Of a stretch of DNA of 64,000 nt, positions 1 through 64,000 are shown in pieces. The stretch is from contig JADLSH010000375.1 of assembly GCA_016169945.1 (NCBI GenBank), forward strand, positions 1,374,501 through 1,438,500. The letters run 5' to 3'. The stretch comes from Trachythela sp. YZ-2020. Taxonomy: Eukaryota > Cnidaria > Anthozoa > Malacalcyonacea > Clavulariidae. The position numbers and the translations under genes were made by a program. The notes beneath the pieces are model-generated. The model was not told the DNA's origin. It saw only the letters and a program-made list of their open reading frames with translations, and did not search any database. Each line of letters starts with the position of its first letter. Position 1 is the stretch's first letter.

Positions 1-117
1 TGTAAATCTTTCTGCTTTCTCTGTTCGTTCTGTACTCTTTCTCTTACATCAGGATGTAGCAAGTCCAAGCGAGATCTTGGTTTAAGCATTTCCGCTGGCG
101 CTATCCCTGTGGTTCAG
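1..117 (-). pseudogene. Gypsy-1 integrase C-terminal fragment
   Basis: The minus strand reads in one frame through a peptide that contains IAPAEMLKPRSRLDLLHPD. This matches the segment of Gypsy integrases just after the core domain (usual form 'G-SPAELL--RR-RSRLDLL-P'). It is the continuation of the integrase that stops at about 3083; everything between (118-3064) is LINE sequence. The fragment runs off the left edge of the window. Confidence 0.7.
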
Positions 118-121
118 TCAG

Positions 122-148
122 TCAATCAATCAATCAATCAATCAATCA
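122..148. repeat. (TCAA)n simple repeat, 3' tail of LINE-A
   Basis: About seven tandem copies of tcaa on the plus strand (TTGA on the coding strand of LINE-A), directly after its 3' UTR and directly before Gypsy integrase sequence resumes. Confidence 0.8.
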
Positions 149-906
149 GAAGCATTATTAAAATTAAAATACATAATTGACATGGTATCCTTTCACGCGA
201 GTGCTCTTCCAAGGAGCCATGTTAAAAAAAAGAATGAAACAATAACTTAACATATATATATATAAATCTATAAGATGTACAACCATATTTCAGTCTTAGT
301 GTTAAATTTGAAAGTTAAAAAGTGAATTTTTAAAGGACTGTATTGAAGCCAGACTTCGCATTTCATCTGGAAGATCGTTCCATATAATAGCTCCACGGTA
401 GCTGAAGCTTTTTTTACCGGCCTCCGCACTGGGTCTGGGAGTGAAAATATTGTGGGTACTACCTCTAAGATTATGAGAGTGAAATTGCGAGGTAGGTGCA
501 AAAATAGTATTGAGCTCACTGGGATATAAGTTATTCACTGCTTTATAAACACTAGTTGCGAGCTGTTTGGCACGGCGTTGGTCAAGAGTATCCCAACCAA
601 GGACACGTAGGATATCAGCAGACCTTACGTCATAATCGGAAAAGGTTATTATCCTACTTGCTCTGTTTTGAAGTTTTTGGAGTTTGTCAGAAAGAGTTTT
701 ACCTAGGCAACCCCAAACCTCACTACAATAGTCTAGGTTAAACATGCAGCACTAAGGCCTTATACATCAGGATCAATATGTCTTGGGGCACAAAGCTGCG
801 AATCCGCTTTAAGGCCCCAAGACTTGCACTTATTTTTTTACAAATGGTTTCAACATGTACCTGCCAATTTAAATATTCGTCAATTTCGAGTCCCAAATAT
901 CTATAA

Positions 907-947
907 GAATGCATTCTATCAATAGAATGCATTCTATCAATAGAATG
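907..947. repeat. 18-bp tandem duplication in LINE-A
   Basis: The unit agaatgcattctatcaat occurs twice head to tail, giving a repeated SIDRMH in the reverse transcriptase reading frame. It is probably a local slippage event after insertion. Confidence 0.75.
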
Positions 948-2623
948 ATTCAGGTTATTTAATCTCACTTGGCTTCCCAGGATTAAGAATTTTGTCTTTT
1001 TTACATTCAAAGTAAGTTTATTAGCTCGTAGCCACGTTTGCACTTTACTAAGTTCGATATTTAGTTTAAGCTCTAATTCAATTGGATCTTTAGAACTGAC
1101 AGTTAAACATGTATCATCAGCATACATCATAAGGGACGACGAAGATAGGCAGGCTTGAAGATCATTGATATAAATTAGAAAGAGTAATGGCCCAAGCACT
1201 GACCCTTGAGGGACCCCACATGTAACAGGTAACATGCTTGACAGAGTGCCATTAATGCTTGTACATTGTTTGCGACCTGATAAATACGATCTAAACCAAT
1301 TGATTGAGTTAGAATCAACGCCATACAACTCTAGCTTCTTTAGTAAAATTGGGTGGTTCACCGTATCAAAAGCCTTTTTTAAGTCTAAAGTAGAACTCCA
1401 TTAACTAACCCTTTATCAATATTCTGGTACCAGTTATTGGTGGATATTAGAAGAGTTGTAAGTGTCGAGTGTAGAGGTCTAAATCCATGTTGGGAGTTAG
1501 CCAGTAGATTATTATCAATTAAGTATCCGTAAAACTGGGAGAAGACGATCTTTTCAATTATTTTACTGACAATCGGTAAAACAGATATTGGCCTATAATT
1601 ATCGGGATTAGATTTGGTATCTTCTTTATAAATTGGCATTACCCTAGCTACTTTCCAATCAATGGGAAAAATCCCACTTCTAATGGATAAATTAATAATA
1701 TGAGTTAAGGAAGAAGAAACAACTGGCGAAGCTTCCTTTAATAGCCTACAAGATATCCCATCCAAACCCGTAGATTTATTTACAGGAATCGATTGAATCC
1801 AGTTATATACAATTGTATAATTAGTCTCTGTAATAGAGAAATGATTATCAGTAGGTGTAATGAATTCCTCAAAATGAGAGCTAGAGGCGGGAACATCGTT
1901 AACTAATTTGTGTCCAATTTGAGTAAAATGATTATTAAGGGCATTGCTAATCTCACTTGGAGAAGTGTAATTGCAGTTACCAACTTTAATGCTACTTATT
2001 ACATTGGGGTTAGAATTTTTACCCATGATTTCATTCACACCCTTCCAAGTGTTTTTAATTAATGTCACCAAAATTGTCTCTAAAGTAGTTGTGATAATAT
2101 GAAACTTTGGCATCTTGTATACATCTATTAACCTTATTACGTGCACTTCTATACTTGGACCAGTTATCTTCGGTTTTATGCTTACTTGCAATTCTTTTCA
2201 ACCTGTCCCTCTCAAACATCAATTTCTTAAGTTTTGGGGTTAACCAAGGAGAGTACTTATTCGAATTTTCCTACTCCGTTTAGGGGCATGAATATCAGAG
2301 ATTTTTAGGAACAAAGTTTTCCAAGCATCCCAAGCAAGACTTGGATCATTTTCATATTCCTCAATGATATGCCATGGGGCTAAACTGAGATCATTTCTAA
2401 ATAAATTAGCGTTAAAATCTCTATATTGTCTGCTATTAATTAATCTAGGAGCCTTTTTAGGGACACTAAGTTTACGAATTACATATACAAGTGAATAGTC
2501 ACTAATGCCAATGTGGCAAACACCAGATTTTACAAACATTGTTGGATTGTTAGTAACAAATAGATCAATTGTAGTAGATGAGCGTTCAGTTATCCGAGTA
2601 GGCTCTTTAATAAGTTGATGATA

Positions 2624-2680
2624 CTGATATAAGTTGCAAAGGTTCAAGAAGTGCTGATATAAGTTGCAAAGGTTCAAGAA
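2624..2680. repeat. 30-bp-period tandem duplication at the LINE-A 5' limit
   Basis: A 27-bp block starting ctgatataagttgc occurs at 2624-2650 and again at 2654-2680. It lies at the truncated end of LINE-A next to the (TTGA)n tail of LINE-B, so it may record the integration event (template jumping). Confidence 0.8.
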
Positions 2681-2685
2681 TTGAA

Positions 2686-3064
2686 TCAATCAATCAATCA
2701 AACTTTATTTATCCACGGTACTATTTCACAAAGACAAAAAACTAAAATATTTACAAGATGTGATCTTCCAATAGGCCGTGCTATGTATGATTAACTACAT
2801 GCAAATATAAAAAGAATTTATTAAGTTAATACAATAAGATTAAGAGGAAAAAAGAAGATAAATTAATTATCAAGAATTATTACCGCTATTTGTCACTAGA
2901 GCCCTTTTGAAAGTTGACAATGAACCCAAATTTTTTATGTTAGGTAATAAATCATTCCAAGCTACAGCTCCTCTGTACGAGAATGATTTTTTACAAAAGT
3001 TGGTATTTGGCCTCGGGAGTGCCAAGTCAAATTCAGCCTGCCTAGTTTCATGATTATGAAACTA
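2686..3064 (-). mobile_element. LINE-B: short 3' end of a second LINE
   Basis: The minus strand encodes a LINE C-terminal tail (RQAEFDLALPRPNTN, then SFSYRGAVAWNDLLP) ending in a stop. A 3' UTR and a (TTGA)n tail at 2701-2686 follow. The peptide is related to the LINE-A tail, so the two belong to a similar family. It was inserted in the Gypsy-1 integrase just after the 'FKYRITP' segment, and LINE-A then lies against its tail. Confidence 0.75.
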
Positions 3065-3103
3065 GGCGTGATATGGTATTTACTGTGGCGTGATACGGTA
3101 TTT
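3065..3103. repeat. Imperfect direct repeat at the LINE-B/Gypsy-1 junction
   Basis: ggcgtgatatggtattt and ggcgtgatacggtattt are separated by actgt. The block is integrase coding sequence of Gypsy-1, duplicated exactly at the LINE-B insertion point. It could be a target-site effect or a tandem slip. Confidence 0.65.
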
Positions 3104-3860
3104 GAAAAGAAACCAAGACTCCGGCCCTGGTTTCTAAACTTTCCTTATTTGACATCTTCTTCATCCCCTCTTTAATTTAAACGCGTCTGGACCGCCCTTT
3201 CTGCAAGGCCGTTGGATGCTGGATGATAAGGAGCAGTCCTTCTGTGATGAATGTCGTTTTTCGCGAGGAATTCCTCGAATTCTTCGCTGCAAAAATTACT
3301 ACCGTTGGCACTAACGATTGTTGTAGGAAGGCCGTGGATTGCGAATGTCGATCGAAGTTTCTCAATTGTCGCTCTCGATGTTGCCACACTCATAGGATGA
3401 ACTTCAAGCCATTTTGAGTACGCTTCGACCATAATGAAGAACATTTCCCCCATAAATGGACCTGCATAGTCGATATGAATAGGCAGTTGTTGCAAGTTTT
3501 TACTTTGTTTTCCAGATCGTTGTCCATGTTCGGCCACCACACGTAGCTCCTTGCTAGACTTTTCATCTTGCAAATTCTGGGATGGGTTTCATGTAATTCT
3601 TCAACAACTTGATTTCTTCCTTGGGATGGAACAACTACTCTGTTTCCCCCAGAGTATACAGTCGTCTTGAACACTCAGCTCGTCTCGTCTTTGAAAATAA
3701 GGTTGGAGCTCAGCATCTGGACACTTGCTACAATAGGCCATCCCAGCTCAATGAATTTCAAAAACTCTGGCCAGTATAGGATTTTTTTTCCAATTCTTAA
3801 TCTGCTCTGCTCTAATTGGAGTAGTCTCCAATAGTTCCATAAGTAAGACTGTTTCTCCTG

Positions 3861-3862
<2 letters not shown>
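3083..3862 (-). pseudogene. Gypsy-1 integrase: linker, zinc finger and core
   Basis: Minus-strand blocks give the linker (ELLETTPIRAEQIKNW), an H-H-C-C finger (HETHPRICK...CNNC) and the DDE core (HIDYAGPF, then HPASNGLAERAVQT with the catalytic glutamate). The second catalytic aspartate, normally in a 'DNG' box, reads as alanine (VSANGSNF). Frameshifts separate the finger from the core near 3550. Integration activity is therefore lost twice over: a missing catalytic residue and LINE interruption. Confidence 0.8.

Positions 3863-3957
<95 letters not shown>
3863..3957. repeat. (TAG)n / (CTA)n microsatellite, 3' tail of LINE-C
   Basis: About 31 uninterrupted copies of a trinucleotide. On the minus strand it directly follows AATAAATGCTACTAC, so it is the 3' tail of LINE-C. 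It makes long artefactual poly-Leu, poly-Thr and poly-Tyr reading frames that are not genes. Confidence 0.9.
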
Positions 3958-4080
3958 CATTTATTAGCCACTCCCCAAAAGGGCTTTTCAGTGAACTATT
4001 ACAAGTTTGAATCATTAGTTAATTTAGTTACTATTTTTACAAAATTGTTAATATGTTAATAAGTTCTACAATATTTAAAA

Positions 4081-5000
4081 TCAGGAATCTAGAAATTTGT
4101 TCAATAAAATTGTCTTAAATTGTTTTTTAAAAATTGGCAAGTTTTCCTTTTGGATGTTATTTTCAATACTATAGTTCCACAGATTAATAGCTCTGACTAA
4201 AAAGGACCGGTGTCCTGTGCATGTTCTGCAGAGCTGTTGTTTTATCTTGCCAGATGATTGAAATCTGGTATTATATCGGTGTGTTTGCTCACACATGTTT
4301 ATAATCTTGGAACTCAGATACATTTGTAAGTCATGATCGCGTCCTTTAATACCAACTTATCAGCTACTGGAAGCCATTTCAGAGCTTTCAACGTCGGAGT
4401 TATGTGTTCAAATTTCTTCTTATTGTTCACAATTCTAGCAGCAAAGTTCTGTACTTGCTGTAACTTGGCAACATTTTTCTTGGTTGTGTTTGACCAAACA
4501 GTGGAACTAAAGTATAATTTACTTTGTTGAGCAAATGCCTAATTCTGGAAATCTGGCATAATGAGTAATTGCTACATTTTACCACATTATTTATGTGCTC
4601 GTCAAAGGTGAGTCCTCGATCCAAGGTTACGCCAAGATCCTTTACAGACTTGGATGGTATAAGAGACTCTCCCAGAAACTGGATGGACAGATCATCTGGC
4701 AGATTCTTTAATAGTTGTCGCGTACCAAATATGATAAACTTTGTTTTTTCGGGATTTATCAATAATTTATTCCAGCAACACCATCCAACTACACTGTCCA
4801 AATCCCCCTTTAGTTCTTTCAGATCATTGTCCCAATTATTCAAATTCACAGACATAAACAACTTGGTATCATCAACATACGATTCCGTATTAGCAGATTT
4901 GGGTATATATATATATATAGTTGGTAAATCATTGATATACAAACTAAAAAGAAGAGGCCCTAATATTGATCTTGAGGAACTCCATGAGTTATCAATTTTG
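4081..5000 (-). pseudogene. LINE-C reverse transcriptase remains
   Basis: The GVPQ box lies at about 4985-4970. A one-base loss is followed by LGPLLFSLYINDLP and the catalytic YVDD box, then a palm/thumb segment with LLINPEKTKFIIFG and DLGVTLDRGLTFDEHI. A frameshift near 4450 leads into the C-terminal block at 4323-4081 (RYNTRFQSSGKI...FLVRAINLWN). It differs from LINE-A/B in sequence and tail, so it is another family. Confidence 0.8.
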
Positions 5001-5034
5001 GGTCGGAAAGATGATTTTCAATTCTAACGGATGA

Positions 5035-6364
5035 TTTTGAATTCTCTGGTGTTGAACCAGGGGTGTCTGGCAATGGTAATCTACTAAGGACATCAGCATT
5101 GGCATTCTGACTTCCTTCTTTGTACTGGATGGCGTAGTCGTACGCAGACAAAATTGATGCCCACTGCTGAATTCGAGCTGCAGCCATTGATGGTGTCATC
5201 TTATCTGGATGGAGTACCCGTCCAAGCGGCTTGTGATCTGTCAGTATGGTAAAATGTCGACCATACACATATTGTTGAAATTTGTTGACATCAAATACAA
5301 TGGCTAAGGCTTCTTTGTCTAGCTGAGAATAGTTTTTCTCAGCTGCAGACAGTGATCTTGAGGCAAATGTAATTGGTTGTTCTGTATTGTCTTCCATCCG
5401 ATCATAGGGTGAGGCATCGCAAGCCAGTATTAACTCCTTCTCTGGATCATAATGCGCCAGTAGCTCTTTGGATTTTCTAAATGACTCTTGGTGCTCTTCA
5501 CTCCATTTCCAGCTTTTCCCTTTTTCCAGCAGGCTGTGCAATGGTGCCAGGATTGTTGACAAATTAGGCAAATACTTTTGGCAATAGTTGATCATTCCCA
5601 AGTACGATCGAACTTCAGAAACATTCTTCTGTGCCGGTGTGTCGGTGACGGCTCTGACTTTCTCTTGTATTGGTTGTATTCCTTGGCTATTAATCTTCTG
5701 GCCTAAATACACCACCTCGTTCACCATGAAGGCGCACTTCTTCTTTTTTTAGGCGTAGCCCATGCTCTGACAACCTTCTTAGGACCTCTTCTAAATTTGC
5801 TAAGTGTTCCTCATCATTGGAACCCGAAATCAGAATATCATCCACTCGTACCACAACAAAAGGAATCCCTTGCAATAAGTTTCCATATTACGCTGAAAAA
5901 TCCCAGGGGAAGAGAACACTTCGTATGGCAATCGATTGTACTGAAAAAGTCCTTTGTGGGTGTTAATTGTAGAATACTTTTTTGATTCATCTTTCAATAA
6001 GATTTGTTGATAAGCCTGACTCATGTCCAGCTTGGTGAATTTTTCTTCCCCGCTTAGAGTGGCAAAGAGATCTTCTGCCTTGGGAATAGGGTAATTGTCT
6101 AACTTTGCAGCTTGATTGACAGTTACTTTATAATCCCCACAAATTCTTATCGACTTATCGTCCTTCACAATTGGTACCATTGGTACCATTGGTGCTGCCC
6201 AATCTGCAAACTAGACGGGCTTTATAGTTCCCTCCTCTTTTAATCTTTCTAACTCTTTTTTTACTTTCTCTCTCAATGAATAGGGTACAGGTCTTGCTTT
6301 GCAGTACTTTGGCTTTGCATCTTGAGCAACATGTATTTTGGCTTTGGGACCAGAAAATGTTCAT
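5035..6364 (-). pseudogene. Gypsy-1 reverse transcriptase and RNase H
   Basis: Minus-strand blocks: 6189-5830 is the fingers/palm (RICGDYKVTVNQAAKLDNYP, TKLDMSQAYQQILL). 5875-5690 carries the catalytic box VVVRVDDILISG. 5727-5035 covers the thumb/connection (VRSYLGMINYCQKYLPNLS) and RNase H (LACDASPY, FASRSLSAAEKNYSQLDKEA, LTDHKPL) up to the chromodomain-less linker DVLSRLPLPDTPG. Frameshifts at about 6180, 5850 and 5710 break it. The order and motifs are those of Ty3/Gypsy elements. Confidence 0.85.
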
Positions 6365-6834
6365 AATTCTTCATGAAATACTTCCTCATACTTATCAAGT
6401 AACTCATCAACTTTGACTGAGGTTGGATTGCCCTCTTTCAACTGGAATAAATTCTTCCAATTTATTTTAATCTTTTGGAGCCAATTTCTACCATTTAAGT
6501 TAGGGCCCTTCCCTGTTATGACCAGTAAAGGCAATACCCCTTCTTGATCTTCATACTTCACAGTGGTCTCAACCAGACCCAACACTTTAACTTGCTCTCC
6601 AGTATAGGTATTAAGTCTTACCTTTGATTCCTTCAGCTCAAGGTTCGGATGTTTCTTCTTCAGTGATGTGTATGTATCCTTGTTCATTACGCTCAATGCC
6701 GCACCAGTGTCTACTTCCATCTTCAGGCTTTCATCGCTCACCTGAACATTAACAACATATGGCTCGGGTCGTCCTTCGCCCAGACTATAAATCGCATAGT
6801 TGTCGTCTTCCTCTTCGCTCTCCTTGTCCTTCAC
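6361..6834 (-). pseudogene. Gypsy-1 aspartic protease region
   Basis: A continuous 157-codon block contains MEVDTGAALSVMNK. DTGA is the active-site loop of retroviral-type aspartic proteases. The 'KVLGLVETTVKYEDQEG' and 'GRNWL' segments that follow are usual for Gypsy polyproteins before reverse transcriptase. Confidence 0.8.
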
Positions 6835-6889
6835 ATTTAAATAGTTACTGCTAGTTCCCGAGTTTGGGTTATCGATTCGTTGGTTTCTC

Positions 6890-7574
6890 CCAGTCGCCTT
6901 AGGTTTACTTCGACATTTTCTTGCTATGTGTCCCTTCTTTTTACAAAGGAAACACTCAGAGTCGCGAAATTTGCATTGCCATTGTTGTGGTTCATGTTTA
7001 CCCCCACACCGTCCACATTCGGTCTTTGATTCTTGTTGGTTTCTTTGTCATTGATTGTCTACACGGTTTAATGTCGACGGTTGCTCTGTATTTACATTTG
7101 CCTTGGCCATCCGATGTGTCAAATCTCTTGCATTTTTAATGCAGTCTCCATTGATGTAGCTATTTTATGCGTGTTTTCAACTTTCTGCTAACAATCTACG
7201 CTGAATTTGTTCGTCATTTATTCCACACACCAACCGATCACGTAACATCTCTTCTAAAGTATTCTTTAAATCACAATGTTCTGAAATGCTCCTTAATTCA
7301 GCTACATACGAAGCAATTGACTCACCTGGTTTCCTGAACCGAGTATTAAACTTGAATCGTTGCATGTTGATGCTGTTGTACAAGTTCTACCAGCTCCGTA
7401 ATTAAACGTTTTGTCTGACGGTTTTTCTAGCGTCGTTAAGTTCCGAATCAACTTGTACGTCTTGTTACCACAAACGCTCAATAATATTGCTCGTTGTTTA
7501 TTTGCGTTGTCCACGCCATTTGCTTCGAAAAAATATTCCAACCGCTCTATATACTGACTCCATTTTTGTCTCAC
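6890..7574 (-). pseudogene. Gypsy-1 gag with two CCHC knuckles
   Basis: 7574-7302 and 7383-7177 are two overlapping frames of one gag (WSQYIERLEYFFEANGV, then RFKFNTRFRKPGESIASYVA and RLVCGINDEQIQRRLL), joined by a frameshift near 7385. Downstream, at about 7010-6890, the minus strand encodes CGRCGGKHEPQQWQC and CFLCKKKGHIARKC; the second is a perfect C-x2-C-x4-H-x4-C nucleic-acid-binding knuckle. Confidence 0.8.
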
Positions 7575-7599
7575 TTAATACTATGAAGTTGTTCTCCTC

Positions 7600-8060
7600 G
7601 AGGTACCCCGGATGTTAATTACAGAAACCCCTTTGGGCGACAGACATGGAGCAAGTCTATGCCGTTATGTATAAAGGAAGCTGCTCCGAAGACCATTCAC
7701 AAGATAAAATATATTTGTCCACTACAAAGTCTACAAATTTTGTTTTATGTAAGTAAATACTTCATGGAAACAAATCAATTTGCGTTAATCTCCTCTAATT
7801 TGGATCCCAAAATTTGAAAGATTGGTGTACCAAGTAATCAAATCCATATGAAATAGCTTAAATAAAACTAAAACCTTGGAAAATATATTCGTAGACTTTT
7901 TGAAAAGTCTGTTCAAATTTCAAAACACATCAAAATATGCATTTAATCTCAATCAGATCTGCTAACTGGCTAACTGCCCTAAATTTCGCCCCCTCCCCCC
8001 CCCCCAGAACAATATTGGTTCAGGTAGTGTCGATTTGCAATGGTTATAGTCTCAATACCA
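7600..8060. other. Gypsy-1 upstream flank, no gene seen
   Basis: AT-rich sequence without a supported gene. It may contain the 5' LTR of Gypsy-1 (a TG...CA block at about 7720-7605 on the minus strand), but no second copy is in the window for comparison. Confidence 0.4.
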
Positions 8061-8068
8061 ACATTGTA

Positions 8069-8368
8069 CAGGGGGGGCCGGGGGGGCCAAGGCCCCCCCT
8101 ACCGAATATTTGTGCCCCCCAAATACAATTGTGCCCCCCCAACAAAAAAAAATTATGTAAGTTTTGGTGTGCTAGAGTCGATATTTGGACCGAAAGTAGG
8201 GTTTATACGATAAATTTTAAGGTTTTGGACATCCAAAAAGTTACAATAGTTAAATGTCTCTGGGAAATTTTTTTGACTCTCCCCCCCCCGTCGACAAGAA
8301 AATTGCAAACATTCTTATGCAAAAACAAAAGTGCCCCCCCACGAATAGAGGGCCAGCTACGGGCTGGG
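8069..8368. repeat. C/G-tract-rich repeat related to a hAT-type miniature element
   Basis: Runs of C or G bracket the block, and it ends in ggccagctacgggctgg. That is nearly the terminal repeat of the intact miniature element at 33289-33618 (ccagctacgggcctg). The other end does not match, so this copy appears truncated or rearranged. The long frame inside it is a low-complexity artefact. Confidence 0.55.
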
Positions 8369-8727
8369 GAGAGGGGGAAATAATATCAAAATTCAAAAAG
8401 TCTTACGAATTTTTTTCCAAGATTGTCTGATAAAAGAGAACGATTAACGATTTTCTGATGTTAATTCAACGTTTATTTCCAAAATATAGCTAAAGAAACA
8501 TATGGAATCGTATATCGGGAATATAGTTTAAGGCTTCAGTAAACTTTTTCGGATGTCGGGGATGGGGGCTTCCAGGTGGGGGGACGACGACGTGGACTGC
8601 GTTTTGTTGTATAGATATGACATGCTAAGGTAATTTACTGGACTTATAGTCGAATGTACAGTTAGTAGCGACATGAGAACCGTATTTTGATTGCAGTCAC
8701 TTAATAATATAGTATTTCTCACTTTAG

Positions 8728-9799
8728 ATGGCTAAAAAAGCTTCCAAAAAAGTATCTTTGGAACATTCCCTCAAATTAGGGCTGCATACCAACTGTCAAA
8801 AATTCGAGGGACAAGGCTTTTAGAAATATTTCCCCAGTATTCTAAAGCTGTAATAATTATATAAGCACGCCAAGAAGCCTCTAAATGGTCAGGCTGTTTT
8901 TGATAAAAGAAGGCAGGCCAACAAAGTTATCTCTTCAGAACAAGAGAAGTATAATGCGCGCGGTCAAAAGTCTCCGAGAGAAAGAAGGTTCCTTTACGTC
9001 TAAGCGTATTCAACTGGAAAGTGGTGTAAACCATGTAACCAGCCGAACTGTTCGTAATCACTTGAATGAAGATGGTTACTGGTATTTACAGACGAGAAAG
9101 AAAGGTCTTCTTCATGCCAAATATCTAAAATCTAGAGCCAGGTTTTGCAGGAAGATAAGAAAGCAACAACTAGGGGACGAATTCTAGAGAACTGGTATAT
9201 CGTTCTATTTAGATGGGAAGGGATTTCTGTACAAAAGTAACCCTTACGACAAGGCACGTGCACCAGGCGCTCGGCAATGGAGAAAACGAGGAGAGTGTTT
9301 ATAATTTAATTGCACAGCCAAAGGGAAGAAAGAAGGTTGCTTTAATGTAAATGTCATGGTAGCTATATCCTACGGCAAAGGTGTTTTTCTTTGCGAGTAG
9401 TATGATGGGACAATTACGGGGAAAATATTTGCCGCAATTGTTAAGTCATTATTTCGAAAAGCATTTAAAAAATATTCAAACCCAAAGGCGAAAAGGTTTC
9501 TCATGGATGGATGCCCAAGGCAAAATTCCCAGATGGCAATGCGTGCTATTGAGAAAGTGGGTGGAGTATTGTTCAAAATTCCTCCCAGAAGCCCTGACCT
9601 CAATCCATTCTCTAACTGTTCGTTTAAATAATGATGCTATCGAGAAGCAAATAACAAGAGAATCTTTGCGGAATTATCAACTCGGGTAAAAGAAACTACG
9701 CTGAATTTCAGTGCTGAAGAAATTGACAAAATTATTGATAGTATGGACAGAAGGATCACCGCAGTTATAAAAGGAAATGGTCAAAGAACTAAGTATTAG
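8728..9799 (+). pseudogene. Tc1/mariner-like DDE transposase pseudogene
   Basis: The plus strand encodes, with stops and frameshifts, an N-terminal helix-turn-helix part (KEGSFTSKRIQLESGV, VTSRTVRNHLNEDGYWYLQ, 8885-9187). Next come a catalytic-core start (FYLDGKGFLYKSNPYDKA), a middle (LMDGCPRQNSQ) and the PPRSPDLNPIEN box. The C-terminal segment IIDSMDRRITAVIKGNGQ ends at a stop at 9799. The order and the SPDLNPIEN motif are diagnostic of Tc1-like transposases. Stops near 8830, 9185 and 9300 make it inactive. Terminal repeats were not found. Confidence 0.85.
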
Positions 9800-10262
9800 T
9801 TTAACTTGCAATTAACATATCATATATTTTTTGTTTACCAGTATATTTTTGACATATTTTACCATACATATTTTAATAGTAGTGTAAGAGAGTTACTCTT
9901 CAAATCTTATCAGTTGGCTAGTACACGTTAGATTTTGCCGGTAAATATGGTGTCATAATACATAAACATGTCTTTGCCACAAAATGAGAGTTTTTCCCAA
10001 CGAAGCTCGTTTATATTATAAGTAATGAAACTCTGACATAAATCACTACATGTTACATCATGTTACACTACAACAGAAAGTTTATAACAGAATTATAACA
10101 GAAAAGTTGAAAATATACGGTATAAATAATCATCGTAATGAATAAGTCAATTATAACAGTATTTTAAACACGAAAATATAAAACAACGACACAACTGTAT
10201 CTCATTCTCCATTTTAGCTATGTTTCAGAAACGGAGCCGTTTATGCAGTCTATAAAAGTACT

Positions 10263-11500
10263 TTAGCTTATTTCACCCATGAGTACAAGCTCAGCGAAAC
10301 ATTCTGAGCAGGGTGCCACATTCTTTTGCTCGTTTTCTGGGATGCTGTGGGATAGATGTGCACACTTTCCATCTGGATGCCATACTTTCATCCTCACTTT
10401 GATCTTGTGAGTTATAATTGCCTCTGTATTTGATGATAGTAATGATACTCTTTGAAGTGGCGAATACAGGAGTGTCCTTATCAATGGAAACATCCGTGCT
10501 GAAATGATTCTTCGGGGCTGGAAATTTTACTAGATCTCCTTCCAACAACAGTAAGAAGCTTTTCCATTCTATCAACTCTTTGCTCCATCGAAAATCATTC
10601 AACAAAATAATTTCTGCATGGTCGGCTCCAACCCAAGCATACTTGTCCGCTGCTGGGTTTGAAAAGGTCGTGAAAATCAACTCTAATGGCTTCTGCAGGA
10701 ACGTTTTACCACAGTTTGTTGGGCCAACTATGATAATGTTCCGGTACTTCCCTCTCCCTAACAATAACAGCTCTCTCACAGCGGCAGCAAAAAATATCGA
10801 ATGAACTTTATTGTTTATGAGCACTTCTTTAGCACACTCTAACCATCTCCCTTCACAAGCTGTTGCACATTCACCGTTGACCGCCTTTCGTATCGAAGCC
10901 TCCTTCATCTTCCAGGTTTGCTGGATAAGGTCGTTTAGGCTCTTCGAATTTCGTGACAGCACAAAATATGCAAGATCTTTCTTCTCTTCTTCGTTTTGCT
11001 CATTACCAATAGCTAAAAGTTCAGTTTCAGACTTGATCTGGTTTTTCACTATATAATCAGCCACCTCTAAGTTGGAAAGCTTTCTCTTCCTTTTATAGAG
11101 GTTGTCGATCCTTGAGCAGAATTCTCCTCCGATATCTTGTCACAGCGCCTTTTGCGGTAGGATTGTTGACATCGCTTAATTCGTTCTTGGGGAACCAACC
11201 TCATCTATATTTGGGTGCCATGTGCTGTGGTAAATCATATCATCGTCTTTCTTGATATACTGATAGGCAGTATAATAGCCATCGTGATCTGAGAAATTGA
11301 CAACTATACCGTGTTCCGTTTCAAGAGATATTTTACCTTCTAGCCATCTTTTTAGGCCACTGAGCTTCAAGGCTACATGGTAGTGATAACCACCGAGTGC
11401 CATCCGAATGCCTTTCCAAGCAGCATGTCCAGTGCTGTGGAACGACTTTGCTGCACTTCGATGTGAATGCGGCGACTACAGCATTAGCAAATGATTCTCT
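10263..11500 (-). pseudogene. Broken HUH endonuclease / superfamily-3 helicase (Rep/NS1-like) gene
   Basis: The minus strand first encodes a segment with GGYHYHVALKL, an H-Y-H metal-binding motif of HUH nucleases, followed by YTAYQYIKK, which fits the catalytic-tyrosine motif (11403-11176). After frameshifts near 11410 and 11100 comes a helicase part (11064 onward) with the Walker A box GPTNCGKT. ILLNDFRW serves as Walker B, with FATSK further on, as in SF3 helicases. A further frameshift near 10440 leads to a Cys/His-rich end (CAHLSH...CSECF) and a stop at 10263. HUH plus SF3 is the layout of parvovirus NS1 and CRESS Rep proteins, and similar Rep-like genes occur in cnidarian genomes. This copy cannot make the full protein. 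Whether it came from a virus or a Rep-encoding mobile element is open. Confidence 0.7.
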
Positions 11501-11511
11501 GGTCGGAACCT

Positions 11512-11612
11512 GAGTCCAGTCCGCGTTTTACTAATTGGGTCCAGTCCGCGTTTTATCACTCAGTCCAGTCCATGTGTAAGTCCAGTCCAGTCCGCGTTTT
11601 ACCATATACCAA
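11512..11612. repeat. Degenerate tandem repeat of a ccagtccgcgtttta unit
   Basis: Three clear copies of the 15-base unit plus partial gtccagtccag copies, irregularly spaced. It lies directly upstream of the HUH-helicase pseudogene. Confidence 0.7.
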
Positions 11613-11727
11613 ATTTCATCCCGCTTGCCGGGACGTTGTTTTGACAGTTCTTAAAATAGCTCGCGGCGGCATCGTTTTGAATTTTCATCCCGGCAACTGG
11701 GTCAACCGGATTACTCAGTGTTTATAT

Positions 11728-12444
11728 GAGGGTGTTTATTGGGTTTACTGTTAAGCGTGATTTTGCAAAAATCCTTAAATGTTACTGTGATTCTATCAAA
11801 ATATTTACTTGTAACCGTGAATTTTACTTGTCTTACTTAATTGCGACTTGCAAAATGGTTCCAATAAATGCTGAGTTTTCCTTAATTTACTCTGTGATTT
11901 ACTTGATTTTGGACCTTTACAATATAATCTAGATTTTTATTAAAATATTTACTTATAAACTGCAGTTTTTCTTAACTGTGGATCAGTCGATGTCAAAACG
12001 AGGAAATTTCCATTTTTTTGCCTTTGGAACGAAATTTGGAAGGAAATAGGGAAATTATTTTTTCTTATAAAGCCTAAGAATAAGTCAATTTCCACACAAT
12101 TCTTGTGCAAATGCGCCTTCAGAAAACACCGAAAATGCTGTCCTGGAGCATTATAAAAATGCTGAAAATATTCTGGGGGAGGACCCCAGATCCCCTTATC
12201 ATTACTGTTTCAAACCTCACATCATCGGAGTGAAGTCAAATTATTATCAAATATGAAAATCTGGTTCATATAGGTTTGTTATCAATTATGGATCATCATT
12301 GGACAAAATTGACATCATTGCAATATGCTTGGTGGACATATTACTCCCCTGTTTGCATTAATATTCAAAGTTAACTGATACTGTGATTTTACGAAATTTT
12401 TAACTGTTAACTGTCATGACAAGGCACGCCCCATAAACACCCTC
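11728..12444. mobile_element. Non-autonomous DNA element, 16-bp terminal repeats, TTATAT target duplication
   Basis: The ends are gagggtgtttattggg and, inverted, ccccataaacaccctc. The flanks on both sides read ttatat (11722-11727 and 12445-12450), a 6-bp direct repeat. No transposase is encoded. A 6-bp duplication does not fit hAT (8), Harbinger (3) or mariner (TA); IS3EU-like elements make 6-bp duplications, so that is one option. The interior (12110-12200) contains the 'gaaaat..ctgggggaggacccc' module found in other repeats of this window. Confidence 0.75.
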
Positions 12445-12859
12445 TTATATGGGGTGTGTGTTACAATGTTTGTTACAATCCTGAGAACCTGGTAGTCTAT
12501 TATTTACTGAAGCAGGATTGGGGTAAATTGAAGCCACAAAGTCTTGATGAGATACTGATTTGCACAATTGCATGCAATTGCAGGGACTGAGATGTGCAGC
12601 ATTCAACTAAACGGCGTCAAGAATCTGTCCGATTCGCATCCCATTATCTCGCGAAATGTCCGTCACTGCCAAACACTGGCATCTAGTAAGAGTTTCATAT
12701 CAACCTCATGATTGTTTCTCCCATTAAAATGTTCAGGTTATTATTGGTTACTAAAACCTTTCAGCCTTCAAAGTTGGGAAATATACAATTGCCTGGAGAA
12801 TAGAATGTAAGAGGTGCGTAAATATAGATATATTAAGAGCGTTGAAATTTTATCTAGTT

Positions 12860-13090
12860 CAGAGGGCCGCGCCCCCTATACTTTTTGCGTGAAGCGTGAT
12901 GGGGCTATATTACTTCGCCGTGAAACGTGATCAATGATTTTCTTAATCCGTGATTCGTGATCCAATGGCTTCAACTCTTTATACGTGCAACGTGACAGAA
13001 ACTTTAATTTCCATTTAACCGTGACCTGTGAATGACGGATAGAAATAACCGTGATTCGTGAATCGTCTGTTTTGCGTGAACAGTTTTTCC
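12860..13090. repeat. Region of scattered (C)GTGA motifs
   Basis: At least ten loosely spaced copies of gcgtgaa / cgtgat / ccgtga in about 230 bases. They appear singly or in pairs (for example cgtgaagcgtgat, ccgtgattcgtga) with no fixed period. The same motif is sprinkled through 11750-11830. No gene is supported. Confidence 0.5.
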
Positions 13091-13099
13091 AGGATTAAA

Positions 13100-13795
13100 T
13101 ACGGTCATACAATTTCTGTTGTTTATTGACCCTTGATTGAAATTTGAAAACTTTAAAGTTGAAAACTTCAAAGATCAAACCCCAGTCGTTCAAACTAACA
13201 CAAAATAATTGGGCAATATGTCGACGCGATCACACGCTCCCAAGCGCGCTGCGCAAATTTAAAATATTCACCATCAAAAACGGCGGACCAATAAACCAGT
13301 TCAAGACAAAACAAACAAATTATTAAACAACGTTAACTCATTAATGAAGACCCTTCCCTTGACAAGTAAAATCGCATAGCGTTAGACAGAGTAAAATAAC
13401 AAAGCAGGGAGCATTTGGGCGCATTGAAGTTCAATGGGTGAAGAAGACCATAAAGTGAATTTAGTGATGAAAGGTCTATAAACATAACGCAAATGTTTGA
13501 AGCTGACCGCGTAATATGGATTGTCAAGAGTTGAAAGAGGTCAAACAATCATTCGAACACGCACATGCAGAGGCGGACATTTTAAAGAAAGAAAACGCTT
13601 AGAAGTGTATTAATCCGTGAATAGTCTCTATTAATGTTAATAAATTGTTTGACGGTACCGTCCGTTTATCAAATCTAATTATCTATAAAAGTTTAAACGA
13701 TTGTATAGATATCATACGGTCAATACCATATACATCTTTAGTCTTGTAGATTACAACATACAAATAGATTGAGAAATATACAACAGTATAGTAAT
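13100..13795. other. Intergenic, nothing recognised
   Basis: AT-rich unique-looking sequence. Short frames here have no recognisable protein features. Confidence 0.4.
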
Positions 13796-13797
13796 GC

Positions 13798-14062
13798 ATT
13801 ACACCTCCTCTTCCCCCCACACCACTTCAATAAAAATATATTCAATAATATAACAGTTACTGTATTCCACCCTCCCTTCAATAAAAAAGCTACTGTACCC
13901 CGCCCTCCCCTCCAAAATAACAGTTACTGTACCCCACCACCTTTCAATATAACAGTTCCTGTGCCCCAACTCCCATTCAATATAGTTACTGTACCCCACC
14001 ACCTATCCAATTTAGCAGTTCCTGTGTACCACGCCCTTCAATATAACAATTACTGTATTCCC
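13798..14062. repeat. Degenerate minisatellite (about 37-45 bp unit)
   Basis: Six to seven imperfect copies of a unit built on 'ttcaatataacagttactgtaccccacc'-like text (for example at 13855, 13915, 13945, 13978 and 14010). The frames on either strand are by-products of the repeat. Confidence 0.75.
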
Positions 14063-14150
14063 CATGCAATTCAGTATAGAAGTTACCAAATATAACGTAA
14101 GTTTAAATTTATTGTTATATTTCGATCCCATTTTATATTTTTGATCCTTG

Positions 14151-14192
14151 TTATTGATGTCGTTGTCGTTGTCGTTGTCGTTGTTGTTGTTG
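14151..14192. repeat. (GTC/GTT)n microsatellite
   Basis: gtcgtt repeated about four times, then gttgttgttg. A 20-residue polyvaline frame here is an artefact. Confidence 0.85.
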
Positions 14193-14199
14193 CAGTGTA

Positions 14200-16060
14200 C
14201 CGAAAGTTCCAACTGCAGCACCAGCCACACTCCCCTTCAATACACAGTCGTCCTTCCAAAATAATAATTTTTGAAATTTATATCCTATACGCCCAGCATT
14301 TTCTTGAATATTTAAAAATTCAAAATCCCAATCTAAATGCATTTTTAAGCCGATGTATTTTAACTCTATAATTATATTTCTCAAAACTAACTTTATAATT
14401 ATTCATTCACGAGGTTGGTTGAAGGATGCATTTGCCTGAACGTACTGAGCGGTATATTCTATGGTATTCTTGGGCCAATAGCTTCAATCGACGTCCGTCA
14501 AACATACTGAAATCTCTTCATAACGTTTTACAATGGTGCAGAGAATGAAGCCAATTATTATAAACATTAATTGCTAGATATTTGTAAATAGAAACCAGCC
14601 ATTACTAAGGCACCAATTGTACGGGGAATGCCTTTGTTTCTTTTTAAAACGTCTTCAAACTTACCATAGATAACCTAAAATAGATAACCTCAAACAATAA
14701 ATTTCTACTATAGTCTCTAATAACACGTTTAGGAAGGTTATAAGTATACTTGCATGGTCCCTTAGTATAATGGCTAAATTTCGGCTATATTTTTTTATAC
14801 AATAGTTATTTACTTCATCCAGTTTTGCTGCCAGATCAGTTTGTTCGGCACATGAAAAGTTTAACCAGGGTCAGGGACAAAAACATCATCCAATAGTGTC
14901 TATAAATTGTCAATGACAATGACTACAGCGTTCAATTCGAAAACGTAGAATCTAGACTAAAATAACAGTCTAAAATATTTTAGAACACTATCTGTGTACA
15001 TCATCAGTATAATATAAAGTACTCCTAAACATAATTATACCTAATATACTATCTTAATGACTTTTACAAGCTGCATGAAACGTTTTTGATATTTTGGTCT
15101 TTGCTTGGTACGTCGTAGTTTTTTAATATCACTTTTGTATTTACTAAGACATGCGCATGATCGAAGGCATATACATATCAAGCTCTTCGTTAACAAATAG
15201 CCTTATCATGTTACAGACCCTAATAGCCCCTATAATGCGCTATATAAACTCGCCCAAAATATGCAGTTTTTTGGCTCGCGTGCTTCGTGTAATATTCACT
15301 CAGAAGCAGAATATAAAACTTTGACGTATGGTTCATTATCTAATATGGGGGGGGGAGGTTAAATTCACGCGGCGCTATTAAGGAAAATTACTCCGAAATT
15401 CCTGCGTGGAGCGGAAGTGAGAGGTAAACGTGTTCTACTTCTAGTGTTTGGTATCTACATGTTTTGGCGCATATCATTGATACCAGAGTTATACGCATTC
15501 ATTGCGATTTAACCTCGGACTCGCAGGTCTATATTTTGATATATTTGAAGCATATGGGGATCTTGGTCATATTAATTGTTTATAGCATTAATTTATAAAG
15601 TTACCCCAGTAGGCGATAACTGCGACCGTCGTTTCTTCGTTTATACACAACATATAAGCAAGTATATAAATCGTAAAGTATTTCTTTATATTATTTCTGA
15701 GCGTTTTTGACCTCGTTCAGAATCTCGAACGATATTAAACCCGAATTTGAGCAAATGTTCAACTTAATAGGGAAGGGTTTGATATGATTTCACATATTAC
15801 CGTAACAAAAATCGAATGTTTGTACTAGAAATTATTAAAGATTTTGGTGAAGTCCATTTTAGAATTTATTTGCTTGTTACATGGTGTACTGGCTTTTCAT
15901 TTTCAGACCCAAAAATATTCGGGTGGACAAATTTTGGCAGGGGACGCCAATGAACACAAAAATATATCTATTTATAGCCCTATTATGCACATTGTCCGAT
16001 TTTGAACAGTAATATTTACAGTACATTATAATATATATCTAATATAAGAACGTTTTTGAT
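14200..16060. other. Intergenic downstream of the NLR-like gene, nothing recognised
   Basis: AT-rich sequence with short poly-G runs (15349-15358) and no supported gene. A possible minus-strand poly(A) signal for the gene at 16172-23068 lies in it (see 15865-15870). Confidence 0.4.
15865..15870 (-). terminator. Candidate AATAAA poly(A) signal of the NLR-like gene
   Basis: tttatt on the plus strand, about 300 bases beyond the stop codon of the minus-strand gene. In AT-rich DNA the hexamer is common, so support is weak. Confidence 0.3.
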
Positions 16061-16073
16061 TGGCTGAAAAGCG

Positions 16074-16140
16074 CGTTCAAGTAGCAAGTAGCCAGTGTAA
16101 GTTTCAAAAAACGTTCAAGTAGCCAGTGTAAGTTTCACCT
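16074..16140. repeat. Short tandem duplication
   Basis: cgttcaagtagc...cagtgtaagtttca occurs twice in a row with a six-base extra aagtag in the first copy, just beyond the 3' end of the NLR-like gene. Confidence 0.7.
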
Positions 16141-16171
16141 AGCGGTATATATACCGGCTAAATATATGTAT

Positions 16172-19100
16172 TCACCAATTTTGAAATTCAGCAAATTCAT
16201 TCGTGAATAATCGAAGCTGTCCGTTGTCTTCAAACAGGCAGTGAAAGAAAAGCTTTTTCTCTACAAATTGTCGTTCACATAGTACACCATACTCTTTTAA
16301 CAGTCCAATAACAATGTTAGAATCAAATGTCTCATAAAGTTCAAGAGAACGGTCGTACAGCTGGAGAGTGTACGTATGCACTTCCTTTGATGGTACGGTA
16401 AGTACTTTTACAATAAACCTGCCATTTCGTGGTGGGCGAAGGCTGAATTTTGGACCAATTTCTTTTGGACCTTCAACTTGTGCCGTAAGATTGTATTCAA
16501 CGCATTTCATGGAAGTGATCAAACAGCTTGACTTCTCACGTAAAACTTTGCATATTTTCTTATGCTTTGACCAATGGTTTTCTTGGCAGGATTTGTTGCA
16601 ATACGCGGCAGTAAAGCACTTTCCACACCTGTTCAGTTTGCACTTCTTACGACAATTTGAGCAATACGGAACGGAGAAATTCAACTTTCCAACGTTCTCA
16701 TCTTCTTTGTTATTGTACACTTCGTTATCTTGGCATTTGGCGGATTGAAGGGAAGTGGTAGACTTCAAATACGACTTCCTCAAATCGTCATTTGTGTGCG
16801 GCGATCCATCTACTTCAAAATCGTTTACTTTCTCCAAAAACCCAGGACCAATATTATCATAAATTATATTCAGTTCGACGACTGATGGAGAAAACCTTTC
16901 CCCTTCAGCTCGATAACCCACACGAACTCCCCCAGCTTTGTTGCGAAAAACTCTATTCATCGATATATTGCACCATGAATTGTCTTGGGACCAAATTCCC
17001 CACGAATCGTTATCAACAACGTTGTTCTCTCTGATGTCCACCTCAGAATTAATCATAAATATTCCAGCTCTAAGACCATTGCCAGAAACGTTATTACGTA
17101 TAAGCATTACATTCTTTGAGTCAATTATACCGATCCCTTCCCGACCATTGTGGTGAATGTCACAATTAATTGCGACACACTTCGATGCTTCAGGTCCTAT
17201 TTTCATCCCAAATAGACCATTATTGTATATGCGACTCCTTTTCACGATCAATGTCCCGCCTCCGAGCACTTGTAACCCAGCTTGCCCATTGTCACAAAAG
17301 GAACAGTCAACAATAACCGCATCGCCTTGTCCAACACATACCAATCCAGCACTGTTGCTGCTTGAAAAATTGCATTGTTCTGCATTCAAATGCCCGCTAT
17401 TTCCAACAGCAGGTAGTTTGTCATCACAAGTCATAAAGTTACAGTTAAGGATTTTGACGACCGAACCAGGCATACAATATACTTCAGCTTTGTCCAAATA
17501 GAATGACAGATTTGTAAGCATGCACTTCAACAAGCAAATGCTATGGTCTAGCTTCAAAGAAACAGAACAATTTTTTCTCGCACCAACTAGAATACAATTG
17601 TTCCAAGGTTCGACAAATGTTCCAACATTGAAGATATATTCTTTTGATCCCAGAACTAAAATCTTTAACACACCCTTTTGTACATCCTTCGAATAAATCG
17701 CTTCTCGGACCTCATCCACAGAATTGCATATTAAAATGCGTTTCTCCGTTTCCAGGAAAGATTCTTTGAAAGGTGGAAATTTTGAAAAAATAGCCCTTTT
17801 GTAATAAAAAGCTAAAGCAGCAGCAATTTCAGCGCCGACTTTCTCATTCAAGCCTTTAAGTGCGAGAGCTTTTCTAGCATAACCCCTCCAGCAATCTGGA
17901 CGACGCGTGATGTAATCATTCGCATCTTTTAAAGCATCTTCGTATCGCTTTAATTTTATGTAAACGGTTGAACGGTTAGTAAGCAACAAGGGATCGGAAG
18001 CATTATTGCAATCTTGAGCAAACTTTATTCCAGAAGAATACGCGTCTAATGCTTCTTTGTAGCGACCTTCTTTAAAACTCTTGTTTCCATCTAATCGTAA
18101 TTTCTCAATTTTCTCTTCCAAATCACGGCGACTAGCCTCAGGACCAGGTTTGTCAGTAAGAGGTTGAAGTGAAACAAAAGGAGGCACACAACATCGTTTA
18201 ATCTCGATCTGAAATGACTTCGGTAAAGGAATAGAAAGTGGAAACAAGGATTTATTTAAAAAATTCTCTTTCACCGTTTCATACTCTGCTAAAGGAAGCC
18301 AGTCTAATACACGATATCCAAAGTTCATAGTGCGTTTTGCTTCTTCCTGTTTATGATTCGCGCTCAAATGAACAGCACATTCGTAAAACATTTTAGCGGT
18401 TTCAGGAAACCACACTGAGTCTAGACAAACAGAGTCGAGAATTGCCAACATATCCTTCAGATTTCTACAAAGATGGTAACCATGCATACACAATTTTGAC
18501 CACATATAAAATTGAGAAGGACTTTTAGGTAAACCAGAGATAGATATATTTTGTTCTTCATAATTCCTTTCATCTAAACTTACAAGATTGCTGGGTGAAG
18601 AACATTTAGAGAATGCATAAGAAAGCATCCGTACAGCATCAACGAAGCCTTGTGCTTTCGATTCTGGATGAAGATTTTCTCTGACTAGTTCCTGAACTAA
18701 ACGATGGGTGCTGACAGAGTGCGCTTCGATATACGTAAAAAGTGAAAAGTCAGTCAACAATCTTAGAACCAGACGGCAACCCAATGGCAATGAGACACAT
18801 TCACGATACGCGACGTCTTCTATTTCTGGTGCTCCAACGTTGACCAATTCTTCTTCTATCTCGTTTGCATTGAAAAATGAACAAGCATTCATAAATCGAA
18901 CAGCAGCCTGGCCGTTCGGGCTCTTCTTCATATACTCCATATTGATAAGCCATGTTGTGTGAACGGCAAGACGTTCTGGTGACTCGTTACCTGGTGATAC
19001 AGGGCGTGCAGATTGCTGCCTCAGTAGTCGCAAGCGTTGAACTTTATATTGTGCCAGGTATGAAGACAAACTGCAACTGAGCGTTTTAATACAAGCTCCA

Positions 19101-19945
19101 GCTTGTTCCAAAGCAAGCGGCAGTCTCCCCAGCTCTTCACAAAGACTTTCTGCGACACTCTGAACATCTTCACAACGATTCACGCCAGTTCTTGAATAAA
19201 GAAATTGCTTTGCTTCTTGAGACTGGAAACATTTCAGCTGAAGACAAGAATCCTCCTCAAAAACTGAAACGTCGTTAACAAGTCGGTTTGGGTTTCGTCT
19301 AGTTAGGGCGACAAAATGTCCAAAGATATTCTCTTGTGAAGCGAAGGAAAGAAATTTCATCACATTGGACGAAAGATCCAGTTGATCCAAGCAGTCGAGG
19401 ACAATAAGACATCGATCATGCGCATTACTGATTTTTCTCAAGGAATTTGACAAAGTTAAATCAAATGAACCAAGCAATGCACCAATCTTTAATGCGATGT
19501 GGTTCACCGTCTTGTCAAGAAACGTATCATCTTCAGCAGAGAACCAATAAACACCTCCCTTGTAGAAATGCTTCATCTGATGAGCATACTCGGAAATTAA
19601 GCTTGTTTTACCAATTCCACCCAAGCCGCATACCGCTGCAAAACGAAGATTTTTTTCGTTCAACGTTTCCCCAACTTTCAAAATGCGTTTAAGCTCCTGG
19701 ATTTCTTCAGTTCGGCCAGCGAAATAACGATTTCGTGGAGGTGCACTGAAAACATAGGGAATATTCTCCTCTTCCTTAATATAACATCTTGACAGTTCAG
19801 TGGTAAATTTCTTCTCAAGAAGTTTCATTTCTTTAGAGTTGTTACTTCCTTGAATTTCGCATTTCTCTACTCTCATGCGCAGATCGTGTATTTCTTCATT
19901 CAAGTTTGACTGTATATTGCTGATATTCGAAAGTATCGTAATCAT
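16172..19945 (-). CDS. NLR-like gene, exon 3 (NB-ARC, TPR, beta-helix, MYND)
   Basis: A 3,774-base terminal exon, intron-free, that begins with ATG ATT ACG after the acceptor TTCTCGTTTTACAG. The open frame extends 75 bases further upstream to 20020, but that part lies beyond the acceptor and reads like intron. The MYND cysteines are in the usual C-x2-C...C-x2-C...YC-x3-C...H-x3-C order (C1332, C1335, C1344, C1347, C1353, C1357, H1365, C1369). The TPR part resembles co-chaperone TPRs (NKSFKEGRYKEALDAYSSGI). Confidence 0.92.
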   Translation of the reverse strand: MITILSNISNIQSNLNEEIHDLRMRVEKCEIQGSNNSKEMKLLEKKFTTELSRCYIKEEENIPYVFSAPPRNRYFAGRTEEIQELKRILKVGETLNEKNLRFAAVCGLGGIGKTSLISEYAHQMKHFYKGGVYWFSAEDDTFLDKTVNHIALKIGALLGSFDLTLSNSLRKISNAHDRCLIVLDCLDQLDLSSNVMKFLSFASQENIFGHFVALTRRNPNRLVNDVSVFEEDSCLQLKCFQSQEAKQFLYSRTGVNRCEDVQSVAESLCEELGRLPLALEQAGACIKTLSCSLSSYLAQYKVQRLRLLRQQSARPVSPGNESPERLAVHTTWLINMEYMKKSPNGQAAVRFMNACSFFNANEIEEELVNVGAPEIEDVAYRECVSLPLGCRLVLRLLTDFSLFTYIEAHSVSTHRLVQELVRENLHPESKAQGFVDAVRMLSYAFSKCSSPSNLVSLDERNYEEQNISISGLPKSPSQFYMWSKLCMHGYHLCRNLKDMLAILDSVCLDSVWFPETAKMFYECAVHLSANHKQEEAKRTMNFGYRVLDWLPLAEYETVKENFLNKSLFPLSIPLPKSFQIEIKRCCVPPFVSLQPLTDKPGPEASRRDLEEKIEKLRLDGNKSFKEGRYKEALDAYSSGIKFAQDCNNASDPLLLTNRSTVYIKLKRYEDALKDANDYITRRPDCWRGYARKALALKGLNEKVGAEIAAALAFYYKRAIFSKFPPFKESFLETEKRILICNSVDEVREAIYSKDVQKGVLKILVLGSKEYIFNVGTFVEPWNNCILVGARKNCSVSLKLDHSICLLKCMLTNLSFYLDKAEVYCMPGSVVKILNCNFMTCDDKLPAVGNSGHLNAEQCNFSSSNSAGLVCVGQGDAVIVDCSFCDNGQAGLQVLGGGTLIVKRSRIYNNGLFGMKIGPEASKCVAINCDIHHNGREGIGIIDSKNVMLIRNNVSGNGLRAGIFMINSEVDIRENNVVDNDSWGIWSQDNSWCNISMNRVFRNKAGGVRVGYRAEGERFSPSVVELNIIYDNIGPGFLEKVNDFEVDGSPHTNDDLRKSYLKSTTSLQSAKCQDNEVYNNKEDENVGKLNFSVPYCSNCRKKCKLNRCGKCFTAAYCNKSCQENHWSKHKKICKVLREKSSCLITSMKCVEYNLTAQVEGPKEIGPKFSLRPPRNGRFIVKVLTVPSKEVHTYTLQLYDRSLELYETFDSNIVIGLLKEYGVLCERQFVEKKLFFHCLFEDNGQLRLFTNEFAEFQNW

Positions 19946-22900
19946 CTGTAAAACGAGAAATATTTGACGGCAATCAATTGTTGCTAATTTTAGATAAGAC
20001 AGCATCGCACAAATGTTCATAGTTTCCGCATATAACCCAACTATTTACGGTCCGCAAACTATGAACTCATCAGTGGCGTCGGCAAGGGGGTGGCCAGGGG
20101 GGGGAGGGCAACTGCCCCAGAGTGCGGATCTATCCAAATCCTATGTAAAAAATCAGCCGTACAATTCAACGTAAAATTTTGACAATTTTATTGTCCAAAA
20201 TACAGTCAATTCTGACGTAATTCTTTTGCGAATTCGCTCCAGAAAACGCCAAAAGTGCAGTCCTCGAACTTCAAAAATATAAAATTCTTCTGGGGAAGGA
20301 CCCCCAGACCCCCGACGTTCGTATTACCATAACTCAGTATTACAATGACAAACAATCAGAAAAAAACCATTACAATTATCACACTTCAGATAAATTTTAA
20401 CATTGGAGTTCAAATTTAACATTTGAGTCCTTTGAAACTCCCTCCCTCTCCACAACCTCCTCCATGCTTCCTCCCTGACACGACATGTCCTGAAGTCCAC
20501 AGTCTGAAAAGTCACAGTCACAGTCTGAAAAGGTACAGTATATTAAATATTGTATGGAAAATCGTTTATGTTTTCGGTTATATATAGTTCTTATATACTT
20601 GAACATTAGTAAGGATTTTTCCGGTTTACCCCCTTGCGCCACTGGAACTCGTCTGACTATACAATACACATACTGTACGAACGATAAGCTTATATTGCCA
20701 TTCAGGACATGGTCAACCATTGGCCACTATTCAGCAAAGTTTGGGACCTAATAAGTCCAGCTTATCATAACCCATATCATGTGCATGGGGGCACATGCCC
20801 ATCCCCAAAGGTTTCTTTCTCTTTTCGCAAGATAAAAACATGGAAAAACATATCTTCTAAAGGTAAATGTACCCCCCATTACCTTCAATATCATTAAGTT
20901 GCTTGACACGCATTTTGGTTTCGACTATTTTTTGGAAGTAGTACTAAAGGATTTGTCAGTCTCTCAACATACACCTACAACAAGAAATATTATAGTTTTC
21001 GAACCTGTTCTTTCTCTAAACTCCATGTCTTGACAGCTTCACAAACTTCGTCAACTTTGCCTCTGAGTAAAGTCAAGATTTCAATGTCGACAGGTTGACC
21101 AAAGCACAACTGCAATCCTGAAATATAATTAAAAAGACTCAAAGAAAATCATTACACTGTGAAAGGCAGCTTATTTCCTGTACTTTCATCTTAACTGCCG
21201 TACCATCCTTACAACTTCTGTAAATTACTTTATAGCCTACGTGAGTTATTTCTATGGTTTCCTCTTTTTCAGTACATCACCTAACACTGATTGTTTTGTT
21301 GCTTAGCTTCATTCATTTCGCATGCAGAGCGCTGAAATGTTGTGCAACCATGATAATATATTTCTTCTTTGATGTTTTCAAAGTGGCGGACACAATAAAT
21401 AGTTGGGAAGTGAACACAGTAAATGGTCGGGTACTGAACCAATTTTAATTACCTAATGGTGAAGCTTTTGTGGAAATCAAAACTACTAGTTTTTGCAAAA
21501 GTGTTAATGAGTACTTAGTATGAAATCAGACCGAGTCGGTTGGTAACTGGTTCAGTGCTAGGTCTACTAACTTCAATTAAAAACAATTGTCACTGTGGTT
21601 TAGTGCTTTAAATTCCATTCTAATTAAATTGCATTCTATATACCAGATTGAGTGTTTACACTCAGATAATCGGCATTAAGGAGTTTTTCCATTTCATAAT
21701 GTATCTTCATTGAGTAGTAAACGTAAGTTTTTGGATTGTTACTATGTTTCTAAATCCACTGATTCTTTTATGCAAGTTTTTACTGTAGTACAAAATTTAA
21801 TAATCCATTAAGTGGCGATACGCCCATGCATTGCCCAGGCAATTAGAAACTAGATTTTGCTTGAACTAATAATAACTGTTAAGCTTTTGATTTACTTGTG
21901 AATTACGACAGATACATTTAATCGACATAAAATATCAAATGAAAAAATATTAAAATATATTATGGCCTTTGACATATTGCACTCCCTTACTCCCATTTTT
22001 AAGGTCAAAGGAGCATGTAGTCGGAGCAAATCTCAATTAGCTCGCATCAGTGGCGGACACTTTCTGAAAAGGCCTGTTACAATCATCAACTATACTTCAA
22101 AAACAATAAACAATAATAGAGAGGTGGGAGATGGCCCACGGGCACGCCCACCAACGCCCACTCCTAGTGTTAGACCTGGATGAAGGCTTATATATGGAGA
22201 CATTGTTGCAATTCATGCATTTGTTTTTTGCATAAAAAGTAATTTAAAAACCATGTGAAAACAACGTTTAAGCATTAAAAGCATTCAAGCATTGACTACT
22301 AATTAATCAAGTGTACAAGTAAACTGCACATCAAACTTTCCTCTTGCAGTAGTACGAGTCTTGCAAAATTGTCATTATTACTCGTCCATATATATAAGCA
22401 CATGCTGGGTTATATTCGAAAGGCCTATATTTGGAGGTTTACGGTAGACAAATCTATGCAATTTCATTACCTTTCTCTTTCCAGCTATTCAGCTCATCAC
22501 ACAATTTCTGTTCATCCTCAGTTGAGAGATTCACATTCTTAAGTAAAGTCTCCATGCGTTGAAAAGCGGCAATAAATTCTGCTTCAGTCCAATTGGCAAA
22601 GTCGCAATGTGCCCACTCGTTTCTGATGTCTGACCGAACTGTCTTTGCATGAGCAGCAGCTCCTATCAATGGCGCAGCTTCACAAATCACTGATAAGATT
22701 GCAGATATATCCATTGTTTGGTCAAAGCCAGTGAACTTGGACATGAATGGTTGAACAAACAACTTTGCCAAAGACAATGGGTCTTTAACTGTATAATCAA
22801 ATGCATGGGGCTTTTTATGGGCATCATTATTGTTGATACTTTTATAGTTAAGGCGTAAAGTTGATGGGTGTAACTCTTTCTGGTGTCCACCATAAACTTG

Positions 22901-23068
22901 TTTGTCAATTTCGGTCGGTGGTTTACATAAATGTTGATGCCACTTTGGTATTTCGGTTGCAAGAACATTTCTCAATGCAGGAGTAAGCACTTTTGTCAAG
23001 CATACACCAATGACAACCCATCTTCTTTCTTCGTTTGTTATAGAGTTTGTACTGGAGGCACTGGCCAT
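16172..23068 (-). CDS. NLR-like protein: HEPN - coiled coil - NB-ARC - TPR - beta-helix - MYND
   Basis: Three coding exons: 23068-22471, 21117-21005 and 19945-16172. The donors are AAAG|GTAATG and ACAG|GTTCGA; the acceptors are TTTCAG|GATT and TTACAG|ATGA. The intron phases are 1 and 0, and the joined frame of 1,494 codons is open. Domains by residue: HEPN of the DZIP3 type, about 1-200; coiled coil, about 245-290; NB-ARC, about 305-660, with pre-domain YFAGR (311-315), Walker A GLGGIGKTS (344-352), Walker B LIVLDCLD (417-424), GRLPLALEQAG (510-520) and an MHD-like THRLVQ (650-655); TPR, about 847-947; right-handed beta-helix, about 1012-1277; MYND zinc finger, 1332-1369; an unknown C-terminal domain of about 100 residues. 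STAND NTPases of this type act as cytosolic sensors that assemble on ligand. The HEPN part could be the effector or an adaptor. No signal peptide or membrane segment is seen. Confidence 0.88.
20069..20325. repeat. Dispersed repeat with 'cagtggcg' start and G/C tracts
   Basis: Starts catcagtggcgtcggcaagg and ends near acccccagacccccgac. It contains agaaaacgccaaaagtgcag and ttcttctggggaaggaccccc, the same internal module as in 11728-12444. It lies in the second intron of the NLR-like gene, next to exon 3. Ends are not resolved. Confidence 0.5.
21005..21117 (-). CDS. NLR-like gene, exon 2 (linker)
   Basis: A 113-base exon encoding LQLCFGQPVDIEILTLLRGK followed by a short helical stretch ending LEKEQ. 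It starts in phase 1 (the G of exon 1 plus GA make glycine) and ends in phase 0, fitting both neighbours. It is too short to stand out as an open frame. Confidence 0.85.
22471..23068 (-). CDS. NLR-like gene, exon 1 (HEPN, DZIP3-type)
   Basis: Starts MASASSTNSITNEERRW and ends at the donor inside EKG. Residues 149-154 read RNEWAH, an R-x4-H motif at the position where HEPN ribonucleases carry R-x4-6-H. The next part, WTEAEFIAAFQRME, matches the DZIP3-like HEPN family as I know it. The first ATG is in good frame, and no upstream in-frame codons of interest were seen. Confidence 0.85.
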
Positions 23069-23248
23069 TACTACGGATCTACAAAATTAAACTTGACGTT
23101 ACAGAATGCTATTATGTATAGAACATCCCATATTAGCATATTGTTCTACCAAGCATTGATACACCAATTCCGGGTTGAGGCAGGCCGGTTATTTGTAATG
23201 TAAATTTTTGTTGGGACCTCATAATAGTTCTGTCCACAGTGGCCAGCA

Positions 23249-23747
23249 CCGCGGATTTAGAAACCGTAGACGGTCGGTAGCATATTTGATGATCGATAGC
23301 ATCATTCATTCGCTATTTTGTGTAAGAACACAATCAGATCCACAAAGACTGACTCTATACAACGATTTCCAACTTGATCTGATTGAAGTAAAAACTATAA
23401 CAATTTATTAGCTCTTCAACATTCGCGTTAGAAAGCACTTCATATATAAAAATCTATTTTCGAAAAACACAAATCTTACAATTAAAAATGGTGTGCTCGC
23501 TGAAATACCGTTGAATTTGCCAATAAAATTCTTCTTCGTTTGATACTGGTGTCCATTTAATTTAACGGGTTAAAAAGAACCTCGCCAATGATGTAAATGC
23601 AACATTGCACGTGTTTTCCAATTTTCTCGAAAGAATTCGGATGGTGTCACAATGTCGACGACGACGTCCGAAGATTTCGACGATGCTAGTATGCTACCGA
23701 CCATCAATTAAGATGCTACCGATCGTCTACGGTTTCTAAATCCGCGG
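23249..23747. mobile_element. Inverted-repeat element upstream of the NLR-like gene
   Basis: Terminal repeats of about 35 bp with mismatches (ccgcggatttagaaaccgta at the left, tacggtttctaaatccgcgg at the right, extending into ggtcggtagcat). The 500-base interior encodes nothing recognisable. It sits 180-680 bases upstream of the start codon of the NLR-like gene, inside its likely promoter region. Confidence 0.7.
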
Positions 23748-24216
23748 CGCACAAGCAGCAATGCGGTGCCCAGCAGTCGACAGTGCCGACACCCAGCAGT
23801 CATGCCAAAGTAGTATAGACTATAATCAATCCAGCACTCAAAAAGTATCAAATATGTTATAGTGGATTTTGTTTACGTAAGCAATACTATTGATGGTTAT
23901 TTGGTGTAATTTAACAACACAATGCATGCCATATTGGCTCCCAGTATTTGGTAAAAAGCAATACCATCCAAAGAAAGATTGAGTTATCTTGACCATTGAA
24001 ATTTAAAAAGTTGTCAAGGAAGATGATGTTTCCATGCAGGACAGCAGGTAGCCGGTACTCCTGCCAACTGGGCAGAACTCTCACTCAGTTCCTGTCTATA
24101 TTAAAGTAAGGTGTTTTAACATATATAATATATATGGCGTGCATTTATTTAACTTCTGTGAAAAAATATAAAACAATAAACAATTATTGGATGAGGCTGA
24201 GCATGATATTAATAGG
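23748..24216. other. Intergenic, nothing recognised
   Basis: No supported gene. A (TA)-rich stretch lies near 24120-24135. Confidence 0.4.
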
Positions 24217-24375
24217 TTATTGACCGAGCGTGAGGTCTGTACTCTGTACAGTGAAATATCGGACCGAGGTTTTTAGTACGGACTAAGCGAGCGCAGCGAG
24301 CGCGGTCCGTACTAAAAATGACAGAGCTCGAGGTCCGATATTTCACTGTACAGACCGAACAAGCGAGGTCAATAA
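24217..24375. repeat. Large palindrome (fold-back repeat)
   Basis: The left arm (ttattgaccgagcg...ggaccgaggtttttagtac) and the right arm (gtactaaaaatgac...ggtcaataa) are imperfect inverted copies about 70 bp long, with the centre near 24296. The motif ttattgaccgaggtctg recurs at 24688, so the palindrome is part of a larger dispersed element that ends near 24700 (attatatggc at 24383, gccatataat at 24668). Confidence 0.8.
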
Positions 24376-24579
24376 ACTGTTTATTATATGGCTCTTGAGA
24401 TTGATTCTTAAATTAATTAAGGCATAAACAAGAATTTTTCGCCACCTTTCATGTTGAGACATGAAATGGCTTCCTCATTTTTAAAATTTTTAAAATATTT
24501 AAAAAAGATATTTTTAAATATATATTTTTTAAAATTAAAACTAAAATTTTTAATTTTTAATTTTTTAATCCGGGACACC

Positions 24580-24605
24580 GGTCCGGATAACTAGTTATCC
24601 GGACC
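24580..24605. repeat. Perfect 26-bp palindrome
   Basis: ggtccggataact followed by its exact reverse complement, with further ccacggtccggat copies beside it. Part of the same element as the 24217-24375 palindrome. Confidence 0.85.
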
Positions 24606-24699
24606 ACGGTCCGGATACGGCTTTTATCGGACCGCTCGCTAGCCAATCAGAACCGCGGATTTCATAAAGCCATATAATAACAAAAATTATTGACCGAGG

Positions 24700-25597
24700 T
24701 CTGAATAATTCTTGATATCATGCATGCGTAAGCCGAATCCGAATTCTATTATGCATTAAAAAATCAGGCAAGAAAGCCAAGACTTGCGTACGGTGGGAAA
24801 GATGCAAAAACACATAAGTTAACATTCAATAATTTAATAAATACTTGTTGAAGATGGTTTTGTATTGATTCGAGGCCGTTTTGGTGCATTCACTGTCTTT
24901 TTCGGACAATAATTTGGGCATTTCCTCTTCGTTTAAATAGGCAAATTCACAAGATCCGCGGTGTCGGACCTACAACCACGGCGTTTAAAATTTCGTCGGC
25001 TTTTTATACAAACTGCCTGCCACGCAGGGGCTTGTGCTCTACAGCGTATATACGGTCTGAATACCTTTGCATACAGTTACATACTCAAATTTGACGATCA
25101 TCGTTGGTGCACAATCCCACTCAAAAACCAAACATTTATGCCTTATTGTAAACAATATACATGTGTATTAAATAGGTCGAGTTTATTTGCCACACCAAAA
25201 GCACACCGATTTGGGCAAAAACTCCATTTTATGGCATGTTGCAGCGATGAATCTTTGTCGTTAGTTTCCCGATTCCGACAAGTAATTGTGATATTGGATG
25301 ATTTTTTGTCAACGTTTAAGTCTACTATCCTGTACGAGAATAAAAGTTGTTGAGAAGTTCAAACCTGCTTGTAAAACAACAAAAGTGATCACTTACTGCT
25401 ATTTTCGAAAATTTTAAGCTCAAAATGACGATCTGTAGCGCAAACTCCAACAGTGTTTCTCCTATATTTTCGTTAGGAAATTCGACGAGAGACACGCGCC
25501 AGAGCTATTTGCGTGGCGCGTGGAATTGCGTCAGCGTGGGGACAAAAACATCAAAGGTTCCGACTCGACTTCCACATCTGTTAATCTTTAATCTGTG
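24700..25597. other. Intergenic, one unsupported open frame
   Basis: A 130-codon plus-strand frame at 24961-25353 has no recognised motif and no splice or signal context. Otherwise nothing is recognised. Confidence 0.35.
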
Positions 25598-25760
25598 ACC
25601 TAGCTCAAATTTGATTGGTTCATAGTGATTACAGATTTTTGCACTGTGATTACAAAAATTTGCACTGTGATTACAAAAAATTGCACTCAGTGATTACAGA
25701 AAATCGGAAAGCGCAATCGGAGATCCGTCAAAGCAAGTTGCCTAATTATTTACAAACCAC
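25598..25760. repeat. Dispersed repeat with tandem tgcactgtgattaca units (copy 1)
   Basis: Four units of about 22 bp (gtgattacagatttttgcac and variants) preceded by agctcaaatttgattggttcata. A second copy is at 29858-30020 with the same lead-in. The part that follows the units in the second copy (ggactggaatcagtcaatc) resembles 26145-26190. Confidence 0.75.
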
Positions 25761-28700
25761 TAGACTAGTGGTTGCAACTAGTTTGCATATGACTTGAACC
25801 CTTTCATAGTAAATCTTAAAGTATCAAACATATGTAAATTTTATAGAATATAGTGTATTAAATGTCCTTTTCGTGTATTACCTACTTTGTTTTCCCCTAG
25901 GAAATAATTTCCATTCTGTAAGAAAAAGAACAAACATGTTAGTCTTTAATATATTTGTAAGAAAAAAATCCAACTACAATAGTTTCCAGTTTCCTTCGCC
26001 CATAATTGTTTACACGCACTTTCACACGAAATTGTAACACGCGAATTCCACGAAACCCGCTGGAATATCTTCGGCGTTCGGAATCAATCTTCGTAGCCAA
26101 TTTCCGAAGGCAAATTGATTTGACCATGACGGATGTCCGAATGCGCTTTCCCAGAAAATCGCTAATTGCACTGGAATCAGCGAATTAAATTCGATAAATA
26201 GTTATATGTATATTGTTAAATATGTAATAGACACTTTTCTGAGAGTTGTCAACTGTCTATTGAAGATTGAAATATTTCAAACTGTTATAGAAAGGGCGAC
26301 TATAAGAACGAAAGCAAGTGTATGCTTAACTATCCATTTTCATCGTCGTTTGATTGATTGATTGATTATTTATCATGCTTTAGTTAAAGAAATGAATAAT
26401 CTAACATACCAGAAGAAGTTATATCTGATTAACTGTATTTTGGGCATGGCTGTCGTGACCAAGTCCAAGTCTGATTGCATGCAGAGACACACTCAATTAC
26501 ATCGGCCACCTTGACATGGTCGTGATCGTCACGACCAAATGGAAACCAGGGTTTGCACGACTCTGTCGATAGAAAATGATATGGGCATTTAACAACCAGA
26601 GCTTAAAAAAACCTATATTTGGCCATTCAAAATATGAGTAATTCAGAGTCGGGAGCGTATGACAGTTGAGGTGAATAGGCCTAGGTGGGTTTCACGAGAA
26701 ATATTGTGGTGCTTATGGTGGTCAACTGACAGTTATCAGAGCGAGAATGTGATGTAAATTCTTCTCAAAGATAGGAATGCCAAACGTAGTTCGGCATTTT
26801 TCTTTCTTCTATAGAGTGCCATCATAACAACATTCCTGAAGTTGACCACCGACATGCTGCCTTGTAAAACTTATTGCAACCCACCAATAGCGATTACATT
26901 CACGAGAGCTACAATACCGTTAACTACCATCAATTCTAAGCGTCATTTGATTAAATATTTCTACTTCAGTAAGTTCAGTTCAGTTCAATATGCTTTAGAT
27001 AGGAAAGTTAGTGATGCAACTTACCAGACGTGATTTAAATTAAGGCAGACAAACACTGATTATCCAAGATAACTGAACTCGACATTCGTGGACGTGGAGA
27101 TTTGATTTTACATCAAAGTAAGCAACAGTCCACTTTAACCATAGTACTTTGGTCAAACATATACCTCAGTAAAATCACTGAAATCGTAACGGCTGTAAAT
27201 GTGAAAATATTTGTTGAATATATGTTGACTCAAGACTCAAGCTTGTATTATTCGCTCGGCAATTATGTATACAAGCTTTGAAGCGCGACCAGTTTGTATA
27301 AAAACTCAGTGGGATAAGAGGCTACTCATTTCTTATTCAAATTGGGGGGTTTTTTTCTTAAAGATTTTGCCTTCGTAATATTTTTTATTGCCGCTAGAAA
27401 TCAATGGTATTACTAGACACCAACTGAGAATAATCATGTTTTGTCACAGACGTGAACATTGAAGAATGCAACTCTAGAACGCCAATGTGAAGACCTTCCC
27501 TCACGCTATGTGTTTGTAAAAGTCCTTTCTCATTAATTAAAAATTCGTAACGAAATTAGCCAATCATACTTGCAAGGATTGTGCACTGCGGGATTCATGA
27601 CGACGGCCATTTTATTTTTCAGCCTTTAGTATCATGCGCAAAGTTACCGGACAGGTAGAGAAATGCGTATCTCTAGCAGTCTCCAGCACACCGTTACTAA
27701 TTCATTTAGCTCTTGAAATATCCAATCTTATATATGTTATGCATATGAAAAAACTTGTTATGTTGCAGGAGGCAATTTTGCTGAAACGTCGGTCCCAAAT
27801 TGTAAAATTTCACTACCTGATTTCGGTCTGAGACCCAAACCAGAAACATATTTTGATCGAAAAGATATTTCGACAGGAAACAATATATTAAAATATATGA
27901 GGTCCAAGCCATAAACCTTCAACCAATGGAGAAACCAGCAAGCTTTAATTTCCCCTGCATTTGTGCGTTCCTTTCCGCTTCAACATATTTTGAGACCGAC
28001 GTTTCAGTTTCGACAAACTCGCAACTGTTTTGGGGATTCGCCCCCCCCCTCCCATTCTATTGTGCTTCCCTGTTCAAAAGCAGTAAACCCATGTGTATCA
28101 AATCATACGGTATACAGTGCGTTTCAATATAATATGTGATCTATTTCAACAAACTCATCTTGCAATGTCGGAACGTAATAAGGTGGTTCAACTTTTTCTC
28201 CAACTTCCATGAATGCAATTTTTCAAGCAGTTGCATTGCAAATTGCTGCAAAATTGCATCCTGGAGCATTTACGTTTCGACAAAACTAAAAAGCTTTGAA
28301 AAAAAAAGATGCATTCGTTTGGAGCAACTATTATTGACAGCGCTTATAACATCGGCGCAGTTCAAATGGACTTTTTCAAAATTGAAATTTTTTTCATATA
28401 GTTTGTATTCTACAATGAAACAGGACATAGTCTGATATTTTTGCGACACTTTTATAGTTCTGTGCATGAAGAAACGATAAATTAAACCTCTGTCACTAAA
28501 ATTAGAAGAAGTTGTTCATGACTGCATGCTTCTCACATTTTATGTATATCTCACTTTTCTTACATTGGTTTTATTTTTCTCTGTTTTATAAGAACGTGTC
28601 GTAAATTTTGCATTGATTATAGTGCTCCGTATTCAAGGCTATTACTGCCCAGAAAATGCGGAAAATTACATTTCCCAACATCAAAAATTTTAAATCTTCT

Positions 28701-29230
28701 CTGGGCAAGACGCCTCCAGACCTACTTATACTTTGTGTTTATATATTGCGCGACCTGAGTTGTCAAAGTGCATGAACGTGTCGTTAATTACATTTGAAGT
28801 GACACATGAAATTTTGTAAAAACACACGTCAATGTACATATACTACAAACTCTGACGTTTGCTTTGATATCTCTAAATTCTTTTTTAGGTAAAACAAGTG
28901 CTTGTTGACTGCAAATATATTTCGTTTTTGCTTGCGACCTTTTTTGAAGAATATATATAAAATATATACCGCTTCTGCGCACATATATAACTGACTTTTA
29001 TAAAGTTGCTGTGGCTTTAACAGGGAAGAAATGTTAACTGATTGACAGAGGATGTCAAACATTCCTTTTATAATTGACCATGCTCTGTAGGTAGGCAGAA
29101 ATGCTTTGCAGACAGGGTATATACCTTTTAATCTGAGGACGCTGGAATATATAATTTACAAACATTCCATATCAGTTCTAAAATGTCTGATATATGTGCA
29201 AACCTTCCGTGCATGAATTATAAAACAACC
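25761..29230. other. Intergenic, mostly nothing recognised
   Basis: AT-rich sequence with a short (GATT)4 run at 26350-26366, a C tract at 28040, and the 'agaaaatgcgg..cttctctgggcaagacgcctcc' repeat module at 28650-28720. Short frames lack recognisable protein features. Confidence 0.4.
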
Positions 29231-29244
29231 TATCACAGATTAAG

Positions 29245-29405
29245 GCGCCGTTTGCACTTTTCATTTGAAAACGCGTTTTCGCCGAACGCCGCACTGATAT
29301 GATGGAAAACGCGGATACCTTCTTCCATGAAAACGAAGCTTTTCGAAAACATCTTTGGGAGGCGTTTTGGATAAGTGTGGACGGGCGAAAACAAACGTTT
29401 TCAAA
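29245..29405. repeat. Miniature inverted-repeat element remnant
   Basis: The left part carries cgccgtttgcacttttcat...gaaaacgcgttttcg. The right part carries agtgtggacgggcgaaaaca...cgttttcaaaaacg. The two are partly inverted copies, a pattern of many Harbinger/Kolobok-type miniature elements. Ends and target duplication could not be fixed. Confidence 0.5.
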
Positions 29406-29857
29406 AACGTTGTCGTCATGAACAAAATCATGCATGCGCATCCCGTGCTTGTATTTGTGTTGTTTGTTCTGATTGCATGCAGCTGAATTGCGTGTTTCAA
29501 ACTGGATATATCGTCATTAATTTGCAAGCAATAGCTTGCGGATTACGGGGACAACATGCGGATGCTCTACACTCTCCTGGGTTATCAGTTTGCGTAGCCT
29601 GTATATAGGTAATAGCATGGTTTCGAGTGCAATTTGGATACTGATCACATGCGTTTTCGCTCTTTTTATATATCATTTGTATGCATTGCCAAAGATTTGA
29701 AAGTTAACTGAACCATGTAAATTTCTTAAATATTTCATGCAAACTCAATTTCCCACCTTTTAAATAACTTTTAAGTCGATTTTCGTCCAAAACCCAAGGT
29801 TCAGTTTAGGCCATAGAGCGGGCGCCATGTTGTTTTGTTTTGAGCAATTTGCCCAGA

Positions 29858-30020
29858 ACCAAGCTCAAATTTTATTGGTTCATAGTGATTACAGATTTTT
29901 GCACTGTGATTATACAAAAAAATGCACTGTGATTACAGAAAATTGCACTATGATTACAAGGTCTTACAAATTGTTGCACTGCTGTTTGGGATTAACTGGA
30001 CTGGAATCAGTCAATCAAAT
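29858..30020. repeat. Dispersed repeat with tandem tgcactgtgattaca units (copy 2)
   Basis: Same layout as 25598-25760: lead-in agctcaaattttattggttcata, then four units gtgattacag/atgcact, then a tail ggactggaatcagtcaatc. Confidence 0.75.
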
Positions 30021-30502
30021 TCGAGAAACATTTCTATGTATAATATTATAATATTAAATCAATCTCTAACATTGCAAACTACTACAAGCCGTGACATCAG
30101 CGAAGATTTTAGGTCTACGAATACGTAAAGATTTGCCTCTTTCTCAGTATAGGCCTTTTCCAGTTCATCTAGCTGGAAGATTTTTCCACAATTAACGACG
30201 AAATGAATAAACACACTCCACACATAATGAAAACATAATTGTTTTCTCAGTGTTAGTGTAGATTGTTGAAAAATATCCGAAAACGTCGTCACACACACAC
30301 GACACAGCTAACCATACGAAATGAAAACAATTGGAACAGGTCTCGTGTTCACAATCAATATTAAGGTCACATGCATGCAATCAATATCAGTTATTCGAAA
30401 TGCCAAAAAGTGCTCGATATCATATAGATAGAGCAAATAATATTATGTAGTTTCAGCCCATGACGTTAGGCTGTAGTGCATGGATACCTTAAGGTAAGCG
30501 AA

Positions 30503-30553
<51 letters not shown>

Positions 30554-30556
30554 AAT

Positions 30557-30600
30557 CTGCAGACATGCATGTTTCGCCGTTCAACGGCTCGTCAGTGCAG
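30557..30600 (-). ncRNA. Type-I hammerhead ribozyme motif 1
   Basis: Minus strand: helix I CTGCA/TGCAG, conserved CTGACGA, helix II GCCG-TTGAA-CGGC, conserved GAAA, an 8-nt self-complementary helix III (CATGCATG) and cleavage triplet GTC. All conserved core positions of the hammerhead are present. The 44-base sequence is identical to motifs 4 and 5 but inverted. Confidence 0.85.
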
Positions 30601-30725
30601 CTTGTAACGCAGTCTAGATGCGAGTGACTTCGTATTTATACACCATACTCTTGCCATCACCAAGCGCATGTGGTACAATACTCAGACACATGCGCATCCA
30701 GACATGCTGAAGTGTCTTAATATAT

Positions 30726-30905
30726 ATATAGTTAAAATTCAGAGATTCAACAGTTTTGAATAGACATTTTATTACTAGTTAGTTTCGTGCTACACACGTA
30801 TGTGTGGTACTCTTCAGACAAAATGATACATACGTGTGTAGCACGAAACTAACTAGTAATAAAATGTCTATTCAAAACTGTTGAATCTCTGAATTTTAAC
30901 TATAT
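30726..30905. repeat. Near-perfect palindrome, arms about 80 bp
   Basis: The left arm runs from atagttaaaattcagag to cacacgtatgtgt. The right arm is its reverse complement, ending ctgaattttaactatat. The loop is about 20 bases (ggtactcttcagacaaaatg). The left arm plus loop holds hammerhead motif 2. Confidence 0.9.
30765..30825 (-). ncRNA. Type-I hammerhead ribozyme motif 2
   Basis: Minus strand: helix I CATTTTGT/ATAAAATG (8 pairs, one G-U), core CTGAAGA, a long helix II from GTACCACACA to TGTGTAGCAC with two mismatches, core GAAA, helix III CTAACTAG (2-3 pairs) and cleavage triplet GTA. The core matches CUGANGA...GAAA...NUH. Two mismatches in helix II lower confidence. Confidence 0.7.
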
Positions 30906-31065
30906 TATGCTCTGGTTCTCCATTGAGCACTCTGCAAACGGTTTTTACTATATCGTCTATAGTCTATATATATATATATATATATATGAATATAAGTGTC
31001 AAGTTCAAAATCACCGCCGCCAGAGTGCTCAATACCAAGGCAGAGCGAAATAGTAAACAAAATAA

Positions 31066-31191
31066 AGTAATCTATGCCTGCATGAAAAATACATCATTAT
31101 TTGTCACCCGAAACTAAGCTCACTTAACCGCAGAAATGAACTTGTCTCCACTTGCAGACACAGGAAGAAACATTTACTAAGCAATCACTAA
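31066..31191 (+). pseudogene. C-terminal tail of a Penelope-like element protein
   Basis: Open frame encoding [20 protein letters not shown] and then [17 protein letters not shown] before a stop. The 'L--RNEL-S-CRHR-K-LL' pattern is, as I know it, the usual end of the GIY-YIG endonuclease part of Penelope-like proteins. A stop codon directly upstream closes the frame. Without a search this is family recognition only, but the hammerheads just downstream support it. Confidence 0.6.
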
Positions 31192-31309
31192 AAAACAATT
31201 AACAGACACTTATCACAGTTAGCTATGTGTACGTATTTGTAATATGAGTCATCCGTTTTATAGATTAATCCTAATTCAAATTTCTTAGCGTTAAAAAATC
31301 AGTTGCAAT

Positions 31310-31367
31310 ATTCACCTGATGAGTGTGGTAGGCTCGGCTTGCCATACGAAACAGATTTGTAGTGAAT
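31310..31367 (+). ncRNA. Type-I hammerhead ribozyme motif 3
   Basis: Helix I ATTCAC/GTGAAT (6 perfect pairs), core CTGATGA, helix II of 11 pairs (GTGTGGTAGGC / GCTTGCCATAC, a few G-U) with a TCG loop, core GAAA, a two-pair helix III (CAGATTTG) and cleavage triplet GTA. Every core base fits, and the very short helix III is typical of Penelope hammerheads. Confidence 0.88.
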
Positions 31368-31420
31368 TAAAGTTTTAATGAAGTAGTTCGGGTTTGTACT
31401 TTATTTTGTTTTACTATATA

Positions 31421-31464
31421 CTGCACTGACGAGCCGTTGAACGGCGAAACATGCATGTCTGCAG
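31421..31464 (+). ncRNA. Type-I hammerhead ribozyme motif 4
   Basis: Same 44 bases as motifs 1 and 5 (CTGCA, CTGACGA, GCCG-TTGAA-CGGC, GAAA, CATGCATG, TC, TGCAG), on the plus strand, 54 bases after motif 3. Confidence 0.85.
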
Positions 31465-31702
31465 ATTTGACTATATATGCTCCTTCACTTTGTGTTGTTG
31501 AGCACTCTGTGAGGTTAATTGGTGGCTATAAGCTATAATGCAAAAGCTCGCTTCCCTTGTGGTCGTTTGAGCACTCTGGCCCCAAGACACTTCACGCATG
31601 TCTGGATGCGCATGTGTCTGAGTATTGTACCACATGCGCTTGGTGAGGGCAAGAGTATGGTGTATAAATACGAAGTCACTCGCATCTAGACTGCGTTACA
31701 AG

Positions 31703-31746
31703 CTGCACTGACGAGCCGTTGAACGGCGAAACATGCATGTCTGCAG
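31703..31746 (+). ncRNA. Type-I hammerhead ribozyme motif 5
   Basis: Identical 44-base copy on the plus strand, 282 bases after motif 4 and at the outer edge of the inverted block, next to (TA)n. Confidence 0.85.
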
Positions 31747-31780
31747 ATTTGACTATATATATATATATATATATATATGG

Positions 31781-32160
31781 TAAGCATATAAGCGGTCATT
31801 TCTTTCGATACTTGTTACTGCCTGATGATTCGTTCGGTGAATACCTCTTTGTAAAGATTTAACTTTATTGAACAATCCTTCAATCAACTGCGAACTATGC
31901 CTCTATGGAATTTGTTCATTAAAATATATAATTGATAAAGTGTAATCATAAACTTTACCGACGACTTTCCATATACTCCATATGAAATATTTTATGTAAA
32001 TTAATGTATAATCAATACAAAACTTATCTTTACTATAGTAATTTGATTATTCACCCGCATTCGGTACTGACCCGCGTTTTCTACCATGCCGTATTTCGAC
32101 CAAATACGCAAGCGGTGTGACTGCGGGTCGTCCCGTTAGATGGTCACGATAAACTATATA
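31781..32160. other. Intergenic, nothing recognised
   Basis: AT-rich sequence between the Penelope-like remains and the mariner-type miniature element; no gene seen. Confidence 0.4.
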
Positions 32161-32500
32161 CAGGGTGTCCCCCAAAAAGTCCCCCTATAGAAATCACTCT
32201 TTTGTTGTTAAACGCGTGCGTTGTTATACCTCTGGGAATTTAAAATAGCTTCTAAAACGAACAGCAACACAAAAATGTCAAATTACGAATTCGTCTTACC
32301 GTCAGTTCGAGTAAGAATGGTTCAACTGACTACAGAGCAACGAGTATTTGTCGTAACAACTTATACGTCGCGTTAAATTATTTGGACGAAGGGAAGTTGT
32401 AAATACTTCCGCCGTTCATGTACAATTCAATTAAATTCCCAAAGGTATAATAACGCACAAGAGTGATTTCTAAAGGGGGACATTTTTTGGGATACCCTGT
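32161..32500. mobile_element. Mariner-type miniature element with leftover transposase start
   Basis: The terminal repeats are cagggtgtcccccaaaaagt and its inverted counterpart (attttttgggataccctg), flanked by TA on both sides. The arms stay complementary for about 45 bases (cccccta.agaaatcactc). At 32317-32364 the plus strand reads MVQLTTEQRVFVVTTY, the usual start of mariner-family transposases of this type, after which coding sequence is lost. So this is an internal-deletion derivative of a full element. Confidence 0.88.
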
Positions 32501-33280
32501 ATATGGAAACCTGCAGGCTTTAATCATTTGACAAGTTAGCATAATAATATCTGAGATTTTAACGCATAAATGATTTCGAAATGTTGTCAACACGTGTTCC
32601 ATTGTTCTCGAACACGTGTTGCGCCCCTTGACAGTTCTTCTTGTTGCTTTCTGTATCAACTCTTTACATTATATTTATAATACGCAAGAGTCATAAAAAA
32701 GCTTTATTAAGCATCAATCTAACGTCGTTGAAAATAGATTACTTGGTTCAGTTGCACTAAGCTGCGAATAGGTAAGAGTCGTGCTCTTTGTTTGAATTAG
32801 AATATGTATGAATGTTATTGAAAATATGAATATTATTATTGAAATACTTAAAATGTAGATTATTGTAGGCATTATAGCAACGATACTTTTCAGACTATGT
32901 TGAGATTTATGACTCAGGATTAATCTTGGGACTTTAAGGACAAGACTATTTTATAGGAAGCAAATGCATGGATGTGAAATTGCAGCATATATCCCCCCTT
33001 GATGTTTAAATGATAAAAATACTGCCAACCCAAACAATGCCCATGGTCACCATCTTACTTATATTTAATTCTGGTTTGACTAATTTACTGAACGAGAGCG
33101 ACAGCGTGGCAAACCGCAGGTTGCCTTTACTTTTACTGAAAGTAAATTTTCAAGTTATGACAAATTTTAATAAATAGGAATATATTAATGTTTGGTCTTT
33201 TTCTCCCAACACTCCCTGCCCTATACCACCAAATTTGAAAAGAAGGCCACTCTCCCAAAGCTTGTGGGTGCTCCGATCCA
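32501..33280. other. Intergenic, nothing recognised
   Basis: No supported gene. A short foldable acacgtgtt / aacacgtgt pair occurs near 32590-32620. Confidence 0.4.
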
Positions 33281-33288
33281 GTGTCATA

Positions 33289-33618
33289 CAGGCCCGTAGC
33301 TGGGGGGTCCCCAGAGGGGGCAAAGCCCCCCGAAATTGAAAGCTCAGCCCCCAGCCCAAATAACAGAAACGTAAATTTTCATTTTGAAAGTAAAATTGTT
33401 ACATATATATATTTGAAAAAGTGAAAGTGAATTTGTTATATATATAAACCATTAACCATTGAGTAATACATTAAATAGTATGTGATTGAATATTTTTAAA
33501 ATAATTTTCAACGTCGAAGAAAAAAGAAAAAATTTCAATTTCTGTTAAAAAATTTGGAATAATTTGGACACGAATCGAAACGTGCCCCCCCCAAAAAAGG
33601 GAGCCAGCTACGGGCCTG
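33289..33618. mobile_element. hAT-type miniature element with perfect 8-bp target duplication
   Basis: The terminal repeats are caggcccgtagctgg and ccagctacgggcctg, exact inverted copies over 15 bases. The flanks gtgtcata (33281-33288) and gtgtcata (33619-33626) are identical 8-mers, the hallmark of hAT transposition. The interior has G/C tracts near each end and no transposase. A fragment of the same family lies at 8069-8368. Confidence 0.95.
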
Positions 33619-33883
33619 GTGTCATAGTATGCGGTATGTGTTGTATTTGTTGTTGTTGCTTGCATGGATCCACTTCTTTCAATACTTTTATGATGACGAA
33701 CGAAGTGCTTAAACAATCACTATGAGAAGAAGCACCCTTGACTGATATTTTAAAGAAAACGAGGTCTTTGAATGTATTTTTCTCTGAATTCCACGTTGAT
33801 TTTTGGCAGTGTAATGTGTATGTGTGGTCACTCCACATTCCATCGACCTGCAGTGTCCAAGCTTTGCGAGATTATTTTGCAAG

Positions 33884-33899
33884 GCAAGGCAAGGCAAGT
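33884..33899. repeat. (GGCAA)n short tandem repeat
   Basis: Three to four copies of ggcaa, about 60 bases upstream of the first coding exon of the SEFIR receptor gene. Confidence 0.7.
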
Positions 33900-33959
33900 C
33901 TGACTTAATATCGTGTTTATACTTTTCCAGTCGGAAAAATTTTACCATCTCTGCTCAAA

Positions 33960-34124
33960 ATGAAGTATTACTCGAAGACAACGGTTATCCTTCAAGTTAT
34001 TCAAATTATAATTTTCTGTGCTTTGGGGAACGTTATTGGAGACGAGGTGGATTCCATGGAAGAAAAGAGCTCCTTCCGTGGGGATATGATGTGTGTTCAA
34101 AAATGCATGCAGTTGTTGAGAAAT
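33960..34124 (+). CDS. SEFIR receptor gene, first exon 1a (signal peptide)
   Basis: Starts MKYYSKTTVILQVIQIIIFC, a hydrophobic signal peptide. An acidic stretch and CVQKC (C-x3-C) follow, ending in phase 0 at AAAT|GTAAGT. The donor is a perfect consensus. Confidence 0.8.
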
Positions 34125-37100
34125 GTAAGTGACTCAATTTCTCTTTACGAAATTCTTTTACGCGTATATTACGATGTATATTATTGCTGTTATAAATGGC
34201 TTACCAATATATGGTATAAAAAGTTTTTACTTTATCGATGGTCAGTTTAGAATTTAGATTGTTCTTCTTTTTCTGCCACATTAAACATTACCAGGCATTG
34301 CGGGCTTATGGTATTGCTTACATCTTACGATACCACATAGACCACTTTCATAATTCAGATGAGTGAATCGTATAAAGCATATAACTCTTAAATACTGACT
34401 ATTCTATAAACTATATATTTTTATTCAAACATGTTTCGCATTGTCAATCAACGAAGAGATGAGTTTAAATATTCTTTTATGTGCATCTTAATAAGCCTTA
34501 TCAGCCTCGTTTCTGTGACAGAAACTGAACATAATTTATTAACCTGAACGAGGTCAATGAGGCTTATTAAGATGCACATAAAAGAATATTTAAACTCATC
34601 TGCATTATGAAAGTAGTCTATACAAGGATATTTATGCTATTATAGTGCTTTCATGTTTGTTATAGAGTTTGTTAATTATGGCAACAAAATATAATCTCTG
34701 CATGTGAAACCATCTCTGTTAAAATGAAGTAAACCATATCTGTGAACTATCTCTGTGTTTCGACGTCCTGTTTATAATAAGGATGCTGAAACGGATGCTC
34801 ATTAAGGACCACTTGTTGATATATCGGCTACTGTATGCGGTGACTGATATCGAGTGAGAAATGTGAAACATGAACTTGTTCCCAGGTTTCAGTATTTACG
34901 CATATATAGTACAGCTGTACAGGCATCAACAGAACTGCTTATATTTTACCATATCCAAGAAGTGAATTTGGTATAATATTTATCATATATAGATCAACTG
35001 CTTCGCATGAGAAATTCTATATTGTAGTTGAACTGAAATCGGTTATATTTCGATTGTCATAAGTGTATATTGTAACCTTTGACCTTGTCCTTACCTTTTT
35101 TGTCTTGAATACTGATCAAGTTGCACGAATGCGGTTTTCGCCCAGTGACAACTGCTAACTGAAGCGTTCACAAGCAAGACAATACGCAATTCCACGCAGT
35201 TTGAAACATATAGCTAATCGATTCTAAGCTGTTCTACTGAGGGCATCTATGACTATATGCATGGCTCTTCCGAGATCAGTGCATATGATAGTGCTACTTT
35301 CCTTGGGAATAAAATGTCAAGTAATCATCGGTGAATCAGATTGTTCATATAACTGTCGAGCCACAACAATTCAAGTAAGATATAAATATAATACGTTACC
35401 ATTGTTTCGTATATACTGTATATAAGAAAGAGTTAACTAGTAATTAGGTTGTACATAAACATCTATTTAAATATCTATTGTCTTTGAATATTGTTTAAAA
35501 TTGTATTGCATAATTATGTAAACTATTGGTAGAAACTGTATGAACGAATTATCGTGATAACAAATATCGAATTACGAGCAATATAGAGTTTTAAATAGCT
35601 GGCAGTTATGCACAATCTAATTGAGCTATTTGTCAAATTCATCAATTTGCCTAAGACTAAAAATCAATCACAACATTCAACAAGGTATTTAAGTCAAATG
35701 TATAGCCTTGTGAAAATAAAGAATATTATAATAGAGACCAACAAACTTTATATGAACACCAATGAAGATGATTTGTATATGACAGGACGGTCAATACATT
35801 TACATCGAAGTTAGGAATACTAATTATAGGCAGTGGCCGTGAGTGGCGTACGAGAACGTTTCCACTGTGCATGGGTGCTTATTCCAAAATTTACCAACGA
35901 CGCAGGGCAAAAAGAAGCGACGTTAGTTGCTAAGTCTCAGCGAATGCACTTAAAGGCTCAGAAGTGCATTTTCCGTGCTTCCCGAGAAGATTTTAATCAA
36001 AATTGTGAAGTTTTTACACCTAAGCACAGAGACCTAAGAATTCAATAAGTGTCTTTTGATGTATGTGATTTATGAGCATGACCGCATGGAATATTAATGA
36101 GTTGTTAACTGGAGTTTGGTTTTGGGTTTTTGAGTAGTGTTTGAGAGAGCGATTATTAGAGAGGTTTATAGAGAGATTTGTATTGTTTAAAAGGATGTTA
36201 TTAAAGGTTATATATTGTTTAGGGATATATATATATTGTTTTGTACGCGCTTCGTTACACATTTTAACTTTTTGCAACACCATCCCCAAGTTTTGAAACA
36301 ATATTTGCTCCATATACAATTGCAAGCGTCAATGAATTGGTTTTGTTCCTTTTGGTGTATACACAATGTGAAAGTAACGACAAACTATCAGAGATGAGTT
36401 GATTGTAGTTGGCTCTGCAAGAAATAGATAGAGTATGTACAAAGGGAGGATGCAAATACAAAGGTGGATGCATCTTTCGCAGCTAGGCCAAGAACTTGAA
36501 TAACAATAATTTGGAGAGCAAGAGATATCACAGCAAATCCCACTGTTCTCTTTACTTTCCAATCACATATTGCATATTTTCATCAGCTGCAAAGGGCCTA
36601 TTGAAAACCATGCTTATTAGTTTCTGTGCTAGATGACAGTGTTCAGTAACATTTAGCTTACTTATGGCTATGCATTTACCATTATTCGTTAACATTTGCG
36701 ACTCCATGTCGGAGACTGCCGAACATCTTAATTTAGAATATTTATAATCCCTTTAGTTGATTAACATTATGTGTTGAATGATTAGTAAATGACATTTTAG
36801 ATATAATCGAGAGAGACTGCGAGAGATTAGTGAGAGAGAGAACTATGACCGTGAGTGAACCTGTGAACTCAAGTATTATTTTATGTTATATTAATCAAAA
36901 AGTGTTTCGTCTTGTTTGTTGTTGTTCAATACCTATTAGCAAGGGTACAATTTACTAAACCGAGAGTTTGAGCAATACAATCGACTAACGTTTCACAGAA
37001 ATTCAAACGAATGAAATATAATGTTTTCAGAGAATAATTCTATTTTGAAAATATGAAAGTGCAGTATCTAGTCAAGCATCTTTTATCGTTGCAACCTTCA

Positions 37101-40100
37101 GAGACATTCGGTTTTTCTTTTGTTACCATGTTTTAGGATCGAACAAAATGCATTCTTGGATGTAGATTTCGAAACGGAGGTATGGAAAGTCTATGCTTAT
37201 AATATATTTGTAGGAGGCTTTAAAAAATTTCTATTTACGATTATTCGTATGAAGAAAGTTACAATATAAACGAGGGGGACTAAGGCGAGGAGTGAATGAT
37301 AATCAGGGCCGTAGGCAGCATTTTTTTACCAGGTGGGCAGTAATAATTATATGCAGACATAAGTACCCTAATGTCAATTATTTCTCAGCCATATCAGTTA
37401 CATGTGCGCATAGGCGCGCGGGGTTAGAAATTTTGGGGGGGGCGGACGTCAGTCCGCCCGACGAGCGCCGAAGGCGCGAGAACTCCTAGGGGGTCCGGGG
37501 CATGTTCATCCACGGGAAATTTTGAAAAGTAGAGTCTCTAAAATGCCATTTCCTGCGTTTTGGGGTGAAATTTTGTGCATGGAGCGGGTGAGGAACGAAG
37601 AGAAAATATTAGTTTCATTGTTTATTGAATAATATTTGTTTCATTGTTTGTTGGAAAGAATAATTTACTAATTATAGCATTCTAAAAATCGTAAGTTTAA
37701 TTTTCTCTCCCGCTGCCTACGGCCCTGATGATAATGGTATGGAACAGAGAGATCAGATCGAAGTGTATCGGATTCCATAGACAGATGTATAACCTTGTAG
37801 AGTAACCCAAATCATCCATAGTTAGGAAGCGTGAGTGTAGTGTCATAACATCAGTGAAGGTCACTACTAGTGATTGTGTCGTTTTTCATATTAATTTTGA
37901 TAATTTTAGGAAGATCTGGTCGAATCCAACGATTAACAAATAATGACAGCAATATCGGGGTAAGTTTAGATTGATTACTAACTGTATATTGCAAACCAGG
38001 CCTGTGGCAATATAAAATGCAGTCCAATTCTATGGTGTTATCAGTCGTTTTAGTTTCTACGGTTTCCCTCACAGTGCTGTACCACGGTAACCGTATGTAA
38101 TTTACTAGTATTTGGTTAATTCAACGAGTAACCTTTTGATTTAGCCTATGGCTATACTTTCTGGCCTTACGGGCCTATTCTTACAGGCGAACTGATGCGC
38201 ACTAGAAGGCCTAGCACATTTCGCAAATCCTTAACTCCTGATTCCAGGTATTCCAACATGGCCTTCGAAAAGTTCAATATCAATGAAAGCAGATTCATTT
38301 CATATAAGTGATAATTTAAGTGTATCTGACCTGTTTATATCTTCGTCATTGAAAAATAAGAAGGTTCCTATAGAAGGGTGAACTTGCGAATTGTGCTATA
38401 GGCCTTCTCACTCCAGCCCACCAAGCATTGTGAAAATGAAAGGCCAGCAACTAGGCTACTTTTGACTGACCTTTAGGACCTGATCATATGGCCATTTCGC
38501 ACTTCGTTGAACGCCTATATAAATAACTACAGTTGTACAAGGAATGAGATACATGTACTGCAGTTTAAAAGTTATACCTATAAATGAGTAATGACTATAT
38601 GCAAAATCAAGGAAATACATAAAATGAACTGAAATTCTGAAGTATTTAACTGAAGTATTTAAGTTAAAAACATCCATTTTGCGAGCGGGCTTCCTGTGAT
38701 TATACTAATTACGCATGGAACATGACTCAAGGCTGTTTTCCACTTCAACCGCATCGTACCGAAACGTAGCGTATTTCTCTTTTTCCTGAGCACTATGGTA
38801 GAGCTAATGACTTCGGCACAAAAAAAGAAAATGCTATACGGTATGTTACGGTAAGTTTGAAGTGGAAAACGGTCTATAAATTTCGTCAACATGTACGCCG
38901 CATACCGTTGAAATTACAGTTAGGAGGTAGGCCTGGGTACCATAAGTGGTTCATATACTAAAAATGAGCACTTGAGCCCATGACATGTAGTTCTGTTTCA
39001 TTTTCAGACGCTGCGAAGCACCAGAAGTAAAGGTTCCGGTAAGATTTATACTTTGTCTTGAAATGTAACTAAGTATAGTTGTAGATCTGGAGTTATTGTT
39101 GGCCTGCAGCCGGCAGGCCGTTAACTTACATTTTTCATATGAATGTGTTGAGTCCGGAGCGAGAGCAGAACCGATCATTTTAGAGGTGAAAGGCAGCAGT
39201 TGTGATTTTTTGTTAATTTTATGTTACGTTGTTAAATAGATTGCTCTCCTGACTCCAGCAAATTCAAGAATGCAAGACATGGTATCAAGAACGCAAAAGC
39301 TAAAATTCGTCAAATTGTCTACAGCCTCGATGACAAAAATAAGACGATAGCGCGTATTATGTGGGACCCCCCTGCAGGTATCAATTTAAAGACGAATTAA
39401 ACATGGTTGGTTGGGTTGGTTCCGTCTGCATGGTTGGCTGAAGAATAGATGCAATTTCAAACCTGAAATAGCGCGGTTTATGCTGATATTGCACTCTTAA
39501 TTATAGCCGAGTATCACCGATGAAACCAGAACGTCTATTTCCCACTGCCTTCCTTCTAATTTTGGTGTTCTAAAGGTCCTACTGTTTATATGATAGTATA
39601 ACATAAATTATAAACTTCAATTTTTATGAAAACTATCCTGCGAGATCCCGCCCCTATAAACGTCCCGGCAAACGTCCCGACCCGCGTCTCATACAAACAG
39701 GCCCTTAAAACCCTCTGCACAAGGATAACAAGGTACGGAGTACATGGAAAGAACGCATACATTCTTTTGAATTCAGTGAGCCAATTTTGAAGCCAGAATA
39801 TTTATATATAATGCAAAAGTGTTCTAAATCTGTCAAGTCCTTTAAAAATGAAATCGTTATGCAAGCGAATTTCTTTTTCTATGTAACTTGAAAGATATAG
39901 CTTCCCGCACCACTTCTAACGAGTTTTAGAACGTTTTAAACACAAGATATTAGGGAGCTTAAAATCTACAACGCCAACGTCGACGACGCGGCCCTTCTAA
40001 CAATGAAGTTTTTCGCTTGTAATAAAGCAATGGAAAAACTTGTAGTCCCAAGAGAATTCTCGACGTCGTCTCTGTCTTGTTAACGACGCCAACTAGAGCA

Positions 40101-43100
40101 TTTTTACGTCCTCAGGACGACGGCAAGTCAGAAGGATGAATAGCTGCATTTCGCGTTTGTTTTTACAGCCTGCATTGTAGTCGATAACTGCAGTTGAAAC
40201 GTTTTAAAAGTCATGAATAAAAAAGCTGTGAGCTAAAACAAGAACGTTGTTCAATCACGGTCTCTTTATATTCACATATTTATATGGCGTTGTCGACTGC
40301 CGTGTCGTCGTAGATCTTAAGGTCCCTAATGAGACTTGGTGTGACCTCGCTAGTTTTTCACTGCCGCCAAATGGCAAATGTAAGAAGAACGAGAGGTCAC
40401 TGACGACCAATTTCTATCTAGACAATATGTTTTTCCCAACATGTAATAATCAGAAATGACAAGAACCTCTCTTATAATATGTCAGAATCACCATCATGGC
40501 CACCATTGGTTTCATTTATGCATGGCAGATGTACTATGCACACTTAGTTTTGAGATCAGTGACCTCAATACACCACTTCGACGTACCGTGTATTAAGGAA
40601 TGAAGACGAGTTTGAAATATCAAGCCGATTGTAATTTCGCATTCGTCGTCATGGATTTGTTCAGGGTCTCTGGATACAAAGTCGAAGTCGTGTTGGTTGA
40701 GAGTAACTGAAAATGTCAACGTTTTCTGTTTAGAATGCGGAGAGAGACAAGACGTTTGCAAAGGATACTTTGTGCGATGGTCAATTGCTTCTATGGTAGT
40801 ACGTGGTATTTACTGTGAAACAATTAACAAAGTAAGAACTGTTGTAATTATAGGTGCATTTCACAAACCATTCACTAACGTGCAACGGCAATTATATAGT
40901 GATTAATCGACAGTGATGAATTCTTTCATGTAGTAAGTTTTGGATTTGGTGGCCAATATATATATATAGAATCAAGAGATGTAGGTAACCCCGCCTATTT
41001 GTACCATGGATAAGAGAGTCTTACTATTACACGTGCGCTCCCGACGCATACACATGTTCGCAGTTTTACAGGCCTTAATCTGGCTTCGGCCGTTGAAGTA
41101 AAGAAAAGAACGTCTATATATGTTATATGCATGTTATTAAGTTAATAACAAAATTATATTTCGTATGACATATTATACTGTACAGTTTGTAAATGTGTCT
41201 TCTCGCTTTTAGAACATCAACTATATTATTCTGAACGAATCAACTGGATTTGATGGACAAAGCAGTTTTGATGTAAATGTAAGAAACACTAGCTCGGTAT
41301 AACATACACAGACATGTATGTTTTGTGGTATTACAATATTAGCTTTAATAAAATTTTCGTGTTCTTTACTGGACATAGTTACTATATTACATTGCAATCT
41401 ATTGATATTTCACTGATCAAAATAACCGTTAAAGTGGCGACGTGAACATGGCAACTTATCCAAATGATGGAAATTATTTCAAGACATTTAGAATGAATTA
41501 GTTTATGATTTGTGGTCCTTTATTACACCAAGATTTCGTTTCACGTAAAATAGGTAAAAATAAGGATGAAGCCCAGACCGAGAAACGAACATTTTCTGGA
41601 TTTCCTGTTTTGCAATAGAAACGATGGATAAAGAGACGCACGAATCCGAGCAAAATATCACTCGTATCGTACCGAAACGTGGCGTATTGCTTTGTTTCGC
41701 ACTCGAGTAGAACCAATGACTTTGACCAGGTTGACGCAAAACGGAAAATGCTACGGTACGATATGTTTGAAGTGGAAAACGGCATTCACCTTTTAAATGA
41801 CAAACATCAAAATTTATTCATTTCAATTCTTTAATTTTAAAAACACAGGCTTTCTGGCAGACATATGTAAAAAAGTAGGATAAAAGTAGGACTAAAATTT
41901 TAGGAAAATATTTGGTGATTAATTTGCATGAAAATACCACAGAAATATTATTTAATCTCTCTCATCGCTGATAATCCTGGACTGGAGGGGTTTTTGAGTT
42001 GAAGAAAATTTTTGGGATTTCCAAGGAGATATTTGGGATTTCAAGGAGATCTTTGCAGACTCAATGGGATCATTAGATTTTTTAGATTTATGCGGGAATG
42101 GTTAAGATTCTTAAAAAAGTAGGATTTTAAGAAAAAAGTTGGAAAAAGTAGGAAAATCAAGCATTTTTAATAAAAAGTAGGAAAAGTAGGAGTGTGAAAA
42201 AAAGTAGGAAAAAGTAGGAAAAGTAGGATGGCAAGAAAGCCTGATTAAACATATAGAAGGCAAACGGCTGCTTATTTTTATCCGTCAAATATCAATAGAT
42301 TAAACTGATACTATATAGTAGTTATTTCATACAGTATAGAAATCTGAAACTATCGTTTAAGCTAATGCAGTAATACCACGAAACGTAATGGGCTGGCATA
42401 CCATGTGATTGTATAACACGGCCGTGCCCGTGGCAACTTTCCCATCGTGTTCATTAACAATACCATTGACGATGAAATATATTGCTTTGAGCATTGCTGC
42501 ATGCCGTTCTTATTCAACGGTCGAATTGGTTTGGAGTGCTTTACGTGGATTCACAGAGAGGCAAATAGACTCTTATATATACTAGTAATGCATCCTTTTT
42601 ACTCGAATAGAATAATGTAAGTAATCTTGTTTCACGCCGTTGCTTCATGCTCTAACTTTCTAAACTCCCGAATGATTCAGCAAGATAGCAAAAAGCATTT
42701 ATGTTTCATCGTTTTTTTTTCAGATCAGAGCTATTCCATACCAATCACTAGGACGGACGAGATTTACTTTTATGGTCCCCCCACCACCAGGTAGGTCACT
42801 TTAAAACATTCTTTAATTCGAAGAATTCATATGTTTGCTTAACTAACCGGCAACGGGTAACTTCGTCGTAATAGCAGTGGCGGAAATTAAATGTTAGACA
42901 AAACTACTAAATTTCCGACAGACCCCCCCCCCATTTAGATCAAGGACCCACAGACCCCCTACAAGTTCCCACACACCATCTTCTTGTTATGTCCCTTTTC
43001 CTTCAACACCCCCCCCTCCCCACAGATGAATTCTTAAAAAAAGGCCCTGTGGCTGTTATTAAAACAGTGCTCACGAGGAATGCGCGTTATTCGAAAATGT

Positions 43101-46100
43101 AAGTTAGGTGGCAAACTTCATAAGCATGCGGATTAACGCCTGTATTCTAAAAGCTCACTCACACTCAAAGAGTGGAGGTTCAATCTGAGCTTCCCTTGAG
43201 TGTCAATGCTATTTTTGAATAGCTGGAGGGTGAGTACTCGTACTCACATAGTAAGGTACGGCACTAACCCTCCAGCTATTCAAAAACAGCTCCACTCTTC
43301 GAGTGTGAGTGAGCTTTCAGAATACAGGCGTAAGTCTACCATTGCACGGTTGACGTTCGCGAATCACTATGATATACAAGAAAAGTATTGCACGTCGCAC
43401 TAGAGGGCAATCAGAAACTGCATGCATACCTCCGCCAGCAAATGAATTCAAATATTTATGTATAAATTATATGCATACATTATACAGCTGTTCTCTTCAG
43501 CCCGGGAAAGCAAGATAAACTCGCAATGACAATGACCTGTATATTCCTTTGTTTATGAATTGAAGATTTCATATATACGAGATTTATTCACATATGAATT
43601 GAGGATTTCAAAATGTGTCACATAAATTGAAGATTCCACATACCGTATTTACCGTATTTGAAGATTAACACACCGTATTTATACTCGTTTAAGTGCCGTC
43701 CCCGATTAAGCACCGCCCCCGAATAAGCACTAGCGACTTTAAGATATGCTAATTCTACGACGCGGACGTGACGAAAAACAGTCGCTATTCTCACAGTTTC
43801 AGCTACACGGGTAAAAACTATGGACTCCGGTTGGTAAACAAAGTCAGAGACGCGAGAAAAACAAATTAAAACTGGTTTCCAAACATTGGTGACTGTTTTT
43901 TCGTCACATCCGCGTCGTAGATTAGGCATATCTTAAAGTCCCTACTATCACAACAACGCCGCGCTCAATCGGAGCACCGCGGTAGTACACAGTGGCGGAA
44001 ATTCACGTTTTCCGGTGGGGGGGGGGGCAAAGCCTCCTAAATTTCCGACAAACCCCCATTTACACTCAACATAGGCTGTTTTTAGCCCTTTTTAGGTCAA
44101 AATTTCCGACAAAATTAACTCTGTCTCTATATAGACATACATAAGTATCTTGAATACATAAGTATTGTGTATTGAAAAGCCCTTCGAGGGATTGCTGAAT
44201 TTATTAGTATAAAGTATGCATCCAGTCATGATCCAGTCATCGGAATGTTACTGACATTGTTTTGAAAACCCACCATTCTCCGTGCCATCCAGCCACTCAA
44301 TGTTTGGCGTATTTGTGACGTTATGCGAAGGACCAATGTTTGTACAAGAAACCGTTTTTTTTAACTTATCCGGTTAATAATCACTTCACATCTGTTTTTT
44401 TTTGTGTAGAGGATTTGACTAGACCACTCATATGGTCATTCACAACACCAAAGCCAATACAGACGACGTTTCTACCTAGTACGAAAACTAACCTTTCGTC
44501 AACAGGTATGAGAGCAACGTTTATGATATGAACGTCTTAAGGTACGTTCACACACAGCGATTTGTCTGGCCGATTTCAGATGCACGTTAATGATATTTGA
44601 AAAATACGTGGCAAACGTCATCTGGTGACATCATCAACTGAAAATATTCGTCATTAACATCCAGCAAAACCTAAAATCGGCCCGACAAATCGCTATGTGT
44701 GAACGTACCTTTAGCAAATCAAACTCAAGATCATGTTACACGAGGCAATTTTTGCTGCAACTTGCAACGCTAACTTGGACAAAGAGCGATGTTAGGTAAA
44801 AGGTTTATTGGCAGAGAAATTGTGAGAATGAACCTCGTTTTACTTTGCCAATATTTTTCTTGCTAAACATTCCCAGAAGGGAACAAGGAAATGAATGAGA
44901 ATATCGATGGAGTGAAACGCAGGCCATGTTTCCCCACGTCTCTTTCTTTGTGGGTATACATTTCTACATAACATGGCTCTGTGCAGAAATTGCGTTGCAA
45001 AGTACAGGAGGGGTGGGGGGAGGAGCGAGATGCAGACTAGGCCTTCACTGGTGAGCCAAATCGCGTTCACATATGTGAAACTTATGGGCCTGTTCAGCCG
45101 GGAAATTTGCCTCCGAGGGATGAAGGGGTTCTGTGTTCATAGCACTGTTTTTACCCCACCTAATATCCCATATGTAAACATCGCGCCTTCGAATATTTTT
45201 TGTTCTGATCGACCAAACCGTAAATTGCACTACGTCTTTGGTGGTGCCTGAAAGCTAATGACGTTAATGACGGTCATGTGGGATGAAGCACTCATATCGA
45301 TAATTTTACCCCACTTGACTGAGATCCCACCTAACACGACGTGCAGTGGATCCCACCGCCGTGCTGGTTCATCTCTCATATGAACACGCAATGATTTTTA
45401 TATGCATTAATAAGGACATGCGGATCTCAGTCTGGGTGGCAGACGGTCTCCTTCGCATCGCCAGCCTTTTGGGTGTTCCGCCGCGAGTAGACCGTTTGCC
45501 ACGCAGGCTATGAGTTTCCCAGTAGCCGGGCTCATATCAACATATCCTATAAGCAAAGACGTCTATAAAATGTTTTCAAAGGAGAGACAAATGAGATATC
45601 ATGCATGATTGTAAAGACTATATAATTCTCTTTGTTTGCCTTTGCAAGACACAGACGTCAAATTTTCTTGTGTATAATATACAGTATATCTGATATTCTT
45701 ATCTCACTTGTGTGAACCTGGATTCGTACTGCATGTACGTACTATTGTCAGTGACCTTATAACGCACCGTATCAATGGACAATAACCAGGAAATATATAT
45801 GCTATTTTCTAGGACCACAATTACCAAGTTCAACAATTAATTCAGGTGAGTTCAACGGAAGCATATTTTCTGCGTGTTGAACTACCGTAAAGGATCTAAA
45901 GAGACGCCCACTCTCTAATAAACGCCCCGTGTCTAATAGACGCCCTTTATCTAATAAGCGTCCATCCCCCCTTAAGGTTACATCACATGATATACGTGCG
46001 TTATGGTATATTGGACATTACGCAACGAATTTTAGGTGTAGTTTTACTAAATTTTCAGTGAAAAAAGCCAGACATATGCTGATTTCAAAATTCTTCGTTT

Positions 46101-48860
46101 GATGGGTGTTTAGGTAAAACCTTTCAAGTTTTGTATGACTAAACAAAAATATAGGTACTCCATAAAAACAAAGAAATAAGTGTACAGTTTACCCCAAAGT
46201 TTGTCTAGATATCGCAATTTGAATCTTCATAAGTAAAGTAAAAATAACGTGTGCGGAAATTCTCTTCTTTAATGGTTATTTACTTATTTTGATATGCCGT
46301 GTTGTTTTAAGTGCTTTATGAACTATCATGGCAAGTGAATCACTATAAAAATGAAAAATGAACCATTAAAAGAGAAAAGGTTTGCACGATTTACTTGCTG
46401 TCTTTATGGAGGAGATTCAGGTGCGATATCTGGACAAAATTGAGTAAAGCTTGCTGCCACTTTTTTTTATGGGTATTTATATTTTTTCGACAAAACTAGA
46501 AAAATTTAAAGTTGCAGCAACCATCCAGATCAAATTTTAAACTTAAAATCAATGCTGCAAAAAATGTTGCCTGCACACACTGTGGATGTCAATCTGTCCC
46601 AATCTCACTACAACGCACGTCTAGTAAAAGACAAAAATCATTTAAAAAATTTAGAAAATTTAGGTATAAGGAAGAATATATTATACGAATGAGAAAATTA
46701 TATAATGAGGCAATAGTAAAAATATTTTCATGAAGTAAAAATATTTTCATACTTAGGGTAAGACGAATGAGGAAATTTTATCTTTCACGAATGAAATTAT
46801 TCATTTATTTACTCTGTTTATTCAATATTATAATGCAAATGAAACAAAATATATTTGTAAGTTATAACTAAAAAAAAAATTGGATACAACCAGAGTTATG
46901 ACAGATACATAAAATTGTTTAAATAAATAAAAATAAGAAAATGGTAAAATAATTAAATGAAGAATAGATAGAATATGTTCATTTAACGAAAAATTTATTG
47001 TAAAAGACATATTTTACATCCGCCATTTTGTTTGCAACTTTGCATTTAAAAATTCCATCCACCTCATTGTGAAACTAGGATTAAAAAAGCTATACGAACA
47101 CGATACGATTTTGACGTATGGAATTTATGAAAACCCAACCGTGCAATGCAGAGCGTGCAATGGAAAGAATCGTGAGCGTGCAATAGTTCTTAGGAAATTC
47201 TATTTTAACGTCACGTGATCATAATCAACCAATTAAATGACGAGAATCTACTAAGGTGTTATATAATTAAGAATAGCTAACTATATATTCTTCATTCCTG
47301 GTCGTATTTTGCCAGATATTGTAAATTTAAATTTTCCATTAAAACATTGTATAGGCTGTATATTAATCATTAATTAAACTTCTTCACTGCATTGGCTTAG
47401 GAACTATTTAAAAGTATTTCCTCTCATTTCACAGCCACAGTAGGACTTACTAAAACTTTACTAACTCTATTTTCAGTGAAAGGCGGTCACACGGGAGAGA
47501 AACTATCAGCAACAACTCTGATATTCTCATTATCCGTGTTTGCCGTTGTCATCATCGCTGCAGTTGCCCTGGTCATAAAGTGGCTGATCAAAAACCATGA
47601 TGAAACAAAAAATTTACCAAAATCTACAAAACGTAAGCAAATTATTTGATTTATGATATGAAAAACAACATAACTTCGTTGTCTGAATAAAAATAGGCAC
47701 GCAATAGCGTACATTGTGGCGTACATACGAGTATTGAAATGTTTAAAATATCAAATAGAGCAAAATTATTTTTGAACTTCAAAACTGATTTTTGATCAAG
47801 ATTGAATTAAGTCCACCTATCGATTGATAAATGAAAGTTTCACTCCAGAAGATTTTCCATCCCTAGAAACTGTCTAGCAACGATTGAAAATTAAACCAAA
47901 TTGACTGAAAGTTCAACCTTTTGAATAGAGAACTGCAGCTCACACATTAAGCTTACATTCCTTCACTGGGAATTCCAAGTGATCGATTACACCAAATGTT
48001 ATCCTCACACACAAAATAACGCAGTTAGCCTAGACCATTTGCATCATCTTCATGGCAATTGTGAAAATATTCTCCTCCGTACCCATCTAGTCAACTTTCC
48101 CTATCGAACGATAACTGGAGTACCAGGAAACACCAGAACATTCGGCAAAGTGTGGACGGTCTCATTCAGACTGCCTCATGAGATAATTGGTCCGGGGCGA
48201 ACACACGATGTCATAGAAGAAAGTCGTTTGCTCTGGCGACTGCGCCATTGAAGGCAAAGTAAACGACGAACCATCATAGCAACATGTAAATACACCCCTT
48301 TAAAATTTTAAACGCCTAATTATTTTTAAACAGGCTACAAAGGGACAATCTACGTTTCTTATTTACCAGAGAAAAGCACATTAAATAAAATTAACGGAAT
48401 TTACTCGTGGTTGAAATCTCACAATATCGACGTTGTTATTGATCAAATGTACAACGACCCCAAAGTGTACAACTCTCTTGGTCCTAAGCGGTTTGGTGAG
48501 AAATTCTTGGCGCACTCAGACAAAGTCATCATGATGGTTACCCAAGGTTACTTAAAACTATGCTGGTTGGATGACACCGTGGATATTGACTCGGTGCCTC
48601 GTTTTAACTCCTTAAACGAAGAACGGCTCTACAGCGAGGTAACCTACATCAAGAATGAACTAAGCACAACATTAAAGCATGGTCCCATTCGCTTTATCCC
48701 AGTTTTGGTGAACGTGACAGATCATTATTTACCAAAGTGGCTCCAAAAATTGACATCCGTGACATGGCCAGATGATGGGAGAAATAGAGCGTTTTTAAAT
48801 CTTTTGAAAGGTGACGATATGCCTGTTGACACCAAATATGAGGAATTCTCCTTTGCTTAA
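33960..48860 (+). CDS. IL-17-receptor-like membrane protein with cytoplasmic SEFIR domain
   Basis: Coding exons: 33960-34124 (1a) or 35261-35374 (1b), 37137-37179, 37910-37959, 39008-39038, 39240-39377, 40734-40831, 41213-41278, 42724-42790, 44410-44505, 45813-45845, 47477-47632 (or from 47435), 48334-48860. Every junction has AG/GT and all phases agree, giving 489 residues with 1a, 472 with 1b, or 14 more with the longer exon 11. The order is signal peptide, CxxxC motifs, an FN3-like ectodomain (IMWDPPA, GYFVRW), a Thr/Ser/Pro-rich stalk, a membrane segment at about 277-296 (isoform 1a) and SEFIR at about 318-440. In IL-17 receptors SEFIR domains pair with Act1-type adaptors; the ligand here is unknown. 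Repeats in the introns do not disturb the exons. The precise subfamily cannot be told from sequence alone. Confidence 0.85.
34338..34620. mobile_element. Fold-back miniature element in intron 1 of the SEFIR receptor gene
   Basis: The outer arms are agaccactttcataattcag and its inverted partner ctgcattatgaaagtagtct, TA on both sides. The inner arms are gagtttaaatattcttttat / ataaaagaatatttaaactc and extend to 'cttaataagcc'. No coding capacity. Confidence 0.8.
35261..35374 (+). CDS. SEFIR receptor gene, alternative first exon 1b (signal peptide)
   Basis: Starts MALPRSVHMIVLLSLGIKCQ, again a signal peptide. CSYNC (C-x3-C) follows, ending in phase 0 at TCAA|GTAAGA. It has the same length class, cysteine pattern and phase as exon 1a. 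The two can each join exon 2 (DRTKCILGC) in frame, which points to alternative promoters or an exon duplication. Confidence 0.65.
35400..37100. other. Intron sequence, nothing recognised
   Basis: Between exon 1b and exon 2 of the SEFIR receptor gene: AT-rich with GA-rich patches (36135-36180, 36810-36840). Open frames here show no protein features. Confidence 0.4.
37304..37727. mobile_element. hAT-type miniature element in intron 2, perfect 8-bp target duplication
   Basis: The ends are cagggccgtaggcagc and gctgcctacggccctg (exact inverted copies, 16 bases), flanked by atgataat at 37296-37303 and 37728-37735. The interior includes a G tract and the module 'aaatgccatttcctgcgtttt' shared with other elements in the window. 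No transposase. Confidence 0.95.
38731..38874. repeat. Inverted-repeat miniature element, family X copy 1
   Basis: The left end is ggctgttttccacttcaacc, the right end gtttgaagtggaaaacggtc, with accgaaacgtagcgtatttc inside. Lies in intron 3 of the SEFIR receptor gene. A second copy is at 41661-41783. Confidence 0.8.
41661..41783. repeat. Inverted-repeat miniature element, family X copy 2 (left end missing)
   Basis: Shares atcgtaccgaaacgtggcgt and the right end tgtttgaagtggaaaacggc with the copy at 38731-38874, but lacks the left terminal repeat. Lies in intron 7 of the SEFIR receptor gene. Confidence 0.75.
41846..42243. mobile_element. hAT-like miniature element with 'aaagtagga' satellite interior
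   Basis: The ends caggctttctggca and tggcaagaaagcctg are inverted copies. The flanks taaaaaca (41838-41845) and attaaaca (42244-42251) match at 6 of 8 positions, consistent with an aged hAT duplication. The interior near both ends is built from repeated aaaagtaggaaaa units. In intron 7 of the SEFIR receptor gene. Confidence 0.7.
42880..43060. repeat. Repeat with 'cagtggcggaaatt' start and C tracts
   Basis: Starts agcagtggcggaaattaaat and contains aaatttccgacagacccccc. The same phrases recur at 43990-44110 (cagtggcggaaattcacg, aaatttccgacaaaccccc). A dispersed family with unresolved ends. Confidence 0.55.
43137..43330. mobile_element. Harbinger-like miniature element (TAA target duplication)
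   Basis: The arms cgcctgtattctaaaagctc and gagctttcagaatacaggcg are inverted copies that continue into cactcacactc and on to atagctggagggt. Flanks are taa on both sides (43134-43136, 43331-43333). A 3-bp TWA duplication is typical of PIF/Harbinger. Confidence 0.85.
43733..43940. repeat. Fold-back repeat
   Basis: gactttaagatatgctaat...cgtgacgaaaaacagtc is mirrored by gactgttttttcgtcac...aggcatatcttaaagtc, with arms of about 55 bp. It is preceded by 'aagtgccgtccccgattaagcaccg' text, part of a larger dispersed element. Confidence 0.8.
43990..44110. repeat. Second copy of the 'cagtggcggaaatt' repeat
   Basis: See 42880-43060; here the G tract is longer and the element lies just after the fold-back at 43733-43940. 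Confidence 0.5.
44540..44710. mobile_element. Harbinger-like miniature element (TTA target duplication)
   Basis: The ends aggtacgttcacacacagcg and cgctatgtgtgaacgtacct are inverted copies, continuing inward (atttgtc..gccgattt). Flanks are tta on both sides (44537-44539, 44711-44713). It lies 35 bases downstream of exon 9 of the SEFIR receptor gene and leaves the donor intact. Confidence 0.88.
45898..45968. repeat. Degenerate tandem repeat, unit of about 20 bases
   Basis: Four imperfect units of the form tctaataaacgcccc. Related text (taagcaccgcccccgaataagc) occurs at 43705-43730, so it is probably the end of the same dispersed family. Confidence 0.6.
47435..47632 (+). CDS. SEFIR receptor gene, membrane exon with two in-frame acceptors
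   Basis: Acceptors TTTCACAG|CCAC (exon from 47435) and CTATTTTCAG|TGAA (from 47477) are 42 bases apart, in the same phase, and both leave the frame open. The exon encodes LIFSLSVFAVVIIAAVALVI followed by KWLIK, a single-pass membrane segment with a basic stop-transfer end. The donor is AAAC|GTAAGC. Confidence 0.8.
48334..48860 (+). CDS. SEFIR receptor gene, terminal exon (SEFIR domain)
   Basis: Begins GTIYVSYLPEKS (SEFIR box 1, first beta strand). Then come a helix and NIDVVIDQM, KVIMMVTQGYLKLCW (box 2 type), IRFIPVLV and a C-terminal WPDDGRNRAFLNLLKG, ending at TAA. The fold pattern and length (about 170 residues) suit SEFIR rather than classical TIR. The acceptor is TTAAACAG|GCTAC. No AATAAA was seen within about 400 bases downstream. 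Confidence 0.87.
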
Positions 48861-48869
48861 TATGAGGGA

Positions 48870-51280
48870 TTTTGTAGATTATAATGAAAATTTAGATGGA
48901 TAAGTAAACTAGGATACGCTGGTCAAAATGTTTGAAAAAATGATATTTCCATAGTATTCTATAGCATTTCCATAATATATGAAACTGGCATTTAGTACGG
49001 AATTAGTATCATTTCCATATTCACAGTGCGCTTCAAGCCTTGTGACGTCGTTATGCATAACGCCATAAGGTCTATTGCCATTTTCATACTATTTCCAACT
49101 ATGATTCATATTGATTCATACTATTTCCATACTAAGGATTTTGAAAAAGATTTCCAGTGATAATCTTACTATAGGACCTATTTCCGATATACAGTATAAC
49201 CGATAACTGTCTGAACATAAAATTCTACATGAAGTGATTGTCAAATAGAAGTACAGTATCTGTAATAATTATTTTTGTAAACTAGAGGTCTAAACAAAAG
49301 CCTGTCTAGGTTTCAAGTATATAGGAACCAGTACATGGATATATGACTATTATTTTTGTGTCCTTTTACATATGACTATGTGAATGAATTATGCATAACA
49401 TTTTTACGAATTTATCTTCAAATTGTTTTGATTAAGTGTTTTAAAATACATGTCTATATATTTTTCCCAGGAAAGAAAGCCCCTTTGTGGTTAGCGAAAA
49501 GGTTTGGCGCGAATTTTTTTTTCGTTAACCAATCACGTTTCGTTAACCTTCGCTCCGCGCGAACAAATTCGACTAGTGGAAACGGGCTGGCTAGCTTAAC
49601 GCGTACAATCAATTTTACTTCTTTGAAAGTAAAATATTTCCATCGTCATGATAAGGTTACAATCTCGTTCTATCTTTCTTTCGCTTCCCAAGTCAAGCCC
49701 TGACTTAGACAGGTCAACCTCATTTGAATTAACTGTATATAAAAGCAATAGTTCACAATAATCATGCTCGGCTTCGGTTCCAGGTCTCGGTTCCTGTATT
49801 GCTGCATCGCTTTTTAGTAGCGAATTTCTTCGTTTTACACCACGGGCTTGCGTGTAGTTTGCCTGATCAATGATTCTTATTCATTGCCTTCTCGATGATT
49901 CTTAGCAGGTCCTATAATTATGGACCTATGGCTCTATTATCTTGTCCCAGATGGCCATTAGTTGGAAACATATAGGGATCTCAGTTTGGACTCACAATGG
50001 AGAAACACCAGCAGTCGCTTCACATCTTTTTTCTCATGACGGTAACGCTTGCCAAGTGTCGGTACGGAAATCGTAACATTCCACTAAGTTAACGTTTGAC
50101 GATACACCCATTACGATAACAGGAACTTTCAGCAAGTAAGACGGCAACGTGACGACGAAGCCTGTTAATGCGAAGAATAATTTAAGGCCCCATTGTACTG
50201 GACTTTTAAAAGTCGCCCTCGTTCTGTTTACCACTGTACACTACAGATTTTAACGTCTCGTGTACAACGCCTACATTTCAAGCCGCGATAAGTGATACTC
50301 CAAATTGGCGTAGTGGACACCCTTCTCGACCAAAAAGCCCCTTCTCAGCCATAAACCGCAAATGCCTCCTCAAACGCATTAAATTCAAACGAAGGGTGAC
50401 AAACAGAAAGCTTTCTTTCTTTTGGCCGTCGTCGTCACATTGCCGTTCTGCTTGCTAAAGGTCCTTAATGACATAATCAGTGATGAAAGCTGAGCAGCCG
50501 ATTTTCACATGTTCGATCTTTGCACAGAATTAATGATTACGTTAACTTTATCGCTTGCACCCATAATTAATACATCATGATTGATTTGGGGTTGAAGTTG
50601 ATGCATTTTTCGGACGGCATCTTGATGCTTCATTGCTTGGCCATCTTGTGTTTATTTCGGCATCGTATAAAATACTCTTTACCATGTCAAGGCACAACTT
50701 CTTTCACTCCTAGTTATTTATTTTCTATCTCTATCAGTCTCAGCAGCTCATTTTGTATCCATTTCTCTCTGTTTTTCTTCCATATTCCGGTTTGCTTTCT
50801 CGTCATTTCTTCTCAATTTTTTCAACTCTCCGCAACCATAACACTTGGCCTTTCTAAAAACCTTTTTTAAAAACCAGAAAACACTGAAATCGCAACTGGG
50901 ATGAATGCTTGATCCTTGTCCTTGTATATATTTAGGTTTATTTAACATAGTTCAAGCATATTTTGGGGAGTTCTTGGGTTTTGAAATGGTTTTCACTGCT
51001 TTTTTTAAACAAACTCTTTGGAGTTTGGACCACGATCAAGATATCGCAAAAAGCCGCTCGGTCACGCAGCAAATCAGATTGAAGGAAATCAACTAGCTGT
51101 ATACAAATGGAAAATAAGGTCAAATATCATATAAAATTTAGCATTCGACACTGCTTGGTTCGGTGGTCAGTGTAAGTACGACTGCGACTACAAAACGCAT
51201 CCTGTTGTATTTCAAGGTTAGTGCAGCCTGCAAGCAGACTCTATGAATTGGTAAATACAGCTGCGACAAAAAACCTGTAT
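48870..51280. other. Intergenic, nothing recognised
   Basis: AT-rich sequence with repeated 'ccatactatttccat' phrases at 49080-49135. No supported gene; the short frames lack family features. Confidence 0.4.
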
Positions 51281-51323
51281 GGTAAGGGTGGCGGTTAGGG
51301 TGGGGGTTAGGGTGGGGGTTAGG
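51281..51323. repeat. Telomere-like G-rich tandem repeat
   Basis: Three units of the 12-base ggttagggtggg type, containing ttaggg. It has four or more G runs on one strand and so could form a G-quadruplex. Confidence 0.75.
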
Positions 51324-51654
51324 ATCCATTACAGCTCCAGAATATGAAGTAGTGTCCTCCCTGTCGCTGACCAAAACATTCCTCAATCCCATCCGTCTCA
51401 TCAGTCCAACCTCAGAGATAAACAGTAGAGTTTACACATAAATCCACTTAATCGTAGTTTATTTACCCGTACATGGTACTTGGCTAAAATCAATCGCGCC
51501 CTAACCCCAATGCAGGGTAATGAGCAGATAGTCTGGTTAACACGCCACACTTTCCCCTTCACGGGTAAAATCGTCTGGTGTAAAGTAGAATCAAATAACA
51601 ATGTAAGGCGTAATAAGGCGCATTAAGGCCTTAATATGTTATATAATTGTCTCT

Positions 51655-51660
51655 TTTATT
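51655..51660 (-). terminator. Candidate AATAAA poly(A) signal of the quinone oxidoreductase gene
   Basis: tttatt on the plus strand, 92 bases beyond the stop codon of the minus-strand gene at 51752, a usual distance. Confidence 0.5.
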
Positions 51661-51751
51661 GTTCATACGTTTTCACCCTTCCACCAAAAAGCGTGGCCTA
51701 GCGAGACACATTATATGAACGTCAGCAACCATTCTCACATTATCAGTATAC

Positions 51752-54700
51752 TTATTCAATTTCCAGCACAAGTTTTCCTTGAGCAGAACCTTCTATTATT
51801 TCTTTATGAGCTTTAGGTGCATCTATCAGTTTGAATGTTTTACCAACTATTGGTTTTAACGATCCATCCTCTGCCCATTTCTCAAACTTCGTTACTGCTT
51901 CTTCAATTTCACTCTACCAAAATATAGAAAATCTTGTCAAAAATTTAGGCCGAAGAAAGCTTGACATCGCATACATCATTGACGTAGAGGTTTGTGGAAT
52001 TCGCTAGCTAATGACGAGAGAGATTCGAAGAAAATAGTTTATTTCAAAAAAGTCTTAAAGACAGTTAAATTTTAAATAGAATTATGCAATAAAGAGAGTT
52101 AACAGATGGCAATGGGTGTGAGTGTGTATAGGGGCCTGGAGCAGATCGCGTGAGTGATGTCATCATACTTAAATAAGCTTAGCCTTGGGCTGACTTGTGT
52201 TTATCTGTCATACTACATGTAATATCTCATAGATTCTAGCGGGAAAGAACCAGAAATCATATTTTCTAGCAATGTTTACAAAGTATGGCAACGGTTTGTC
52301 AGCAAAGGCAGCATCGCAAAGTACAAGATGAGAACCGTTACTCACTTGAGAAGCTTTAAACAGCAATACACCAATAATACTAGATTCCTTCATCATCATT
52401 AAGCGTGGATTTATTTCAATTGAACCGCGGTTTCCAACAACCTAAAATATTTTATGAAGATCTTAAAAAGAACATGCATATTATGCTATTATACTGCATG
52501 ATTAAAAGTGTATTTGAATAATAGTTGATGGTGTTTGTGGATGGAATATTCGAACGAAAATTTAGGGCCTGTTTACATGGAGGTAGGGTGACCCTAGCAG
52601 AAGGGTTACCCTACTAAGCGGGTTACCCTAGTCTATTGTGTTTTCGCATTGCGTTTACATGCGCGCTATACAAGCAGATAGGGTAACCCTGGCGGAAGAG
52701 CTATGTTTTTGTTTGCATAATCCATGTAAAGGCGTTAAGACTCTTTTCCACTCGTCGCAAAAACCAACTCGCAAGCTCGCTGCGAGTACTTTCATCCAAT
52801 CACAATGCTCGACAGTTTATTTCAATTACATGCAAGAACTCGCAGAGAGTTTGCGAGTTGGTTTTGCGATGAGTGGAAAAGAGCCTTTAGGTAGGGTTAC
52901 CCTACCAAGCGGGTCATGTATTATTTCCTCTGACTATCAAACTGGAGAATATTTTAATATGCCTTGATGCAATTATTTACAAAGTAGAAGACCACAGCGT
53001 TGAAATACACAAGGAACAATAAAAATTGTCGCCAAAATTTTGTGTACGCAGGAGTTTGAATACAGCCAGCTTAGCAACCACGCTTAACTAGGGTCACCCT
53101 ATCCAGGCAATATAGCCCTATCTGTAGGATGACCCTACCTCATGTAAACACTCGCTATTTTTTTACCCTCCTGGTAGGGTCACCCTACCTCCATGTAAAC
53201 AGGCCCTAATATACATTTTTAGACCTAGCCAGGAGCAGTTACGAAAAATGCAACCTTAGGCCCTCTGGCAGGAATCGAACCTGCGACCCTGCGATTCCGG
53301 TAAATGTGCAAAATGCGTTGTGTAAACAATAATTATTAATCGGAGAACGTTTTTTTTCTGCCATTATTAAGGATTCATGATTTTTGCACATATTTAAAAA
53401 AATTCACCGAATTGGTACTGAATTGCATTTTTTGGCATGGTATTACAGTAACATGCACTGCTCTCAGCCAATCAGAATGGAAAATTTCTTCGTCTATATT
53501 ATTACAGTATTAACATTGCAATACTATACACACTGTGTAAGGAGATACTCTTACCCCTATTCTGCCATGGTCAGCCACAATTTTCATGTCGTTCTCCAGG
53601 TTTACATTGGCCAGATTTTCCAGAATGACATCAGCTCCTCGGTTTTCAGTAGCTGCCTTATAGAAAAAGTATATATAATTATGATAAGAATGGATTTAAA
53701 CTGCAACTGTCATGAATTCAAAGAATCATCTAATTATCCAATTTTAGGCTTATGGTGACAGTGGTACTTCAATATCTTCACGAACGACCAGAATTTAGCA
53801 ACGAATGCCTTGGAAAGGTTTATTAAACTTTTATTGTACAATGAAATAAACCGTATATGGATCTGTGTGGGAAATAGTAATTCATAGAATGAGAATGAGA
53901 AGTGACAAGAGCTTGGTAAGAAAAGTGAGATATAAACAGCAATCCTTACCATAACTTTATCTAAATAACCGTTTTCCTTGTGACTAAACACTTCGTGAGC
54001 CCCAGCATCCTTAACCACCTGACTTCCTAGGTTGCTTCCTGCAGAACCAAGGACACGCATCCCGTGAGCTCTAGCAAGTTGTACTGCTGCTACACCAACC
54101 TTTAGAATATAAAATTCTCAAATGAATATTAGGTATATGCTAGTGTTCCAAAAAGTACTACTCGGTGTTTGATGTAGTCTAACCTGAATATGAGTCTACA
54201 CGAAGGCCGGTGTAACAGGAAATATGCCCCCCCCCTGGGTCAAACTTCCTAGGAAAAATGGCCGCCCGGGGGCCATCATATTTCCTAGGAAATTTGCCCC
54301 CCTGTAATATACTGTAATATATGCTAAATAGAAGCATAATTATGCGTAATTAGGGTCCAGTACTCCAGTCTCCTGTTATATATAAGGAGTCAGCCATCTT
54401 GTATTTGAGTAGTTCTTGTACAAATTTCATAGTGATTAGAATCCATTGCAATCTAGCTTTAATAAAATACATCCAACAGTATTACATGGTGGCAGTGGTA
54501 GGATAAAGTCTATAATGGCTGAATTTCTAGCTTTAAATAAACCGCCAGTTCTAGTAATGGATATAAAAGCTAGTGAAAATTGGAAACGATTTAAACAGAA
54601 ATACGAAGTTTATAGTGTCGCCACTGGTGTCAAGGAGAAGTCAAAGAAAATTCAAGCTGCAGTACAGAAAATTTTGATGGGAGACGAAGCAGTTGAGAAG

Positions 54701-57700
54701 CTCGAGTCGTTGGAGTTCAAAAAGGAAGAAGACAAAGACGATCCTGAAGCCATAATAGAGAAAATGGACGAATATTTAAAACCACTTAAGAATACAGCAT
54801 ATGAGAGACATATTTTCTTCACAAGAAAGCAGGGTATGTCCGAAACAATTGATGCCTATGTTACAGCTTTGAAACTTCAAGCAAAAGATTGTGACTTTGG
54901 AGCTTGGTGGTATACGTAGTGATGCAATTCGAGGACGATTACTACGAGAAGCAGCTGCCCTGACACTCCAGAGAGCCGTGGACATATGCAGATCCGCAGA
55001 ACTCGCAGCAAGACAAATAAAATCACAATCCGCAAGCAATGATAAAGAATTAGGAACAGATATGGTTGATCGAAAGCCATGGCGAAGACAGAAAAGTTCT
55101 AAACAAGTCAAGCAGCCAGCAAATGATAAAGCATTCCAATGTGTGAAGTGTGGAAGGTCTCACAAGAAAAAGGAATGTCCTGCATTTGGTAAAAAGTGTC
55201 ACTATTGTCAGAAATTAAATCACTTCGAGAAGATGTGCAGACAGAAGAATAAGCCAGCTCAAGTGAATGAAATGAAAGAAGCAATAGATGAGCCATTTTA
55301 TGTTGGAATGCTTGAAGTCCTTGATAAAATTAAAGTGGATAGTTCAGACGAATGGTGGGTCCATGCCAAAGTTAATTCGAAGACAGTAAAACTAAAAATT
55401 GACACTGGAGCAAAGTATAATGTTCTACCGGTGAATCAGTATAGACGACTCAACCTACCACCTGTGCAAAAGAGAAATGTGAAATTGGTGAGCTACTGTA
55501 AAACAAAGATCGAACCACTGGGAGAAGTTATTGTTCCATTGGTGTATAAAGATAGAGAATTCAATCTTCAGTTTTATGTCGTTGACAGAGAAGATGTCCC
55601 TCCTATGTTAAGCCTGAAGACGTGTGCTGAAGAGATGAAGTTAGTCAAAAGAGTGGATGCAATTGGCTCCAAATCGTTGATAACAGTGCCAGAGTCTAAA
55701 GATTCCAACGAAAACGCTAGAGGTCTTACCCCCAGAAGATATTTTTGAAGAGTATAAAGATCTGTTTGACCGTCTAGGATGTCTTTCTGGTGAGCACAAG
55801 ATTAAATTGAAGTCAGATGCAGTACCTGTTATCCATCCACCTCGCAAAGTACCTGTGGCGTTACAGAAATAAGTGAAGATAGAATGGAGGAACTGAAAGT
55901 AATATAACCGGTCAGTGAGCCTACTGAATGGGTATCCAGCATGGTTACGGTTGTTAAACCTGGAAAAGTTCGCATCTGTTTGGATCCAAAGAATCTAAAT
56001 GCAGCAGTTATGAGAGAACGTTATCCAATGTTAACACTGGAAGAGGTCGTAGAAAAATTGCCTAATGCTAAAGTGTTCAGTGTTCTGGATGCAAGTTCAG
56101 GGTTCTGGCAGATCAAGTTGGAGGAAGCTTACAACATTCAACACCCCTTTTGGTAGGTACCAGTTTAAAAGATTACCCTTTGGAATTTCAAGTGCCCCAG
56201 AGTTGTTTCAACGCACCATGGAAGAGATCATTACCAAACTTCCAGGAGTGGAAACAATCGTGGACGATGTCCTGATGTGGGGAGCAACCGAAGCAGAGCA
56301 TGATCGAAATCTACTTGGTTTCCTAAATAGAGCTCGTGAAGTCAATCGCAAGCTTCGCAAGGACAAGTGCCAATTCAAAGTTAAAGAAGTTCCCTATATT
56401 GGACACTTGTTGACGCCACGCAAGTCAAAATGGTCTTGGCGCAGTATGCCTACAAGAAGAGCTACCAGTAGCATATGCAAGCAGAGCACTTACAGAAGTA
56501 GAAAAAAGGTATGCTCAGATTGAAAAAGAGTTGTTAGCTGTCGTATATGGTTGTCAGAAGTTCCATCATTACGTTTATGGAAAAAGGGTTATTGTGGAAA
56601 CAGATCACAAATCCCTAGAGAACATACATATGAAACCACTGAGAGATGCTACTCCAAGATTGCAGAAGATGTTATTAAAATTGCAAAAGTACGATATACA
56701 GCTGTAATACAAGCCAGGAAAGTTGCTATATTTAGCGGATACACTGTCCAGAGCTCATTCTCCAGATATCGAGTCTGGAGAATACGAAGTGTCTGTTGTT
56801 TTGTCAATGTCATCAGAGAAACTGACTGAACTTAAATTAGCTATTGAAGAAGATCCGGCTATGATCGAATTGAAGAAGCTTGTCTTGGAAGGGTGGCCTG
56901 ACTACAAATCGCAAGTCGATAGTAAAATTATAGCTTACTGGGACTTCAGAGAACAAATTTCAGTGCACGATGGAGTGCTCTTTAAAGGAGAACGTGTAAT
57001 TGTTCCTGAGGAATTGAGACCAGCAATGGTGGAAAGAGTGCATCAAGCTCATCAAGGATCTGAAGCCTGTTATTTTGGCCTGGAATGAACCGAGACATAG
57101 AAGAAGTCGTTAAGAGTTGTAGTATATGTAATTCGCATTCCAGAAGTCAGTGCAAAGAGCCGTTGAGACAACATGAAGTGCCCGATCGTCCATGGAAAAC
57201 TGTCGGTGCAGACTTATTTAAACCACTACTTCTTGAACATTACGCTAATGCTTTAAACATTAACTATGAAACTGAAAATCCCCGGACATGGAAATCGATC
57301 TGCTTGACATGTAATACCGCTCGAAACCTTGCTACTCCACTGTCTTGTTGCCTTTAATATTGTATTGTAGTTTTCTTAGATTAACTTTATTGACTATTGA
57401 AGGGGCCACAGTAATTGGTTTTATACTGTTGTGGTGACCCTGCCATTCGTTAATGGAAATGGCGAAGTTAAATAAATAAATAAATAAATTTCATTTTGAC
57501 GGTCGTGATTACCTTGTCATTGTAGACAATTACAGTTTTTGGTTCGAAGTAGAACTGTTAGAAATTACAACGTCTAAAGCTGTGGTTACTCGAATGAAGT
57601 CACAATTTGCAAGATATGGCGTTCCAGAAGAGGTTGTTACTGACAATGGCCCGCAGTTCCGTTCAGAGGAATTTAGTCAGTTTGCCAAATCGTGGGGCTT

Positions 57701-60700
57701 TACACATACAACTAGTAGCCCGTGTCATCCCCAGTCCAATGGAATGGCCGAGAGAGCGGTACAAGAGGCAAAACGAATCTTGCAATTTAGCTATGTTGAA
57801 TGCAAGAAATACGCCGCGGGACAACAGCGTTGGAAGTCCAGCTCAGAGATTACACTCCAACAGGCGATTGAGAACAGTGTTGCCAATATCCAAAGAACTG
57901 TGGAAGCAAAAAAAACAAGTAGTAAAAAAAACCTCAACAAAGGCTTGAAGAATATCGGAAACGACAGAAGTTGTACTTTGATCGAATGGCTAAGCCTTTA
58001 TCTCTGTTGCAAAAGGGATAAGTTGTAAGAATAAGGTCGAAAGAGGGAGGATTTGGTCGTAAAGCAGTTGTCGAAGGACAAACCAAGTATCCACGATCAT
58101 ACATGGTACGAACATCAGATAGACGTTTGCTGAGAAAAAATCGAAGAGATTTGCTAAAGGTTAAAGAAGAACCTGATCATGAGTCACCGGAGGTTATGGG
58201 TGACCATGTAATCCCGGAATCCCCAGACCTAGTGATACAGTTCCACAAAGTGAGATAGTTCCGAGTGTGGAGCAGTCCGAGTGAAGTGTGAGTCAATCGT
58301 CAGGTCAAGTTGTGTCAACTAGTCAAGATGCAGAAGAACCAGTCAGGACTACACGAAGTGGACGAACTGTTAGAAAGCCACAGTATTTAAAAGAATTTGT
58401 ACAGTAGTACAATAATTAATTGAAGCGTGTGAACTCAAATAGTACAATTAGCAATTATAAAAGAACTAGAAAAAAAAACATATACGTCTAGAAAAGGGAG
58501 GATGTAATATATTGTAATATATGCTAAATAGTTAAGCATAATTATGCGTAATTAGGGTCCAGTCTCCTGTTTATATATACAGTCAGCCATCTTGTATTTG
58601 AGTAGTTCTTGTACAAATTTCATAGTGATTAGAATCCATTGCAATCTAGCTTTAATAAAATACATCCAACAGTATTACACCCCCCTTTGGAAATTTCGTA
58701 CGCTCAGAAATCGCGCAGCTACTTCTATATATATGAAAGCCAAATTTCTAAATTTTTTTGTCAGTATTTAGAACTTCAAATTGAATAAAATGGAGGTTAT
58801 TTAAATCTTCAAAGCAATATTCCCAACAGCTGGTTTATAAAATATTATTTTTACTCTAATTGCTCTTAATTATTAGACGCGTGTATATTAATATACTATT
58901 GCAGATCGTCCACGTTGTTCTGTCGGTATTCGCCGACGCATGATGTCATCGCTTCCTAAAGTTCTTGTTATTTGAAGTTATAGATCTGGTTAAAAATAAT
59001 TTGTAATATCTTATAAAATGCTATCTCTAAAAATCGTTTGATCGTGTTCTTAATTGAATTGATATATAGTCATTATATTGATAATTTTACATTGCATTGC
59101 ACTTTTTATTCAGTTTTAAGATCCGTGTTTCTGAGGGAGGGCCAGATTTCCGAAGAGGGGGCCAATTTTCCTGGGACACCGGTGTAACAGGAAATATGGC
59201 CCCCCAAAAATGCCCCCGAGGCCAAACTTGCAAACTTCATTTAGCTCTAATGGGCGTATAAAACGAACCTCGATTCAAATGTAAATTCCGAAAAGAATAA
59301 AGCTTAAGCCTTCTAAAGCAGTAAAACATTTACGTTAATATTTATTTGAAAGTTTAGCTATTCAACTTTCCAACGGTGGGTTACTTTTTAAATTTAAACG
59401 ATCGCGTGGCGAATAATTTCGTTTTAAGCGGCGACTGAGATTGTTTTCATGATCATTTTAGCAGTGCGTTTTGGGTCAAGAAACTTATAGCTCGAAGGAG
59501 TACATTGGGTCTTAACAGCAGATTCTTTATCCGTAAACCATGTCTCAGTAATGGTAAACATGTGATCTAATCTTACATGTAAAATTCTCCGAGCTTCTTC
59601 ACTTGGGGCAAATGGCAATAACAACATTAAAGTCGAAACAAAAATATTAGAGTCTAAGCATCTAAAATGATGAGTTCTAAACCTCTTGTGGCAGTTGTGC
59701 AGTTATGACTTGTACCAAAAACACAAAGACTCATGTTGGAAAGAGAAAAGCGCACCTTTAAAATAGGATTAGCATTCTTACCATAAAAGATGGACTTCAT
59801 TTTTATACATCCTGCAGAACAATATTCAATTAACTCTCTTGCTTATTTATTACTCGAAACTTTTCTCTGCAAAACAGGATTTTAGGCAAGCCGTTCTATT
59901 GATACGAGCATTCCATAGTAAGAGAGCTTATTTTGCTCAAGTAAACACCAGATGAAACCATTCCTACTCGTCGGACTAACCCTGAATGCATCATAAAGCA
60001 CAATACATGCAAACATCCTCTAAACTGTATAGAATGCAAGTCTACCATGAATATATAGACAGTACAGTACTTACTCCACCACTGGCGCCATGTATAAATA
60101 TGGTCTCCTTTGGTTTCACGTTCAGTCTTGAAAGGAAAACGAATGTAAAACATGATCTTAAAACTAGAGATAAATAATTATACAACTTTCAATTCAATTT
60201 GTTCAAACGCTGAAATTCCGGACTACATGATGACTCGAAAGAGGACAATTGCTTTATATTCATCTATGAGAGTGTCTCTGACGCTGTGACGCACGTATAT
60301 TACTGCCTACCATGCCGGTACTCTAATAACGAAGTTTCAAACGGCTTTTGCTAACCTAATCTTACAGTATATTATCTCCAAGCTTCGGTTTCGAACAACT
60401 AACTTTTTGACAAAGGTCGGCTTCGTTTCTTGGAACTCTACTACGACCTATTTTTTCACACTTACGAGCGAGATCCCAGGGGTCATCCTGGTGGTCAAAG
60501 GGGAACTGCCCATTTTAGGTTTTAGAACTACCCATTTTACAATTAGAACTGCCCATTTTGGAAAATGAGAGGCCTTAGGATGACCCCTGCGAGATCTAAC
60601 AGCTTATACCGTTAACATATACACCATACCTCTACACTTATATTTTTCGACATGCGACGTCGAAACGTTCATACCATACTCGCATAAATATCTCAAAAAG

Positions 60701-62721
60701 TGGGTCCTCTGGTCTTAACTTACTTATGAAACAAAGCCCGATACGCAGTCATGTAGGGTACTCCAAGTGCTGCTCCTTGAGGAAACGTCAACTTAGGATG
60801 AAGTCGATGCACATTTTCTTGATTGCAAATGGTAAATTGAGCATATGTCCCTGCACTAGTCTGATGCACATACACACGGTCACCTTCCTTTAAGAAATTA
60901 AGAAAGCTGGCTTCATTTTAAAGTTGTTTAAATAGGTTTACCTTTGTAAACGCATTACCAATCAATGCGCAAGTACAGTATGGGCTAATCAAGGATTGAT
61001 CACATTAGGCTCATCAGATAGAAGGGGTGCAGATTTTTCAGGGCAATGCAACACAACCACATACATGTCAAAAATGCCATAAATCATAAATTACAATTTT
61101 AGTAGTACTGTATGCACTGGTCGCCTCTGGCTTTCTGCATGGATTTGACTTGAACAATTAACAGGGGAGGGCACACTCCCGCGCCAAAAAAATAATTCGC
61201 CCATATGGCATAATTACTAATTACTAAAGAGCAATGTCACAGTGAATCATGGCTCAAGACCTGAACGATGAAAATAATTATCCCACGGCACTAAGTAGAA
61301 TACAATCGAGTTATTTGCACCCTTGCTCCTTTTATGGGTTAAAGGTAGCAAAGTGTTCTTTTTGAGTTGAATGGTTCAATGGCAACATGTACTAGCCATT
61401 TCCACGATTGTGATCATAAAATGTGAAGTTTCCATTTCAAAAAATGCCTGCAAAAATTTGGTAAAAATTTGCTAGAAGTGTCCAAAGTTGCTCCTCAATC
61501 CTTATCAGGTGGTAACCAGTAAAATTTACCATTTTCACAACTACTGATTACCACCTGGAGAATCCTAGAGTTTGTGTAAACGCATTTTGTTGTAAACACA
61601 GTTTTGTGTAGAACAGTGGTGTGTTTTATAACTGATATAACGTTTTATTGTTATAATCTTTAGAATTCTATAAAAGCTTAAATCTTCCCTCAAAATGCAG
61701 GAAATGGCATTTCAGATACTTCAGATTTCAAAATTTTCCAGGGGAACATGCCCCTGAATCCCTCTAGAGGTGTGTTGTGCTTCCGGCACAACAGAACGTT
61801 TGTGGGGCTTAAGCTTTATCATACCTTGAAAGTAGACACACCTTCTCCTACAGTCTTGACAACACCAGCACCATCACCACCTGGGGTGTAAGGTAATGTT
61901 GGCTTCCTTGCATATGTACCACTCCTGATGTATGTATCAACAGGATTTACACCAGCAGCAAATAGCTTTACAAGAATCTAAATCAGAAGAACTGGACATT
62001 GAAACCTAATAAACAGGTATTGTCAGCCCTTACCTGGAAACGTGCGCGATCAAGGGTGCACCAAACACATGCCTCAAAACATGTGTGCATGCACTTTCTG
62101 TCACACACCTTTTGCATGGTTACAAAATGATTTCAAGGACTGGACAATGTGAGATATATTTCATGGAAATATTCAGTTACTCTTGTTTTAGTGGGTGCAG
62201 AAAGCAAAGCACCTTAACTGGGTCACTGAGGAGTCCTATAATGTCAAATTAGCACCTTATATAGTTTGTTTTTATGGGGCAAAGTCTGATAATGTTCTAG
62301 CTACCAAAAAATTGTGGCTCGTACCCTGGCATACTATATATTGGTCATATTATCATAATAATCATATTCAGTATGGGTCAAATATAAATGAACTGAACAT
62401 ACTGCTACTTGCTTACAACAATTGTAATACTACATCAATAGTATATTATCCACCTAATACATGGATTCCATTTCACTTGTCAAATGGAGACGTACACTTG
62501 CACTATACTTATTAGAGACCAGAGTCATCTTAACATGCATTAGATCAACATGGAATATTGCACACTGGACCCCATAATTATGATGCTATGAAATGTTTGC
62601 CTATTTCAAGAGTCAATACAAATACCTGCCCCTTGCCTACACTTGGAATAGGCACATCACGAAATTGCATAACTTCAGGACCACCAAAAGACAAAACTTG
62701 TATTGCCTTTGCGCACTTCAT
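51752..62721 (-). CDS. CRYZ: Zeta-crystallin-type NADPH:quinone oxidoreductase
   Basis: Eight coding exons: 62721-62626, 61977-61825, 60887-60724, 60126-60075, 54099-53950, 53656-53555, 52441-52346 and 51913-51752. All junctions have GT/AG and consistent phases. The spliced frame is 324 residues; family members are about 330. The protein starts [20 protein letters not shown]. It has the MDR-family segment [13 protein letters not shown], the cofactor-binding [14 protein letters not shown] across the exon 4/5 junction (about residue 151-164), [14 protein letters not shown], and ends GKLVLEIE. It lacks the zinc-binding cysteines of alcohol dehydrogenases, as expected. The enzyme reduces quinones with NADPH in the cytosol. 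Introns 4 and 6 carry large insertions (a Gypsy element and nested miniature elements) yet the coding frame is undamaged, so the gene is probably functional. Confidence 0.93.
52565..53206. mobile_element. Inverted-repeat element with 'tagggt' repeats, TA target duplication
   Basis: The ends gggcctgtttacatggaggt and acctccatgtaaacaggccc are exact inverted copies over 20 bases, then tagggtgaccct-type text. Flanks are TA on both sides. Multiple copies of gggttaccct / gggtaaccct lie inside each end as subterminal repeats. In intron 6 of the quinone oxidoreductase gene. No transposase. Confidence 0.88.
52738..52886. mobile_element. Harbinger-like miniature element nested in the element at 52565-53206
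   Basis: The ends agactcttttccactcgtcg and cgatgagtggaaaagagcct are inverted copies (one mismatch), continuing as caaaaaccaactcgcaag / tttgcgagttggttttg. Flanks are tta on both sides (52735-52737, 52887-52889). Removing it leaves the outer element text continuous. Confidence 0.85.
53215..53305 (-). repeat. tRNA-derived SINE fragment
   Basis: The minus strand contains gcaggttcgattcctgc, a perfect tRNA T-arm with the B-box GGTTCGATTCC, followed by cagagggcctaaggttgcat and a non-tRNA tail. No complete D-arm or anticodon arm is present, so it is not a working tRNA gene but the 3' half of a tRNA-type head as in SINEs. It abuts the element at 52565-53206. Confidence 0.6.
54303..54486 (+). repeat. 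Gypsy-2 5' LTR
   Basis: 184 bases, tgtaatatac...cagtattaca. Differs from the 3' LTR by an extra actccagt-type insertion (54359 onward) and scattered changes. It contains tataaggagtc-like promoter text and an aataaaa near its end. Confidence 0.93.
54515..54919 (+). pseudogene. Gypsy-2 gag, N-terminal part
   Basis: Starts [18 protein letters not shown], 28 bases after the LTR. Contains [17 protein letters not shown] and [20 protein letters not shown], usual for Gypsy gag of this type. A frameshift near 54895 moves it to the next frame. Confidence 0.8.
54891..55748 (+). pseudogene. Gypsy-2 gag end and protease
   Basis: Continues gag ([20 protein letters not shown]). Two knuckles follow ([13 protein letters not shown] and [14 protein letters not shown]), then the protease with [14 protein letters not shown], where DTGA is the aspartic-protease active site. 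A frame change near 55735 precedes the reverse transcriptase. Confidence 0.82.
55850..56415 (+). pseudogene. Gypsy-2 reverse transcriptase (truncated)
   Basis: Contains [37 protein letters not shown], a frameshift near 56145, [20 protein letters not shown] and the catalytic IVDDVLMWG. After YIGHLLT the thumb, connection and the first part of RNase H are missing: the frame jumps straight to an RNase H segment, an internal deletion. Confidence 0.82.
56425..56830 (+). pseudogene. Gypsy-2 RNase H (N-terminal part deleted)
   Basis: Reads [20 protein letters not shown], then [20 protein letters not shown] and [10 protein letters not shown], then LADTLSRAH. The first catalytic aspartate segment is lost in the deletion, and a stop lies just after YDIQL (56706). 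Inactive. Confidence 0.8.
56723..58407 (+). pseudogene. Gypsy-2 integrase, split by a small retroposon
   Basis: The zinc-finger part ends in [16 protein letters not shown]. The core start VGADLF is cut at about 57218 and resumes at about 57489 with [31 protein letters not shown] and [15 protein letters not shown], so all three DDE residues are present across the pieces. After 57790 several frameshifts follow. The end [17 protein letters not shown], before the stop at 58405, is the usual end of such polyproteins. Confidence 0.82.
57219..57488 (+). mobile_element. Small retroposon (LINE/SINE 3' end) inside the Gypsy-2 integrase
   Basis: About 270 bases with no relation to integrase interrupt VGADLF / the following core. 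They end in ggtgaccctgccattcgtta...gaagttaaataaataaataaa, a typical (AAAT)n retroposon tail. The flanks share 'ttattt'-like bases, which may be the target site. Too short to name the family. Confidence 0.8.
58488..58502 (+). promoter_or_regulatory. Gypsy-2 polypurine tract
   Basis: agaaaagggagga directly before the TG of the 3' LTR, the expected plus-strand primer site for LTR elements. Confidence 0.8.
58503..58679 (+). repeat. Gypsy-2 3' LTR
   Basis: 177 bases, tgtaatatat...cagtattaca, followed by six C. Nearly identical to the 5' LTR in its last 110 bases. Confidence 0.93.
59424..59627 (-). pseudogene. LINE endonuclease fragment
   Basis: The minus strand encodes [18 protein letters not shown], then [14 protein letters not shown]. 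This resembles the N-terminal APE-type endonuclease of LINEs, where 'I-ETWL' holds a catalytic glutamate. The fragment is isolated within intron 4 of the quinone oxidoreductase gene, with no reverse transcriptase nearby. Confidence 0.5.
61690..61800. repeat. Dispersed repeat module
   Basis: Contains tgcaggaaatggcatttc, gatttcaaaattttccagg and catgcccctgaatccctc. The same module is found at 63610-63680, 63850-63905 and (diverged) 37500-37560. Lies next to exon 2 of the quinone oxidoreductase gene, on its intron side. Confidence 0.7.
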
Positions 62722-62805
62722 GCCTTTACCGGCCTTTATCGTATGCCTGTGCAGTACAACCTCTATGGTACAACTACCACCAGTGTTACCAGATTTTAAA
62801 ATTAA

Positions 62806-63150
62806 CTTATGCTAAACAGACAGCCTAATTATGCTAAATTGTGATAAATTATGCTAATTAGGGTGAAATGCGTATAAATTTACTTTAAAATCTTAATATT
62901 ATTGTTAAATGTCAACACTTTAACGAGCCACAGTGCTGTTAGACAGAGTTAGTATGTGATAAAACTATTAATTTGGCTTGAAGTAACCCGTTTTTCAGGC
63001 TTTTTTCTTAAAAAACCATTCATGGTTTTAAAATGAGGTATTTGATTATTACACTACACAAATGCTAATCCTGTAACTTTATGCTAAATTATGCTGAACA
63101 TCTTTCCCAAATGGTGAAATTATGCTAAACTAGCATAATTGTGCTAAACT
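62806..63150. repeat. AT-rich repeat of atgctaaat motifs
   Basis: At least eight copies of ttatgctaaa / tatgctaatt at both ends of a 340-base block. Several are inverted (tagcataatt), which suggests a degenerate element with subterminal repeats. It lies directly upstream of the quinone oxidoreductase start, in the likely promoter region. Confidence 0.55.
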
Positions 63151-63598
63151 GTCACACTGACCACCACTCAACTCAGGCATCGCCAGAATATTGCCAAATC
63201 TGTTTGCAAAACATTACGTAAATGTTAAAAACTGATACACACCTGATACACACCTCACACTAGACAATGTATCATTCACTTTAGTTCAGGTCAAATAACT
63301 GACCCAGAACCAATGACCATCTTGATTAAAGTGTACAAAACTGACCCCTTTCGGTTGGGTCCAGGGGGCGGATTAGCACCATCAGTGGGTCGGGCTTTAA
63401 CGCATAAGGGCCCCCTTTGTGACGTCATTGAAACAAGTCCACAGAAACGCGATTACTATGAATTAAAAAGATTGACTTTGATATAAACCCGGTAGTCTGC
63501 TTCTCCTATATCTATTCATTAAAACAGTAATATTTTGTTACAATGTATACGTAGCAGTAGCGGCGGACGATTACATTGGTTAGGGGGCTAGAGAAACT
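63151..63598. other. Intergenic, nothing recognised
   Basis: No gene seen; a GC-richer patch (63345-63430) contains ggtccagggggcggat and tgacgtca-type text. Confidence 0.35.
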
Positions 63599-63920
63599 CT
63601 AGGGTGGTCCGGGGGATGCCCCTCGGAAAATTTTGAAATCCGCAGTCGTCTCGGAAATGGCATTTCCTGCGTTCTAGGGAGATCTGACATGCACACACTA
63701 GGTCATTTTAGTGTTCATTTTGCATGGTAGTGAAGAATAACTATATAACAAAATAAATTTGGCAGTATTACCGATTGGTTGGAAGCGGAAAACAGTAAAA
63801 TTTATACTGATTGAACGAACACTAAAATAACCTAGTGTATGCATGTCAGATCTCCCTAGAACGCAGGAAATGCCATTCCCGAGACTGCGGATTTCAAAAT
63901 TTTCCCCCGGACCACCCTAG
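63599..63920. repeat. Large fold-back repeat at the right edge
   Basis: The left arm (63599-63718) begins ctagggtggtccggggg and carries the 'ggcatttcctgcgttct' module. The right arm (63814-63920) is its inverted copy, ending ccgggaccaccctag-like text, with about 85-90% identity over about 105 bases. The loop is about 95 bases. G/C tracts follow to the window end. Confidence 0.85.
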
Positions 63921-64000
63921 ACAAGGCATATTTTAACATATATACTGGGGGGCCACTTGGCCCCCCAGGCCCTCTTGATGGCCCCCCACTCACACAAAAT

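Follow-up and report, generated by a model that had tools for sequence, protein, structure and literature searches.

The block at 30557-31746 of the window, by which we mean the whole 64-kb stretch of DNA that was analysed, is probably a cluster of small non-autonomous elements resembling the animal retrozymes, which have landed repeatedly in (TA)n sequence. The block holds five hammerhead motifs of three families, in a repeat layout with a constant 3' end and in contact with TA tracts, and the layout of one family is found again at a second locus in the same genome. Cleavage of the RNA, its circularisation, the enzyme that would copy it and the priming of that copying are put forward below as predictions. 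The retrozyme-like reading draws on two loci in one organism, one of them chosen for the feature.

Hammerhead motifs of three families

A hammerhead descriptor gives 5 sites in the 64 kb, all within 30557-31746, and the presence of the five motifs in the original prediction is thereby confirmed. They include, as had been claimed, three identical 44-mers with one of them inverted, and two distinct hammerheads with CUGAUGA and CUGAAGA cores.

30557..30600, minus strand: hammerhead A, copy 1; predicted cleavage between 30562 and 30561
30765..30825, minus strand: hammerhead C (CUGAAGA); predicted cleavage between 30773 and 30772
31310..31367, plus strand: hammerhead B (CUGAUGA); predicted cleavage between 31361 and 31362
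31421..31464, plus strand: hammerhead A, copy 2; predicted cleavage 31459/31460; this is the 5' end of the HHR-282-HHR element
31703..31746, plus strand: hammerhead A, copy 3; predicted cleavage between 31741 and 31742

Family A is the 44-mer, with three copies in the window, and families B and C have one hammerhead each, making three families where two had been proposed. At all five sites the core is CUGANGA...GAAA...UH and, as in type I hammerheads, helix I is the open-ended one, the other two helices being closed. The layout of helix III is common to all five, being GAAAC-N6-GUH with an A-U pair, a C-G pair, a third pair and a loop of four bases, and helices I and II vary among the three families. 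Hammerhead B has 11 pairs in helix II, and the window hammerhead C has 8 pairs in helix I and two mismatches in helix II. The suggestion that these are type I hammerheads in which helix I is paired through different bases is supported.

The strict form of the descriptor requires a CUGANGA core, 3 or more contiguous pairs in each of helices I and II, and 2 or more in helix III. It finds 4 of the window sites, all but that of family C, where 100 Markov-1 sequences give a mean of 0.07. A relaxed form that allows mismatches in helix II finds 5, against 0.0625 in 400 Markov-1 sequences, and for the same 400 the expectation falls to 0.0025 when helix I has at least 7 pairs. Viral contigs totalling 849,354 bases, made up of stretches matched by the GCTC-N-TTGAGCACTCTG pattern discussed below, contain 2 weak sites by the relaxed form, each with 3 pairs in helix I. 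A regular expression for the core (CTGANGA-N8..40-GAAACN6GTH), which does not require pairing in helix I or II, has 8 matches in 354 kb of the same genome, and all 8 have at least 5 contiguous pairs in helix I.

With regard to Rfam, a check that had been set beforehand as a possible refutation gave no window match at the gathering score. Under permissive filters the best hammerhead-type matches in 30400-31900 are at 22.6 bits for RF03152 (cutoff 56.3) and 22.4 bits for RF00008 (cutoff 48.5), scores which are uncalibrated against known small hammerheads, and some of these matches sit off-register relative to the motifs. We give this negative little weight, since the second locus has the motifs again and their pairing is preserved there, cleavage itself being a prediction. 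Some microRNA models match the palindrome and the TA tracts, both of which are hairpins, and were rejected as their scores are under gathering.

In the case of the isolated sequences of hammerheads A and B, and of C from the second locus, the lowest-energy fold differs from the exact hammerhead, and the isolated window C retains helices I and III with the register of helix II shifted. No contacts between the loops of helices I and II are evident by eye, and one family A copy folds with a one-base bulge in helix I. The 282-nt RNA that would lie between two family A cleavage sites folds better as a linear molecule than 199 of 200 shuffles (z -3.0), but as a circle it is unexceptional, with 6 of 200 shuffles reaching its energy.

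Patterns for family A, family B and the TATA block had no match in the viral contig collection, and those for families A and B had none in the genome contig collection. Phages also showed no match. A search of the assembly that contains the window, by a method that passes over very common words, gave 0 candidates even for a query taken from it, which is at most a hint that the copy number is high.

Anatomy of the block and of a second locus

The features of the block other than the hammerheads are as follows.

30493..30499, plus strand: GGTAAGC, left copy of a possible 7-bp target-site duplication, which could be chance
30506..30551: (TA)23 tract, left end
30552..30718, minus strand: inverted family A terminal repeat, pLTR-like, with candidate TATA box, hammerhead and outward 3' end
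30726..30905: palindrome, two family C modules head to head, with 78-nt arms and a 24-nt loop
30909..30934 (plus), 31046-31021 (minus), 31479-31509 (plus) and 31546-31578 (plus): GCTC-N-TTGAGCACTCTG motif
30965..30986: (TA)11 tract, internal
31460..31741, plus strand: 282-nt unit between predicted cleavage sites, the would-be monomer RNA, GC 47.5%
31663..31670, plus strand: TATAAATA, possible TATA box, 40 bp upstream of a hammerhead
31754..31777: (TA)12 tract, right end
31779..31785, plus strand: GGTAAGC, right copy, on the outer side of the right end

The inverted terminal repeat matches 31584-31751 with one mismatch and one gap, and there are two further base differences at the TA boundary. 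The outer inverted repeat as a whole is 30525-30707 / 31596-31778 and is 98% complementary, which corrects an earlier note. There is also a direct repeat of 58 nt, 31421-31478 / 31703-31760, which is identical and has a spacing of 282. The palindrome that had been claimed is present, with arms that are 100% complementary, and its right-hand family C module is truncated within helix II. The inner part at 31018-31075 is oriented opposite to the rest. Inspection by eye was the basis for the ends of the units, for inner orientation and for the lack of duplications within the block.

The three family A copies of the window have a common 3' end point and differing 5' starts, and this is the pattern expected from reverse transcription starting at the 3' end. 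GGTAAGC occurs on the plus strand of the window only as the two outer copies, and once on the minus strand at 34205; TA tracts, and on the left GAACAC as well, intervene between it and the element, and it may be chance. As a TATA box TATAAATA is weak, since the window has 13 occurrences of the 8-mer over its two strands.

The GCTC-N-TTGAGCACTCTG motif may form a small hairpin (GCTC/GAGC) with varying loops, and it spans 30909-31578 in the window and 2140-2239 at the second locus. It has 4 copies in the block and 2 at the second locus, and none elsewhere in 314 kb of the genome. Its matches in viral DNA (95 stretches) were taken as chance without one-by-one inspection, and tRNA-like and hAT-like readings of it were dropped by eye.

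A further 290 kb of this genome, of which 240 kb belong to the contig of the window and 50 kb to five others, contains one more cluster, at 2050-2550 of the stretch that we call L112. Here there are two family A 44-mers exactly 282 apart, so that the layout HHR-282 bp-HHR is repeated, and the suggestion of a retrozyme-like unit is thereby supported. The L112 unit differs from the window unit at 31479-31760 at 2 of 282 positions, and on this sequence comparison family A looks young. At its start, immediately before the first hammerhead, the L112 family A element has (TA)11 and then CAAG, and it finishes in ACTATATATATAAG(TA)6; it has no inverted repeat, and no terminal inverted repeats beyond TA. 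The tandem is partial at both loci, the repeated part being 58 and 64 nt and not a whole second unit. The combination of direct and inverted pLTR-like repeats with a partial tandem is thus found in the window copy only.

L112 also has a family C hammerhead in the opposite orientation, which faces the same TA stretch as the family A element. It has a perfect 8-bp helix II, where its window relative has two mismatches, and it aligns with the left module of the window palindrome from the hammerhead through the TATAT end, with a score of 84 against a maximum of 42 in 300 shuffles.

The block had been described as a Penelope-like repeat with a remnant of the GIY-YIG tail. In a Pfam scan of 30 of the 38 ORFs of at least 30 aa in 30400-31900 we found no such remnant, and no reverse transcriptase plus GIY-YIG gene. 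The matches that were obtained (coronavirus nsp2, YniB, DUF1365, DUF7734 and TUNAR, E 0.016-0.63) are far below the cut-offs and were taken as chance, and the read-through of hammerhead A, used as the query of a protein search, matched nothing. The block may be a Penelope-like repeat, as its outward inverted repeats resemble pLTRs, but those ORFs contain no piece of the gene, and helix III is present.

Elsewhere in the window, broken retroelement ORFs (reverse transcriptase, RNase H, integrase, protease) lie at 302-2689, 3172-7047, 8885-9184 and 54440-58028, and these same four intervals include a Tc3-type transposase helix-turn-helix near the cut-off. There is a MITE-looking inverted repeat at 32156-32504, with 49-nt arms that are 88% complementary and 251 nt apart, and an interstitial telomere-like repeat, GGTTAGGGTGGG, in 3.6 copies at 51281-51323. 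The minus strand at 16175-20044 encodes a 1290-aa protein with NB-ARC, TPR, beta-helix and MYND-finger regions, which has 341 relatives at E of 1e-20 or below, many on shared contigs, as in an expanded NLR-like family. Its top match has 71% identity, and the organisms named among the best 120 of the 341 are Paramuricea clavata and Dendronephthya gigantea, both octocorals, and on this basis the genome is octocoral-like. A TIR-like domain under the Pfam cut-off is at 48330-48857 (plus), and 10294-11139 (minus), which weakly resembles the papillomavirus E1 helicase in a model search (22.7 bits, cut-off 26.5), could be a helicase relic.

TA tracts, the shared 3' end and the origin of the cluster

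There are 13 tracts of (TA)6 or longer in the 354 kb, and 5 of these touch the two clusters, which together come to about 1.8 kb. As the window was chosen for the feature, the unbiased evidence is that of L112, where the cluster touches 2 of the 7 tracts that the 290 kb outside the window contain. The elements share a TA-rich 3' end, mostly TTTNACTATAT, which lies about 10 to 50 nt past the predicted cleavage site and runs into TA sequence. TTTNACTATAT follows the ribozyme in 6 of the 8 hammerhead copies of the window and L112; in the other two the exact sequence is absent, copy 1 of family A in the window having TTTGTATATA and the L112 family C having CAATATAT. In the 64-kb window TTTNACTATAT occurs 7 times, 6 of them in the block, where a Markov-2 model of the region gives an expectation of 0.11, and 8 of its 12 occurrences in 314 kb of the genome are in the two clusters. 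Among the papers listed in searches on retrozymes and microsatellites, on Penelope, hammerheads and TA microsatellites, and on octocoral hammerheads, we found nothing on a link to TA.

In the reading that we prefer, the two hammerheads of the family A element "HHR - 282 bp - HHR" would excise a 282-nt RNA, which a host ligase could circularise. A reverse transcriptase acting in trans, Penelope-like or of a LINE, would then copy the RNA where a TA tract is nicked, starting with the TA-rich end, and insertions made in this way would agree at the 3' end and vary at the 5' end. The ACUAUAUAU stretch would be what is copied at the nicked tract, and events on both strands would give the outward-facing layout. 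If TA tracts are the landing place, different families will accumulate in one tract and in both orientations. Linear read-through from a tandem donor, with inserts starting near the start predicted from TATAAATA, would also fit.

Several other explanations have to be weighed. It is unlikely, though deserving of attention, that the block is a deleted Penelope-like element, its repeats being hammerhead-bearing pLTRs and its reverse transcriptase and GIY-YIG gene having been lost or replaced. Penelope copies are described as often having an inverted pLTR, partial tandems, palindromes at head-to-head junctions and short duplications (PMC3846280), and the account of the purified Anolis Penelope protein has it preferring AT-rich DNA, cleaving and extending both strands and starting inside the RNA, with the hammerhead dispensable for insertion in vitro (PMC11167929). 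However no piece of the gene is present in the 30 of 38 ORFs, and helix III is present here, whereas Penelope hammerheads are described as usually having none (PMC6155905; PMC7761336). L112 also argues against it, and indicates that the short unit is the mobile part, as it has a clean 282-bp copy with no ORF-sized gap and no inverted repeat. The possibility of a composite had been raised with that of a retrozyme-like unit, and in its one-step form, with a reverse transcriptase jumping among RNAs of three families, the strands joined head to head at the palindrome and a single duplication of GGTAAGC, we regard it as improbable. It would account for GGTAAGC at both outer sides, for modules that mostly point outward from the palindrome with TA-rich junctions between them, and for the lack by eye of clear inner duplications. 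Yet the inner part at 31018-31075 is reversed, GGTAAGC may be chance, and at L112 families A and C meet in one TA stretch with the rest of the block absent. Since they meet there also, the mixture of families can be explained by repeated landing in the same kind of target.

The remaining explanations are weaker still. If the outer repeats and the palindrome were the terminal inverted repeats of DNA transposons or MITEs at TA, with the hammerheads as passengers, then long inverted repeats, a perfect palindrome and TA flanks would be as expected, but two copies fit reverse transcription and not cut-and-paste, namely the third family A copy of the window, truncated at its 5' end and sharing the common 3' end, and the one at L112, which lacks inverted ends, and no transposase was found in the block in the 30 of 38 ORFs scanned; we consider this very improbable. 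That the motifs are chance and have no ribozyme function we think scarcely credible, given the null counts from Markov-1 sequences and viral contigs and the copies with pairing kept at the second locus, although the negative Rfam result at threshold and the preference of the isolated folds for other pairings are in its favour.

Returning to retrozyme-like elements landing in (TA)n, we offer a more specific proposal as a speculation that we would not expect to survive in full. It is that ACUAUAUAU is a 3' signal common to retrozymes of different families, which is copied from nicked (TA)n by a Penelope-type enzyme working on both strands from circular or multimeric RNA. If this were true, one mechanism would give inserts of a unit plus a second hammerhead, head-to-head pairs and clusters of mixed families, and ACUAUAUAU would supply the recognition motif that is reported to be missing from animal retrozymes. 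The TA-linked end is possibly general, and it bears on the open question of what primes the insertion of animal retrozymes. With three families that have a common 3' motif and landing place, one of them young-looking, the priming step is testable.

Comparison with known hammerhead elements

The non-LTR retrozymes of animals are described by Cervera and de la Pena (2020; PMC7229834) as units of 150-450 bp with a GC content below 50% in the text and of 45% in the legend to Figure 1C. Section 7 of a 2020 review (PMC7761336) has their repeats without a conserved motif that would reveal the partner enzyme, and seemingly without a promoter. In the proposal of the retrozyme authors primed circular RNA gives cDNA exceeding one unit, with Penelope elements regarded as strong candidates for the partner (PMC7229834; PMC7761336, section 7).

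The elements described here are like the animal retrozymes, as these appear in PMC7229834, in having type I hammerheads whose helix III is short and ends in a tetraloop, a 282-bp unit within the known range of 150-450, a tandem pair of hammerheads, no long ORF, and several families within one anthozoan genome. Their GC content of 47.5% is under the 50% of the text of that paper but over the 45% of its legend. They differ from that description in having a partial tandem and not a full unit. Canonical retrozyme hammerheads have contacts between loops 1 and 2, whereas by eye none is evident here, and the (TA)n ends, the common TTTNACTATAT, the inverted copies and the possible TATA box are further differences from animal retrozymes.

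There is also a resemblance to the hammerhead repeats of newt and axolotl, as given in PMC7229834 and PMC6155905, in the weak helix III and in the self-complementary end, which in family A is ACAUGCAUGU and could pair between two tandem copies. However the newt and axolotl hammerheads are described there as being in long satellite arrays, and here there are only one to two tandem copies.

With regard to Penelope elements, the absence of a reverse transcriptase and GIY-YIG gene among the ORFs scanned, the presence of helix III and a mobile unit of 282 bp set these elements apart. They are nevertheless like the Penelope copies described in PMC3846280 in their inverted and direct terminal repeats, partial tandems, head-to-head palindrome and hammerhead within the repeat, and like the element of PMC11167929 in having an AT-rich target.
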